The notes under the pieces are model-generated. The model did no database searches. It saw only the letters and a program-made list of their open reading frames with translations, and was not told where the DNA came from. Made by a program: the position numbers and the translations under genes. 64,000 nt of DNA from Eutreptiella sp. 'Long Island Sound 2002' (lineage: Eukaryota; Euglenozoa; Euglenophyceae; Eutreptiales; Eutreptiaceae): the NCBI GenBank assembly GCA_964036045.1, contig OZ038381.1, forward strand, positions 138,104,306 to 138,168,305, written 5' to 3'. Below are positions 1 through 64,000 of this stretch, in pieces (the first letter of the stretch is position 1; each line of letters begins with the position of its first letter).

Positions 1-434
1 GACTTGAGACCTTCCAGCGGACATCGGGTGGATCCTATGCCGGTTATGACCAGGATCCCCTTCGCCCTATCCGCGACGATCTTCTCCACCATACGTCTGG
101 TATTTTGCAGGGAGCCATGCCAAGACATGGGCCCCCACTCCTTCATACCCCAATGCCTGTGCCAGGCTGAGTCTCCTCGATGCCAATGCCTCCTACACTT
201 CCTCAAAAGTGGGGCATCCCGGGAAGCGAAGACGTCCGTCTCGGGCGCTTCGGCTCCCAGCGTCTGAATCATCCTGGCATACACATGCGGCGGAATTCCA
301 TACTCCGTGAGCTGAACTCCGCGGTCTCCTCTGGACTTGGCACCCACAGCTTGCACCGCTTGGACAATCGGATCCTCTTCCTCAGCATTCCATTCCGATG
401 ATCCGCATGCATAGTCCGTGGACAGCCATGTAAG
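1..434 (-). pseudogene. Degenerate methyltransferase-like domain at the start of pol, element A
   Basis: The protease frame stays open after TGA 435-437 and reads to the window edge. It contains TDVFASRDAP, a Trp-rich stretch and then MVEKIVADRAKGILVITGIG. This follows the pattern D-x-F-A-S ... W ... VxxKIxxDxAxGxLVxP seen in DIRS elements, where it is described as adenine-methyltransferase-like. The NPPF-type catalytic motif is replaced by HGSL, so enzymatic activity is unlikely. The same domain occurs in elements B and C of this window. Confidence 0.5.
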
Positions 435-435
435 T

Positions 436-1454
436 CATTCATTGTCCTCCCGGACTAGCGTTGCACGATGGGGAAGGGCTCCAATGGCGTTTCCCACCAT
501 GAAGTCATACCCCATGATCATATCCCAATCTGTAATGTCGGCGACATGGAAGTTCCCGGATAGAGTGCTTCTCTTTGCCAAATCAGGGCGGTTCAAGCGC
601 TCATGATCCCAGAATTCCATACTGATAGTGGCCTCATGGGTGCCATCACCCATAATCTCTCCATTGGCCACCTTCAGGCGTACCGGTCTACGGCTGGGCT
701 GCAGGGATTCCTCCTTGAACAACCCTCTCCGGACCAGGCTCACCTGGGCACCCGTATCCAGCAAAACATCCACCACCAACTCCTCTTGTCCGCACCGCAC
801 ACGCACCTTCAAGTGCAACTGCCGCTCGTCACCATGCGGTGTATGGACGACTCTCACGGCATGCAACTCTAGCACAACCGGGTGCATCAGGACTTCGAGG
901 GTATGGTCACGGATGGTGTAGATCCTGGGCTGGTCCTGCCCGTCCACGGGGCTCTCCGTGATCGCTCCTTCTTTCTTGCCACGTCCCTTGCCCACATACA
1001 CTTCCCTTGGCAGGGCGCTCCAGGGGTGGGGAGTGACAAAACTCAGTGGTTTTGGCTCTTCTGGAGCCTTCTTTGGCACCCGATGTGCCTTCGCTTTCTC
1101 TAGCATTCCACTGATTTTCGGAGGAGAGGCCTCCGGGGTCCCACTCCCGTGGGGGCTCCTCTAGACGTGGCCTGCCGCAGCTTTCTCCTGCTGCGATCTG
1201 CCCAGATCTTGTCCACCACGTTGCGGGGCTTTGAGTTCCTCCAACGTCCTCAACATGTCCTCAGCAACCTCCTCGATCGACCTCACGCGTCGGTCTGGGC
1301 CGGGTCCCCCACCATAGCCTTTTCCTCCGCCTTTCCCTTGCCCCTTTCCTTGGCCTTTTCCACCGTCTCCGGCCTTTGCCTTCCACTCGGCAATTCGTTG
1401 TTCCTTGGGCTTCTTGTCGGGATGGGCGGCGAAGTAGGTCTTCTTGTCATCCAA
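436..1454 (-). pseudogene. Linker and retropepsin of element A
   Basis: After a Gly/Lys-rich linker (KGQGKGQGKGGGKGYGGG) the frame reaches a retropepsin domain with the active-site motif VLLDTGAQVSLV near residue 115 of the last open stretch. The C-terminal signature MIMGYDFMVGN lies some 80 residues later. Retropepsins of this family cut the gag-pol polyprotein and act as dimers. TAG at 1,161-1,163 interrupts the linker and TGA at 435-437 follows the protease, both in the same frame as the flanking pol. Confidence 0.75.
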
Positions 1455-3561
1455 TTATACCTTGCAATGCCAGTGGTCATGTGCATGGTTGTTCCCCTTG
1501 CCGTAGCAGACCCAGCAACCGTCGTGCTGTGATCTGTACTCGCGGAACGAGAGCAGTGGGTTCCCGATCCTCCGCGGTTCCTTGCGGTTCTTGTTGACCC
1601 TTGGGTCCAGGCGCTTCCACCTGGACCTGTCTTGCCCATGCTCCTTCATATTGTGCGCTACGAACGCGAAGAAGTGGGCTTCTTCATGATCCTCTCGGGT
1701 GGTCGCGGTCCAGAGGTCTTGGCCGCTTCCACTCCCTTCCTCCGCGGTGCCGACCGTGTCCTCCTTGACCTCTCGGTGTTGGCGATCTTCCTGATGACCT
1801 CGATGTCCATGGCCCTGTCGATCCTGCACGTGGGCCTCGTTCTTGGCGTTGAGCTTCAGCACCACCGTGATGTACTTCACGCTCTCTAGGCTAATGCGGG
1901 CGAAAATGACCTGCATCCTCAGCGGCTCTCCGCGCCTCCAGTCCGCGTTGTTGAGGCGCGTCAGCCTTTGCCCCATGGTGTCGCCGAATACCTCCACGTA
2001 GACGGCGTTCTTCAACCCCAACATTTTGCTGGGCTCGCCGAGGCTTCGCCGGAAAAACTCCATTATTCCGGCGTGGGTGTCCTCGGATGCCATGAACCGT
2101 ACGGCCACGCGCTTCCTTGCTCTCTTCTTCTCCTCGTCCTCCACTCTCCTCTTCCAGTGGCCGGGGAGAACGTCCTTGAGCAGGTGTCGGATCTCGCTCG
2201 ACTTGTTCCAGTCCTCCACCCGCTTGAGGCTTCTTCGGTACTTGCGGATGTACCGATTTCCCCCGGACCCGCAGCTCCCTGCGCTCCAGCGGCAGCGGAA
2301 TGGACCACAAATCCTCCAACTTCTGGTTGGGGGCGTCCACTCGCTCCTCGTCCTCCAGCCACTGGAGGCAGGCCTGCTCTGTCTGCATCAATCCCTCGCG
2401 GATCTGATCCCTGAGCTCCTCCTTCAGGTCCTGCGCCAGCCTGTGTGGGAATGTCCGACATACCCACTTGTCCCTTGGTCCTCTCTTCATCTCGCCGACG
2501 ACCTCCTCGGCGAAGTCCTCCCAATCCAGGATGAAGTCATCCAGGTTGGAGGGGTTGCCATCGTAATAGGGGATTTTGATTCCCCTGAGGTCATCAATCC
2601 TGATGGCGTCTCGGACGTCCGCAGCCACCACTCCACCGAGACGGATACCACCTGTGGCCGGAGGGTGTGAGTACACTCCCCGTACCTCCCTCTCCTCCAT
2701 GGAGTGCGGTCCAGTTGGGCCTGAAGCCATGGGGTTTGGGATGCGGGAAGGACTTGCTCCACCGGCTGTCCATATCCCCGTAGTGGGGTCCTTCACCCAC
2801 AGGTTTCCGCCTGGATGGCCTCGACCATGTCCATCGGCCCTTTCCATGGTTCGCCCCTGCATGGTCTGGATCTCCTCTTCCGCATAAACTGCATGGGCAG
2901 TCATAGCAGTCAGTGGATCCTGGGCGGCATGGGTCATCTGTACCGTCAGGCTCCTCAGGTCCGTGGTTGCGTGCTCTTCCCGCATGGACCCAGCCGGTGC
3001 CGTATGCTCCCCGAGCATTATGGATTCGCTGAACATGGGAACAAACGGCAGCGCACCCGGGTCAACACGCGGAGGCGCGTAAGGTGCCTCTGCAGGGCCG
3101 CCCATGGGTTTATCCATGGCGCTCGTGAGGGTCTTAACCCGCTCCACCAGCTCTGCCGTTGCCGGCCTTGTTGGGAGCTCCGGACCCGAGGCGAGGGGTT
3201 GTAACTCCTCTAGCGTTTTCAGGCGTCCCGACATGTCCGCCACCAGGTGGAGGAGGCTGTCCACCACTCGCTGCTGCTTCTGCAGGGCCATCTGCAGCTT
3301 CTCCCGGTACCGGTCCTGCTTCGCTCGCAGCTCCGCCATGTCTCTCTCCGCTTCCGACTGGTTATCCAGGATCCCAGCAATGTCCTCCTCTAGGCCGTCC
3401 TTCTGGTTGTCCAGACGGTCGAGGTGCTGCACGATGGCGTCCATCCCCATCTTTGGGTACTTGCCGATGAGGAAGCATACGTGCTCACAGTGGCAGTCAA
3501 CGTGCTTTCCACCTGATCCGGCGCATCCCACGGTTCCCGGCGCCCCGGACTCCTCTGCCAT
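1455..3561 (-). pseudogene. Gag (capsid and nucleocapsid) of element A, frameshifted
   Basis: The first part (3,561 to about 2,260) has a coiled-coil-like heptad region around residues 40-110 and then a capsid-like block with DDFILDWEDFAEEVV and a helical stretch. At a G-run near 2,260 the coding shifts frame and continues as RHLLKDVLPGHWKRRVEDEE to 1,455. It ends in a Cys/His cluster (CWVCYGKG, then HAHDHWHC) that looks like a zinc knuckle. The frameshift and the TAA at 1,455-1,457 show decay. The role is inferred from order and composition: the structural protein that packages the element RNA. Confidence 0.7.
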
Positions 3562-3591
3562 GGGTGTGTCGCCAATGTTATTCCGCTTTGG

Positions 3592-4230
3592 CTACGTGTG
3601 CCGGGCCACAGGCGCCGTCCTGGCTTTCATAGGCCTCTCCAACGCCTTGGCGTCATGCTCCAGGCTGGGTTCTGGGGCCGTGTGCGCCCTTGTGAGCGGT
3701 CTTGCCCTCTCCTCCGACTCCGAAGGGAAAGCGGTCCGATAGCCATCTGAATGCCCCTCGGAATCTGCAGCTGACCACAGCCTGACCGGGCTGGGATCCG
3801 TCTCCATCGCCCTGGCTTCCCCCGCGGGTTTCGGGGACCCGCGCTTCCGGTAACGCCAGGCCCTGCCGTTGCTGCCAGTCTCCTCCAACTCCTCCGCAGC
3901 GGAGCGGAGATTGCAAGCCTTGCGGCATTGCGTTTCGCGCATAGAGGCCAGGTCCTCCATGTCTAGCCCATGTCCTACAAGGGCTCTCTGTCCTGAGCCT
4001 CTTCGCTCTTCTCGGGCTTTTAAGTCCGGCGTCGACTCCACGGACTCCACGATCTGCACCCGGGGCGTCCTTGGGCAGGGCTCCTGAGGGCCCGAGTCCC
4101 CGGTGCGGCGGTAGGGGGCAGGTAATCCTCTGCCACCATAAAGAAGGTCCCTACCAGGACCGGCCCCTGCTGTACCCCTTCCACCATTTCCTGTCACTCC
4201 TATGGTCTTGCTTCTCACCAGGTTCTGCAT
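3592..4230 (-). pseudogene. Gag leader region of element A
   Basis: An open stretch of 212 codons, rich in Arg, Glu, Gly and Pro, with no recognised domain. It is in the same frame as the following gag stretch, separated only by TAG at 3,592-3,594 and about ten codons, so it is probably the N-terminal part of the same gag or a leader peptide. The start is an ATG at 4,230 and is not otherwise supported. It could be 5' untranslated sequence that happens to be open. Confidence 0.45.
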
Positions 4231-7200
4231 GATCTTGCCCTATCCTGCACAATTTCCCACAAAAAATAGTAAAATATGGCTCCTCCACACAAATCCTGAT
4301 CCCTTGCAATAACCAACTCCCAAGTACAATAGCTCAAATCCAAATCCACACTGAGGGCTTCCAAGTGTGTTTGAGGTCCCGCGTTGACAATCAACAACTC
4401 CTTTCAACACGCCGGTCGTCTCACGGTGCACACGGAGACACGGGCGTTGGGCATGTACATAGAATTGCACCAAAATCAATAAAGAAGAAGCCCTGAAATT
4501 GGCATATGAACACAAATCAAGCAAAATTGGGAAAAGATGGAAACATACACAATCACAGCCATAGACCCCTCATTCCCTGGACTCAAGACCTTCCCTTGAC
4601 TGGCCAACATGATGCCCTGAACCAAGTCAAATAAGATGGCTAAATGCCATGTGTCAAAAGTCACTACACGAACCCCAAAAATGTGTTCACTCCCAAGCCT
4701 GTAAATCCTAGCCCAATAGGGGAGGTGGCGTGTCATGGCCTAGAGTGGCACTCAGGACCATGCCCTACCCTGACATAACTTTGGTTGGACTTAGAGTCGA
4801 TGGGGCTCGGAGAATTGCCCCATGAAGATGACCTCACAAGATAGCAAAATTAGGCAAATCACACCATAGTGCCCAAAATTCAATTATATACTCAAAAATG
4901 CATACGGCAAATATTCAAATGCTCCATGCATGTGTCAAACCGGAAAGTAATATACAAGGGTGATATAGACCAAAGGTCCATCCCCACGAATATCCCAACA
5001 TTGACTTCGGGACCCCTCCGGATATATACATGCCATGCTTCACAAGTCAGCTCACGAATTTGAGACCTAATTTTGTGAGGCCTCGTGTGCCACGCCAAAG
5101 TGACCACGTGATCCGGCATATGGTGAGGTGTAACACCGAAGCATATGCCAACATATAAGCAACATACAATAGTTCACGGATCTCTAGGCACTTTACTGTT
5201 CGCCGACCAGTTGAGCACATAAAATACAAAAATGAGCATAAAATGAGGTCAAAAACATGCAAATATTGCCAAATTCAAAGTGATCACAATAGTATATAAC
5301 TTCGCTCACCCATGGTATCAACATATGGTTCAAAATACAATTACTTGGGACCATTTGCAAACAATCCCCCTACTTGGATCCCCACATGGACGCAAAGGGA
5401 CACCTTGGAACCTCCTCACGACCCGCACCATGAAAATGGGAAAATTGGTAGTGGCGCTTGTGGGTCGCTTCGTAAGCCTTCCCACATGCACTATATGTGC
5501 GGTAGACTTAGTCTAGCGCTATGGAGCTCACCATTAGGACATGGGTAAAGCCTTTGCCCCATGCGACTCCATGTATCTTCCTACAACCGGAGATATATAA
5601 CATGGGCGTGAGGATAGCGAAGCACATACCATCCATATAACACATACCCTTAAAAGTGGCTCCCACCATGGTATGTCATGACCCTCCATGGCCATAACTT
5701 CACGTTAAAAATACGTAGGAACCCAAGGAAAGTTTCTATGCAACAGTAACACTCATGCGGTACACTGGAAAGTCGCATTAAAATATTCAGTTGCATGGTC
5801 CAAGAGTTATAAATCACTTTCTACCCTCTTGACCACTATCCCTTGCTACACCCGGCATGTGTACACATCAAAGGCGTTGGACGCTTCCTAAATTAAGTTG
5901 AGACCAAGGCGATTCCAGCCCAAATCTCAAAGGTGTAACTCCTCGCAGTGAGCCGGAGATATTACCTTCCAAAGTGGCCTCACGAATCAATTTTCTTTCG
6001 CCTATATCTCCAAGAAAAATGAAGGAGACAACAAAAGGAAGGTTGATTCGTGATCGGGGAAAGATGTAGGACCATTCGAAATTCATGGTATCCAGTGCGG
6101 CGACCTCGAAATCGAAAATCCGATCCTGAATGTCTGAAAAAATCGGATTAATTTTGCGAGTGCATAACATGAAAATTGCGGAAGCAACGAACCCTTTTCT
6201 GATGAAATTTAACCCTTCATCGGGGTTTCCGCTAAAATATCTGGAAATAACAGTTAAACAATCGGTTACCGCAAAATCGCGAGCCAACTGCCAGTCGCCG
6301 ATACATTGACAATCAGAACGGATTGCTGAAAAATTACGGAAACATTATGATAAAAAAACCCTGTTGATTCCTGATATTCTGATATATAAATCTCAGCCGG
6401 CGGCGCCTCGGTTGTGAATGTGGCCGGTCATAGCTGGAATGGCCAAGCCTATCACACTATCACATCAGGTTAGGTCAGGTGGATGGGAGAGTATGATATC
6501 AGCCAATGGCGGCTTGCGGGCACATAGATACACACCCCAAGTGACCCAAAGATGGCCACGGGGGTCCGAACCGGCTTCAGTGTAGTTCGCTAGTGATGCG
6601 CAATTCCCAATGATACGTTGAGTACCATGGCGACGGCGTCTTCCGTGCGCGTCGGGCGTCCTCCAAGCTTGCGCTGTCGCTTTTTTTGTGGTAGATCACC
6701 TTCCCACGGATCTGTCACTTATATACGCATATCTCTCTGCTGCGCTACTCTGCAGCAGGCTGGCCAGGGCTATGGCCAGTACGGCCTTATTTGGATATTG
6801 GGGCTACGGGTGCCCCTGCCTTCAACTTGGGGGTTTATTTGGGGTATTTGGGGTGTTCAACCTCTCCTTCACCCTCTCGCAGACAAGTGTAGTCGTTTGG
6901 ACTGCATTATGACCGACTTCGCCAACTTTGCCGTGTTTGACCCCACATCCGGCCTTGGGGCTCTTCCATCGCCAGCTCCGAGGCCTCCATCCTCGACTAC
7001 CTAACTGGTGAGTACCCTGATGACTATGTGTTGGAGATCTCTGATTTCACTGCCCTGCCCATTGCCCTCCAGTACTTTGCGGGTACTGTGGAGGCAGAGT
7101 CGAGTTCATCGCCCTCGTTGGTGTGGGCTGCCTTCCCAGCAGGTCGTCGTGATCGGTGAGGGTACCATAATACAGAGGCAACATAATCTTGTGTTTGTGT

Positions 7201-9273
7201 TACATTTGTTTGCACTTTTGCTGCATAGCATGCCATGGCCCTTGAGAGGCCTTTTGATGCATCATGGCATCCATGCCCCACGAGTGCCGTTTGCAGCTGC
7301 CCCAAGGCAGATAAAGGGGCTAGTTTCGCTTTCGGTTCTATCTTGTGGCGTTTTAGGCCTTGCATTTGAATGGTGGCCCTGAAGGGCCTTGTTTTGATTT
7401 ATTTGAGCTTTTTGCCCCAAAGCAGATGAGAGGGCTAGATCCGGTGCCCATAGAGGCCGAGCGCGCCTCCTGGGCTTGGTATTGTTCGCCGGAATTTGTT
7501 TGTCCCCAGGGGGACAGCCAAGCCCCCTGGGTTGACACTGATGTGCGCGATCTTGTCTTTTTTTGGTAGCAGGGTTAAGACAAGGAATGGCCTAGTGTGA
7601 CCTAGGATTAGTGTAGGATGAGTGCAGTTTCGCTTTGTTTGCTCGGCGTTGCCGTTGACTTTCGAGGAACGCCGAATTTCGTCGCGTTCGTCATTTGTTT
7701 CGTCGAGTTTTGCTCCGTTTGGAGCTTACGGAACTTCTTTTGTTAGTCATCCAGGGCCCTACAACCTTCTTTTGTCAAATTGGGTGTTGGGTGTGAGGGT
7801 GGCTGGGAGGGCAGGTGCGTGGGCTTGTTCGGTGGTCTAATCTGGGTTCGTTTTTGGTTGCGTCGACGTCCGTCGAGTCATTTTGGCTCGCGTGGCGTCA
7901 AGTGGGTTCGAATTGTACTCCCTTTGGAGCTTGAGACAAGTTTTGTGTCACAAAATGGGTCATTTGGTTGTCATTGCTCTGGGGTGGTTTGTTGGGTACC
8001 CCCCACCCCACCAGGGCAAACATCTTGCACTTGTTTGCGCTCATTGGTGTTTGTTTGTGTTCACCGTCGTTGTTTGGGAGCACTGTGAGGCAGTGGCGGC
8101 TAACCACCTTTTCTTCTGGGTGGGGGGGGGCTGGGAAACCCTCTGCACACCAACAAACACCATAAGTTGCACTAGAGCAGCTATGGTCACAAAGGCCCCA
8201 GGGGAAAATAAGAGAAGCCTTTAGCCTACGGCTGAGGCTAGAAAATTAACAGAGATAGCCTTATGCCAAGTGCTGAGGCTCCTCTTTGGACTCCTTCCAA
8301 GGAGCAAACAGGTTATTGCTTTGATCACCCTGACCCAATTTCAAGCCTTGGTAGCCAATCCTGCGGGGTGTAAAAAACTGCGTTACAAAACGTCCCTGCA
8401 AAAAGGGAGGTGGAGAGAGGCAGGACCAACTAATAACCTTCAGGGAAAAGCACCAGTGAGGGTGCAACACTGTAGGTGGCAGTGCACCCTGTGAGAGTTG
8501 GCTTGGGTGCAGACGTGCACGAGGCACTTGTACTTAAACCCCAAGTCAAAACCTCATCTAAGAGATTTTGTGGCAAGGTGGGTATAACAATAACCCTCCC
8601 AGCTTGTGGGAGTAAGGAAAAGTCACTACCATGTCTTTCTTCTGGTTCTTGATCCAGGCCAAGCCCCCCCTAAACCTTGGGTTGATGTTGAGACTAGCAC
8701 TTAATCATTTTAATCACTCTTTTGAACCTTGAAGTACACGTTCCCAAAGTAGCTAGGGTTATAACCCTAGCCCTTCATGAAGTTCACCCCTACGACTCAA
8801 CTGAGCGGAGGTATCTGCCTTCATGGAGGTAATACGGATGTAAAGTAGGCACTTCTTGCCTAGGCCCTTGTAGGTTAAGCCTAGTGGTCCTCCACCTCAA
8901 GACCCCTATACTCATTTGTTTCTATCACTTATTGTGGTGCTACTTTTTAACTGATTCTGAATTCAGTTGCTTGGCCATGTTGGCCAAGCCATATCCTGTG
9001 TGTGGCCCAGCTCCTTTGCCCCAGATTCCTAACCAACTCCATTGTATCCAAAAGAGTGCACATGAAGTGCTTGGCACTATCCTGGGGACCTGAGTCATGT
9101 CAGTTTTCACACATAAATTCATCTATTTTGTTTATCAATCAGTGGAGCTGTGTATTTAGATCTACATTTGTTTGTCTGCAGCCCATCTTTGCTACTTATG
9201 CTTTGAAGTGAAAGGATAATTACCTGGCTTTGATTTCGATCCGGTATTTGGGTTGCTTTGTACCTGTCCTTTG
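4231..9273. other. Non-coding, AT-richer region, possible LTR or untranslated remains
   Basis: No convincing gene. The longest open stretches (5,868-6,287 minus, 139 codons; 6,618-7,004 plus, 128 codons; 6,941-7,159 plus without ATG) have no recognised motif. The part next to element A (4,231-6,300) is where its 5' LTR would be expected, but no second copy was found to prove it. 7.1-8.5 kb is GT-rich and of no recognised class. Confidence 0.5.
8752..8771. repeat. 20-bp perfect palindrome
   Basis: GCTAGGGTTATAACCCTAGC is its own reverse complement. It joins AGGGTT and AACCCT, which resemble telomere repeat units facing each other, in otherwise non-coding sequence. Function unknown; it may be chance. 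Confidence 0.7.
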
Positions 9274-10628
9274 TCATTTTGCAGTTTGGGAAAATCTAGC
9301 AAAGTTTTCATCAATCAAAGCCATCAAGCAGGAATTCCAACACAGGCAAGGCAAACCAGAATACCTCTTCTGGTAGCAGAGGTGCAATCCCACGAGCACA
9401 GCTAAAACAAGTCGAGTGAAACAACAAGTTCTCCATGAGTGTCCCTCTGAGTGCCAAAACCCTGCCAATCAGGTCTGAACCAATGGCGGAACCTGTGGCA
9501 GGGCCTTCCAGGGCACTATCCGTGAGTGGGGTATACACAAGAGAAGTCATCCCTCGCGCACGTGGCCCTCGTGGATAGCACAGAGCAAGAGGGGCGGAAA
9601 AAGGAACAAGTCTAAAAGGATCTCGTTCGGGCGATGAGCTGCCTGGCTTAACGCAGGCTAACCTCCAACGCCTCGAAGGCAAAGACCCCGTGGCCGCCGC
9701 CTTAGCTTCCGTGGTGTCCCCATTGCCCCCATCTGAATCATCGCCTACTGCCGATTTTGAAGAAATGGCCAAGGTAGCCAATACTAAGGTCAAAACCTAG
9801 GAGAGGGGCGAGGAAAGGCAAGGGGAAGGAGACAGCTATGTTGGGCCTCACGTTCGGAACAACGTGGGGAGAGGAGTTCGAGATACCTTACGGTGAATGC
9901 GCTACATTGGCGTCGGCCTACTCATCAGAGTTGGAGCCCGATTGGATATCCATGGAACCTATACACACGAAGGAACCTGTATGCATGGAGCGAGAACCCT
10001 CTCTTAGCTTAGCCTAGCTAGGCCTAGGCAAGCGTAGTCCGAAATCTTCAACATTCACACTGTGCACGCAACAAGAGCACCAATTCCCTCCAAGCCCTAG
10101 CAGGGAAACACGTTGTGGCGTCCCTGTTAGGCCACAGAAGCTTAGTAGCTCTGTGCTTTCTTGCACTCTCACAGGTGAGCCGCTAGGGCTCTTGTCTTCA
10201 TCCTCAACGCCACCCAGTAGGGCGTGCGTGTAGGAGTGGTAGTCCTGAGTGGGGGCTTGGGCCAGTTGCAGAAGTGCTCGCCCACCAGGATGGTGCCACT
10301 GTAGGTAGGGTGTGTAGAGTAGTGGTGTCTCCTGTCCCGCGTGCTTTTCCACGTGGGCAGGGGAGTGCGTTAGCTTTTGCCCTTAAGCAAAAATGGGCGT
10401 TTTGTATGCCCTTAGAACACTTGGCCACCCCTCCCCTCTAGTAGGTAGGGCTTTTGCCGTCTTCCCCCAAGGATAGCCGCCAGCACAGAAATTGGGCGCC
10501 ATAGGAGTGGCGCTAGTAACTGACTAGGACCTTCGGTCTGACATCAGCGAAGCCCGTTGATTCGGGAGCCACGCCCGGGAGACAAGTGAGACACACACAG
10601 ACATACGTAGCACACTTAGGGGTAAGGT
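9274..10628. other. Non-coding region downstream of element B, probable 3' untranslated/LTR sequence
   Basis: This lies just beyond the pol stop of element B on the minus strand, where its 3' untranslated part and LTR should be. A 160-codon minus frame (9,311-9,793) and a plus frame (about 9,560-9,799) have no recognised motif. Part of it (about 10,055-10,170) recurs at 30.25-30.37 kb, which supports a repeated, LTR-like origin. Confidence 0.45.
10055..10170 (-). repeat. LTR-like fragment, copy 1
   Basis: On the minus strand it reads through GTGGCCTAACAGGGACGCCA and on to a Cys/Val-coding tail. The plus strand at 30,243-30,365 carries the same sequence with scattered differences. It lies about 0.5 kb beyond the pol stop of element B, so a 3' LTR or 3' untranslated origin is likely. 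Confidence 0.5.
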
Positions 10629-13600
10629 TCAGTCCCTAGCTTTAGTCTTGCAGGCAACCGTCTCAGCGAGCCTCAGTAACTCACCAAGTTTGTTCTGGGA
10701 CAAGTAGTCAACCAGAACTGAGTTTAGGCGTCCCTCAGGTAGAACAAACGCGGAAAAGGGCTCCCAGGTGGCCTCTTCGACTCCAAACCCTTCCCAGAGG
10801 GTGAGGAAGCGCCAACCCTGGCGATAGCGGTGGCGTAGGACAGACTTCACCAGGTAGAAGCCCTCCTTAGCCATCTCCTCGGCGTTCATGTCGGGGAGGT
10901 CCCCTTCAACTTCCATAGGGCTGGCAGCCCCTTGGAGGTTTAGAACGGCGATTTCCTCATCGTTCAGCTCCCACTCTTCCCCACAGAGGTCTTCAGGATC
11001 ATAGTAGCGCTTCAGGTGTTGAGCAGCGCACACCAGGGTCCCCCCTAGACGGGGAGAACACCGCACGGTTATACGGTGTCCATCCACAGATAGAATCTTG
11101 TAGGGCCCGAAGTATGGGTCATCGCTGGTAGAGCGTGGCGAGGCGGGTAGTCGGCTGTGGTGCACCAGCACCCAGTCCCCCTCTTCGTAGGTGGCCGGTA
11201 CTCGGTGCTTGTTCTTCTTGTTCCACTGACGCTCCCTCACTCTCTGGAGCATAGCCTTGGCCTTGTCCACCTTCGCTTGTTGCTCTTGGACCCACTCACC
11301 AACGGAAGAATGGGTGTCCTCTGGATAGGGGGCATGCAGGAACCACGCCGGGCGCCCTAGGAATAGATCATGGGGCGAGTAGCCAGTAGCCGAACTCTCT
11401 TGGGAGTCCATCATCAAGGATATGACGGGGAGTAGTCTCACCCAGTCTCTGGTGCGTTCAGTTTTGCACCATATCCTTACATTCTCCTTGAGGACACGAC
11501 TCTGTCGCTCACATAGGAGGTCGCTCGTGTGAGAGTAGGGTATCCCCGTAGACACCTGGACATTGAGGGATCTCAGGACCCTCTTGTACCAGCCGGTATC
11601 TGAGCGCACTTGTACATCCTCATCGGAGTTGATCTCCTTGGGCGCCCCATAGACACAAAACCACTCCTCCAGGAGTATTTTGATAGTCTCCTCCGCGGTA
11701 ATGTGCTTGGTACATGGGAACACCCTGGTAAACCTGGTCAACCCACAGGTTACCACGAGGGCGAAGTCATAGCCCCCGAACTTCGGCATCTCTGTGTAGC
11801 CCACGTATAGAACACTGTTAGCACAGTGAGGGATGGGCAGGGTCGAGTAGAGACCTCTGTCCCTGATATCCCCTGGTTTGTAGGACCTACACGGGCACTT
11901 GTCCAAGATACGCTGGAGGGTTTTCCGCAGTTGGTCGTCAGTCCACGTAGTGTGGAACCACTGCTTGAATAGCCTCAGGATAGGGTCAGCACGCACATGA
12001 CCGCTGGACTCATGGGTCCACTTCAGCAGCGCTGGGACTCTGTCACTGGGTACCACGATGCGGTCCTCGTGCCAGAGGTAGCTCTTGTCCCTCTTCCACT
12101 GATCTTGGTTGACGAGGAGGGGTTCAAGGCATTTCTCCAAGCGCTTGTAGATATCCCCAAACTCCTTCACGTACTCCGATTGTTGGAGTCCATCCAGGGG
12201 GTGTATCATTGTCATGTTGAGGTCCAAGTGCACGTCCATACGGCTGAACGCCTCCTTAACCAGCACTTCAGACCGGGCACCAATCAGGGCGTCCAAGTTG
12301 TTGCGGCTGATGTAGTCTGCACAATCGTTCTTCACTCTCTGGATATGGTGTACAGTCAGCCGTAGTTGGCTGAGGTAGGTGCACCAGCGCCGTAGCTTGG
12401 CCTTCTCAGGTGGGGGACCCTTCTGCAATGTGCGGACCGGCTCTTGGTCGCACAGCCAGACCACAGGGTTACTCCCCAACAGTCGTGCCTGAGAGGATAG
12501 CACCAGCATACCCGCGAGCAATTCCTGCTCATAGGTGGAGTAGTTCCCCCTGGCCTGGTTCCATTTCCAGTTCCAGTGGCCCAGAGGTACTAGGACGCAC
12601 TTGTCGTCAGGGTAGCTGTGCTTGAGAGTTCCATCTCGGTTGAGACCTTCAGTCCCCCATTGGGAAATAGCCGAGTCGAACTCCTCCTTCTCTAGTGCTT
12701 GCCATTGGAACAACGTTACAGCACCGCCCACATTGCTGGCCTCGGTCACAAGGATAATCTCCCCTTGTGCCCTAGGCACGCCGAAGCACTTAGCGTTGGC
12801 CACTTTGTCTTTGAGCTCGTCAAACGCTTGTTGCTCTTGAGGGCCCCAGCGCCAAGTAGTACTCTTCTTGATCAAGTCTGTCAGAATGGCGCTGGTGTAG
12901 GTGAAGTTTTTGATATGGCGGCGATAGAAGTTGCACGCCCCAATGAAACTGCGTACATCATGAAGTCCTTTCTTGGGGTCTTCGTGTCGTACCTTAGCGT
13001 CCATCAGGGGTTTGGCCTTAGAGGCCGCTGGGGTCCACCACCCATAGCCAACGTCAAACCCCAGGTACTGCATGGTCTCCTGCATGAACTCACACTTCTC
13101 CAGCCTGAGTCGTGTGTGGTTCTCTTGGCAGACCGCAAAGAACTCACCCAAGAGGATTAGGTGATCCTCCTGGGTATTGGTCCCGAGGCATACATCGTCG
13201 ATGTGTGCTTCCATCTGGGCCCCACGGGATATAAGTTCCTGCACCTTAGGTCTCCTTCGTAGGATGGGCAAGATCTTGTTCATCAGCTCTTGGAATAGAG
13301 CGGGTGCGTTGGCCACGCCAAACGGCATGACCTTCCATTTGAACACCCTCCCCTGAGGGGTGATGAAGGCTAGTAGCTTCTGAGCGTTCAGCGTCAGGTC
13401 CACCTGCCAGCATCCGCTCCTCTTGTCCATCTTGGTCTTGTAGCGACAGGAGGCTATCTTCTCAAGGGTAGACTCCATATTCGGAATGGACCCTGAGTAG
13501 TTCAATGTTTTCTTGTTCAGCTCTCCGTAGTCCACCACCAGCCGTTTGGCTGTAGACCCAGGTTTAGCCACCAGGAAACAGGGGCTGCAGTGTTGTGGGT

Positions 13601-13748
13601 AGTCCCCGTCCTTGTCCTCCAGGACTAGGCCAGCGTTGATACATTCTTGTATCTGTCGCTCAATCCCGTTGGCCTGCTCTTTAGGAGCTGGATAGGGTCT
13701 CCTCTGGATCTTGTGACCCACGAACTCGGGTTTCAGCTTGAGGTCCAT
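10629..13748 (-). CDS. pol: Reverse transcriptase, RNase H, integrase and chromodomain (element B)
   Basis: 1,039 codons. RT spans roughly residues 1-240, with MPFGVANAPALFQ and the catalytic HIDDVCLG box. Ty3-type RNase H follows (about 300-490: IILVTEASN, YSTYEQELLAGM, WLCDQEP); the usual first Asp of VTDAS is Glu here. Integrase has an HHCC finger (HESSGH ... CPC, about 590-630), then the core. In the core the second acidic motif (NSDEDVQVRS) and the Glu motif (SDLLCERQ) are present, but the first catalytic Asp appears replaced by Gly (YVGYTEMP). A C-terminal chromodomain (GWRFLTLWEGFGVEEATWEP) would target chromatin. The start shown is the first ATG; the true polyprotein begins upstream. 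Confidence 0.85.
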   Translation of the reverse strand: MDLKLKPEFVGHKIQRRPYPAPKEQANGIERQIQECINAGLVLEDKDGDYPQHCSPCFLVAKPGSTAKRLVVDYGELNKKTLNYSGSIPNMESTLEKIASCRYKTKMDKRSGCWQVDLTLNAQKLLAFITPQGRVFKWKVMPFGVANAPALFQELMNKILPILRRRPKVQELISRGAQMEAHIDDVCLGTNTQEDHLILLGEFFAVCQENHTRLRLEKCEFMQETMQYLGFDVGYGWWTPAASKAKPLMDAKVRHEDPKKGLHDVRSFIGACNFYRRHIKNFTYTSAILTDLIKKSTTWRWGPQEQQAFDELKDKVANAKCFGVPRAQGEIILVTEASNVGGAVTLFQWQALEKEEFDSAISQWGTEGLNRDGTLKHSYPDDKCVLVPLGHWNWKWNQARGNYSTYEQELLAGMLVLSSQARLLGSNPVVWLCDQEPVRTLQKGPPPEKAKLRRWCTYLSQLRLTVHHIQRVKNDCADYISRNNLDALIGARSEVLVKEAFSRMDVHLDLNMTMIHPLDGLQQSEYVKEFGDIYKRLEKCLEPLLVNQDQWKRDKSYLWHEDRIVVPSDRVPALLKWTHESSGHVRADPILRLFKQWFHTTWTDDQLRKTLQRILDKCPCRSYKPGDIRDRGLYSTLPIPHCANSVLYVGYTEMPKFGGYDFALVVTCGLTRFTRVFPCTKHITAEETIKILLEEWFCVYGAPKEINSDEDVQVRSDTGWYKRVLRSLNVQVSTGIPYSHTSDLLCERQSRVLKENVRIWCKTERTRDWVRLLPVISLMMDSQESSATGYSPHDLFLGRPAWFLHAPYPEDTHSSVGEWVQEQQAKVDKAKAMLQRVRERQWNKKNKHRVPATYEEGDWVLVHHSRLPASPRSTSDDPYFGPYKILSVDGHRITVRCSPRLGGTLVCAAQHLKRYYDPEDLCGEEWELNDEEIAVLNLQGAASPMEVEGDLPDMNAEEMAKEGFYLVKSVLRHRYRQGWRFLTLWEGFGVEEATWEPFSAFVLPEGRLNSVLVDYLSQNKLGELLRLAETVACKTKARD

Positions 13749-14051
13749 CTGTACCAGCTTGTCACATCAGGCTGGAGGGGGTAGTTCTCCGAACACCTCA
13801 AGATAGGTCCTTTTAAGCGTCTGCACCCGCGGGTCTAATAGCTTGATCTTGTCCTCCATGTCCTCGTCGGAGTGTAAGTTGCTTGCCCCTTGAGTAATAG
13901 ACGTCGGTAGGCTCATCGTAGGTCTTGTTCAACCATCTCCGATGGATGATGGCAACATAGGCACGCTCGAGGGGGTTCACATACACATTGCTCCGAGAGG
14001 TCGTCATCCTCTGGGGTACTCACATGGGCACCCCACAGGCTCTTCATGAGC
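13749..14051 (-). pseudogene. Broken link between methyltransferase-like domain and RT (element B)
   Basis: Coding can be followed here only by changing frame. A stretch with DLSEQCVCEPPRACLCC stops, and another with LHSDEDMEDKIKLLDPRV runs to TGA at 13,767-13,769. Beyond that the RT frame continues as DKLVQMDLKL. At least one frameshift and one stop therefore interrupt pol, and the copy cannot make a full polyprotein. Confidence 0.6.
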
Positions 14052-14993
14052 TTAAGATCTACCTCCCTTTTGCCAGGTGGTGCTCTTCTGTTCGAGGTCC
14101 TCTTTCAATTGGGATAGATCTCTCATACGTCCTTGCTTCAGAGGCCTTGAGCTGCAGGTAGGCTTAGCGTAGCATAGCTTTTTCGCCACAAACTTCCTCT
14201 TGGAGTCCACATACTCCCTTAGCCTGGATCGGGGGTCCAGCTCTTTGTCCACGGGGTCTTCCACCCTCATGGAGAGTAGGGGTTTCAGTGGGGCCACGTA
14301 CTGGGCGTTCTCCACTTCCTCCACACAGGTCTGCACCAAGAAGGCGTCGTGCTCAGTTTCGTCATCTGAGTGGATAGAGCTAGGGAGCTCGGATAGTCCA
14401 CACTCAGAGACTCCATCAGGAACAGGTACATGGCAGGGAGGGTTGGGGGCGTTGGTGTTAGTCACCACATATTCATCTCCTCCGGGTATAGTCTCAATAG
14501 CATCTTGAGGTCGTAGTCGATCTTTTAAGTAACCCAAGGCGAGTCCACCGCTTTCTCGTTGTATAGCCTGGACCAGAGTCGAGTCCAGGTCTTCCCAGGG
14601 GATGGAGGTAAGACATCCGTCCACCACACTGAGCATACTCCCCCATCCGGGTTTCCCGATAGGCGTCTTACGCCCCAGAGGCACGTAGATGGCCTCATCA
14701 GGTAACCGAACAGAGCTGATAGTCAGCCTGTCCAGGAGGGTTCGCCAGTACTCGTTGCCCCCATGGGCTCCCCAATCCGGGGAACACAGGACCATACGGC
14801 AACGTTCCAAGGCCACGTTGGTCAAGACCTTCCCCAGTTCACTGAACCTGGGGTTCCCGTAGGCAATCCCGAAAGAGGGCCAGTAAAATTTGTAGCTGCA
14901 GTTCTTCCCCTTGCTGCAGTAAAGGTCCAGGACATGTTGCTTGTCGAGGGCTCCTCCTTCGATACCCTCAGGTAGCTCGAGGTGTGCTCAGAC
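14052..14993 (-). pseudogene. Methyltransferase-like domain and linker in pol, element B
   Basis: The frame opens after a TGA close to 15,000 and overlaps the protease frame to 14,822. It contains VLDLYCSKGKNC, FYWPSFGIAYGNPRFSELGK, VLTNVALERCRMVLCSPDWG and a long acidic linker ending at 14,052. The pattern D-x-Y-C-S, W, then NPRF followed by an alternating hydrophobic block ending in P-D-W matches the DIRS-type methyltransferase-like domain, with NPPF altered to NPRF. It lies between protease and RT, as in elements A and C. It is linked to the protease by a frameshift that may be mutational or programmed. Confidence 0.55.
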
Positions 14994-15391
14994 TGCTCCA
15001 GTGGCACGGACTCTCTGCCCTCGGCTTGGTCCACGTAGAGGAGGTAGGGCGCTTGCAGCGTCAGGGATTGTATCTGGGAGTGCTGCACGAAGAAGTCAGT
15101 CCCCAAAACAAAGTGGACGGCTTCAGTGTCCATCACATAGAACCGATGGGCGATCGTTCGGCAGCCCATAGGTACCTCCGCTTCACAGTCCCCGCAGCTG
15201 TGCACCACATGCCCATCCCCCATTCGTATAGCCGCGGTGGTCATGGTGTTCTTCAGGCTCCCACAAGGTAAAATTGTCTTGGCCACTATAGATATGGTGG
15301 CCCCAGTGTCCAATACCCCCAGGTATTCACGTCCCCCTAGTCGGATACGTACCCAGAACACCAAGTCCAGGGCCCCACCAGAGCGTCGCCG
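14822..15391 (-). CDS. Retropepsin-like protease (element B)
   Basis: The active-site motif GVLDTGATISIV is followed about 75 residues later by VHFVLGTDFFVQHS, the retropepsin core pair. The frame is the same as that of the upstream gag, separated by a single UGA at 15,392-15,394. The domain probably ends near residue 150; the last 30 or so codons overlap the next pol frame and may not be used. No ATG is needed if it is made by readthrough from gag. Predicted role: maturation of the gag-pol polyprotein. Confidence 0.75.
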   Translation of the reverse strand, partial: RRRSGGALDLVFWVRIRLGGREYLGVLDTGATISIVAKTILPCGSLKNTMTTAAIRMGDGHVVHSCGDCEAEVPMGCRTIAHRFYVMDTEAVHFVLGTDFFVQHSQIQSLTLQAPYLLYVDQAEGRESVPLEQSEHTSSYLRVSKEEPSTSNMSWTFTAARGRTAATNFTGPLSGLPTGTPGSVNWGRS

Positions 15392-15394
15392 TCA
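15392..15394 (-). promoter_or_regulatory. In-frame UGA with CGG 3' context between gag and protease
   Basis: On the minus strand the junction reads GAG TTC TGA CGG CGA, with gag and protease in the same frame on both sides. UGA followed by CGG is one of the established leaky-stop contexts used by several RNA viruses for readthrough. Suppression here would yield a gag-pro fusion. A simple nonsense mutation (CGA to TGA) is the alternative. Confidence 0.45.
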
Positions 15395-16750
15395 GAACTC
15401 CGCGGGACAGGTCACCTCGAACCCCTTGTTCCGTAATTTGCGGGCCATCCTCATGAAACGGCTTCTCTTCTTAGCGTTGCCGTCATCACCGCCTTCATGC
15501 TCACGCTTAGCCCCTTGTTCTCGCCGGGCCTGCGTTTGTGAGCATGTGGTCGGACCAGACTGCCCCCCAGAGGGCTCGGAGTTGCCCCCTGGATTAGGGT
15601 TAGGGTTGCCTCCGTTCTTGTCCGGGTTCTTGTTGTCCTTGTCTGGCTGGCGGTTAGCGCCTCCTCCTCGTCCACCTTGACTCTTGTCTTGCCCTTGTCC
15701 ACGTCCATTCAACTTGCCCTTGCCGGAGTCGTTGCCTTTGCCTTTGCCTCCACCTTTGCCAGAGCCTTTGCCAGGATCCTCACCCTTCAGCTTCGCTGAC
15801 AGGCGCTGCTTGTGGTAGCACTCATCCTCGTAGTGCTTCCTCTTCCCACAGAAGGCACAGGTGATAGTACACCTGTAGTGATCCGGCATCTTCACCTTGG
15901 CGCCGGTGTTGGTCTCCTGCTTCTTCCCTTGGACTACGAAGCAGTCTCGCTGCTCGCAGTCATGGGCGTGCTGCAGGTGGCCCTGCTCGTCTCTGGCATC
16001 ACACCAGAAGAGCTCCTTGACGTTTTTCATGATACGGGCGTGTTTGGGGGTAGTCCCCTGTCCAGGTCTGGATCCTTGGTACACTTTGCCTTGGCTTCCA
16101 GAGCCTCCCCCTCCAGGACGGTAGTTGTTCAGGTGCTGGTCGCTTTCTTTCTCCAGCGCCAGCTCCAGAAGTAGCACACATAAATCCTCGTAGTGCACGG
16201 CTCTAGCCTTGCGCTCTGCCGTTGAACGGCACTCGTCCCACAGCTCTCGAGGGACCTTAGCCACCAACCAGAAAAGCAGGTCGTCGCTGCTGTAGGAACC
16301 GGGCGTCAATCGTCCAGCCCAGTGATCCAGGTCAGCCAATAGTTCAGAGACCCTGCCAGGTTTGGGGTTGTTGGGCAGTACGGGCAGTTTCTGGATCTCG
16401 GCCCTGATGGAGAGGTTGGTTTCATAGGTTGGGTACTGCCTCTCCAAGGCAATCAACACATCGGCAATGGTGGCGGAATTAGTCACGATCTGCTTGACCT
16501 GCTTCTCCAGGTACTTGGTCTTGCAACACTGCAGGAGCAGATCGCACTTGACCCGTCCACTAGCGTGGGTTTGGCCGGTCAATTGAAGGAACCGGCTCAA
16601 ATTCTCAGCAAACTCGCTGAGGTCCTTGCCTGTGAACTCAGGCAAGTTCACCACGATCTTGGAGATGGCAATGGCCTTAGCCTCCTGAGACCTGCGTGCC
16701 TCAGGGGCCGGGTCATCCTCTTCTTCTTTTTCTTCTGCCCACTTGGGTTC
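15392..16750 (-). CDS. gag: Gag capsid and nucleocapsid (element B)
   Basis: Open from 16,750 to the UGA at 15,392. An acidic start (EKEEEDDPAPEA) is followed by a capsid-like helical domain (VNLPEFTGKDLSEFAENL, LALEKESDQHLNNY), then a zinc knuckle CAFCGKRKHYEDEC of CCHC type. A Gly/Lys-rich basic tail completes it (KGSGKGGGKGKGNDSGKG). It forms the particle and binds RNA. The first ATG-type start is unclear because the upstream gag frame overlaps it by about 100 bases in another frame. Confidence 0.75.
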   Translation of the reverse strand, partial: EPKWAEEKEEEDDPAPEARRSQEAKAIAISKIVVNLPEFTGKDLSEFAENLSRFLQLTGQTHASGRVKCDLLLQCCKTKYLEKQVKQIVTNSATIADVLIALERQYPTYETNLSIRAEIQKLPVLPNNPKPGRVSELLADLDHWAGRLTPGSYSSDDLLFWLVAKVPRELWDECRSTAERKARAVHYEDLCVLLLELALEKESDQHLNNYRPGGGGSGSQGKVYQGSRPGQGTTPKHARIMKNVKELFWCDARDEQGHLQHAHDCEQRDCFVVQGKKQETNTGAKVKMPDHYRCTITCAFCGKRKHYEDECYHKQRLSAKLKGEDPGKGSGKGGGKGKGNDSGKGKLNGRGQGQDKSQGGRGGGANRQPDKDNKNPDKNGGNPNPNPGGNSEPSGGQSGPTTCSQTQARREQGAKREHEGGDDGNAKKRSRFMRMARKLRNKGFEVTCPAEF

Positions 16751-17879
16751 TCAGGGTCCTCAGGGTCGTTGTCCTCCGAGGGCGAAGCAGAAATCATCGA
16801 CGGCGGCTCATCATCGGAGGGGTCTCCGCCTAGATCACTAGAGCCATAGGGCTCCACGTCAACCATTGCCCTCAGGGCTGTCAGCCCCAGCTGGTCCAGC
16901 TCGGCTCTCGTAGAATTCCCCATGTGGCTGTAGGGTGGCTGGGCCGTTGTCGGTATGAAAGGGCTTCTCGGTATCGCTGCAGGGGTCGGCATCGGTCGGC
17001 TCCTCAGGCTCCCCAGGGTGTTTGTCAACCCTGCCACCAGGTGGTTAGCCTGTACTCGATGGGGTGAAATTCCCACCATGGTAGGTGACGCTTGGGGCGG
17101 ATTCAGGGGGTCTAGTTTAGCCCGAATCTCCTGAGTAAGATCGCCCACAAGTTCAGAGGTGGCTTTTCGGAGAGCATTTTTTAACTCTGATCGCGTCAGG
17201 GACCTGTTGGAGTATCTCCCCGATCCTCTACTCCTGCTCTCGCATGACTCAGGACCTCTCCTCAGCCCACTCAAGGTTGCATTCCCAGGAACATCCGCAT
17301 AGGCTCCCGTAGCGGGTAGAGGATGGTGATAGTCAACCGCATACCATCGCGGCGCAGAACTGGAGGCCACTGGCTCACTGGTAGTAGTTGCCTCTGGAAA
17401 CGCAGTGGTAGGTGGGTTCACACCATAGGCAGGGTAGGTAAGCATACCAGTAAGGCCTGTGCCCTCAGCCATAGGCGGGTTGGATATGGGAGTGGATGTT
17501 GTAGCGGCTGGGTCTGGAGTTGGGAGTGTGGTGGTTGTAGGAGAGGGTGATGCCTGGAGGCCAGAAGCACTTGGTGTGCCCTCGAAGGTAGACTCACTCG
17601 TCCGGTCGTGCCCATGGTCTACTCCTTCGTCTGCCATGCTTTCTCCAGCATCCTTCTCTCTCTCTCTCTCTCTCTTCACAGGATTGGTGTCCACCTCCTC
17701 GACTGAGAGGGCCCGGAAGGCCGACTGAAGTCCTTCCAGCGAATCATCCGCCACGTCCACTGGCCCATGTAAGCGCACCGAAGGTACAGCGCTAGGTCCA
17801 GGTCCAGGTTCACCAGGTGCTGGCATTGCTGGTGCCTCAGGCACTGCCTCACGTCGGTGTCCTCCTTCTTTGTGTCCAT
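16648..17879 (-). pseudogene. Gag N-terminal region of element B
   Basis: A 400-codon open stretch rich in Ser, Thr, Pro and acidic residues, with an (Arg-Glu) run encoded by a (CT)n tract at 17,652-17,676. It runs into the capsid frame near 16,650-16,750 but in a different frame. The ATG at 17,879 is out of frame with most of it, so either a frameshift lies near the start or the beginning is decayed. Disordered N-terminal gag region by position; no domain recognised. Confidence 0.5.
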
Positions 17880-18216
17880 ATTCGCCCTTCTTGCTTATAT
17901 ATGACAGATCTCGGCGCACTGGATGTACCGCACGGGGTTGCTGCCGGTACGCAGACACTGTCTGCCTCTTGCTACCAGAAGGTTTTATAGTGATTTCAAC
18001 ACTGTGTGTTTGTTGTGCCTCTCCTGCTGCTTGCTGCTGGTGTAGGGTTCCTGCTGCTTGTTTCTGATGAGGAAAATGTTTTATTGTTGAAATACAACCA
18101 ATCCAGGATAACCCATGCCAGAGATAAGCAAGTAGAAGAAGATCAGGATCAAAGCATGAAGGGCTGCAGTCACAAAGAGTTACATAAAGACAACTATCAA
18201 CAATAGACCACAGCAA

Positions 18217-18767
18217 TTAGCATACATTGCAACTCAGGATGAAATATTTTACATGTTTAAAAAAAACCTGATTGGAAAACTGCCCCAAGGGCTCACTCTC
18301 ATCCACAGTGCCATCTTGAGATGTGCACTCTTTGTTTTTGGGTCCCATAGGTGCTGAGGTGGCATGGCTTGTGGCGCTGAGGTCACTGCCATGTCACATG
18401 GGATATTCCTACTTAGCTAGGCTGACTGGGTATTGAACCCAGGACCTCTCAAAAAGAGGTGCCCCGGCCCCCTAGGGTGCATACCACTAGGATAGCTAAG
18501 AATTCATGAGAAAACATAGATAAATTCATAGGCTCTGCCTTCAGTATATCAGTGCCTCAGCAACCAAGAAAAAGATGTTTTAGTGCCTATAGCTTGGGGA
18601 TAAAGGGGTCCACACGACATCCTCATTTAGTGTTTGGTTCCATAGGTCAAAATGTGTTATCACCCATTTTGGTTGGGCCAATACTAAGATGAAAATGCAT
18701 GAGTGCTTAGAGCACCTCTTATACAACTAAAGTATACCCTAAAGCATTAGAAAGGCACTTTTTCTTA
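18217..18767. other. Non-coding spacer between elements B and D
   Basis: No gene. The left part would be the 5' leader or LTR of element B on the minus strand. 18,412-18,500 is tRNA-like (separate entry). The right end abuts the broken 5' edge of the element D pol. Confidence 0.4.
18412..18500 (-). repeat. tRNA-related sequence, probably a SINE head or tRNA pseudogene
   Basis: On the minus strand it has a box-A-like stretch (TAGCTATCCTAGTGGTATGC), a hairpin CCTCTTTTTGAGAGG like the long variable arm of class II tRNAs, and a perfect T-arm CTGGGTTCAATACCCAG. CTTAGCT and AGCTAAG at the ends can pair as an acceptor stem, but seven extra bases separate the T-arm from it, so it is not a normal tRNA. 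Confidence 0.45.
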
Positions 18768-19096
18768 CTCCGCGGGGCTGAGATGGAGGCACACATTAAT
18801 GACTTGAGCCTGGGTACTAATACCCAGGAGGATCACATCCTCCTCCTACAAGACGTTTTCACTGTCTTTCAGGAAAACCATCTCTGCATCAAACTCCAGC
18901 AACGTGAGTTCATGTGTGACGAGATGGAGTATCTAGGTTTTGACGTTGGGTATGGCTGGTGGAAACCAGGTGCATCTAAGATGCAACCCCTGCAGCCTAT
19001 GCAGATACGTGACGCCCCTAAGAAGGGTCTGCAAGACGCCCCGAGTTTCATTGGCGCCTGCAATTTTTACTGGCGCCATATCCAACATTTTACATA
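18768..19096 (+). pseudogene. Element D pol, piece 1 (RT palm to start of connection)
   Basis: Reads MEAHINDLSLGTNTQEDH (the catalytic DD is ND here), YLGFDVGYGWWKPGASK and SFIGACNFYWRHI, matching element B pol residue for residue over most of its length. It stops abruptly at 19,096, where the pogo-like element begins, and continues at 34,487. The 5' part of this pol is missing. Confidence 0.85.
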
Positions 19097-19121
19097 CCGT
19101 GCAGTCGCGGCAGGAAGAATG
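19097..19121 (+). repeat. Left terminal inverted repeat of the pogo-like element
   Basis: Starts CCGTGCAGTCGC directly after TA and ends CAGGAAGAATG, the part shared exactly with the right end. Confidence 0.65.
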
Positions 19122-19331
19122 CCGTTTTCCAACTGCCGGCCTGTTAATATTCCAAGGAAAATTTCGGAATATGACGATGTTGCCAGGCTAGCGCCAGCAG
19201 CTGTATATTCCAGTAAATTCAGCCGCCGTCTTGCTAGTGCAGATCCATGCCAGAATGGATGTGCTGTGGAGGAACATCAGGCTGTGGAGGAGCCTCAGGT
19301 CCCTCAGGACACCTCTCCCTCTTCCTCATCC

Positions 19332-20365
19332 ATGCCAGCCTCTTCCTCCTCCTCATCAATGCCAGCCTCTTCCTCCTCCTCATCAATGCCGGCAACCAAA
19401 GGCAAGGGTAAAGGGCGCCAGGGAAACAAGGGGATGCCAGTCAGGACACTATATAAGCTGAAGCTTAACCTTCGGGTTGTCAATAAGTTGCGCCGCATGG
19501 AGGAACTCAAGAGGTTGGAGGAACTGGACGGCCGACAGCAAACAGTTGCTGATGTGTTTAACATATCACAGAGTCTTGTTTCTAAGTGGGGTGCAAAGGA
19601 GAGGCAATTGGAAGAGGCCTTCAAAAAGGGTGGGCAGCCAGGAAGCGAATCAGTTGCATTGTGAAGCCAAGACCAGGTAAATATCCCCTTTTGGAAAAAC
19701 AACTGTACACTGATATCCGCATGAAAAGGGCTAAGGGTTTGAGGGTGACTGGGAAATGGATCCGGATACACATGAAAAAGCTGATCAGTACGGAGCATGG
19801 TGACGATGCAGCAAAGGTTTGTAAAAATCCAACCTTTCCTGGAGGTTCAAATTTTGCCGCAGGTGGGGCAATTCCTTGCGTCGCAAAACTAACAGTAGGA
19901 AGCCTTTGTCTGACCGCCTTCCAAAAATCAAGAGGTGGCACGCCCGCCTCGTGAAACAATCGGCCAGGGGTAAGGAGTTGTGCCCCATTTTCGGTCAATG
20001 GCCCCTCAGCCACAGGTATGATGTGGACCAAGTGCCCTGCTATTTTGGAAGTAAATACCCTGTCACACTGCACTGTCAGGAGGATAGTCCACGGGTCAGG
20101 TTGCCCCCCAACAGTGGAACTGATGTTAAGAGGGACTGCAGCCTGCAGCTTTGCTGCAGATTCATTCCCAAAGGGGGCGTGCAGCCGAAGGCAGGGATTG
20201 TGTTCAAGGGCACTAGGCAAAGAATCCCTAAAGTAGAGACTGATCAGTATGACAACAGAGTTGTAGTGTTTTGGCAGAAAAAGGCATGGGAGAATGAAGA
20301 AATTGCATGTGAGTGGGTCCTGCGGGTTTTGGAGCTGTTCTTGCAGTCCATCAACCAACGAGAGG
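19332..20365 (+). pseudogene. Pogo-like transposase, 5' part
   Basis: Begins with three Ser-rich repeats ending MPA (19,320-19,390), a basic linker (KGKGKGRQGNKG) and a psq-type helix-turn-helix (RQQTVADVFNISQSLVSKWG). A frameshift near 19,625 moves to the frame with KYPLLEKQLYTDIRMKRAKG, the second (CENP-B-type) DNA-binding domain. The DDE core then starts, with the first acidic motif YDVDQVPCYFG. Coding is cut at 20,365 by the inserted SINE. The ATG chosen is the first in frame; transposon 5' sequence lies before it. Confidence 0.75.
19635..20365 (+). repeat. 731-bp direct duplication, left copy
   Basis: Matches 32,585-33,314 with a few per cent difference, same orientation. The 12.2-kb block 20,366-32,584 lies exactly between the two copies, as in a target-site duplication but far longer than usual. 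Confidence 0.85.
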
Positions 20366-20696
20366 TTTGAGGTTTGAGGTTTGAGGTTTGATTTTGCGAG
20401 TACTAGACGCCTTTCAGCCCCGGGGGGCCACCTGGTCGGGCCAGGTGATATCCTCCCCACCGGGTCCTAGTCGGGGGCCCTCCAAGACGCACCTCCTGCC
20501 TGGTGGCGGAGTCCCCCGGGTTCACAGAGCTCGGAGCCCCGTCCCTCCCCGGCTTCCCCATTTCGCCACATCCGGTCAGTGCATCAATTCGCAGCCGTGG
20601 CTGCGGGCGCTTACCCACTGCGTCGCTCCCCTAATGCGTGGTCACCCGGGGCGCCGGCGCTGCCGGGCCCGTGCTACTGGCTTGTTGCCAGTGGGA
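20366..20696 (-). mobile_element. SINE, copy 1 (3' tail of 7-bp repeats)
   Basis: About 330 bp shared with 53,290-53,633. On the minus strand it has a box-A-like stretch (GACGCAGTGGGTAAGCG) and a conserved body, and ends in a tail of about four CAAACCT units at 20,363-20,393. No target duplication is visible because the left flank is transposase and the right flank is GC-rich unrelated DNA. Confidence 0.65.
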
Positions 20697-21199
20697 CCCC
20701 CTTGGGCTGGCGCGGAGGCTGCCTAGCCTAGGGGCTGGGGCGTGGCGCAGCTCGCCACTACTGCCTTGGCGGGTGCAGTGCCCCGTCCGTGTGTTCGCGG
20801 CGCTTGCGGCCGGTTCGGGGGGCTCGGGCCGGTACCTGGTGTTGTGTCTCTCCCGTTTCCCCCTTCCCGCCCCGCGTGTCCCGCGCTGCTTGTGGCGGGC
20901 CGTCCTGTCCGGGTGTCCCTTACCCTCGCTTGCTGGTACGCCATTCCACGCGGTCTGTGCGTTCCGCGAGCTTCGTCCGGTTGCCCCTCTGGTAGTTCCC
21001 GCGTGCCCTTTGCCTGTGTGTGCGCTCGCGCTCCCGTGGCGTCCGCTCCCCCCCCCCTGGGTGGTGTGGCGTGCGCACTTTGCGCGGTCCCGGCACTGGG
21101 CGCTGGTAGGGCTGTTCCACGTGGTCCGTGCCCCTCCGCGTATTCTGCCCCGGTCCCTTGCTCTGTCTCACGTGCTTGGGGGGGGGCGGTCTGGTCCCG
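20697..21199. other. GC-rich spacer before the satellite
   Basis: Composition like the satellite but no clear monomer. It may be diverged array edge. Open frames on both strands come from the lack of AT-rich stop codons. Confidence 0.4.
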
Positions 21200-24100
21200 G
21201 GTCCTCCCTACCTGGCTTGGCCTGCACGCCCTCTGGGGGCTGCGTGCCGCGGGGTTGGTGGGGGGCCGTCCCCTTGGGGGAATGGCCTGCCACTGCTGTG
21301 AGGGGCGTCTGGTTTCAGGCGCCGTCCCGCCCCCGACCGCCCGTCCTCTGGGGCGGGCAGCCGGGGTACCGCGACCCGTGTGTTCCGGGTGCGGTCGGTG
21401 TGGGCGTGGGGACCCAGCACCGGTTCAACAGCGTGCGCCCTTGCGGGCCGGCGTTGCTCGCTGTGGGGGTGGCGGAAGGGCGTCCCCGGGGGGGGTGCCT
21501 TCCACCGCTGTGAGGGGCCTCTGAGATCAGGCGCTCCCCCTCCCCCAACTGGCCGCCCACTGGGCGGGCTGTTGGGATCCGCCACCAACGTGCTGTGGGC
21601 GCGGGTGTGTGGGTGTGGTGGCCCAACACTGTCCCCTTGGCTTGCATGCCCTGTGGGGGCTGCGTGCCGCGGGGGTGGTGGGGGGCCGTCCCCGGGGGGG
21701 GTGGCCTGCCACCGTTGTGAGGGGTGTCTGGTGTCAGGCGCTGTCCCTCCCCCGGCCGCCTGTCCTCTGGGGCGGGCAGCCGGGGTTCCGCGACCCGTGT
21801 GTCCCGGGTGCGGTCGATGCGAGGGTGGGGACCCAGCACCGGCTGCACAGCGTGCGCCCTTGCGGGCCGGCGTTGCTCGCTGTGGGGGTGGCGGAAGGGT
21901 GTCCCCGGGGGGGGGGTGCTTTCCACCGTTGTGAGGGGCGTCTGAGGTCAGGCGCTCTCCCTCCCCCGACTGCCCGCCCACTGGGCGGGCTGTCGGGGTC
22001 CGCCACCCACGTGCTTCGGGCGCGGGTGTGTGGGGGTGGGGGCCCAGCAGAGTCCCCTTGGGTTGCATGCCCTCTGGGGGCTGCGTGCCGCGGGGGTGGT
22101 GGGGGGGCCGTCCCCGCGGGGGGTGGCCTGCCACCGTTGTGAGGGGCGTCTGGTGTCAGGCGCTGTCCGTCCCCCGGCCGCCCGTCCTCTGGGGCGGGCG
22201 GCCAGGGTTCCGCGACCCGTGTGTCCCAGGTGCGGCTGGTGCGGGCGTGGGACCCAGCACCGGCCCCACAGCGTGCGCCCTTGCGGGCCGGTGTTGCTTG
22301 CTGTGGGGGTGGCGGAAGGGCGTCCCCAGGGGGGATGCCTTCCACCGTTGTGAGGGGCGTCTGTGGTCAGGCGCTCCCCCTCCCCGAACTGCCCGTCCAC
22401 TGGGCGGGCTGTTGGCGTCCGCCACCCGAATGCTGTGGTCGCGGGCGTGTGGGTGTGGGGGCCCAACACTGTCCCCTTGGCCTGCATGCCCTGTGGGGGC
22501 TGCGTGCCGCGGGGGTGGTGGGGGGGCCGTCCCAGGGGGGGGTGGCCTGCCACCGTTGTGAGGGGCGTCTGTCGTCAGGCGCTGTCCCTCTCCCAGTCGC
22601 CCGCTCTCTGGGGCGGGCGGCCGGGGTTCTGTGACCCGTGTGTCCCGAGTGCGGTCGGTGCGGGCGTGGGGACCCAGCACGAGCCCCACAGCGTGCGCCC
22701 TTGCGGGCCGGCGTTGCTCGCTGTGGGGGTGGCGGAAGGGCGTCCCCGGGGGGGTGCCTTCCACCATTGTGAGGGGCGTCTGGTGTCAGGCGCTGTCCCT
22801 CCCCCGGCTGCCTGTCTTCTTGAGTGGGCAGCCAGGGTTCCGCGACCCGTCTGTCCCGGGTGCGGTCGGTGCGGGCCTGGGGACCCAGCACCGGCCCCAC
22901 AGCGTGCGCCCTTGCGGGCCGGCGTTGCTCGCTGTGGGGGTGGCGGAGGGGCGTCCCCGGAGGGGGTGCCTTCCACCATTGTGAGGGGCGTCTGAGGTCA
23001 GGCCCTGTCCCTCCCCCGACTGGCCGCCCACTGGGCGGGCTGTTGGGGTCCGCCACCCACGTGCTGTGGGCGCGGGTGTGTGGGTGTGGGGGCCCAACGC
23101 TGTCCCCTTGGCTTACATGCCCTGTGGGGGCTGCGTGCCGCGGGGCTGGTGGGGGGGCCGTCCCCGGGGGGGGTGGCCTGCCACCGTTGTGAGGGGCGTC
23201 TGGTGTCAGGCGCTGTCCCTCCCCCAGCCGCCTGTCCTCTGGAGCGGGCAGCCAGGGTTCCGCGACCCGGGTGTTCCGGGTGCGGTCGGTGCGGGTGTGG
23301 GGATCCAGCACCGGCCCCACAGCGTGCGCCCTTGCAGCCTGGCGTTGCTGGCTGTGGGGGTGGCGGAAGGGCGTCCCCGGGGGGGGTGCCTTCCACCATT
23401 GTGAGGGGCGTCTGAGGTCAGGCGCTGTCCCTCCCCCGACTGCCCGCCCACTGGGCGGGCTGTTGGTGTCCGCCACCCACGTGCTCTGGGCGCGGGTGTG
23501 TGGGTGTGGGGGCCCAACACTGTCCCCTTGGCCTGCATGCCCTGTGGGGGCTGCGTGCCGCGGGGGTGGTGGAGGGCCGTCCCCGGGGGGGGTGGCCTGC
23601 CACCGTTGTGAGGGGTGTCTGGTGTCAGGCGCTGTCCCTCCCCCGGCCGCCTGTCCTCTGGGGCGGGCAGCCGGGGTTCCGCGACCCGTGTGTCCCGGGT
23701 GCGGTCGATGCGGGGGTGGGGACCCAGCACCGGCCGCACAGCGTGCGCCCTTGCGGGCCGGCGTTGCTCGCTGTGGGGGTGGCGGAAGGGTGTCCCCGGG
23801 GGGGGGTGCTTTCCACTGTTGTGAGGGGCGTCTGAGGTCAGGCGCTCTCCCTCCCCCGACTGCCCGCCCACTGGGCGGGCTGTCGGGGTCCGCCACCCAC
23901 GTGCTTCGGGCGCGGGTGTGTGGGGGTGGGGGCCCAGCAGAGTCCCCTTGGGTTGCATGCCCTCTGGGGGCTGCGTGCCGCGGGGGTGGTGGGGGGGCCG
24001 CCCCGCGGGGGGTGGCCTGCCACCGTTGTGAGGGGCGTCTGGTGTCAGGCGCTGTCCGTCCCCCGGCCGCCCGTCCTCTGGGGCGGGCGGCCAGGGTTCC

Positions 24101-27100
24101 GCGACCCGTGTGTCCCAGGTGCGGCTGGTGCGGGCGTGGGACCCAGCACCGGCCCCACAGCGTGCGCCCTTGCGGGCCGGTGTTGCTTGCTGTGGGGGTG
24201 GCGGAAGGGTGTCCCCAGGGGGGATGCCTTCCACCGTTGTGAGGGGCGTCTGTGGTCAGGCGCTCCCCCTCCCCGAACTGCCCGTCCACTGGGCGGCCTG
24301 TTGGCGTCCGCCACCCGAATGCTGTGGTCGCGGGCGTGTGGGTGTGGGGGCCCAACACTGTCCCCTTGGCCTGCATGCCCTGTGGGGGCTGCGTGCCGCG
24401 GGGGTGGTGGGGGGGCCGTCCCAGGGGGGGGTGGCCTGCCACCGTTGTGAGGGGCGTCTGTCGTCAGGCGCTGTCCCTCTCCCAGTCGCCCGCTCTCTGG
24501 GGCGGGCGGCCGGGGTTCTGTGACCCGTGTGTCCCGAGTGCGGTCGGTGCGGGCGTGGGGACCCAGCACGAGCCCCACAGCGTGCGCCCTTGCGGGCCGG
24601 CGTTGCTCGCTGTGGGGGTGGCGGAAGGGCGTCCCCGGGGGGGTGCCTTCCACCATTGTGAGGGGCGTCTGGTGTCAGGCGCTGTCCCTCCCCCGGCTGC
24701 CTGTCTTCTTGAGTGGGCAGCCAGGGTTCCGCGACCCGTCTGTCCCGGGTGCGGTCGGTGCGGGCCTGGGGACCCAGCACCGGCCCCACAGCGTGCGCCC
24801 TTGCGGGCCGGCGTTGCTCGCTGTGGGGGTGGCGGAGGGGCGTCCCCGGAGGGGGTGCCTTCCACCATTGTGAGGGGCGTCTGAGGTCAGGCCCTGTCCC
24901 TCCCCCGACTGGCCGCCCACTGGGCGGGCTGTTGGGGTCCGCCACCCACGTGCTGTGGGCGCGGGTGTGTGGGTGTGGGGGCCCAACGCTGTCCCCTTGG
25001 CTTACATGCCCTGTGGGGGCTGCGTGCCGCGGGGCTGGTGGGGGGGCCGTCCCCGGGGGGGGTGGCCTGCCACCGTTGTGAGGGGCGTCTGGTGTCAGGC
25101 GCTGTCCCTCCCCCAGCCGCCTGTCCTCTGGAGCGGGCAGCCAGGGTTCCGCGACCCGGGTGTTCCGGGTGCGGTCGGTGCGGGTGTGGGGATCCAGCAC
25201 CGGCCCCACAGCGTGCGCCCTTGCAGCCTGGCGTTGCTGGCTGTGGGGGTGGCGGAAGGGCGTCCCCGGGGGGGGTGCCTTCCACCATTGTGAGGGGCGT
25301 CTGAGGTCAGGCGCTGTCCCTCCCCCGACTGCCCGCCCACTGGGCGGGCTGTTGGTGTCCGCCACCCACGTGCTCTGGGCGCGGGTGTGTGGGTGTGGGG
25401 GCCCAACACTGTCCCCTTGGCCTGCATGCCCTGTGGGGGCTGCGTGCCGCGGGGGTGGTGGAGGGCCGTCCCCGGGGGGGGTGGCCTGCCACTGTTGTGA
25501 GGGGTGTCTGGTGTCAGGCGCTGTCCCTCCCCCGGCCGCCTGTCCTCTGGGGCGGGCAGCCGGGGTTCCGCGACCCGTGTGTCCCGGGTGCGGTCGATGC
25601 GGGGGTGGGGACCCAGCACCGGCCGCACAGCGTGCGCCCTTGCGGGCCGGCGTTGCTCGCTGTGGGGGTGGCGGAAGGGTGTCCCCGGGGGGGGATGCTT
25701 TCCACTGTTGTGAGGGGCGTCTGAGGTCAGGTGCTCTCCCTCCCCCGACTGCCCGCCCACTGGGCGGGCTGTCGGGGTCCGCCACCCACGTGCTTCGGGC
25801 GCGGGTGTGTGGCTGTGGGGGCCCAGCAGAGTCCCGTTGGGTTGCATGCCCTCTGGGGGCTGCGTGCCGCGGGGGTGGTGGGGGGGCCGTCCCCGCGGGG
25901 GGTGGCCTGCCACCGTTGTGAGGGGCGTCTGGTGTCAGGCGCTGTCCGTCCTCTGGCCGCCCGTCCTCTGGGGCGGGCGGCCAGGGTTCCGCGACCCGTG
26001 TGTCCCAGGTGCGGCTGGTGCGGGCGTGGGACCCAGCACCGGCCCCACAGCGTGCGCCCTTGCGGGCCGGTGTTGCTCGCTGTGGGGGTGGCGGAAGGGC
26101 GTCCCCAGGGGGGATGCCTTCCACCGTTGTGAGGGGCGTCTGTGGTCAGGCGCTCCCCCTCCCCGAACTGCCCGTCCACTGGGCGGGCTGTTGGCGTCCG
26201 CCACCCGAATGCTGTGGTCGCGGGCGTGTGGGTGTGGGGGCCCAACACTGTCCCCTTGGCCTGCATGCCCTGTGGGGGCTGCGTGCCGCGGGGGTGGTGG
26301 GGGGGCCGTCCCAGGGGGGGGTGGCCTGCCACCGTTGTGAGGGGCGTCTGTCGTCAGGCGCTGTCCCTCTCCCAGTCGCCCGCTCTCTGGGGCGGGCGGC
26401 CGGGGTTCTGCGACCCGTGTGTCCCGAGTGCGGTCGGTGCGGGCGTGGGGACCCAGCACGAGCCCCACAGCGTGCGCCCTTGCGGGCCGGCGTTGCTCGC
26501 TGTGGGGGTGGCGGAAGGGCGTCCCCGGGGGGGGTGCCTTCCACCATTGTGAGGGGCGTCTGGTGTCAGGCGCTGTCCCTCCCCCGGCTGCCTGTCTTCT
26601 TGAGTGGGCAGCCAGGGTTCCGCGACCCGTGTGTCCCGGGTGCGGTCGGTGCGGGCGTGGGGACCCAGCACCGGCCCCACAGCGTGCGCCCTTGCGGGCC
26701 GGCGTTGCTCGCTGTGGGGGTGGCGGAGGGGCGTCCCCGGGGGGGGTGCCTTCCACCATTGTGAGGGGCGTCTGGTGTCAGGCGCTGTCCCTCCCCCAGC
26801 CGCCTGTCCTCTGGAGCGGGCAGCCAGGGTTCCGCGACCCGGGTGTTCCGGGTGCGGTCGGTGCGGGTGTGGGGATCCAGCACCGGCCCCACAGCGTGCG
26901 CCCCCGCGGCCTGGCGCTGCTGGCTGCGGGGGTGGCGGAAGGGCGTCCCCGGGGGGGGTGCCTTCCACCATTGTGAGGGGCGTCTGAGGTCAGGCGCTGT
27001 CCCTCCCCCGACTGCCCGCCCACTGGGCGGGCTGTTGGTGTCCGCCACCCACGTGCTCTGGGCGCGGGTGTGTGGGTGTGGGGGCCCAACACTGTCCCCT

Positions 27101-30100
27101 TGGCCTGCATGACCTGTGGGGGCTGCGTGCCGCGGGGGTGGTGGGGGGCCGTTCTGGGGGGGGTGGCCTGCCACTGTTGTGCGGGGCCTCTGGTGTCAGG
27201 CGCTGTCCCTCCCCCGGCCGCCCGTCCTCTGGAGCGGGCAGCCGGGGTTCCGCGACCCGTGTGTCCCAGGTGCAGTCGGTGCGGGCGTGGGGACCCAACA
27301 CCGGCCCCACAGCGTGCACCCTTGCGGGCCGGCGTTGCTCGCTGTGGGGGTGGCGGAAGGGCGTCCCCGGGGGGGGTGCCTTCCACCATTGTGAGGGGCG
27401 TCTGAGGTCAGGCGCTGTCCCTCCCCCGACTGCCCGCCCACTGGGCGGGCTGTTGGGGTCCGCCACCTACGTGCTGTGGGCGCGGATGTGTGGCTGTGGG
27501 GGCCCAACACTGTCCCCTTGACCTGCATGCCCTGTGGGGGCTGCGTGCCGCCGGGGTGGTTGGGGGCCGTCCCCAGGGGGGGCCGGCCTGCCATTCTTGC
27601 GAGGGGCGTCTGGTGTCAGGCGCCGTCCCTCCCCCGGCCGCCCGTCCTCTGGAGCGGGCAGCCGGGGCTCCGCGACCCGCGGGTCCCTGGTGCAGTCGGT
27701 GCGGGCGTGGGGACCTAGCACCGGCGCCACAGCCTGCGCCCTTGCGGGCTGGCTTTGCTCGCTGTGGGGGTGGCGGAAGGGGGTCCCCGGGGGGGGTGCC
27801 TTCCACCATTGTGAGGGGCGTCTGGTGTCAGGCGCTGTCCCTCCCTCGGCCGCCCGTCCTCTGGAGCGGGCAGCCAATGTTCCGCGACCCGTTTGTCCCC
27901 GGTGCAGTCGGTGCGGGCGTGGGGACCCAGCACCGGCGCCACAGCGTGCGCCCTTGCGGGCCGGTGTTGCTCGCTGTGGGGGTGGCGGAAGGGCGTCCCC
28001 GGGGGGGGGTGCCTTCCACCATTTTGAGGGGCGTCTGAGGTCAGGCCCTGTCCCTCCCCCGACTGGCCGCCCACTGGGCGGGCTGTTGGGGTCCGCCACC
28101 CACGTGCTGTGGGCGCGGGTGTGTGGGTGTGGGGGCCCAACACTGTCCCCTTGGCTTGCATGCCCTGTGGGGGCTGCGTGCCGCGGGGCTGGTGGGGGGG
28201 CCGTCCCAGGGGGGGCTGGCCTGCCACCGTTGTGAGGGGCGTCAGGTGTCAGGTGCTGTCCCTCCCCTGGCCACCCGTCCTCTGGAGCGGGCAGCCAGGG
28301 TTCCGCGACCCGTGTGTCCCGGGTGCGGTCGGTGCGGGGGTGGGGACCCAGCACCGGCCCCACAGCGTGCGCCCTTGCGGGCCGGCGTTGCTCGCTGTGG
28401 GGGTGGCGGAAGGGCGTCCCTGGGGGGGGTGCCTTCCACCATTGTGAGGGGCGTCTGAGGTCAGGCGCTGTCCCTCCCCCGACTGGCCGCCCACTGGGCG
28501 GGCTGTTGGGGTCCGCCACCCACGTCCTCTCGGCGCGGGTGTGCGGGTGTGGGGGCCCAACGCTGTCCCCTTGGCCTGGATGCCCTGTGGGGGCTGCGTG
28601 CCGCTGGGGTGGAGGGGGGCCGTCCCCGGGGGCGGTGGCCCGCCACCGTTGTGAGGGGCGTCTGGTGTCAGGCGCTGTCTCTCCCCCGGCCGCCCGTCCT
28701 CTGTAGCGGGCAGCCAGTGTTCCGCGACCCGTTTGTCCCCGGTGCGGTCGGTGTGGGCGTGGGGACCCAGCACCTGCCCCACAGCGTGCGCCCTTGCGGG
28801 CCGGCGTTGCTCGCTGTGAAGGTGGCGGAAGGGCGTCCCCGGGGGGGGTGCCTTCCACCATTGTGAGGGGCGTCTGAGGTCAGGCGCTGTCCCTCCCCCG
28901 ACTGCCCGCACACTGGGCGGGCTGTCGGGGTCCGCTCCCCACGTGCTGTGGGCGCGGGTGTGTGGTTGTGGGGGTCCAACACTGTCCCCTTGGCCTGCAT
29001 GCCCTGTGGGGGCTGCGTGCCGCGGGGCTGGTGGGGGGCCGTCCCCGGGGGGGTTGTTCTGCCACCGTTGTGAGGGGCGTCTGGTGTCAGGTGCTGTCCC
29101 TCCCCCGGCCGCCAGTCCTCTGGAGCGGGCAGCCAGTGTTCCGCGACCCGTGGGTCCCGGGTGCGGTCGGTGCGGGCGTGGGGACCCAGCACCAGCCTGA
29201 CAGCGTGCGCCCTTGCGGGCTGGCGTTGCTCGCTGTGGGCGTGGCGGAAGTGCGTCCCCGGTGGTGTGCCTTCCACCATTATGAGGGGCGTCTGAGGTCA
29301 GGCGCTGTCCCTCCCCCGACTGCCCGCCCACTGGGCGGGCTGTTGGGGTCCGCCACCCACATGCCGTGGGCGCGGGTGTGTAGGTGTGGGACCCCAACAC
29401 TGTCCCCTCCGCCTGCATGCCCCGTGGAGGCTGCGTGCCGCGGGGGTGGTGGGGTGCCGTTCCCCGGGGGGGTGGCCTGCCACCGTTGTGAGGGGCGTCT
29501 GGTGTCAGGCGCTGTCCCTCTCCCGGCTGCCCGTCCTCTGGGGCGGGCAGCCGGGGTTCCGCTACCTGTGTGTCCCGGGTGCGGTCGGTGCGGGCGTGGG
29601 GATCCAGCACCGGCCCCACAGCGTGCGCCCTTGCGGGCCGGCGTTGCTCGCTGTGGGGGTGGCGGAAGGGCGTCCCCGGGGGGGGGTGCCTTCCACCATT
29701 GTGAGGGGCGTCTGAGGTCAGGCGCTGTCCCTCCCCCAACTGCCCGCCCACTGGGCGGGCTGTTGGGGTCCGCCATCCACATGCTGTGGGCGCGGGTGTG
29801 TGGGTGTGGGGGCCCATCACTGTCCCCTTGGCCTGGATGCCCTGTGGGGGCTGCGTGCCGCGGGGGTGGTGGGAGGCCGTCCCCGGGGGGGGTGGCCTGC
29901 CACCGTTGCAAGGGGCGTCTGGTGTCAGGCGCTGTCCCTTCCCCGGCCGCCCGTCCTCTGGAGCGGGCAGCCGGGGCTCCGTGACCCGTGTGTCCCGGGT
30001 GCGGTCGGTGCGGGCGTGGGACCCAGCACCGGCCCCAAAGCGTGCGCCCTTGCGGGCCGGTGTTGCTCGCTGTGGGGGTGGCGGAAGGGCGTCCCCGGGG

Positions 30101-30236
30101 GGGGTGCCTTCCGCCGTTGTGAGGGGCGTCTGTGGTCAGGCGCTCCCCCTCCCCCGACTGCCCGCCCTCTGGACGTGCTATTGGGGTCCGTCATCCACAT
30201 GCCGTGGGCGCGTGTGTGTGGGTGTGGGGTCCTAAT
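21200..30236. repeat. GC-rich satellite array, about 210-bp monomers in alternating A/B dimers
   Basis: The landmark GAGGGGCGTCTG recurs about every 210 bp for 9 kb. Two monomer types alternate: A (contains ACCCGTGTGTCCCGGGTGCG) and B (contains GGGGGCTGCGTGCCGCGGGG), giving a roughly 420-bp dimer. Monomers share long G-runs after GTCCCC. About 43 monomers in all; edges are diverged. Long frames without stops occur on both strands because 210 is a multiple of three and AT is scarce. They are not genes. Confidence 0.95.
21715..26770. repeat. Higher-order repeat of about 1,890 bp (nine monomers)
   Basis: Sequences at 22,575 and 24,464 (offset 1,889) are almost identical over more than 1 kb. The same holds for 23,418 and 25,307, and for 24,256 and 26,146 (offset 1,890). 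Two full units and a partial third are present. Flanking monomers outside are more diverged, so the unit was recently duplicated as a block. Confidence 0.85.
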
Positions 30237-31390
30237 GACCCTCCTGTGAAGAAGACAAGAGAACACAGCGCTGCTAAGCAACTGTGGCCTAACAGGGACG
30301 CCACAACACGTTTCCCTGCTACCGCTTTGAGGGGAAGGGCGCACAGGTGGCGTGCACAGCGCGGATGTCGATTGAGTCGAACTGCCCTCGCCACTCCTGG
30401 CTGAGGCGCAGTCAATTGTTTTTGTGATCAGCGCCGTATATTTTAGCATGGCTCAAGGGACTGCACCAGTTCACCCTGACCCTCCCACCTGTACAACAGA
30501 GGCCAATGGACTGGGTTCAAGACGGAGGAACCAAGACACACTCCACGTATTATACGCTTCTTAGTGTGCCCTATGATACACTGTTCCTGCACCCAGTTGC
30601 AAGCAAGCAAGCTTAAGGACTTCGCCCGTTGCCTTATGGAACGTAGGGCGAAGCCCTGGGTAACCTGGCAAGGGTTCATACCGCGTGCACAGCGCGTGGC
30701 CGACTGTCAAATCCCTTCAATGCATCGTGTGCACGCATGCAGGGAAGGGAGGCGAGATCGATACCACTGTGAACGCACTGACTCAACCAGAAGGTGAGCT
30801 CCTCCTGGGCTTACCTACCTTACTCACCATGCATCGTGTGAATGCCGAAGTGAAGCGAACGCAAAACAAACCTAAGCATTTAAACAATCCTATTGCGAGT
30901 TATAAACAACCCTAAGCGTTTAATTGCATCGTGTGGCTTGCAGGATTCTTTCTGTTGTGCCTGTTTTGTCATCTGCGATAAGGAGAACAGGGAATGGCGA
31001 ATGAGAGAGGACAGCACGACGCAAAACAAGCCTAAGCGTCTAAGACAACGCTACTTTAACGCACAAACGACGCAAACACGAGCACACACTTCTCCTGTGG
31101 ACCCGTGAAGAGAAGGGAAGGTGGGTGCATGCACTAGGAAGCGTGGCAAGGTGTGTATGTCGGAATCCGGCACACAACGTTATGCATAAGTGTGTATGTT
31201 CTAATCAGTGCAACAAAAAGGGTGGTTGTGCTGTAAGAGCAGTTATCACGGTTGCCCCGCATTGCACCGCAGGGCAGGACCGTTAGCCCCCCGTGACAAC
31301 CACTCCCTGGCCGAAGGCCATTTGTTTTTTCCGATCTCGGTTTGTGGCGCGGGCGGGGCGCTCGTTGCTTCTCTCGTGTGCGTGGCGTGC
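30237..31390. other. Non-coding, with LTR-like fragment and scattered short repeats
   Basis: 30,243-30,365 repeats the element-B-side sequence found at about 10,055-10,170. Further right, TGCATCGTGTG occurs three times (30,720-30,930) and a CCTAAGCGT-type motif flanked by AAACAA three times (30,860-31,035). No gene. Confidence 0.5.
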
Positions 31391-32200
31391 ACCACATGGT
31401 AACATACTTGCGCTCTTGGTGGCGCTGTGTGGCTCCCCCCTTGCCTACTACTCCTTTGCATGCGGCGGCATACCTTTTGTTCCCTATGCAAGCAGGTGGG
31501 TGTGGGTGCGGCACGCATGTTTGTTGTGTTTTTGCACTTGCGTGTTGTTCTTTCTCGTGGTTGTGTGTAGTTCCCCACGTGAGTCCCGCCCGTCATGCTT
31601 GGCGTCCTTCATGTTCCCCCATACCATTTTGCTTGCTCGCGGCGGTGGTGGTCTCGTTGCACGTGCGGCGGTATGCACGGGCGGGCATACCCTCCCTCCC
31701 TTTCGCCTCCTACGTAAGCGGGCGTGCGGGCGGGGGGTGAGCACGTCTCGGTTACGCCTCGTGGTCACCTTCTACATTTGTTGGTGCGGTTGCCGTTCTT
31801 ATCTCGTGCTCGTTGCGTAGCGTAGCTTGGCATGTAACATACTTGGATCCAACAAGCCGCGTGTGCATGTTGTGTATGTTTAGTTTTTGTTTGTGTGTTT
31901 TTATGTGTGTTGTGCTCCCCCTCGGTGGTGTGTGGCCTCCTTCGTGCGTTCTTCTCTCCTTTGTTGGTTTTGTGTTCCCCCGTTGTGCCCCTTCATACAA
32001 TTTTGCTTGTCCGTGGTGATGATGACCTTGCGGCGATACAGCCATGCACGTACGGGCATACCCTTCATTCCCTATGTGTGCGGGGGTGGGCATAGCCATT
32101 CATTCGGTGTCACCTCTTGTTGGTTTTCCTTGCCGGTGCGGTTTTTGTTGTGCTTTTCGTGGCGGCGCATTTTGGTGTTGCATGGCATGTAACATACTTG
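31391..32200 (+). repeat. Degenerate tandem repeat, three units of about 355-435 bp
   Basis: GTAACATACTTG occurs at 31,399, 31,834 and 32,189. Between these, related stretches recur in the same order: ATTTTGCTTG, a CACGT-rich part and GGGCATACCCT. Units are diverged and GT-rich. Open frames across them have no motif. Confidence 0.55.
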
Positions 32201-32584
32201 CGTCTTGGCGGCCATTGTTGAGGGTGTTGTTTGTGTCTGTTTTGTTTTTGCTTGCCTTCCTTTGTTCTCCTTTGTGCATGTGTTCCCTTTCTTTGTGGTT
32301 GGGGCGAGCACAAGTCCCTAGCGCCTAGGACACGCACTTTGCTAGGTGTTTTGGGGCAAGCAACGCTCAACATCGTTGCCGTCGCGACTCTTTTGTTCTT
32401 CTTTTTCTGTGAGTGTCCTAAATTTTGCGACCTCGCCAAACAGCGGCGTAAAACTTTTTGGGGGGTTTCTGAGGTCGGAAAAATCGTTTTTGCGCTTTTT
32501 TTTTTCTGGTTGTGCGTCTTTTTCTTGTTTTTTTGATTTTCTTCTGCTGCGATCGCGCAACATGCCTTCATTGCTAGGCATTTA
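32201..32584. other. T/G-rich non-coding stretch before the second transposase copy
   Basis: Several poly-T runs and no gene. Ends at 32,584, the junction with the right copy of the 731-bp duplication. Confidence 0.45.
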
Positions 32585-33314
32585 CAGCCAGGAAGCGGAT
32601 CAGTTGTATTGTGAAGCCAAGACCAGGTAAATATCCCCTTTTAGAAAAACAACTGTACACTGATATCCGCACGAAAAGGGTTAAGGGTTTGAGGATGACT
32701 ACGAAATGGATCCGGATACACATGAAAAAGCTGATCAGTAAGCAGCATGGTGACGATGCAGCAAAGGATTGTAAAATCCACCCTTTCCTGGAGGTTCAAA
32801 TTTTGCCGCAGGTCGGGCATTTCCTTGCGTCGCAAAACTAACAGTAGGAAGCCTTTGTCTGACCGCCATCCAAAAATCAAGAGCCGGCACGCCCGCCTCG
32901 TGAAACAATTGGCCAGGGGTAAGGAGTTGTGCCCCGTTTTTGGTCGATGGCCCCTCAGCCACAGGTATGATGTGGACCAAGTGCCCTGCTATTTTGGAAG
33001 TAAATACCCTGTCACACTGCACTGTCAGGAGGATAGTCCACGGGTTAGGTTGCCCCCCAACAGTGGAACTGATGTTAAGAGGGACTGCAGCCTGCAGCTT
33101 TGCTGCAGATTCATTCCCAAAGGGGGCGTGCAGCCAAAGGCAGGGATTGTGTTCAAGGGCACTAGGCAAAGAATCCCTAAAGTAGAGACTGATCAGTATG
33201 ACAACAGAGTTGTAGTGTTTTGGCAGAAAAAGGCATGGGTCAATGAAGAAATTGCATGTGAGTGGGTCCTGCGGGTTTTGGAGCTGTTCTTGCAGTCCAT
33301 CAACCAACGAGAGG
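32585..33314 (+). repeat. 731-bp direct duplication, right copy
   Basis: Partner of 19,635-20,365. Starts CAGCCAGGAAGCG at the edge of unrelated T-rich DNA. Confidence 0.85.
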
Positions 33315-34192
33315 AGGTTTGCCTGTTTTCCGACAACTTGTCAGCACAGACCACTGCACGATTCAGGCGCCTCCTGCGGCGTAAGTGCAACACAAACCAG
33401 CACTTAGAACCAGCGGAATGCACTGATGAGATTGCTGTGACTGATGCAGGGGTGGGAAGACTGTGTAAGAATCACATGCACAGGGCATATGATGAGTGGT
33501 TGGAAGAGGAGCATAACAATGATCGTATAGTGAATGGACAGGTCCCTGTTTCAGAAAAAAAGGTTTTGTTGACAACGTGGTTGGGCAATGCTTCGGACCA
33601 CGTGTGTTCAAAGATGGACTTTGACAGATTGGCCCTGAAAACTGGTTCAGGCTTGGCAAAAGACCTCTCCAAGCAAAAGGACATTAAGCTCCAAGGTTTG
33701 GAGGAGGAGTACACTTTCAGCTTGCCTGATGGTGGTGATCTTCCCTCTGAAAGTGTTTCGGAGGAGGAAGATGAAGAGGAGGAAGATGAAGAGGAAGATG
33801 ATGATGCAAATGAAGAGGAAGGCGGTGATGATGAGAATGAGGTGGATGAGGTTGATTCGGATGGGGCATCGGATGGTTCGGAGGTGCTCGGGCTCCTGAA
33901 TGTTGACCAACAAGGGCACTTCATGAAGCCCGCATGGGCTGCGATCCTCCCCCAACCCCCCGAGGACATGGCAGTGCACAACTTGAAAAAGCTCAAGTTG
34001 TGCATTGCATTGCATTACGACCGCGAAATGGGGTGGGAGATTTGCCGTTTTTCAAAATTTTACCACACAGGCACCCACGAGGGTGAATATGTCCTGAATT
34101 TTGAAGGGGTGTTGTGGTACCAAGCATTGCCTCCCTTGAAGGAATATGGGCCGAAGAGGAAATGGGTGTTGTTGCAAGGCAATCCCCCTTGA
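32585..34192 (+). pseudogene. Pogo-like transposase, middle and 3' part
   Basis: From 32,747 a 481-codon frame carries the DDE core: YDVDQVPCYFGSKYP, then LFSDNLSAQTT with the second Asp, and DEIAVTDAGVGRLCKNH near the third acidic position. An acidic tail (33,760-33,860) and a C-terminal segment end in TGA at 34,190. DNA-binding sequence (KYPLLEKQLYTDIRTKRVKG) lies just upstream in another frame, so a frameshift near 32,785 separates the two. The psq domain is missing here; it is on the left copy. Catalyses TA-targeted cut and paste in intact relatives. Confidence 0.8.
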
Positions 34193-34461
34193 GGACAAAG
34201 CGCACAAGATTTGGAAGTTATTGGACATACATGTGTTGGCAATTTCTTGCATGTGCATGTAGCATGTGTTGGCATTTTTTTGCATGTGAATGTCGCATGA
34301 AACAAGGAGCATGGTACCTCCGCCCTTGAGGTGGTAGGGGTGACCTTCTTGTTTCATGCATATGCCAGGTTGAAGAAATCATGGAATACGGGCGAAATTC
34401 CTAGACTGCACATATTCTTAAAATTTTTGAATTTTTTGTAGCCTGCATATTCTTATCATCA

Positions 34462-34486
34462 CATTCTTCCTGGGCGAATGGCACTG
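34462..34486 (-). repeat. Right terminal inverted repeat of the pogo-like element
   Basis: On the minus strand it starts CAGTGCCATTCGC and ends CAGGAAGAATG. It is followed outward by TA at 34,487-34,488. Confidence 0.65.
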
Positions 34487-34565
34487 TATTCATCAGCCCC
34501 CCTGATTGACCTTATAAAAAAGACCAACCCTTGGCGGTGGACCGACAAGAAGGAGGCCCCTTTCC
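34487..34565 (+). pseudogene. Element D pol, piece 2 (RT connection)
   Basis: Only 79 bp, reading APLIDLIKKTNPWRWTDKKE, the equivalent of LTDLIKKSTTWRWGPQEQQ in element B. Left edge is the TA of the pogo insertion; right edge is TTTCC, the target duplication of element E. Confidence 0.85.
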
Positions 34566-34893
34566 TGTAAGGACTTGTTTTTTCCTCTAAAACCCACGTT
34601 GCATTCCACCTTCTGAATTGTTGTTTGGGACCAAAATCAATGAGCAGAGACTCTCAATATCAATACCAATGCGCAGCAAGAAGATGAAGAGGAGAATCCA
34701 ATTTCAGACACAAAGTAATCTCTTTGGCATGATGGTCTACAGTGCAAAGCAATGTATGTGAAGTCTGAAATATGAACAATGATAATTCAAATGAACAATG
34801 CTTCACACAACGTAAATACATTCCATCTTACCACAGCCACTGTCGTGCGCGCGATGTATGTAATCGCACGGCTGCGGGTGCTCATGCCCATCA
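34566..34893 (-). repeat. 3' LTR of element E
   Basis: 328 bp, starts TGTAAGGACTTG and ends CATCA on the plus strand. Over 90 per cent like 37,057-37,386 by eye. Confidence 0.8.
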
Positions 34894-35339
34894 CCTCCCC
34901 CCCCACAAGACCCGACACACGGGTGGAGGATATGAACAAACCAGATGCATGGGCTAGAGCGCCCAGGTACCTCATTCAAGTAGACCACACACAGAAAATG
35001 TGCAGCGTATTAGCTTTCCGGCCCACCCCTCGGCATCACATTGACGTGTCCACCTCTGATAGTGGTGCCAGCCACCTTGCAGGGGCTCCCCCTCATCCCC
35101 AGCACCCAGGCGAAGGACTGGGGGCACTACAGCCAACAACACCCACTAACACTAGGCGCTTATGTGTGGGAGGCACAAAAATACAATGTAATTGGGGCAA
35201 AGCCAAGAGCTGTGGCTAAAGCAGAACCCCACTCCTTGCAAAATGATGGCGGGCAAAAGAAAAAGAAGGTCCCATCAATGACTGCCAGGGACAGTGTGAC
35301 AGGGATGTATGCATGCTCATACCGCCACTGCATACCCAG

Positions 35340-36225
35340 CCGCCTTGGCAACCGCGCTCAACAGCCCAAACAACAACCAGCGCGCCAGCAAACGAACAGC
35401 CACAGCGCTCCAATGACGAAACAGCCACCGCGCTCCAGAGCGGAACTGCCACCCTAGCGCCCCAACTCCGAAAAAACGCCAGGGCTCCAATCGCTGAACA
35501 ACAACAGCGCTCAGCTTCAGCCCACGCAAACAGCGCTAAAAACTGCAAAACTTGCAACAGCCAAGACAAAAAAGGCACATGGCCCGCAAAAACCTGACAC
35601 AAGGCACACTATGGCACAACCAAACTGAACAAAGGCCTGGATGACTGACCATGATGACTGAAGAGCTGACAAACAGGGACACTGTGACAGTATGAGTGCA
35701 TTGGTGGCGACAAGGTTAGCACAGAGAATTGAAATATCATTGCACACTGCTAATGGGATAAAAGAAAAGCAAAGTAGCGGTAGATGTGGAGACAACTGCC
35801 ATCAGGGCTTGGATTGTGGGCGACGCCAAAGGCCTAGCGCCAGTTTTGCAGAAAGAACCCTAGATGTCTCAACAAATCGCCGCACCAACTACCCAGACTA
35901 ACCACCTCCAACCTGGTCCCCAAGTTTGACGAGGAACACAGGGCCAAACAGCGGCAGCAACCCAGATGCAACAGCAACCGCGCTCAACAGGTTGAACGAC
36001 AACCAGCGCGCCAGAGACGAACAGCAACAGCGCGCCAACGATGAACCTGCCACCGCGCCCCACAATGAAACAGCCACCTCTTTCAAAAGCCGAACTGCCA
36101 CGCCAGCGCTCCAACCTTGAATCTGCGCCAGCGCTCCCATGCAGAACAAGCGCCAGCGCTCCAAATGCCGCACTGCAACACCGCTCAGGCTCAGCCACGC
36201 AACCAGCGCTCCCACTTGTGAAACA
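35340..36225. repeat. Minisatellite-like arrays with an AGCGCTCCA core
   Basis: In 35,340-35,545 and 35,950-36,225 the words AACAGCCAC, GCGCTC and CAGCGCTCCAA recur every 20-30 bp with variable spacing. They lie inside element E, and the sequence between is non-repetitive. Confidence 0.6.
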
Positions 36226-36524
36226 TGCGGCAACCAAAGAATTCAGGTCACCACAAACTGACCTGCCACCTCTCCGATTCGCTCACCTTCGTACTCTGGT
36301 ACATTGAAAAGGCAAAAAGCTGATTGAACTGTTGAGGATTGAATATGGCACGCTGCCGAAAAAAACAAACAGTGCAGCCAACAGAAACTCCCTGGCAGTT
36401 AGTTAAGTCTGCTCTCCATAGCAATACCAACAATGCTGTCGGCGCGTAGCTCCATGAAGGCGCCGAAGGTGGGCGCAGGTCACCAAGCTGCAGAAGTCGT
36501 CCCCAGAGCAGGCGGCACTGAAGA

Positions 36525-36842
36525 TCAGTCGGCCTCGGACTGTTGATGTTTACGACCACCACGGTGACTGCGGCGGCCTCGCTTGCGGGGTCTGACGACC
36601 TTGGACACCTCCACTTGCGTCCCCACGTTTACGGATGGCGGTATGCTCGCAGGTGTCACGTCTGGTTTACGCCGCTCACGAGCTTCACGGGCGTGTAAAA
36701 TGAGGCCACGGATGAGTATATCAAGGATGCCAGGATCGGCAACTGCTACATAATGGCGGATCTCAGCTTCAGTAGTTCTACACCACAACTTCCAGCCTCC
36801 AACAGGCCGTAGCAAAACAGCAGATTCACGATGTGGGTTCAT
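36525..36842 (-). CDS. Unrecognised small open frame in element E
   Basis: 105 codons from an ATG, near the 5' LTR side of E where a gag would start. Contains an amphipathic segment and a basic C-terminus (RPRKRGRRSHRGGRKHQQ), which could bind nucleic acid. A second frame, 36,826-37,038, overlaps its start. No family recognised; may be chance. Confidence 0.3.
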   Translation of the reverse strand: MNPHRESAVLLRPVGGWKLWCRTTEAEIRHYVAVADPGILDILIRGLILHAREARERRKPDVTPASIPPSVNVGTQVEVSKVVRPRKRGRRSHRGGRKHQQSEAD

Positions 36843-37056
36843 AGCCGGCCATTACGGCGAGGCGTCGGCGAGCGCTGCACAAGGCTTCAGGAGGAAATGA
36901 ACTGAGCACAAAACCACCAGTGATGCTGCAAGCGAAAGGCCAACAAGGTAGTTCAATAGCGCTGATTCCCACGCTGAGCCCCTCAGCCTCAGGGCCAGCA
37001 CACTGTCGGCCGGATCCGCCGCCACTCGTTGACCACACTCCAGAGACTTTGTGTCT

Positions 37057-37386
37057 TGTAAGGACTTGTTTGTTCCTCTAAAACCCAAGCTGCATTCCAC
37101 CTTCTGAATTGTTGTTTGGGACCAAAATCAACGAGCAGAGACTCTCAGTATCAATACCAATGCGCAGCAAGAAGATGAAGAGGAGAATCCAATTTCAGAC
37201 ACAAAGTAATCTCTTTGGCATGATGGTCTACAGTGCAAAGCAATGTATGTAAAGTCTGAAATATGAACAATGATAATTCAAATGAACAACGGTTCACACA
37301 ACGTAAATACATTTCATCTTACCACAGCCACTGTCGTGTGCACGATGTATGTAATTGTGCGGCTGCGGGTGCTCATGCCAGTCGCA
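37057..37386 (-). repeat. 5' LTR of element E
   Basis: 330 bp, starts TGTAAGGACTTG and ends GTCGCA on the plus strand, followed by the TTTCC duplication. Confidence 0.8.
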
Positions 37387-37713
37387 TTTCCAGGGGTCGA
37401 AGAAGAAGATTTCCTCTACCAACTGCCTGGGGGTACCCCGCCCGAAGGGCGGAATAATACTTGTCACAGATGCCTGTGATGTAGGTTGTGGTGGTACCGT
37501 ATACCAGTGGCAGGAGCCTTACCCCGCTGAGTTGTCTCACTGCCAGTTTCAAACTTCAGGTCTGGACCGCGATGGTATCCTGAAGCATGACTACCCTGCC
37601 AATGAATGGCGTCTAGTGTCTCTTGGGCACTGGAACTGTAAGTGTAATCCAGCACGATCCAAGTACAGCACCTACGACCAGGAACTCCTGGCTGGGATGC
37701 TCGTGCTTTCTTT
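37387..37713 (+). pseudogene. Element D pol, piece 3 (RT end and RNase H start)
   Basis: Begins in the TTTCC duplication and reads STNCLGVPRPKGGIILVTDA, TVYQWQ, LVSLGHWNCKCNPARSKYST and DQELLAGMLVLS. This is the Ty3-type RNase H with the first Asp kept (VTDAC), unlike element B. It is cut at 37,713 by element F and resumes at 48,971. Confidence 0.85.
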
Positions 37714-37951
37714 TGTAGCACGCCGCTGTCTACGAGTGTCTATTTCCCAACTGTCCCACGCGAAGCAGAAGTCCAAGTTACTGACTGCCATCGAAAAGCA
37801 TGCCTGTGCAAACAGAAATATTTGTACTATACAAGCCTGCCAAAAAATACAACAGATATCAGACCTTTACTCATTCTCATGATCTGCACTAATTTACATC
37901 ATGTCGCACTCGCGCCTTCTGACTAGTCGCACTGGCACATGCACACCTGCA
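37714..37951 (-). repeat. 3' LTR of element F
   Basis: Starts TGTAGCACGCCG and ends CACCTGCA on the plus strand. About 10 per cent different from 48,732-48,970. Confidence 0.8.
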
Positions 37952-37961
37952 CTCCCCTCCG

Positions 37962-39170
37962 AGGACCACCGCACCGGAGTGCACATGGCCGAAAATGACC
38001 TCGGGGTGCAGTGCCAGGGCCATCAACAATGGCTACGCCCACTCAGCACCATAAAAAAAAAGGGTTTACAATACAAAATCAGAACAAACTGCACTACCAG
38101 AGCACCGGCGACATGGCGCCAGGTGCTTATGCATTCATATGCCTTTCCCAGGGTAAATGATAACCCATACACAGCACTCCACTCATGTGGATACACTGCT
38201 GTGCTGTCTACCTAGGGTAATTCACACTCAGCCAGCTGCTGCTGTCCCTCCTGGGCACTGTGCACCCAACAACCTAGTGGGCCGTGCCGGGACACATGTA
38301 AAGAAACATATATCTTGCTCCAAAAACAGATTGCAAAAAAACCTCCTCATGGACTGCCATGTGGCCACAAAGCCAATAATTAATGCAAAACATTCAGGGC
38401 CACCGTGCTGGGCTACAAGCACCAGCTGGCCCGCAGACAACCTTGCAAAACAGCAAATACCAGCTTGTAATGTAACAGACAAAAAATACACAAAATGTTT
38501 CCAAACTTGCAGCACAAAGGACAAACACACTGTGTCAAAAAAAAAAAGGCAACACGGCAGAGCAGAGCAAAAGTGTGATTTTTGGAAGAACTTGGCTCCA
38601 CTCTGACTCAGTGCTGGAAAAAAAACTCACTGAATAATGTACAGCGCACCAAGGCGCTTAGCCACACGTATCTTGAGCTCTCCCAATTCTGTCCTCAGAC
38701 TTGCCTGTGACACAAAAGCAAAATACAGCAGCATAAGAAACAAAGCTGGACCCATGGACACAAAAAACGAAGCAGCAGAAACAAACACCGCGTCGACGTG
38801 GCAAAACAACACCAATGAAAGAAAGCAGGAAACAGAAAGACCACGTTGCTGTGAGGGAGCGTCCTGCTGCTTATCCGGCTAGTAAAGAGCAAAAGCCACA
38901 AAACTCAAAAAGATGCGAAAAACGGAAAAAGAAGAGAAACAAAAGCAAGCACGTAGTCTCTGCTGTACCATCACACGAAATGTATACCTCTCAGTGGTCT
39001 CCATCGCACAGGCACAAACCCGAAAATTCAGATGACAAATCAGATTCACATGGAGAAAACAGCGAGGACAACGGAACACACCAACGGAGACGAAAACAAC
39101 GAAGAGACAACTACAGAGCGCAAGGCACAGAGCACACACACCCATAGCGAGGCATGCACTGCTGCCGTCA
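37962..39170. other. Interior of element F without recognised gene
   Basis: A-rich plus strand with many A-runs; frames on either strand lack motifs. Lies between the polypurine tract and the left copy of the long duplication. Confidence 0.5.
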
Positions 39171-40106
39171 TACTCTCCTTCAACAGGTAAACTCCCAACT
39201 CCAAATACAAACCTACAAAACAAAAAATAGCAGTTGCAGCAGCGCAAAAAAACAGCTCAGCGCAACAAGAGCTAAACAAAAAAAAAACACTGCAAAGAGT
39301 ACCAAGGGAAGCGAACAAACAAAGCAAGCAGGCACAAACCATAAATCTAGCGTGTGCCGCTCTAAAAACCGGTCCGGGAACCCACTTTGAAACTGCTGCC
39401 TTGAGTGAACAAATGACTCGGAGGCCCGAAAACAAAGAAAAGGGCTCTCTAAGGTAACAGGTCACCAAACAGGGTAAGTACAGGATGCTGCTCAATGCCT
39501 TTTAGCAGGAGCACGGTGCTACTCTGAGTTCGCAAACCATGTACAGACAAAACACACTGTCGTACGGAGCACTGCCTTTCAACATGCTACTCGCAGAACC
39601 TTCAGAGGTTCACCTGTGGGGGTGGTATCCTGGAAAGGTCGGCCTTCTCCTTGTGTGCCCCGCCTGCGCGGGCTACTTGTTGTCGTTGGGGCTTCAGAAT
39701 CATGCTTTACAAGCCACGCAGCAGCGGCGGCCGCACACAGCGCCGTTTTCACTACTACCATCCACACCGGTGGCCTTTGTGAATCCACAGCACTGCCCAA
39801 AAGGCGGCGAACTTGCTGCCGCGCTGCACCGTGATACTCAGTCATAAAACAGCTATCGTCCTGCGTCGCTGTCACAGTTCTGATCTCGCTGTCCACCAGT
39901 TTTAGTAATGATGCCTACGTACCCCGCTCCCAACACTTGTTCGCAGGGCGTTCACGCTCTGCATTCACCTGCTGCTGCTTGCTGCAGCGCGTAGCGGCGT
40001 TGAAGAGCGACGGATCGTACTTGCCTGTCCCACGCAGTTTTACAAGGAAGGGGATGCCGATCAACAGGCAGTGGACGAGAATCCCCAGGCGCGACCTGCC
40101 GCTTTA
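39171..40106. repeat. 0.94-kb direct duplication flanking the LINE block, left copy
   Basis: Starts TACTCTCCTTCAACAGG and ends near 40,106. Matches 47,594-48,546 with about 8 per cent difference. The LINE block 40,107-47,593 sits exactly between the copies. The coding frame of the right copy (48,016-48,615) is broken here into 39,579-39,896 and a part near 39,960-40,106. Confidence 0.85.
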
Positions 40107-41242
40107 GGTGGATCGTGGTGGACGCGGAGGCGGACATGGCGTCCCTCAGAAGACTAGCCAGCAGGCCGCTGCATGAGGCCCTGGGCACGGGGCTGGCGTC
40201 GCAGCCGTACGGGATATGGCATGGGCTGGAGAGGAAGAAAGTGCCCCTGGTCATACACCTGGTAAAACAGGAGTCACATCGAGCGGGAGTGGGGAATCAT
40301 GAGGCGGATGGAGCGGCACAAGCAGTGGACAAGGAGCAGGAACCAGAATGGAGGGTGCCAGAGAGAAAGGGGCACACCCACTTGGTACATATACCTCCAA
40401 GGGTGGCAGAAGAAGAGAAAGCCCGGTGGTTGGTGGAGGAGGACAGGGGCAGACGGGAACTAAGAGTGTACCCGCATCCAGTGCACATGCTAGCTCAGGT
40501 ACGAGGTGGGCCGGAAGTGGTAGAACTGAGCGAGTACTTGGAGGGCAAGGTGGGACAGCGGGTCCACTTCCCCAATGTGCCGAGGCGAAAAAAGCTACCC
40601 AAAAGGCTGCAAACCAGACGACTGGAGGCAATCACGGGTCAGGTGCCAGTGCGGGAGACGATCATGAGGTGGTACAAGCATAAGGGAATGGACCTCCCGG
40701 AGGAGTACATGACATGCCACTGCGGCCGAGGGCAGGAAACGTACGAGCACTTCATGCGGTGTGAACAATATTAGGGGATCGAGGAGCCGCTGGTGAGGGA
40801 TCAGGACATCCCGCTGCTCAAGAAGGGTGAGAAAGGCAGAAGAGTGATGGAGAGGGAGCTGGGGAAAGAAGGGCATCACAAGGGGTTTTGGCACATGGTG
40901 ATCGTGAAATCACTACGGCGGTGACTCCAGGAGCATACGGTGGTGCCGGAAGCCGTGGCCCACAGGCTGTTGCGACATATGGTGGAGCATCTGCAGGAGC
41001 GCATGGCGTGCAGGAAGGCGCAATTGGAGGCACGGGCGGAAGACATGCGTGATCCGGTCACCAAACGGGTGAAGATGGCGTTGATCACGTACAACCCACA
41101 AATCACAGAGATGGATGTGCGAACGCAGCCAGACTGGCGGCAATGGCAGTCAGAGGGCGCGAGGGAAGTGGAGGAACAAGAGGGAGAAGAGCAGAGGGAG
41201 CGCCTGATGGCACACAGACGGAAGAGAATCCAGCAGATATGA
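40107..41242 (+). pseudogene. LINE ORF2 C-terminus: RNase H and CCHC-type zinc motif
   Basis: Starts in mid-protein with VVDAEADMASLRRL (third RNase H acidic motif), then LVKQESHRAGVGNHEADGAA (His and last Asp). The zinc motif is CHCGRGQETYEHFMRC, typical of LINE C-termini. TAG at 40,772-40,774 and TGA at 40,922-40,924 interrupt one constant frame that runs to 41,240. The endonuclease and RT parts are absent through 5' truncation. Confidence 0.75.
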
Positions 41243-41767
41243 GAACAGGACGGATGAACGGTGGCGCCTTAAAGAGGGGCAGCTGGGGCGCCTGATACCA
41301 GGGGGAAAGATGACGCAGGGTCACTCGTCACTCGGACTGGAGCATCCGGGACAGGGGTGCACCGAGCCACTGAGCGAACCCCGGCGCTGAGCAGGCCCCA
41401 GGGGAGCGGACCGGGGCGAGGCAGCGAGTTGATGGCCCAGCGAGCACAGGAGCGGGAGGCGGATGACGCAAGGCAAGAAGAAGGGGCAGCCAAGAGGAAC
41501 CCAGAGGCGCAAGCCGACACGAGGAAAGTAGCAGGCCTGCGAGGACATGGAAGAGACGGTCCAGTACGTGACCAGCGGCCGCCTGGGAAGAGTCCACAGT
41601 ACGCAGAGGCGTGGAAGACGACGAGGAGCAGCGGTACACCAAGAGAACAGCACACGTAGGGCGCGCAAACAGTGGAACAGAGGGGACCGCCAGGTGCGGG
41701 GCGCGGGTAGAAGAGGGACGAGACGGCAAGGCCCAGGGCTCGAACAAGATGCCATGTTTGCAGAAAA
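41243..41767 (+). other. Spacer between LINE ORF2 end and ORF1-like frame
   Basis: Purine-rich, no gene. Probable 3' untranslated part of the first LINE and 5' part of the second. Confidence 0.4.
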
Positions 41768-44371
41768 ATGTCCCGCAAGCCTGAGCCGAAGTCAAGCCAG
41801 TCGCCGGCAGCGGAGGCCGCGCCGCCACCGCGGGCCGTGGGGGGGTACGGGGGGCCGGGGCTGGGGGGAGTGAGGGGCGACGTGGCCCGAATGCAGGCGG
41901 CTCCAGCCCCGCAGCCCCCCTCGCCGACGTCCTTGGCGGCATCCGCAGAGGTGTCGTCACCCTCGTCTCTGAAGACTCCGGAGACGGTCCAGCAGGAGGG
42001 GCGGCAAACAGAAGGGCAGAAGGGGAAAGACGAGGCCGCGGCAGGGACAGGGGAGGGAGAAGACAAGGGAGGGCAAGCAGAGGCAAGTGGGGGGAGGACA
42101 GAGGTGGTAGCAGCGGGAGCTGAAGGGCAGGGGGAGGAGCGGAGGGAGCAAGCGGTAGCGAGGCGGCGGGCGGACCCGTTCAACCTGGCGGAGAGCGACA
42201 GGCTGGACGGTTCGGTAGTCGAACATATCCTCGTGGTGTCAGAGAACGAGGGGGAGGAGGCGAGGAGGATGGCAGTGGAGGGGGGCCCAGGGCAGCGGGG
42301 GGCACCCAGTTAGCCGGCGGCTGCCATGAAGTCCATCCTCCCGGAGGTGCGGACGAAGGAGGAGGGCAAGAGTAGGCGAGGACGAGTGGAGGCGGGAGCA
42401 GCAGAGAGCGGGGACAGCGGTGTACGCACCGGAGGACAGGGGCGGACAGGCAAGGGAGGGAAAGGGCAGGCGGGGGCGTCGGGGGCCAGGCATGCGACAG
42501 GGCACCAGGAGGGGAAAGGGAGAAAAGGGGGCGGACAGGGGCAACAGTGGCCGCAGCCCCAATGCTCGTTCAAACAGCCGCCGCCGGGGTCGCCCCCACA
42601 GGTCAGTGCGGTGGTGCGGGCCGAGGAGGAGAGCGAGGCGCGCCGCCAGCAGGCGGCGCGGTACGAGGCCCTGGCGGACATGGAGCGCCAGCGCCGTCGC
42701 CACCAACCCCCGGAGCCGGGGCCAGACACCACCTACCGGCTGGAGATGGGGTCAGGGAGGGGAAGATCGGAGCGCCAGGGTGGACAGGAGGGGTCGGGAG
42801 GGGTGCACAGCGGACAACCCAGTGGCGGGCTGCAGAGAGGGGAAGGGCTGGCAGGACAGAGCAGCGCAGCAGCGGCAGGGCGCCACGGCCAGCGGGAGGG
42901 AGGGCATGAGAGTGGGAGCGGGCGAAGTGGACAGGCAGGCAGCGTGGTGCAGGGCAGGGATGCGGGGCTAGAAGAAGGCGGTAAGAGAAGGCATAGCGGG
43001 CACGGTGCGCAAGGGAAAGGAGCTGGACAAGAGGGGCTCCAGGGAAGGGGACAGGGGAGGGCAGGACCCCAAGGAGCAGGCAGTAAGGGGCACGGGAAAG
43101 CGGGTCGAACGGGCAAAAGGCCGGGGAAGGCGGGTGGCCGTGGGTACATGGGCTCACCGGTGTTTCCAGGGAAGGGATTGGGTTGGTGGGGAGGTGTAGT
43201 CCCGCCAGCCATCCCGCCAGTCATCCCACCCTTTCCACCACCACCCTACCCTGTGATGGGGATGGTGTACCCACCCCCACCAGCGCACCCGGGCGTGCCA
43301 TCGCAAGTACACGTACAGCAGCGCCCGCAGGCCGGTGGGACGACGTGGGGGGTGCAGGGAGGGAAGGGAGAACAGCAGAGGAGGGCATGGGAGAGTATAG
43401 GGGAAGAAGAGAGGAGGCTGCGGGAGAGGGAAGCAAGGGCTATGGGAGGAGCGAACACGGTGGCGGAGGGGTGGACGGAGGGACAAGGCAGGCCGCGGGG
43501 AGGGGAGGCGCAGGCAGTGGAGGAGCTGCAGCGAGCGTTGGCGGATCTTCGCAGAAGGCTGGGGAGGGTGGAGAGGGCGGAACGGGAAGGCGGGCGGCAC
43601 GGGGAGAGCAGGGGGCCGGAGGGTCGCCCCCCGCTACTGCCATTCAGGCAGCCGGCTATCCCGCCTCAGCAGGAGAGTGCGATGCAGGAGAGGGCATGGA
43701 GGCAGATCAGGGGTGAGGCAACGAGGCTGGCGGAGAGGGACAGGGAGGTGGCGGCGCGGGAGCGCAGGGTTCAGGAGGAGGAGGAGGCGGTGGCCTGAGC
43801 GGCGCACCGGTTCCTCCCGGACCCGGAAGGGGACACCCCCTCCACCGATGTGGAGGGGCGGTCGCCGTCCGGGAAGAGGGCCAGAGAAGAGGGAGGGGAG
43901 GCTGGGCAGGCGATGGGGAAGCGGCGCTGGGTGGAGGAACGGGGAGCAGGGAATGCAGAGGGGTCGCCGCGGCCGGTCAGCCCCAGCCCGGAGCTGACGC
44001 CGACGGACTGCGGCTCGGAGTTGCCACCGCCGCGGCGGTATGCGCCGCTGCTGGTACGGAGCGGGCCCGGAACAGTTGCGGGGTGGAGGGCGGGGGACGT
44101 GGCGGAGCTGGTCCGCTACGTGAAGCGGGCGGGGAGGACGAGGGGGGGCCGGGAGAAGCGAGGGACCCGCCCCTTCAGCGACCTGGTCGTCAGGGCGGGG
44201 AGGCCAAGGGAAAGGGGGCCTGAAATGGAGGAGGGCTGGTGGAGGAGGATGCTCGGAGAAGCGCTCCCGGGGGTGAGCCTGGACTGTCCCCGGGAGCGGG
44301 GGAAAAAGCCCAGGGTGCGGAAGCTGCGGGAGCTGTTGCAGCGGGAGGGGTTGTACGAGGGCGAGGCGTAG
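41768..44371 (+). pseudogene. LINE ORF1-like protein with two in-frame stops
   Basis: One frame of 868 codons from ATG 41,768, interrupted only by TAG 42,311-42,313 and TGA 43,796-43,798. Low-complexity Gly/Gln/Arg/Glu-rich first two thirds, a Pro-rich segment (PPAIPPVIPPFPPPPYPVMG), a heptad-like Arg/Glu stretch (ELQRALADLRRRLGRVERAE), then a more ordered C-terminus (GWRAGDVAELVRYVKRAGRT). Composition and position fit an RNA-binding ORF1 protein of a LINE, but no RRM or zinc knuckle is seen. It could also be another element's gag. Confidence 0.5.
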
Positions 44372-47300
44372 GGCTGGGCAGGAGCAGGACCGCAGTGCAC
44401 ATCCTCATCAACACGTGGGTGCCAGGCACACGGAGAATGCAGGGTGGACGGACGGAGGGAAGGCAAGGAGGGCTGCAGGAGGGGAAGACTCGAGGAGTCA
44501 GCAAGGGAAGGAGATGGTCGAGGACAGGCGTGGGGGATGCAAGGAGTAGAGGAAAGGCGAGGGGGCGGGGAGGAGCAAGAAGTGGCGGGGACACGGCCAG
44601 CGGTAGAGGATGGGCAGCATGGCAGCGGGGCATGAGGTGATGGCAGACGAAGACAAGAACCCCCAGAGGAGGGAACAGGGTCCGCGGCGACAGCGGCTGG
44701 GGCGGTGCAGTACGGGAGCGCCTACGGGTGCGGACGGAGCGGCCGGGCAGCAGGGCGCAGGAAGTTCCGTGGGTGCCGCACGAAGCTCGCCCCGGAGCGA
44801 GAAGCCTGACATGATGCAGAAGTACTTGTGGGCTGGTGTACTGTGGAGTGGTGTGCTGGTGGAGTACTGCAAGCGGTGGTATGGAACCGGGCAGCGATGC
44901 CAGATGCGCTGGGCCGGCGGGGTCACTCAGCGTGGGGTGGAGTCGGACAGGAGCCGGTCGAGAACATCCGGCGGTGACATGGAGCTGAGATGCCCGCTTG
45001 AAGCGATGGGCGTACGAGGATTGCATTGGCTATCCTGGGCCCCATGGGCGGTTCACTCTTGCCTGCCGCGTGAGAGATAGCTCGATCAGCCACTGGCACA
45101 AGTCGTGGCAGATCTCAACAACCCATCATCTCATCCATCCACAAGCAGGACCGCAATCCAGTCCGCATGTAAACGCTCCCCCTCGCCGTGAACCCATGGC
45201 GTTCCGGATGGGGTGAGAGTCCGGGAAGGAGGGCATAGCACAAAGGTTGGGGACAGTAGCACATCAGAGTGGGCAGGGTGAGGGTACGACCCAACACCAG
45301 GGGAAAGGGTAGGGACAACAGACTAGGGCATAGGTAGAACCCACAGGTGGCACACGCGGGAGAATGCATGGCAACGGCAGAGACGGCGGACGGAAATGTA
45401 CAGACAGGACCATCAGAGTGACAGAGGATAGGAGGCGAGGAGGGGGAAAATGGCGTGAGAGGGGGTGAGGGCACGGGGCGGCGAGGCAGGGGAAACGCAG
45501 AGAGGAGCAGAGGGCACACGCAGGGCGCGCGTGAGCAGCAATGAGCGTGACAAGAGAGGCAACCAAGGGAAAAAAGCAGGAGAACCAGAGGGACAGTGCC
45601 GCACGGGAGGGGGGGGGACGCAGGGGGCCAACAACGGCACAAAGGTACACCACATCTCGCGCAGAGAACCGCCATGCCGATGACCCGCATTGAACCGTAC
45701 CGACCACCCCGCCCCACCATCAGGGAGCTGATGGAGGGGAGGCCGGCAGGGCGGACGACGGGGGAATCTCCCTGAAGGGGTATCTCGGGAGGCCGCCCAA
45801 GTCGGCCTACAGGACGGAGGACAGGGCGGAGGCCGGAAGGCGCGTGAGATGGCGCGAGATACAGCCCTGGCGTGGGGAAGACCAGCAGAGAGCACACGGA
45901 GCAGGAGAGCAGCAGCAAGAGGGCGGGAAAGAGACAGGGGAGTGGGGGGGAGGGGAGGGGAGAGAAGAGAGGGAAGAGAGGAGAGGGACGCGAGGGAGGG
46001 GCGTCCACCTGGCATGGCCGGGGACCGCCAAGGGGCACTCCCCAGGAGGGCAAAGGGACGGGAGAACAGAGGGGAACCGTGACCCGGTGACCAGTGCAGT
46101 GCTGACGTGCGTGCATGCAGGGAGGAGGGTACCACAAGGCAGGAAGCACTGCTGGAAAGGGGGGGGGCGGACAAGAAGAAAAAACAACAAGCACCGCTGG
46201 AGGGCAAACAGCACAGAGCGAGTAGGCGGCGGGGGAGCGGAAAGGAGCATGCGGTGCAGCAGGGGGGACAGGGGTGGCGCGCAAGAAAAACAACAAAATC
46301 GCAGTTGACCAGGTGGGGAAAAGGCACGGGTACCGGGGGCGGGGCACCGAAGAAGAGCCCCCAACAGGTCAAGAAAGAAACACACCACCCAAACGAAAGG
46401 GGGAGGGAAGGGAGCGACCCGTGCTAGGCGCACGAAACGGTCCCCGGATGGATGAGGATCCAGTGGGCCCGCGCCAAAGGGTTGCTGGCGGCCTGGTGGG
46501 GTATAAACACGGGATGATGGGAAAAGGGGACGGGGCAGAGAAGGGCGTGTGGCTAGGGCCGCACAATAGCCCCAGGAGAATGGGAAGGCGCGGGGCGCGG
46601 GGAATAGGCCGTGATGGGTGACGGAATGTGGCACACGGGACAGGGACGGGGGCCGGGAAGGGAGCAACCCGTGCTAGGCGCACGAAAGGGTCCCTGGATG
46701 GATGAGGATCCAGTGGGCCCGCGCTACAGGGTTGCTGGCGGCCCGGTGGGGTATAAACACGGGATTAAGGGAGAAGGGGACGGGACAGAGAAGGGCGTGT
46801 GGCTAGGGCCGCACAACAGCCCCAGGAGAATGGGAAGGCGCGGGGCGCGGGGAATAGGCCGTGATGGGTGACGGGGCGTGGCACAAGGGAAAGGGGCCTC
46901 GCAGGGTTCCGAACCAGGGAAAGAGGGGAGGCGGAGAATACTGAGCAACAGCCCCGTGGGATTGGGAAACCAGTCGCCATGGAGTGGTGAACCATGGGCC
47001 AACCAAGGGGAGCCTGGCCACGGGAAGTCGGGAAAATGCCCTGAACTCCGGGACGGCCGTGAGGTGTCCGCAGGGGTGAGGGTTGATCCTGAGGTCCCCG
47101 GGTCAATGGCCTCAGTACACATAGGTTCACGCGTGAGCGGGACTTGAAGGAACGTGGAAAGGGTCGCCCCCTGGCCTCCAGCCGCGGATGGACGACACCC
47201 AAGTGCATCCTGGAGCCGAGTGGGAACTCTAACCCGTGAGGGAGGGGGAGCAGTGGAATGTGGTTGAGAGTGAGAAATGCTGCGCTGTCGGCGACGGCTA

Positions 47301-47593
47301 TCCACAGGAAACCCGCCTGCGGGCACCCAAAAGGCTGTGCTAGGGGGGGAAGGCCGGAGGATCCTTCGATGGCTGACCTGAAGGAGCTGAGACCCTGAGG
47401 GCAGGGACTGAAGGAAACCTACCGCAAGTCATGCCCCAGGGGAACCTGGTTGAAGTTCTCGGCCGTGAGGTGAGACAGTGGTCGCCAGGGGAACTGATGG
47501 TGGAGAGCTCTCCTTCCCGCCAGAGGCTGCCACCATGTAAAACAAACAAGGGGATGTCAGATGAGGCTGCGGACGCGGCCGCCCTTACTTACT
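44372..47593 (+). other. Purine-rich non-coding part of the LINE block
   Basis: No endonuclease or RT coding follows the ORF1-like frame. Long minus-strand frames here are Pro/Ser/Leu-rich shadows of the purine bias. Holds a 250-bp tandem duplication (46,401-46,905) and ends in TTACTTACTTAC. Confidence 0.5.
46401..46905 (+). repeat. Tandem duplication of about 250 bp, each copy with TATAAA
   Basis: GATGAGGATCCAGTGGGCCC at 46,451 recurs at 46,701. Each unit has GGTGGGGTATAAACACGGG (TATAAA at 46,502 and 46,752). Two units only. A promoter role is possible but not shown. Confidence 0.75.
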
Positions 47594-48546
47594 TACTCTC
47601 CTTCAACAGGTAAACTCCAAACTCCAAATACAAACCTACAAAACAAAAAATAGCAGTCCCAGCAGCGCGAAAAAACAGCTCGCTGCAACAAGAGCTAAAC
47701 AACAAAAAAAACACTGCAAAGAGTACCAAGGGAAGCGAGCAAACACAGCAAGCGGGCAGACACGGTAGATCTGGCGTGTGCCGCTCCAAAAACTGGTCCG
47801 GAAACCCCACTTCGAAACTGCTGCCTTGACTGAACAAATGACTCGGAGGCCTGAAAACAAAGAAAGGGGATCTCCAAGGTAACAGGTCACCAAACAGGGT
47901 GAGTACATGATGCTGCTCAATGCCTCTTATCAGGAGCACGGTGCTACTCTGAGTTCGGAGACAAGGTAGCAAACCATGTACAGACAAAACACACAGTCGT
48001 ACGGAGCACTGCCTTTCAACATGCTACTCGCAGAACCTTCAGAGGTTCACCCGCGGGCGTTGCACCCTTAAAAGGTCGGCCTTTTCCTTGTGTGGCCTGC
48101 CTGCGCGGCCTAGTTGTTGTTGTTGGGGCTTCAGAATCATGCTTTACAAGCGACCCAGCAGCGGCGGCCGCACACAGCGCCGTTTTCACTACTACTATCC
48201 ACACCAGTGACCTTTCTGAATCCACAGCACTGCCCAAAAGGCGGCGAACTTGCTGCCGCGCTGCACCGTGATACTCAGTCATAAAACAGCTATCGTTCTG
48301 CGTTGCTGTCACAGTTCTGATCTCGCTGTCCATCAGTCTAACAGGCATGATGCCTACGTACCCTGCTCCCAACACTTGTTTGTAGGGCGTTAACGCTCTG
48401 CATTCACCTGCCGCTGCTTGCTGCAGCGTGTAGCGGCGTTGAAGAGCGACGGATCGTACTTGCCTGTCCCACGCAGTTTTACAAGGAAGAGGATGCCGAT
48501 CAACAGGCAGTGGACAAGAATCCCCAGGCGCCACCTGCACCTTCAA
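47594..48546. repeat. 0.94-kb direct duplication flanking the LINE block, right copy
   Basis: Partner of 39,171-40,106. Preceded by TTACTTACTTAC, a short tandem tail that could be the 3' end of the LINE block. Confidence 0.85.
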
Positions 48547-48615
48547 GCCCTCTGACATTTTTTGCAAATAGGACAACGGATATATCTTCTCAGGCAAAGG
48601 CGCGTTCAGCTTCAT
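48016..48615 (-). CDS. Unrecognised 200-codon open frame in element F
   Basis: ATG at 48,615, about 117 bp inside the 5' LTR, the place of a gag start. Seen: PCKTAWDRQVRSVALQRRYT, SEIRTVTATQNDSCFMTEYH and an Ala-rich block. No zinc knuckle or known domain. The second copy at 39.58-40.1 kb keeps most of the protein sequence but is interrupted, which suggests real coding once. It could be an element-specific gag or a captured fragment. Confidence 0.45.
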   Translation of the reverse strand: MKLNAPLPEKIYPLSYLQKMSEGLKVQVAPGDSCPLPVDRHPLPCKTAWDRQVRSVALQRRYTLQQAAAGECRALTPYKQVLGAGYVGIMPVRLMDSEIRTVTATQNDSCFMTEYHGAARQQVRRLLGSAVDSERSLVWIVVVKTALCAAAAAGSLVKHDSEAPTTTTRPRRQATQGKGRPFKGATPAGEPLKVLRVAC

Positions 48616-48731
48616 AGGCGGCTGTACCTTGATGCGCAGCGAACAGTAACTGGACTCCCGAAATTCTGCTGTACCTCACGTTAGCAACAAAATTGCGAAA
48701 CCAAATATGTTGATCACGGAAGCTTTTTGAT

Positions 48732-48970
48732 TGTAACACGCTGGTGTCTACGAGTGTCTATTTTCCAACTATCCCATGCGAAGCACAAGTCCAAGTCACT
48801 GACTGTGAGCAAAAAGCATGCCTGTGCAAACAGAAATATTTGTACTATACAAGCATGCCGAAAAATACAACAGACACCCAGACCTTTACTCCTTCTCATG
48901 ATCTGCACTAATTTGCATCACATCGCACTCGCGCCTTCTGACTAGTCGCACTGGCGCCTGCACAACTGCA
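48732..48970 (-). repeat. 5' LTR of element F
   Basis: Starts TGTAACACGCTG and ends CAACTGCA on the plus strand. Directly followed by the pol sequence of element D. Confidence 0.8.
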
Positions 48971-50838
48971 TCTTCCCAGTCCTGTCTGCTTGACACTAAC
49001 CCTATCTTCTGGGTCTGTGACCAAGAGCCTGTGAAAACATTTCAGAGGGCCCCCCCTCCTGAAAGAGCTAAACTAAAGCGATGGTGGACCTACCTCAGTC
49101 AGTTCAGGCTGACTGTCCACCATATACAGGGTAGAAAGAACGAGATGGCTGACTATATATCTCGTAACAACTTCAACGCCCTGTGAGGTGAGAGCTCAGA
49201 GGCGTTGGCCAAAGAGGTGTTCCAGCGCATGGATGTCCAGCTGGACCTATCCATGCGCACTGCAGGTGTACTGGAGGGCTGGAGGTTGAGAGACTACCAT
49301 GCGGAGTACAAATGCGTACTCAACTCCCTCAGTGATGGCCTAGAGGCGAGCCTGATAGACGGCGACTGTTGGTATAAGGATAACCAATATCTGTATTATA
49401 AAGACCGCATAGTGGTGCCTGAGGCACAACTGGATGGTTGCCTACAGTGGGCCCATCTCAGTTCTTGGCGCACAGGGTGCAACCGGTCTGTTGACTTCTT
49501 CAGAAAGCCCTTCTACTCCCAACTAACCTGTGTTGAGCTACGTGCCCGTATGCAGTCCATAGTGCACTTCTGTGGCTTCCACGCCAGGAAACAGAGCAAC
49601 TCACGTGACCGGGGACTGGTCTTTAGTCTGCCTATCCCCTACTGTGCTAATTATCTGTTGTACGTGGAGTTTTCGACGGTCTGCCTAAGTTTGGTGGGTA
49701 TTACAGTTGTTTGGTTGTCACCAATGGCCTACTTCATTTCGCCCCTGCGTTCCCCTGCAACAAAAAGATCACAGGGGAACCAACTGTGAACATTTTGGTT
49801 GAACAATGGTTCAAACACTAAGGACCTCCTAAGGAGCTGCACTCTGACGAGGACGTACGTATCCGGAGTGACACGGGATGGTACAAGCAAGTACTGGACG
49901 CCCTGAGCGTCCATGTGACCACAGGTGTGCCCTACACTCACACTTCTAACCCTCTGTTCGAGAGACAGAACCGTGTGTTGGAGCAGAACCTCAGGATTCT
50001 GATGAAACAAGAGCGTACAAAAGATTCAGTGCGCCTGTTACCCTGGGCTGTCCTAACCATGAACTCTCGGGAGAGTTACTCAACAGGCTGTACCCCCCAC
50101 GAACTGTTCCATGGGGGGCAGCCTGCGTGGTTTGTCAAACCCCCTTTTCCAGAGGACTACAAGAGCCCCGCAGGGGACGTGCTGGAGCATAGGCAGGACC
50201 TGGCTAACCTGGCTAGAGCTAACCTGGAACACGTTCGAGAACGTGAGTTGACTGGGCGTAACCGCACGAGACGTCCTGCCATCTTCAAGGTTGGGGACCT
50301 TGTGCTGGTACACCACTCGTGATTGCCGACGTGGCCCCCCAACTGTTTGCAGGACCCTTACTTTGGGCCTTACCGCATTATAAAGATAGAAGGATCCAGG
50401 ATCCATGTGAGGTGCACTCCCCGCCTAGGTGGAGAGCTACTTTGTGCACCCACATAGCTGAGACATTACCACTCGCCTGACGAACCGTCCTGGGACGAGT
50501 GGCGTCTGTCTGACAGAGAGGTCGAGCGCATCGACCTAGAGACCGCTGCCAACCCTGAGGAGGCAGACAAACTTGAACAAATGACTGCCGATGAGATGGC
50601 AGTCGATGGCTACTACGTGGTTGCAGGTATTGCACGCCACGAGTATAAACAGGGCTGGAAATTCCTTACCCTGTGGGACGGATATGGGCTATCTGAGGCA
50701 ACGTGGGAGCCCATGTCTGCCTTTATACAGCCAGATGGGGGTATCAACCCCATCTTTCGTTCCTACCTCGTTGAGAACAACGAGGGACAGTTACTAACCC
50801 GTGCTGAGACTCTGTTCCAGGGTAAGAAGGAAAGCTAA
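48971..50838 (+). pseudogene. Element D pol, piece 4 (RNase H end, integrase, chromodomain)
   Basis: Continues with WVCDQEPVKTFQRAPPPERA and HHIQGRKNEMADYISRNN, then the integrase finger region (CGFHARKQ), the core with LHSDEDVRIRSDTGWYKQ and NPLFERQNRVLEQNLR, and a chromodomain (GWKFLTLWDGYGLSEATWEP). Broken by TGA 49,194, a frameshift near 49,665-49,700, TAA 49,819, TGA 50,320 and TAG 50,455. Closely related to element B but a different copy and orientation. Its end at 50,836 is aligned with the B pol end. Confidence 0.85.
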
Positions 50839-53279
50839 TCTCCTTGTGCCTATCTATTTATTGTGCCTAACCGAACTCAGGAGGTTGCAAGCTTGGGGAG
50901 GCGTTGGTATACCCAAGACATCCCCTCCTCCAGCTGGGAGTCTCCTTTGGGCCACTCCTGCAGGAGTATTGGCTCCACCCGGATGTACACTTCCCCCGCA
51001 CCGAGTGAGAAGCAACACTGAGGATCCTTGGAACACCACCAGGCCGCTTATTCTGTTTGCAGCCCAATGGTGGATGCATCCTATTCGTTTAAATTCCCAG
51101 ACCAGCTCTGAATTACCTAAACGTTTTCCTCTCGACCCCTTCTTTGTAAGGGAAGGATGGCCTTCTCCTGGTCACCCTTGGATCGACACCGGGACACTGC
51201 AATGACACAAGAGCAAGAAGTCCACCAACTTTAATCTGAATCCAAGTATCAACAATAATACAAGTAGAGAATAGACATCCCCTGAGAGGAAGGGAAGTTG
51301 AATGGACAAATATGAACACAAGACCTCATACCTGACCTTTATGCAAATGGGCAGTTTCCGCTCTCCATCGGGTATGGGGATATGGAGTCGGGAAATGCCC
51401 TCAAAACACACAAATTCAGCAATTCTATGTTACAATAACATGTCCCAATGGACTGCACACAAGGTCCCACAGTGAAAGCAAGCGAGCAATGGCACTCAGG
51501 AGTTAGGCCTCAAACCCCACCCATAGTACATCGAAGGGGGCGTCCATAAGGGTGCACTAAGGACCTCTCAATCGTCAAAAATAGGCAAAATCGAGGTATT
51601 TTCTATGGGTGCCCCGGGCAGCCAAGGCAGGACCCATGGCTCATGAGATGGGAAGCAGGACCGAAGACTCATATCTAGCTGCAGGACTTGGCTTTAGGTC
51701 CGAGCTTAAAGATATGGGCCCGCCAATTGACCACAGGTAGAACCTGAAATTGGGGTCCCAAAATGGATGATTGGCATACCCAAAAAATGAGCTAAAAATG
51801 AAAGTATCCCCAAGGGCTTTCCTCCATGATGGCTGGGAGACGGGACTCAACGCTCGGTGTAAAACCCTATGGGACTCGAATGTGGGCTTACACGTACTTG
51901 AGTCCCAACGATCTCCATTGGCCATGGCATGGTCATGGCCAGAATGGTACCGACAAGTGCCAAAATGGCAAAATTGTCCACACTCACCTTGGCAGAGCTC
52001 CGTTTGGGTGGGAGGTTGGGTTCGCCCACGTGGTGTGTGAGTTATGGGGACCAATGTGCATAAGCTACATACCACATATGGTCCATTGGTCCATGCGTCT
52101 GGCTTGCACGGGGGGTCTGAAAATAGTGCAGGTCGAGCGAAAAATATAGAAAATGGCAGAAAATGGCCAAAAATGCGCATACTCATGGTGGGGGCAAATG
52201 GAGCACATGTCCAACTTCGACCGGGCTGTGCCCTAGATTTGCGACCAAATACTATGTGTCCAACATACCTTTTGGGCGTCGACCAAACCCTCTGGGTTTG
52301 GGAATGGCAGGGTGACCAAGTGAACCCATGATTTGGGATTGACCCAAATTGCCCACATAGTGGCCTTCGTGTGCCAAGCCCAAAAGGAGTTATCGGCTAG
52401 ATTCAAGATATGTTGGGCACCCAAGTATGTACTCCCATTACATTGTTGGGTCATGATGTCGCTTGAGCGCAACGTTGAGATACAAGGTCGCCACTTGACA
52501 TCATGACGGCCCAAAAATAGTAAAATTGATGAAAAAACACGAAAAATGGACTTGAAATCCCCACAAATATATTATAATATCTCCGTCTTGAATCGAATAT
52601 CCGGCAATTTCCTTCACACACTATGCCTCGGTACCGTGGACCCCCAATCTCACACCTGGGGTCCATTTGGGGTGCAATGGAAGGTTACTTGCGCTGCTCC
52701 CCAAGTGGGCACGTGGAAAAATGGAAAAATGCAAATAATACACCTTGCTTGCACCGCATTGCTTTGGCTGTGCTCTCCATAGGTCTTTGGGTGAATGTTA
52801 GGCTTTCAAGTGTTCGTTTGGGTTGGGAAGAAGGGCTGCGCTAAATATTGGGTCCATTGGTGGGCTTGTCTCAGAATGGCATACCCGCCAAATGGGCACA
52901 CGAAATGACCCATATTTGGTCAACAACCCTACCCAAGCCTTATATACCCAACCTAGTGGCCTAGGACCAAAGTATGCCTACATTCTTATGTAGCTTTGGT
53001 CCCTGAACAGACATGTAAGTGCTTGGGTTAGAAATCGACCTCATTTCCGAAAGTCGATTTTCGACATGCAAGCACAAAATGTGGCCAAGTGGGTTATAAT
53101 GGACATTTCTGCACACTCCGGGGAAGGCAAGTGATATGACCCGGTTGTTAACGTGTGCTAAGAGGGAGATTCTACCAACTCAACATTTTTCTACATGTAC
53201 TTGGGCGCCAAGTACATGAGATTGCCCAATTTTCGGAAAATTCCAAAAATGTATAACCCTTTGTGCATATTGAGTTGGG
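50839..53279. other. Non-coding region after element D
   Basis: The first 350 bp probably hold the 3' untranslated part or LTR of D. The rest is AT-richer, with phrases such as CCCAAAAT repeated irregularly, and resembles 4.2-6.3 kb in style. No gene, no paired LTR recognised. Confidence 0.45.
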
Positions 53280-53289
53280 ACCCAATGGC

Positions 53290-53633
53290 CTCAACATGAG
53301 GTTTGAGGTTTCAGGTTTGAGGTTTGATTTTGCAGGTACTAGGCGTTCTTTGGCCCCGGGGGGCCACCTGGTTGGGCCAGGTGATATCCTCCCCACCGGG
53401 ACCTAGTGGGGGGCCCTTCATGACACACCTCCTGCCTGGTGGCGGAGTTCCCCGGGTTCATGGGGCTCGGAGCCCTGTCCCTCCCCGGCTTTCCCATTTG
53501 GCCACTCCCCGGTCAGTGCGTCACTTAGCAACCGTGGTTGCAGGCGCTTACCCGCTATGCCGCCCCCCTGATGCGTGGTCGCCCGGGCTGCCGGCGCAGC
53601 CGGGCCCGTGCTACTGGCTTGTTGCAAGTGGGA
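53290..53633 (-). mobile_element. SINE, copy 2, with 10-bp target-site duplication
   Basis: ACCCAATGGC stands at 53,280-53,289 and again at 53,634-53,643. On the minus strand: box A-like GGCATAGCGGGTAAGCGCC (53,543-53,561) and its hairpin GCAACCACGGTTGC, a weaker box-B-like GGGCTCCGAGCCC (53,463-53,475), a conserved body, and a tail of AAACCTC-type units (53,298-53,330). The layout fits a tRNA-derived SINE. The right duplication touches the inverted repeat of the next element. Confidence 0.75.
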
Positions 53634-53643
53634 ACCCAATGGC

Positions 53644-53674
53644 TTAGGCGGCCGAAACAGGTACGCTTTTGTAC
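53644..53674 (+). repeat. Left inverted repeat of the 6.3-kb element
   Basis: Begins TTAGGCGGC and ends CAGGTACGCTTTTGTAC. Two differences from the right end. Confidence 0.9.
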
Positions 53675-53912
53675 TGCTCTTTTTAAAAAAAAAACACCGA
53701 GAAATGATGTGGGCTTTTTCAGTGAATTACCCTGTTCTTGTGACCCTGATTTTTCATGCTTGTTTTTTCAGTTAAAAAAGCTACCTTTTTCGTGTCGTTG
53801 CAACAAACGGGGCTCCTTTGTACTAGTGCGTACGATGGTATCTCGATATGGAAGGACAACCCACTGTGTGACGCACCTCGTGTCGGTTATTACGCCTTTT
53901 TTTCTGCAACAG

Positions 53913-53930
53913 ATTGCGAGGCCTCGCAAT
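53913..53930. repeat. Palindromic site 1
   Basis: ATTGCGAGGCCTCGCAAT, perfect 18-bp palindrome, non-coding. Confidence 0.9.
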
Positions 53931-54017
53931 GCAAGGATTCGATTTGATTTGTTTCACCAGAAGCGAATGCATGGAAAATTGGCATCAGGGTAATTACGAC
54001 AAATAACATTCTTTTTT

Positions 54018-54037
54018 GAATGCGAGGCCTCGCATTC
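54018..54037. repeat. Palindromic site 2
   Basis: GAATGCGAGGCCTCGCATTC, perfect 20-bp palindrome. Outer arms differ from site 1 yet stay symmetric. Confidence 0.9.
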
Positions 54038-54080
54038 CATTTCAAAATATTCGCAAAAGGTATAGTTTCGGGAATCGAAA

Positions 54081-54094
54081 TGCGAGGCCTCGCA
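54081..54094. repeat. Palindromic site 3
   Basis: TGCGAGGCCTCGCA, perfect 14-bp core; outer arms not symmetric. Confidence 0.85.
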
Positions 54095-54496
54095 ATAATG
54101 GAACAGAAAACAATAAAATGGACATATCCACCAACTACACAGCATGTGCATTCCCTTGATGGGCGCTGCTGCATGGGTGCCCATACACGGCCCGCCGGCA
54201 TCTCCAGTTTTCATACTGCGGTCACCGCTGGCTTCACTGCCCAACAGCGATGGTGGCGGTCTGCAACGGGGTACCGCAAGTGTGATAAACAAGAGAAATG
54301 TGGGACTAGCTGACCATTACCAGCAACCAAAAATGCGCACGCGCGGCGGATTTGCGCGCAAAGATCGATATGCGTGTGTCGTGTGTGCAGCGCTGTGCTG
54401 GCAAGAAATTTTATTTAACTGTAGCATTAAAGGAACCTGTTTTTCGTGGAATCGTATAATAAAATGCACATTTTTGATTCTTTGAGATGATTGTAT

Positions 54497-56464
54497 ATGC
54501 CACGTAACATTGCGCATGGAGCGAAGAGGGAGCTGGAACGGACTGTCAGGCGATTGCGAGCCTTCTGTGCAACAGAACACGGGTATACCACTGCTGAATC
54601 ACTATGGGCTGCCGTTGAAACGAACAAGAGTGGAGCTGTTTTTTTTTGACTTTGCGCGCTTGCTGCGACTGAACCGGAAAACACGGCACTCACTACTGAG
54701 GTTGAAAAGCAGACCAGAGAGCCGAGCCGCCAATCACTTCAAGGAGGAGTTCTTCAACTTATACAAAATTTTCCGCTATGCACACCCCAGCACCAGGACG
54801 AGCACGCCCCGGGTTTTGCCTCCATGGGTCGGCAGAACAGGCGTCGGTTGCGCAGAACAGGACTGCTGCGGCTCCGCGAGGAAACCATGAAAGAACGCTC
54901 TGCGGGAAAGATGCTTGAGACATGGCGATGGATGGAGAACCGGCAGGTTTGCGTCCGGATCGACAATTGTTCTATTAAGCAGTATGGAACGCATCCAACG
55001 ATCCAGGATCAGTCGCAAAACTGCACAGCCCTTTGCGTCGTTGAGATTCCGTGCAGGTTGCCGTATTTCAGAGGACACCCAACCATAGATGTGCTCATCG
55101 GCAGCATCGGCAGTGTGGCTGCAGCGCTTGTCAGAATGAAACGGAGCTTTCATGGGATCGTGACAGACCTGGATCTGCTTGCGGACAGACCTGCAGCAAT
55201 ACCGAGCATCAGAGTGCCGCTTGACATCGTGCGAGATCCACTACCAAATCCTGGTTGGAAGCCGCTGCTGCTGAGTACGCATCAGGTATCCTCGTACAAG
55301 GGCCTGGTCGAGGTGTTGGACTACATTGCATCGCTGTCAAACCACACGCAGCCCATTGTGCCCATCCTCGTTGATGAGAACATACACAAAAGATGCCTGA
55401 AGTTGCTGTACTCAGACAGAACGCAGCGGTGGAACTGGTACCAAAAACTGAAGAGGACTCCTGTCTTGTACGGCTGCTGGCACCCCTATAAATACCTTGT
55501 GACCAACGTGTGGCGCCGCTTTCATTCGCTGTTTGTGTACTTCCGCTTTGGCCGCTTAGGAGTGGGAAAACCAGTAGGGTCGTACCCGAAGCTCAGAGTC
55601 ATGGAGAGAACTATCGCCGGCATCCTCAAGTGTGCGCCGCATTTCTTGCGGCAGTTGCAAAGGAAAGCGAACAGGTTACAGGCTGTTGCGGATCACGGTA
55701 GGACGGCGATCGATTGACTGAATAGTGAAGTATGTAAAGCAATGGTGAACCTTCTGCAGAACTGGTGTCCCCTTGTCCTCTACTGTGGATTACTCGTGAG
55801 ACAATGCAACTGGTCTGGACGGCAACCTGGAACCGCCATCGACGCCCAAAATGTTTCGGGACTCGTGTTCGTGCTTTTAATTGAGCTCGGGAGGGCTGCA
55901 GCTGATCCTGTTGTGTATGTGTGGACCATCGGTGTTGCGTTGATGCATTGGCAGACCTTCAACAGTGGCCTGCCAGGATTGTGCTATGGTGAGGAGTTTG
56001 GCGAAGTCATGCTCAGCAAACTTGGGTCCATGAAGGATGGACACACTTGGGCTGTCAGACCCAGTGACGTGGAAGATTTGTTTGTCCAGATCTGCCCTGC
56101 AAGAATTAACAGACGCCTGCTGGTTAGTGGTTTGTCCTCCGATATTGAAACCGAGATACGACAGCGCTTGCACTCGTATGTTGTCGACGACCGCCTGAGA
56201 ATTCGGTACTGTCCTTGGCAGTCGGGTACCTTGACCAGGGAGAGGCACTGGAAGGCTGATCGAGTTCTTCCGTCCGACCCTTACAGCGAGCCGGACATGG
56301 ACACATACAGAACTTTGTTGACCGACGTTTGGCGTACATTTCTGCGGCAGCCCCGGAATTTCTCAGCTGCCGTAATACGATTGATGGACAACAAGGTTCC
56401 TCTGCAGTCTGATGCGCAGCGCACGAACATTCTGGACACAATCTGGGCCTTTACCGATGCATAA
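54497..56464 (+). CDS. Transposase-like protein, DUF6589/KDZ-like (inferred)
   Basis: From ATG 54,824 a frame carries VCVRIDNCSIKQYGTHPTI, then LVDENIHKRCLKLLYSD and VLYGCWHPYKYLVTNVWRRF. It ends at TGA 55,715. The next frame (55,742-56,464) is in the same register and has CGLLVRQCNWSG and LSSDIETEIRQRLHS. A 42-base GT-AG intron (55,698-55,739) would remove the TGA and join them. An Asp-Asn pair, a later Asp-Glu, then W-H before a basic helix recalls the RNase-H-fold core of DUF6589/KDZ transposases. Coding upstream to ATG 54,497 needs a frame change at a T-run near 54,645. Assignment is by pattern, not search. Confidence 0.5.
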
Positions 56465-56544
56465 TATCGGTTTTAGGTTGATTCCCAACTCTGTTGTTGT
56501 TGTTGCGCGCACACCGGTGCTTTTGCTCACTACTGCGTGTTCGG

Positions 56545-56562
56545 AATGCGAGCCCTCACAAT
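56545..56562. repeat. Palindromic site 4 (imperfect)
   Basis: AATGCGAGCCCTCACAAT, two or three changes from symmetry, in the spacer between the two genes. Confidence 0.65.
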
Positions 56563-56607
56563 CGTCTTTTCAAAAAGTGCGTTTTTGACTATATGTTGTT
56601 ACCTTAA

Positions 56608-56621
56608 TGCGAGGCCTCGCA
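56608..56621. repeat. Palindromic site 5
   Basis: TGCGAGGCCTCGCA, perfect core, between the two genes. Confidence 0.85.
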
Positions 56622-56661
56622 ATACGAAGTAGGTAATTGCAGACAAATACCTATATTGTCG

Positions 56662-56679
56662 ATTGCGAGCCCTAGCAAT
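56662..56679. repeat. Palindromic site 6 (imperfect core, perfect arms)
   Basis: ATTGCGAGCCCTAGCAAT: arms TCGATTGC and GCAATCGA pair, centre altered. About 50 bp before the second gene. Confidence 0.65.
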
Positions 56680-56729
56680 CGAAGAATAAATATGTACATT
56701 TTTCTCCCTTTTTACAGGCCTATTTCAAA

Positions 56730-59406
56730 ATGGCAGAGAGGTTGGCGCCAACAAAAGCGGGCACAGCATCACCAGAGGCGTCACAAGTACCATCCACGCA
56801 GGAAACGGTGCCAGAGGAGTTCTTGAGGTTCTACAAGAAGCCTTCCCAGGTGGAGGTTGACGTTGGGAGCCTTTCGATCGACAAGAAGAAGAAGTACGGC
56901 CAGATCCGGAAGTATCAACAGAAGCAAGTGGACGAGGTTATGAGAAGTCTTACGGCAATCCCTCCCGAGGAGCCCGTGACCGTGACTGCATGGCAATCAC
57001 CAGGTACGTAACCCGGTCGCACCGTTGCTGTTTCATGTTCATCCTCTGAAACCCCTGTTTTCATCTCCAGCCGACGAGTGGATCGTCATTGCAAAGCAGC
57101 ACTGCGTCTGTGCGCTGAAAGCACTGCGAGACCAACGTCTTGAGCAGGGCCTCGACCCACCGCAGTGGATGCAAGTGGTGAAGGTCAACCTGTTGAAAAC
57201 GGAAACCAGTTGGGCTACACGAGTAGCAATCGCTGATCGGAAGCAAGCCATTGATCTGGACATCTCCGCCGTGCCACCGTCGGAAGCAGCTGACAACCTC
57301 CTTATGCATTTGCGAGATTCGCCGGCTGGGCCTGACGAGACTGCAATGGAACACATTTACCAAACCATCCCGAAAGCCGCGAGCGGAAGTGCTTGGATTC
57401 CACCACAAGGTTCCGATGATGAACTCCAAGTATGTTCCATTGTCGAATGCGAGGCCTCGAAATCGAAAAAAATGGCTACTCATCGTCCTCATGTACAGAG
57501 TTATTCAGTCAAGGCGTTTGGACCGTTCCTCACTTGGGTGTACCATGCGGAGGACGCAGCGGTGAGGTCTCTGGATAATTTCGAGAAGATGGACATGCCG
57601 GTGGCGATGAACCAGCTGAAGTTCTTGCAGGGTCTGTACGAGCCATCACTCCTACAACGGGTCGCCGCCGGCATGTCGAGACAAAAAACGAACATCAAGG
57701 AAATCCAGGACCGGGCCTCTGCCTACCAGAAGCAGCAGTGGATCAATTGGCATTGGGGAGCCGCGCCGGACAGCGTTATGCATCCGACCCGCAGTATGTT
57801 CCCCTCACAAGCAGGTAGGCAAACACGCAAACAAGGTAAACGCAACCTTTCACATGTTTACAGAGGCAAGTCCGGCAGAGAAGGTACCGTTGTACGACTG
57901 GGATGTCCTTCCGTTTCGAATCCCTTTGGCGGCTTGGCAGTGGAAACCTGAGGCTCCGTCGCCGAAATGGGAAACGCTCAGCAAGGCGCGATTCTGGACG
58001 GCGATGGGAAATACTCATCCAAAGCATGGGTCATCAATTCACCTTGATCGCCTGCGTGCTCGACTGGCATCGCCCTTGACCGAAGTCAAGTCCACGGAGT
58101 CCGGAAAAGTGGACGTGGTGAACATTGAGGTCACTGGAAAGGTGGCCAAAATGCTGTGCGCCCCCTACAAAGATCCGCAAGATCCCCTGAATTTTTTGGA
58201 GGCTCTGGACACCGACATGATTATTCTGAATGCGAATCTGGCAGACGGTGCACATCCTGTGAGTCCTGTTGTGATGGCCAAGTTGATTGACAACCCTGAA
58301 ACTGTGCTTGTGATCTACGGCGAGGTGGAGACTGTTTGGGACGCCCTGCAAACAGTTTTGGAGACGTCTGGAGGTGCGGAGAACAATTACTTGTATGAAA
58401 AAGTGCAAGTGTGTTACTGGCTACCTGGCGCAGGCAAGACAGAGAAAGGCGGAATTCAAGTTAAAGCACTTGTTCTGCTGGCCGGTGTAAAGATCAAGAA
58501 AAAGGTATGTACAACGCTTTCGCATTGCCAGGCCTGGCAATCCCTTTGCCATCTCGCTACTCCTCACTACAGATCCCACCATACATCGGTTTGGGTTGCC
58601 GCGAACCTGATGAACCAGGGTTCATGCCCCTTATGCTTTATACGTGGATGGCAACGCTGATGTGGACCAAAGACCGCACAAAGAACGTCATGATCTTCGA
58701 TCGCGATGTGCACATGGCGGCGAAAGTGGCAGCGTTGGATGATCCTCCGCAAGTTTGTTCTCTGCAATTGACCAAACAGAAGTGTTCGGACTGGGCACGG
58801 AGCTACCATCACGAGGTGACGCAGCGCGTGCAGGCGGGAATTGACCAGACCAGGTTGGCGCAGTGCGAGCTCTGGATCCAATTCGGCATGCCAATGTGGG
58901 TTGAGGACGAGCACGTGGGGTATACGCGTCTGGAGGTGTCCGCAGCAGAGGAACCAAGTCAGCATGCCCATGCAGAAGGTGGAGACGAAGACGTGGATGA
59001 GCCTTGGGACGATGACGATGAACCGCTGCTGACAGGATCTGATCAGCGATCTCCTTGGAAGTCCACGCAGGTTCGGGCGTTCCAGGCTGGCGAGGCAGAT
59101 GAGGACGAGCTGAGGGCGAGCCAGATGCCGAAGCCGAAAAAGCCAAAGACCCAGGCGGCAGCTGTGCAGAAGCAGAGGACACTGATGCAGCCCCAGGGAG
59201 TGAAGAGGACGCTGAGCCTTTCCGGATCCGGGAACAGTAGTGGGCTCGACAGCGCGGAGCAAGATGTTGGCAGCGGTATAGAAGAAGAAGAAGAAGCCCT
59301 AAAGGGCGTTGCAGTCCTATTTTGTATGATATGTTGTCGCGCATTGCGAGGCCTCACATTCCAGATCAGGCAATTCGCCATTTCAGCTCTGTTTTCAGAA
59401 GCGTAA
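56730..59406 (+). CDS. Unrecognised 807-aa protein, five proposed exons
   Basis: Exons 56,730-57,003, 57,071-57,429, 57,499-57,814, 57,864-58,504 and 58,573-59,406 add to 2,424 bases and keep one frame. The introns (67, 69, 49 and 68 bp) start GTACGT, GTATGT, GTAGGC, GTATGT and end CAG. Seen: Lys-rich N-terminal part (SIDKKKKYGQIRKYQQKQVD), a middle with VPLYDWDVLPFRIPLAAWQW, ordered IPPYIGLGCREPDEPG, then an acidic and Lys/Pro-rich tail. No catalytic motif or known family; PGAGKT is not a full Walker A. Intron 2 has no stop and is a multiple of three, so retention would also be in frame. Likely a second element protein. Confidence 0.55.
57446..57463. repeat. Palindromic site 7, in intron 2
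   Basis: AATGCGAGGCCTCGAAAT, one change from symmetry, inside the proposed intron 57,430-57,498. Confidence 0.75.
58524..58541. repeat. Palindromic site 8, in intron 4, covarying form
   Basis: ATTGCCAGGCCTGGCAAT, perfect 18-bp palindrome. It differs from site 1 by a G-to-C on the left and the matching C-to-G on the right, so symmetry is kept. Confidence 0.9.
59343..59360. repeat. Palindromic site 9 (imperfect)
   Basis: ATTGCGAGGCCTCACATT, at the 3' end of the last frame; suggests that coding may end or an intron may begin before it. Confidence 0.65.
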
Positions 59407-59450
59407 TCTGCAGATGACGATTATACCGACCCTAAGGCAACAGTCGGTAT

Positions 59451-59464
59451 TGCGAGGCCTCGCA
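59451..59464. repeat. Palindromic site 10
   Basis: TGCGAGGCCTCGCA, perfect core, 3' non-coding. Confidence 0.85.
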
Positions 59465-59582
59465 TTTCGAGAGCCTCACGTCTTGACGCACAGAATGTAC
59501 TGATACTCTGCATTCTGTTTTTGCTTGTTTCTGAGTGCTCTGAACCTGTGTGTAATTGCAGTGAATTACGTTGTTGCATGTC

Positions 59583-59608
59583 TCGTATTGCGAGGCCTCG
59601 CAATACGA
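59583..59608. repeat. Palindromic site 11, longest (26 bp)
   Basis: Perfect over 26 bp: arms TCGTATTG and CAATACGA around the GCGAGGCCTCGC-type centre. Confidence 0.9.
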
Positions 59609-59916
59609 ATAGGAAAATGGTGTCATTTTGCAGCATTTTGGAAACCAGAGGCGTAAAAAGTGAATTTTTAAGGTAGGAGAAAAAAGCATGCAGAGGAGAA
59701 CAACAAAGAAGCAAGGTTTTCTAGTTCGAGAACCCCCAAAATGTGCTGCATTTCAGAGAAAAGTGGGTAAAATGGCAAAAATTGTGAGAGCTTTTTGGGA
59801 GGAAAATCATGCATTTTTGTGGGTAATTGGGCGAAAAAACTGAGTAGTGAAATTTTGTGGTAGAAAAAAGTAGGTAAATCGGGCAAATTACCCGTACCAA
59901 ATTTGCAGAGACCCCG

Positions 59917-59947
59917 GTACAAAAGCGTACCTGCTTCCGCCGCCTAA
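59917..59947 (-). repeat. Right inverted repeat of the 6.3-kb element
   Basis: On the minus strand begins TTAGGCGGC and ends CAGGTACGCTTTTGTAC. Confidence 0.9.
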
Positions 59948-59948
59948 G

Positions 59949-60335
59949 TTGAATCTGAAGGGCGTGGGTCAGAACTCACCCCTTGCTGGAGGTACAGTGG
60001 GAGTGTATACTGATCATATGGAATTGGCTGCTCTGAATGTTGGTGGTTTGCAGTTGTGTCAGTGTTCGGATGTTTTTTTTTACCTGGCACATGTTGGGCC
60101 AAGGGTCATTGTTGGTTTTCCTTTCCTTATTCGATATAATCTTGTTCCCGTGCCCCAGTGTGATTATCTTGTGCCTGGTGAGGTCTTGAATAAGTATCTC
60201 AAGTTTGTTTCGGGGATGCAAGGGGATGACGATTGTATATTGTGTCGTCCCTCATCACCCTGTGTTCATCATATTTTTGCCCACAGCCTTCAGAAGTCAT
60301 CCGACAATTGGAGATGTGAGTGCAACCGAATTTGA
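59949..60335 (+). pseudogene. Retropepsin C-terminal part (element C)
   Basis: 129 codons open from the inverted-repeat edge. VGPRVIVGFPFLIRYNLVPV matches the second conserved block of retropepsins (I/V-x-G-x-x-F-L), but the active-site DTG block is missing. Cysteines near the end (CILCRPSSPCVHH) are of unknown role. Confidence 0.5.
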
Positions 60336-60542
60336 CAACAGGTGAGAATGATTCAGCGGTGCCTACAGCCAGTCTCGGTATGCTCGGAGGGTGTTGTGTG
60401 TTCTCTGAGTGTTGACAGTGCGTTGGGTCAAACTGAGAATTCGTGACAGCATTACAGGGGTTCTTGTGGAGAGATCCCAGCCACCGATTGAGGTCCAGAG
60501 CATCACAGCCTCAGTCCATTTGAGGCCTTCTTCATTTTTCCC

Positions 60543-61112
60543 ATGCTGTTTTGTGCGCTGGGTGGCAGGTCAGCTAATCAGGTTAGGTCTGGTGATCGGC
60601 TGCTTTACAAGAAACTCAGTTGCAATGCGTCAGCCCCTGTCAGAGGGTCTGCATCTGCGGCTCGGTTGGACCTGTGTTCTGCTAAGTCTTTAGACCTAAT
60701 CTCAGGACAGATTGTGGTAGTCCCAACAGATTTGGCTATAACAGTGCCTCAGGGTACATATGGTCGTATTGCACCTCGCAGTGGACTGGGGTGCAAGGGG
60801 ATTGTCATAATGGGTGGAGTTGTGGATCCAGATTACAGGGGCAATGTGGGGGTGATGATGGGAAACGTTGGATCCTCCACCTTGTCTGTGAATGTGGGTG
60901 ATCGCATTGCAAAGCTTGTATGTGAGTGCATCGCCATGCCAGTCCCCATTGAAGTTGCTGAATTGAAGTCCACTGAGCGAGGTGGGGCTGGTTTTGGCAG
61001 TACAGGGGTCCAAGCCGTCACGATGAAGGAATTAAATGAGCCCATTTTCAACTATGTGGCAGGTCCGGAACTAGACCAGGGTGTTCTGTCCATGTTCTTT
61101 TTTCGTGGATAA
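60543..61112 (+). CDS. dUTPase domain of element C
   Basis: All five trimeric dUTPase motifs are present in order: ARLDLCSA (1), GRIAPRSGL (2), GVVDPDYRGNVGV (3), NVGDRIAKLV (4) and RGGAGFGSTG (5). The enzyme removes dUTP to keep uracil out of newly made DNA, useful to a reverse-transcribing element. About 190 codons, usual core length. The ATG shown lies upstream of the conserved part; it may be made as part of a polyprotein. It follows a protease fragment, a neighbourhood also known from some retroviruses. Confidence 0.9.
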   Translation: MLFCALGGRSANQVRSGDRLLYKKLSCNASAPVRGSASAARLDLCSAKSLDLISGQIVVVPTDLAITVPQGTYGRIAPRSGLGCKGIVIMGGVVDPDYRGNVGVMMGNVGSSTLSVNVGDRIAKLVCECIAMPVPIEVAELKSTERGGAGFGSTGVQAVTMKELNEPIFNYVAGPELDQGVLSMFFFRG

Positions 61113-61357
61113 TGTTCTTGCCGCGGGTTGCACCATTTTTTTATTTTTCTGCTGGAGTTTCTACACCTGGCTGTTCTGGGACAGGCATTACCAGTCACGA
61201 GGCAGATACTGGGTGTTCTAGCACTGCCTCTCTACCTACCTGTACTTCATTTGACTTGCCGTTATCCTCTCAGTCGGGACAGGTCTTGATGGGATATCAA
61301 ATCCTGCCTTCTTCTGTGCAAGCAGGGTCTAAATTTGAGCAGTAGGCACATCAGCTG

Positions 61358-62935
61358 TTGGATAAATTGGTGTGTTTCAGTGATCCAGCAGGTGAGCCTG
61401 ATATATACAGCATTTTATATCTCAGGACATGGGAGACTGACATGTCCGACCATGGGTGTGATGTGGAGTCCGCTGAGGCCTCAGTGGACTGGATGCAGGG
61501 CAACAGGGGACGCCCTGGTATAGCTTTGTATCCTGATAACTTCATGGGTGGGTGGGGTCATGCCAGATTTCCTAAAGGTTTTACGTCAGTGGCCTGTTTA
61601 TCAGCGGATGAGAGTGCCCCGTTGGTTGATCCTCAGTTGGAGCAAATGGGCCAAATACACCCATCGTTATCTCAGCACATGTCTGCAATGTCAGTCTGGG
61701 CCCTGCACGACATGGAAGGTGCCGCTGACAGTTCACGTGAGCAGGGAGGTGTGTTGAAAGATAGGGCACAGGCACGTGGGACACGCAGGCCAAATAGTGG
61801 CGATCGACAGTTTCGCACTGAATTGTTTGCTGCTGCTGATCTATGGGCATCGGGGTATGGGTTCAAACCCACAGTGGATGCCTTTTGCAGCAATAAGTCC
61901 AGTTGTTTGGTGACACATAATGGTGTAAAACGATATTGGACCCCCAATCAGGACGCTTTCAAGCAGTCCTGGCTTGATGAGCATTTATGGTTACATCGTC
62001 CTGATAGTTGTTGGGATGATTGCGTCACAAAGATCCTGGGGGACAATGCCAGAGGTTTGGCTCTTGTTCCCACAATGAAGGACCGGCGATGGTGGTGGAT
62101 ACTTGGAGAAGTAGTGGTGGATTGGGTTGATTTTTCCGACCCTGCAGTCATTTTTGAGCCATTTAGTACGCATGGAGAGTTGAAGGTTTCCTACAGATTG
62201 GTGTTTTTTGATGCCATGGGTCATGAACGGGAAAGTGGTGGATCCCCCTCCCCGAATCAATATGTTGATCCTCAGAAAGGGGGGGGTAATACAGATGATT
62301 GGGAACCGGTGCGTAAAGTGTTTCGTAAACGCCGGGGTACCAAGAAATCGGATACCCCCCCCCCCTGCCCCAACTCTCCTTCACAGCCACCTATCCCTTC
62401 GCCCATCAGTGGTGATAATTTTCTTCTTCTTCCCTCTCCACAGGATCAGAAGCGAACCCAGGCACGCCAGAGAATCACAGAGAATCGCAGGCGACGCCCT
62501 GGTCAGTTGGGTATGTCTTCTTCAGGTTCAGGCTTCCCCTCTCCCCAGGTTGCTGGTCTGTCAGATTCCGATTCAGTCTCAATGACTGACAACACATGGG
62601 ACTCTGCAAATGAGTGTGGTATGACTTCAGAGTCTGGATCAGAACTAGAATATTGTAAATATGCGTACAAGAATGACTTTGAGAATAGTTCAGCTCCTAC
62701 TGGCAACGGACATCAGGAAACGGGTGTTCAGGTCCAGAATTTCTGTTATCCGAGGTCAGTACAGTCTGTCATCCAGACTGATCCGGACCATCCAGATTGC
62801 CAGCATTATCGGGAGCAGTTGCTCTCCACTTTCAAGGATTCTCTTTTTACGCCACGGGCCTATGACGAGGATGCCAATGAACATCGGGACCTGATGTTGT
62901 CGCGCGCGCTGGGGTCCTGTCCCAGAATGAAATAA
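61358..62935 (+). CDS. Methyltransferase-like domain and linker of pol (element C)
   Basis: 525 codons. TELFAAADLWASGYGFKPTV, DAFCSNKSS, RYWTPNQDAFKQSWLDEH, then LWLHRPDSCWDDCVTKILGD and ARGLALVPTMKDRRWWWILG follow the DIRS-type methyltransferase-like pattern, with LHRPD in place of the NPPF catalytic motif. A low-complexity linker (GDNFLLLPSPQDQKRTQARQ) leads to a segment typical of the stretch before RT. The frame stops at 62,933 with no RT after it. The short frame 61,112-61,345 may be part of the same polyprotein in another frame. Confidence 0.6.
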   Translation: MDKLVCFSDPAGEPDIYSILYLRTWETDMSDHGCDVESAEASVDWMQGNRGRPGIALYPDNFMGGWGHARFPKGFTSVACLSADESAPLVDPQLEQMGQIHPSLSQHMSAMSVWALHDMEGAADSSREQGGVLKDRAQARGTRRPNSGDRQFRTELFAAADLWASGYGFKPTVDAFCSNKSSCLVTHNGVKRYWTPNQDAFKQSWLDEHLWLHRPDSCWDDCVTKILGDNARGLALVPTMKDRRWWWILGEVVVDWVDFSDPAVIFEPFSTHGELKVSYRLVFFDAMGHERESGGSPSPNQYVDPQKGGGNTDDWEPVRKVFRKRRGTKKSDTPPPCPNSPSQPPIPSPISGDNFLLLPSPQDQKRTQARQRITENRRRRPGQLGMSSSGSGFPSPQVAGLSDSDSVSMTDNTWDSANECGMTSESGSELEYCKYAYKNDFENSSAPTGNGHQETGVQVQNFCYPRSVQSVIQTDPDHPDCQHYREQLLSTFKDSLFTPRAYDEDANEHRDLMLSRALGSCPRMK

Positions 62936-64000
62936 GGAGATGGGTAAACCACGACGAAAAATTTTCTGAATAGCTGAAAATAAAGCTAATTAGCATAAGA
63001 AACGCTTAGGCCAAAAAGCGCGCTGCGAAACGCGTAAAAACGCGACGCAACATTTCTCGACCTGCAATAGGTGAATAGTTAACGCCGTAAGCACCGTCAC
63101 GCTCGTAGGACCCGACGGCCGTCCCTCCCGTCGTCTAACTCGCTATAGGCGCAAAGAAAAACGCGTCGCGAGCAGCGCGTAAAACTCGAAAATTTTTCAT
63201 AACTCGCCACGACCCCTCACGTCGCACCCTGCCGCCTTTTTCTTCTTATTCTCCATGCACCTCCCTCCCCACCCTCGTGCCCATCACTCCCCTCGCCCTG
63301 CAGCTCAGGCGGCGGCCCTGGGGGAACGCGGTCAACCCTTAGCAATGGACACCAACACGCTCCACGACGCCACGCACAAGTACAAGGCCAAGAACATCAA
63401 GAACAACGGGTAGCACGTAAGACACTGCAGCGTACATGGTCTTGCTGCACGCGAGTGTGTTGGGTCATGTATAATTCTATTTCATTTTCAAAAGCCAAAA
63501 AAAGAAGAAGAAATATTTTAACAAATTTTGCAGCAGGTTTTCAAGTAGGTACAACCACACCCACGCAAGAAACAAACCCAACAAGGCGGCAGGACAGGAC
63601 ACCACGGCACCACGCGGCGGCCCAGCACCACGGGGCACAGCACAGGGGAGCAGGACACCGAGGGAGAGCGGGCCACACAGCAACACCGCACAGGGCGGAG
63701 ACGACAGGAAACACACAACACGACACCCCAGGGCGCACACGGCACAAAGCACAGCGGCGAACAACACCACGCAGCGACACACCACAGCAAAACACACACA
63801 GCGCGGGGGGGCAAGACAAAACACGGCGCCAGAAGGCACCGGACCCCAAGACGATGGACAGCGCCCCAGGACACAACACAGCGCGCGGCAGCACCAAACG
63901 GAGCAAAAGGAAACAACACAGCGCACAACAACGCAACGCCAGGCGGCTCAACGCGCAGCAACACGGCGCAGCACAGCACCCAGGGACACACCACAGCACG
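62936..64000. other. Non-coding right end, compositionally simple
   Basis: 62,940-63,230 is rich in ACGCG-type words. 63,230-63,540 holds only a 22-codon frame. 63,540-64,000 is built of CACAGCGC/ACAACAC-type words, giving Cys-rich minus-strand frames that look like composition artefacts. No gene or RNA recognised. Confidence 0.55.

Follow-up and report, generated by a model that had tools for sequence, protein, structure and literature searches.

In a window of 64,000 nucleotides (the whole stretch of DNA that was analysed), one interval of 6.3 kb combines paired inverted repeats, two genes and a family of palindromes, which raises the question of whether these parts form a single mobile element and, if so, of which kind. 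The initial annotation had proposed a large two-gene DNA transposon that carries palindromes of its own. This was borne out by other copies, by their ends and by the selection acting on the genes. Positions 53643-59948 of the window are one damaged, decayed copy of a family of two-gene cut-and-paste DNA transposons in a genome of 2.28 Gb. Other repeats surround this copy.

Ends, copies and target site

The interval is bounded by terminal inverted repeats with 32-nt arms that are 94% complementary. Inverted ends had been annotated and are present, but the element proved to be one base longer on each side.

53643..53674, + strand: left terminal inverted repeat, 32 bp, beginning CTTAGGCGGCC (arm complementarity; 30 of 39 other scored copies start matching exactly at 53643)
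59917..59948, - strand: right terminal inverted repeat, 32 bp (arm complementarity; right boundaries of other copies)

The 32-bp ends of other copies also begin CTTAGGCGGCC, and the termini of the family read CTTAGG..CCTAAG. A genome search with the terminal 32-mer gave 713 matches at no more than 3 mismatches versus 0 for the reversed control, so the objection that no other copies might exist fails. The genome thus holds hundreds of ends of this family, and paired terminal inverted repeats recur at constant ends in many copies, as is characteristic of TIR transposons. A second subfamily shows 82% identity across 6.4 kb. One copy (L017) is a shortened derivative of 3.07 kb that has these same ends and a target duplication of its own. 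Among the copies examined, none was found with both genes intact.

The target duplication is 5 bp long, with identical flanks in 13 of 16 independent insertions for which both ends were read; it is missing in the other three, including the window copy, where AATGG faces TTGAA. The suggestion of a TA duplication (or TTA) was rejected, since the flanks of other copies show 5 bp. Copies were also compared with empty sites, as the initial annotation had advised. Joined flanks were compared with the collected sequence for 12 insertions, and two of these gave clear uninterrupted sites: L015, in a tandem array, and L028, where a relative lies in the window at 18783-19097. Two further matches were not counted as such sites, one a weak self-match of L026 over 122 bp and the other a match of L028 to window positions 12897-13214 at 67%. 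Target duplications of fixed length, together with empty sites, are the mark of cut-and-paste TIR elements.

Gene 1

54497..56464, + strand: gene 1, putative transposase, broken in the window (intact 657-aa single-exon frame P0033 at L015; dN/dS 0.13)

Gene 1 is a single unspliced open frame of 657 amino acids, intact in L015 (P0033). In the window, the frame is lost in a T run near 54638-54646 and restored downstream, and a stop is present at 55715-55717. Two spliced genes had been annotated, which holds for gene 2 (five exons) but not for gene 1. The other aligned copies, 13 of 13, stay open across 55698-55739 and lack the stop of the window, and the 657-aa frame is intact in L015; gene 1 therefore needs no intron, and the one supposed at this place was rejected.

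Searching the genome with gene 1 gave 72 matches (67 of 7,992 candidates scored), some of them pieces of one copy, and two are stop-free full-length copies. Distant relatives were found only on two short contigs; these protein searches scored the 8000 candidates with the most shared words, and absence there is not proof. Alignment with only these two distant, partial relatives yielded the candidate catalytic residues D158, D295 and E501 (or E502), acidic residues that are kept in both relatives where covered: P0031 stops short of the E, and P0072 starts after the first D. A further sequence, P0007, has K at position 502. The gene 1 product is probably a DDE-type transposase.

Profile searches gave no DDE or RNase H match to gene 1. 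Neither protein of the element matched a described family in the libraries searched (Pfam, NCBIfam, PDB), where nothing rose above chance. In Pfam, P0033 had no match at E values up to 10 and P0031 none better than E 0.15, and the best solved structure in PDB for gene 1 was unrelated (E 0.96). When relatives were sought elsewhere, 46 stretches in IMG/VR matched two short patterns and 21 stretches in GTDB genomes matched one pattern; none was confirmed in either collection.

Gene 2

56730..57003, + strand: gene 2 exon 1 (exon model, aligned copies)
57071..57429, + strand: gene 2 exon 2 (exon model, aligned copies)
57499..57814, + strand: gene 2 exon 3 (exon model, aligned copies)
57864..58504, + strand: gene 2 exon 4 (exon model, aligned copies)
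58573..59299, + strand: gene 2 exon 5 (end placed by comparison with other copies; total of about 772 codons)

The 807-aa reading of gene 2 from five exons was reproduced, and the window's own frame does extend that far. The C-terminus of this reading is a shifted frame: when the corresponding exons of L015 and L009 are translated, a stop appears near codon 772 (each of these copies carries an earlier stop too). In the alignment of L029, introns 2-4 end in AG and intron 1 does not. Only four copies gave a full reading of gene 2. No recognised domain, DNA-binding domains included, was found in Pfam or NCBIfam, and the best of the solved structures (PDB) was unrelated, with an E value of 0.76.

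Selection on the two genes

Both genes evolved under purifying selection between the two subfamilies. For L015 versus L029, one from each, gene 1 gave a dN/dS of 0.13 and gene 2 a value of 0.21. Gene 2 of L009 versus L029 gave 0.22 in the true frame, against 1.26 and 1.66 in the shifted frames; the value for gene 1 of the same pair (1.46) was set aside because L009 is out of frame there, with stops present. Variants were also compared over 21 aligned copies, partial ones included, with gene 1 taken from 54824 on. The amino-acid-changing fraction was lower for variants common to several copies than for singletons, both in gene 1 (0.49 vs 0.81, p 0.016) and in gene 2 (0.52 vs 0.80, p 0.016). The two wrong frames of gene 2 showed no significant difference between common variants and singletons.

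Palindromes

Eleven palindromes of the form TGCGAG-NN-CTCGCA lie in non-coding parts only. They are listed below without strand, each from the pattern match and the comparison of copies.

53913..53930: palindrome 1, left subterminal
54019..54036: palindrome 2, left subterminal
54079..54096: palindrome 3, left subterminal
56545..56562: palindrome 4, between the genes
56606..56623: palindrome 5, between the genes
56662..56679: palindrome 6, between the genes
57446..57463: palindrome 7, gene 2 intron 2
58524..58541: palindrome 8, gene 2 intron 4
59343..59360: palindrome 9, right subterminal
59449..59466: palindrome 10, right subterminal
59587..59604: palindrome 11, right subterminal

That they are confined to the element, as first annotated, was confirmed: TGCGAGGCCTCGCA at no more than 2 mismatches has 11 matches in the 64 kb, all within the element, where 0.30 would be expected. 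With a stricter pattern, counted over the window and 20 fetched stretches, the element sequence (110,321 bp) held 136 occurrences and the other sequence (153,679 bp) held 0. None of the 11 falls in an exon (3.6e-6 under random placement). Between L015 and L029, identity is 97% in the palindromes, against 73% in introns and 78% in other non-coding DNA, which marks the palindromes as functional sites kept by selection. With two of the sites lying within those less conserved introns, the arrangement is unusual and, by this comparison, clearly selected. Within a subfamily, diversity is 0.044 in the palindromes versus 0.068 in random non-coding windows, of which 6 in 5000 were as low. Decay affects them too, since both arms are exact in only 138 of 191 site-copies. 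Literature searches with the terminal and palindrome strings returned, among the matches listed and as far as titles and abstract openings tell, none about a transposon.

Relation to known superfamilies

The initial annotation could name no superfamily that combines these features, and none was found to fit: Pfam, NCBIfam, DUF6589 and KDZ gave no match, and the motifs and termini of the CMCT clade are lacking. The profile searches that it had recommended for DUF6589 (PF20231) and KDZ (PF18758) matched neither P0033 nor P0031 and nothing genome-wide, and 14 control genomes were likewise silent, which leaves their sensitivity unproven. A literature search on DUF6589 found no paper.

The CMCT clade (EnSpm, Mirage, Chapaev, Transib, Plavaka) is said to be marked by the motifs C(2)C and H(3-4)H, placed between the second D and the E, and mostly has 5'-CA..TG-3' termini; passages of PMC12730594 give it target duplications of 2-5 bp. 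The 5-bp duplication of our family falls within this range; its ends, CTTAGG..CCTAAG, are of another kind, and neither motif occurs in P0033 or P0072. In P0031, a single H-x3-H (HPYKH, at 346) follows the second D, without a C(2)C after that residue; its only CxxC is at residue 27. The same passages give duplications of 7-8 bp for KDZ, of 0, 2 or 3 bp for PIF/Harbinger and of 5 bp for hAT5, one of the hAT families with this length, and passages of PMC10045372 give 4 or 5 bp for Ginger2. KDZ and DUF6589 resemble the present family in the long transposase-like proteins of eukaryotic elements, but the KDZ duplication is longer and the genome holds no profile match. PIF/Harbinger also pairs a transposase with a second protein, but its duplication differs from the 5 bp seen here, again with no profile match. 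hAT5 and Ginger2 share the 5-bp duplication, whereas gene 1 has no hAT or integrase-core match in Pfam (for P0033, neither the transposase domain nor the dimerisation domain of hAT, with E values as high as 10 allowed).

The En/Spm (CACTA) elements are TIR elements with a transposase, a second protein and short motifs repeated in both subterminal regions. Here, however, the termini are CTTAGG instead of CACTA, the duplication is 5 bp instead of 3 bp, and the motifs are two-fold palindromes found also between the genes and in introns; the CMCT motifs are lacking and no sequence similarity was found. Transib shares the 5-bp duplication, but our family has a second gene, lacks CA..TG termini and the motifs, and has no Pfam match.

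The family may nevertheless belong, as a highly divergent branch, to a superfamily already known (the DUF6589 group, KDZ, the CACTA/Transib clade or hAT5), visible only by fold or profile-profile comparison, and we give this close to an even chance. The length of the duplication, which suits both the CMCT clade and hAT families, and the H-x3-H of P0031 speak for it, as does the succession D-N ... V/G-D ... H-x-Y-K of the gene 1 protein, which may loosely resemble that of fungal DUF6589 proteins. The Pfam results for P0033 and P0031, the silent DUF6589 and KDZ profiles, the lack of CMCT motifs and termini of CTTAG..CTAAG against CA..TG weigh the other way. A new superfamily, defined by the 5-bp duplication, CTTAGG termini, an undescribed transposase family, a second protein that is likewise undescribed and under purifying selection, and two-fold palindromes spread over the whole element (at both ends, in the control region separating the genes and in introns) that this second protein would bind, joining transposition and its regulation in one site, is a reading to which we lend somewhat less than even credence. 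That the interval should consist of host genes without relation to each other, or of several nested elements, with ends that pair by chance, is extremely improbable: although the window copy has no target duplication and lies among other repeats, the same 6.3-kb order is present in copies flanked by direct 5-bp duplications and is kept in the second subfamily, and these other copies refute it.

The palindrome TGCGAGNNCTCGCA is a candidate binding site for a protein that would work as a symmetric dimer, perhaps most likely the gene 2 product. We think it rather doubtful, if plausible, that a host protein binds the palindromes instead, or that they work at the RNA level, for expression or silencing and not for transposition, with gene 2 doing something else. 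Three palindromes just upstream of gene 2 and two in its introns would suit a regulatory role, and gene 2 has no recognised DNA-binding domain. On the other hand, three palindromes near each end suit end synapsis, as in En/Spm, and the 153,679 bp of neighbouring sequence contain no instance of the motif, so that within this sample it is not common as a host site.

Proposed mechanism and significance

The explanation that we consider probable for the whole is a cut-and-paste family in which gene 1 would encode a DDE-type transposase and, with less certainty, the palindromes would be sites of the gene 2 protein; such an element, its second protein being an accessory one, would possibly represent a new superfamily. 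The gene 1 transposase would pair both ends, cut there and join the ends to target strands 5 bp apart. The gene 2 protein, sitting on both subterminal palindrome clusters, might help to bring the ends together and, on the palindromes between the genes, might regulate expression. In En/Spm, TnpD and TnpA divide the labour between a transposase and a second protein, and this division is our model for the roles of genes 1 and 2.

Tools have been made from new transposase families, and host genes have arisen from them. The present family offers two stop-free copies of gene 1, defined ends, a target duplication and a candidate binding site, so that direct tests are within reach for binding to the ends, for binding to the palindromes and for what the second protein does. 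As a side observation on this genome, CCCTAA repeats were present at three of the eight contig ends read (L048, L051 and L053), one of the eight being all N.

A repeat family with inverted ends

The 53643-59948 element is a copy, decayed in the window, of a real multi-copy DNA transposon with two genes, a 5-bp target duplication and selected palindromes. The initial annotation, which had proposed a large two-gene DNA transposon from paired ends and palindromes within 6.3 kb, was right about the transposon, its two genes and the palindromes, and wrong about the splicing of gene 1 and the TA duplication.

53643-53674, left terminal arm, 32 nt
54497-56464, + strand, gene 1, putative transposase gene
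56730-59299, + strand, gene 2, five exons
59917-59948, right terminal arm, 32 nt

The inverted ends were confirmed, the two arms being 94% complementary. To look for other copies, the genome (2,280,300,865 bases) was searched with a left-end query of 601 bases, which led to the recovery of 1,578 candidates, 40 of which were scored, window copy included. The 39 others were 90–96% identical, and 30 of them started exactly at window base 53643. A lack of further copies with these ends would have refuted the initial annotation; the 32-base end, with up to 3 mismatches, occurred 713 times, against 0 for the reversed control. Twenty other copies were retrieved as 10-kb stretches; the match reached both ends in 11, and in 9 the 3' terminus was not reached within the stretch. 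The sequence thus belongs to a repeat family. One copy, L029 (C3:22896978-22903524), represents a second subfamily, 82% identical, whose terminal repeat variant GTACACTTTTGTAC was present at many further places among the end matches listed.

Two 4.35-kb end pairs, L030/L031 (C3:484013-488360) and L032/L033 (C3:12614953-12619301), lie 12 Mb apart in reversed orientation and share their flanks; read at their ends only, they represent either duplication with inversion or an error of assembly. At L034/L035 (G000:C1:13374993-13381016), one flank of the copy is an inverted repeat of the other, as would be expected if the site had folded back or been misassembled.

Target site duplication

Flanks were read in 19 rows, comprising the 11 two-ended copies, the window copy and 7 further cases. 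Three rows repeat counted insertions: L032/L033 (inverted duplicate of L030/L031), L038/L039 (flanks of L026) and L040/L041 (place of L014). Identical 5-bp flanks were found in 13 of the 16 independent insertions, accepting one changed terminal base for L019; the window copy, L034/L035 and L036/L037 showed no duplication. The joined flanks of 12 insertions were also compared with sequence from the window and the fetched stretches, and clear uninterrupted sites were recovered for two. L015 lies in a tandem array, where its joined flanks with one TTGTT continue through adjacent units at 85–90%, and L028 lies inside a reverse-transcriptase gene with an uninterrupted relative, 76% identical, at window 18783-19097. 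These flanks and uninterrupted sites therefore indicate a duplication of 5 bp, not the TA initially annotated.

Gene 1 encodes a putative transposase

Both genes had been annotated as spliced, which holds for gene 2 only. An intron in gene 1 was rejected, since all 13 other aligned copies read through it and the L015 frame is unbroken, encoding 657 amino acids (P0033). In the window copy the frame is interrupted in a run of T, once more further downstream, and by a stop codon at 55715-55717. Genome searches gave at least 72 gene 1 matches, some being pieces of one copy; two among the matches listed were full-length and stop-free. In the protein database, at least 32 relatives were recovered with the first query and at least 68 with a two-sequence profile. 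The latter, mostly on long contigs, are 49–93% identical except P0072, which suggests that they come from the same or a close genome. The distant relatives P0031 (first query) and P0072 (profile), on contigs of 1,983 and 1,349 bases, are 31–32% identical. In a further database protein, P0026, a reverse transcriptase is fused with a segment of gene 1, probably through the insertion of one element into another.

An alignment of seven gene 1 proteins displayed 17 invariant columns, among them D295, H331, P332 and K334. D158 is retained in P0031, and E501 and E502 are both retained in P0072, while P0007 keeps E501 only; from this alignment, D158, D295 and E501/E502 may be proposed as a candidate catalytic triad. 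Between subfamilies (L015 versus L029) gene 1 dN/dS was 0.13, and the same selection was visible within a subfamily.

Gene 2 and the palindromes

Gene 2 has GT-AG introns of 49–69 nt in the window, and this structure is retained in most other copies; the aligned end of intron 1 in L029 is not AG. Its full reading covers four copies: L009, L015 and L029, which have internal stops, and the window copy, with a shifted C-terminus. dN/dS between subfamilies was 0.21 for L015 versus L029 and 0.22 for L009 versus L029, the latter pair giving 1.26 and 1.66 in shifted frames; selection on gene 2 was likewise evident among copies of one subfamily. The protein database yielded one relative among the candidates scored, 73% identical over 57%.

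The palindromes (TGCGAG-NN-CTCGCA) were found as described, with 11 matches at up to 2 mismatches in the 64-kb window (0.30 expected), all within the element. Three are located toward each end and another three in the intergenic stretch, with the remaining two in introns; exons contain none, although they make up 4,288 of the 6,306 bases. Each position is retained in the copies covering it (14 to 21 of 21 per site), both arms being exact in 138 of 191 site-copies, and also in the 82% identical subfamily. Between subfamilies the palindromes are 97% identical, against 73% for introns and 78% for other non-coding DNA. The central two bases vary by site, usually GC or CC. The palindrome looks like a putative site for a symmetric dimer.

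Comparison with known families

Neither gene product matched Pfam, NCBIfam or PDB sequences above chance, and DUF6589 and KDZ profiles gave no match in this genome or in 14 control genomes. In PMC12730594 the CMCT clade (EnSpm, Mirage, Chapaev, Transib, Plavaka) is described by C(2)C and H(3-4)H motifs and, mostly, CA..TG termini; the element differs from these, and H-x3-H after the second D occurs in P0031 alone. No known superfamily was found to accommodate it by sequence profiles, motifs and termini. A new superfamily, set apart from known ones by sequence profiles and motif descriptions, is plausible, not proven. The element probably works like a cut-and-paste type with a putative accessory protein.

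Other elements in the window

10629-13748, - strand, 1039-aa frame matching reverse transcriptase, RNase H and, weakly, an integrase core
21285-30229, GC-rich tandem array, 420-bp unit, 21 copies
32747-34192, 481-aa open frame with DDE_1 transposase domain (E 9.7e-8)
60543-61112, dUTPase frame (E 2.9e-35), immediately right of the element

The 10629-13748 frame looks like a Ty3-type retroelement, and the dUTPase frame is possibly part of a retroelement.
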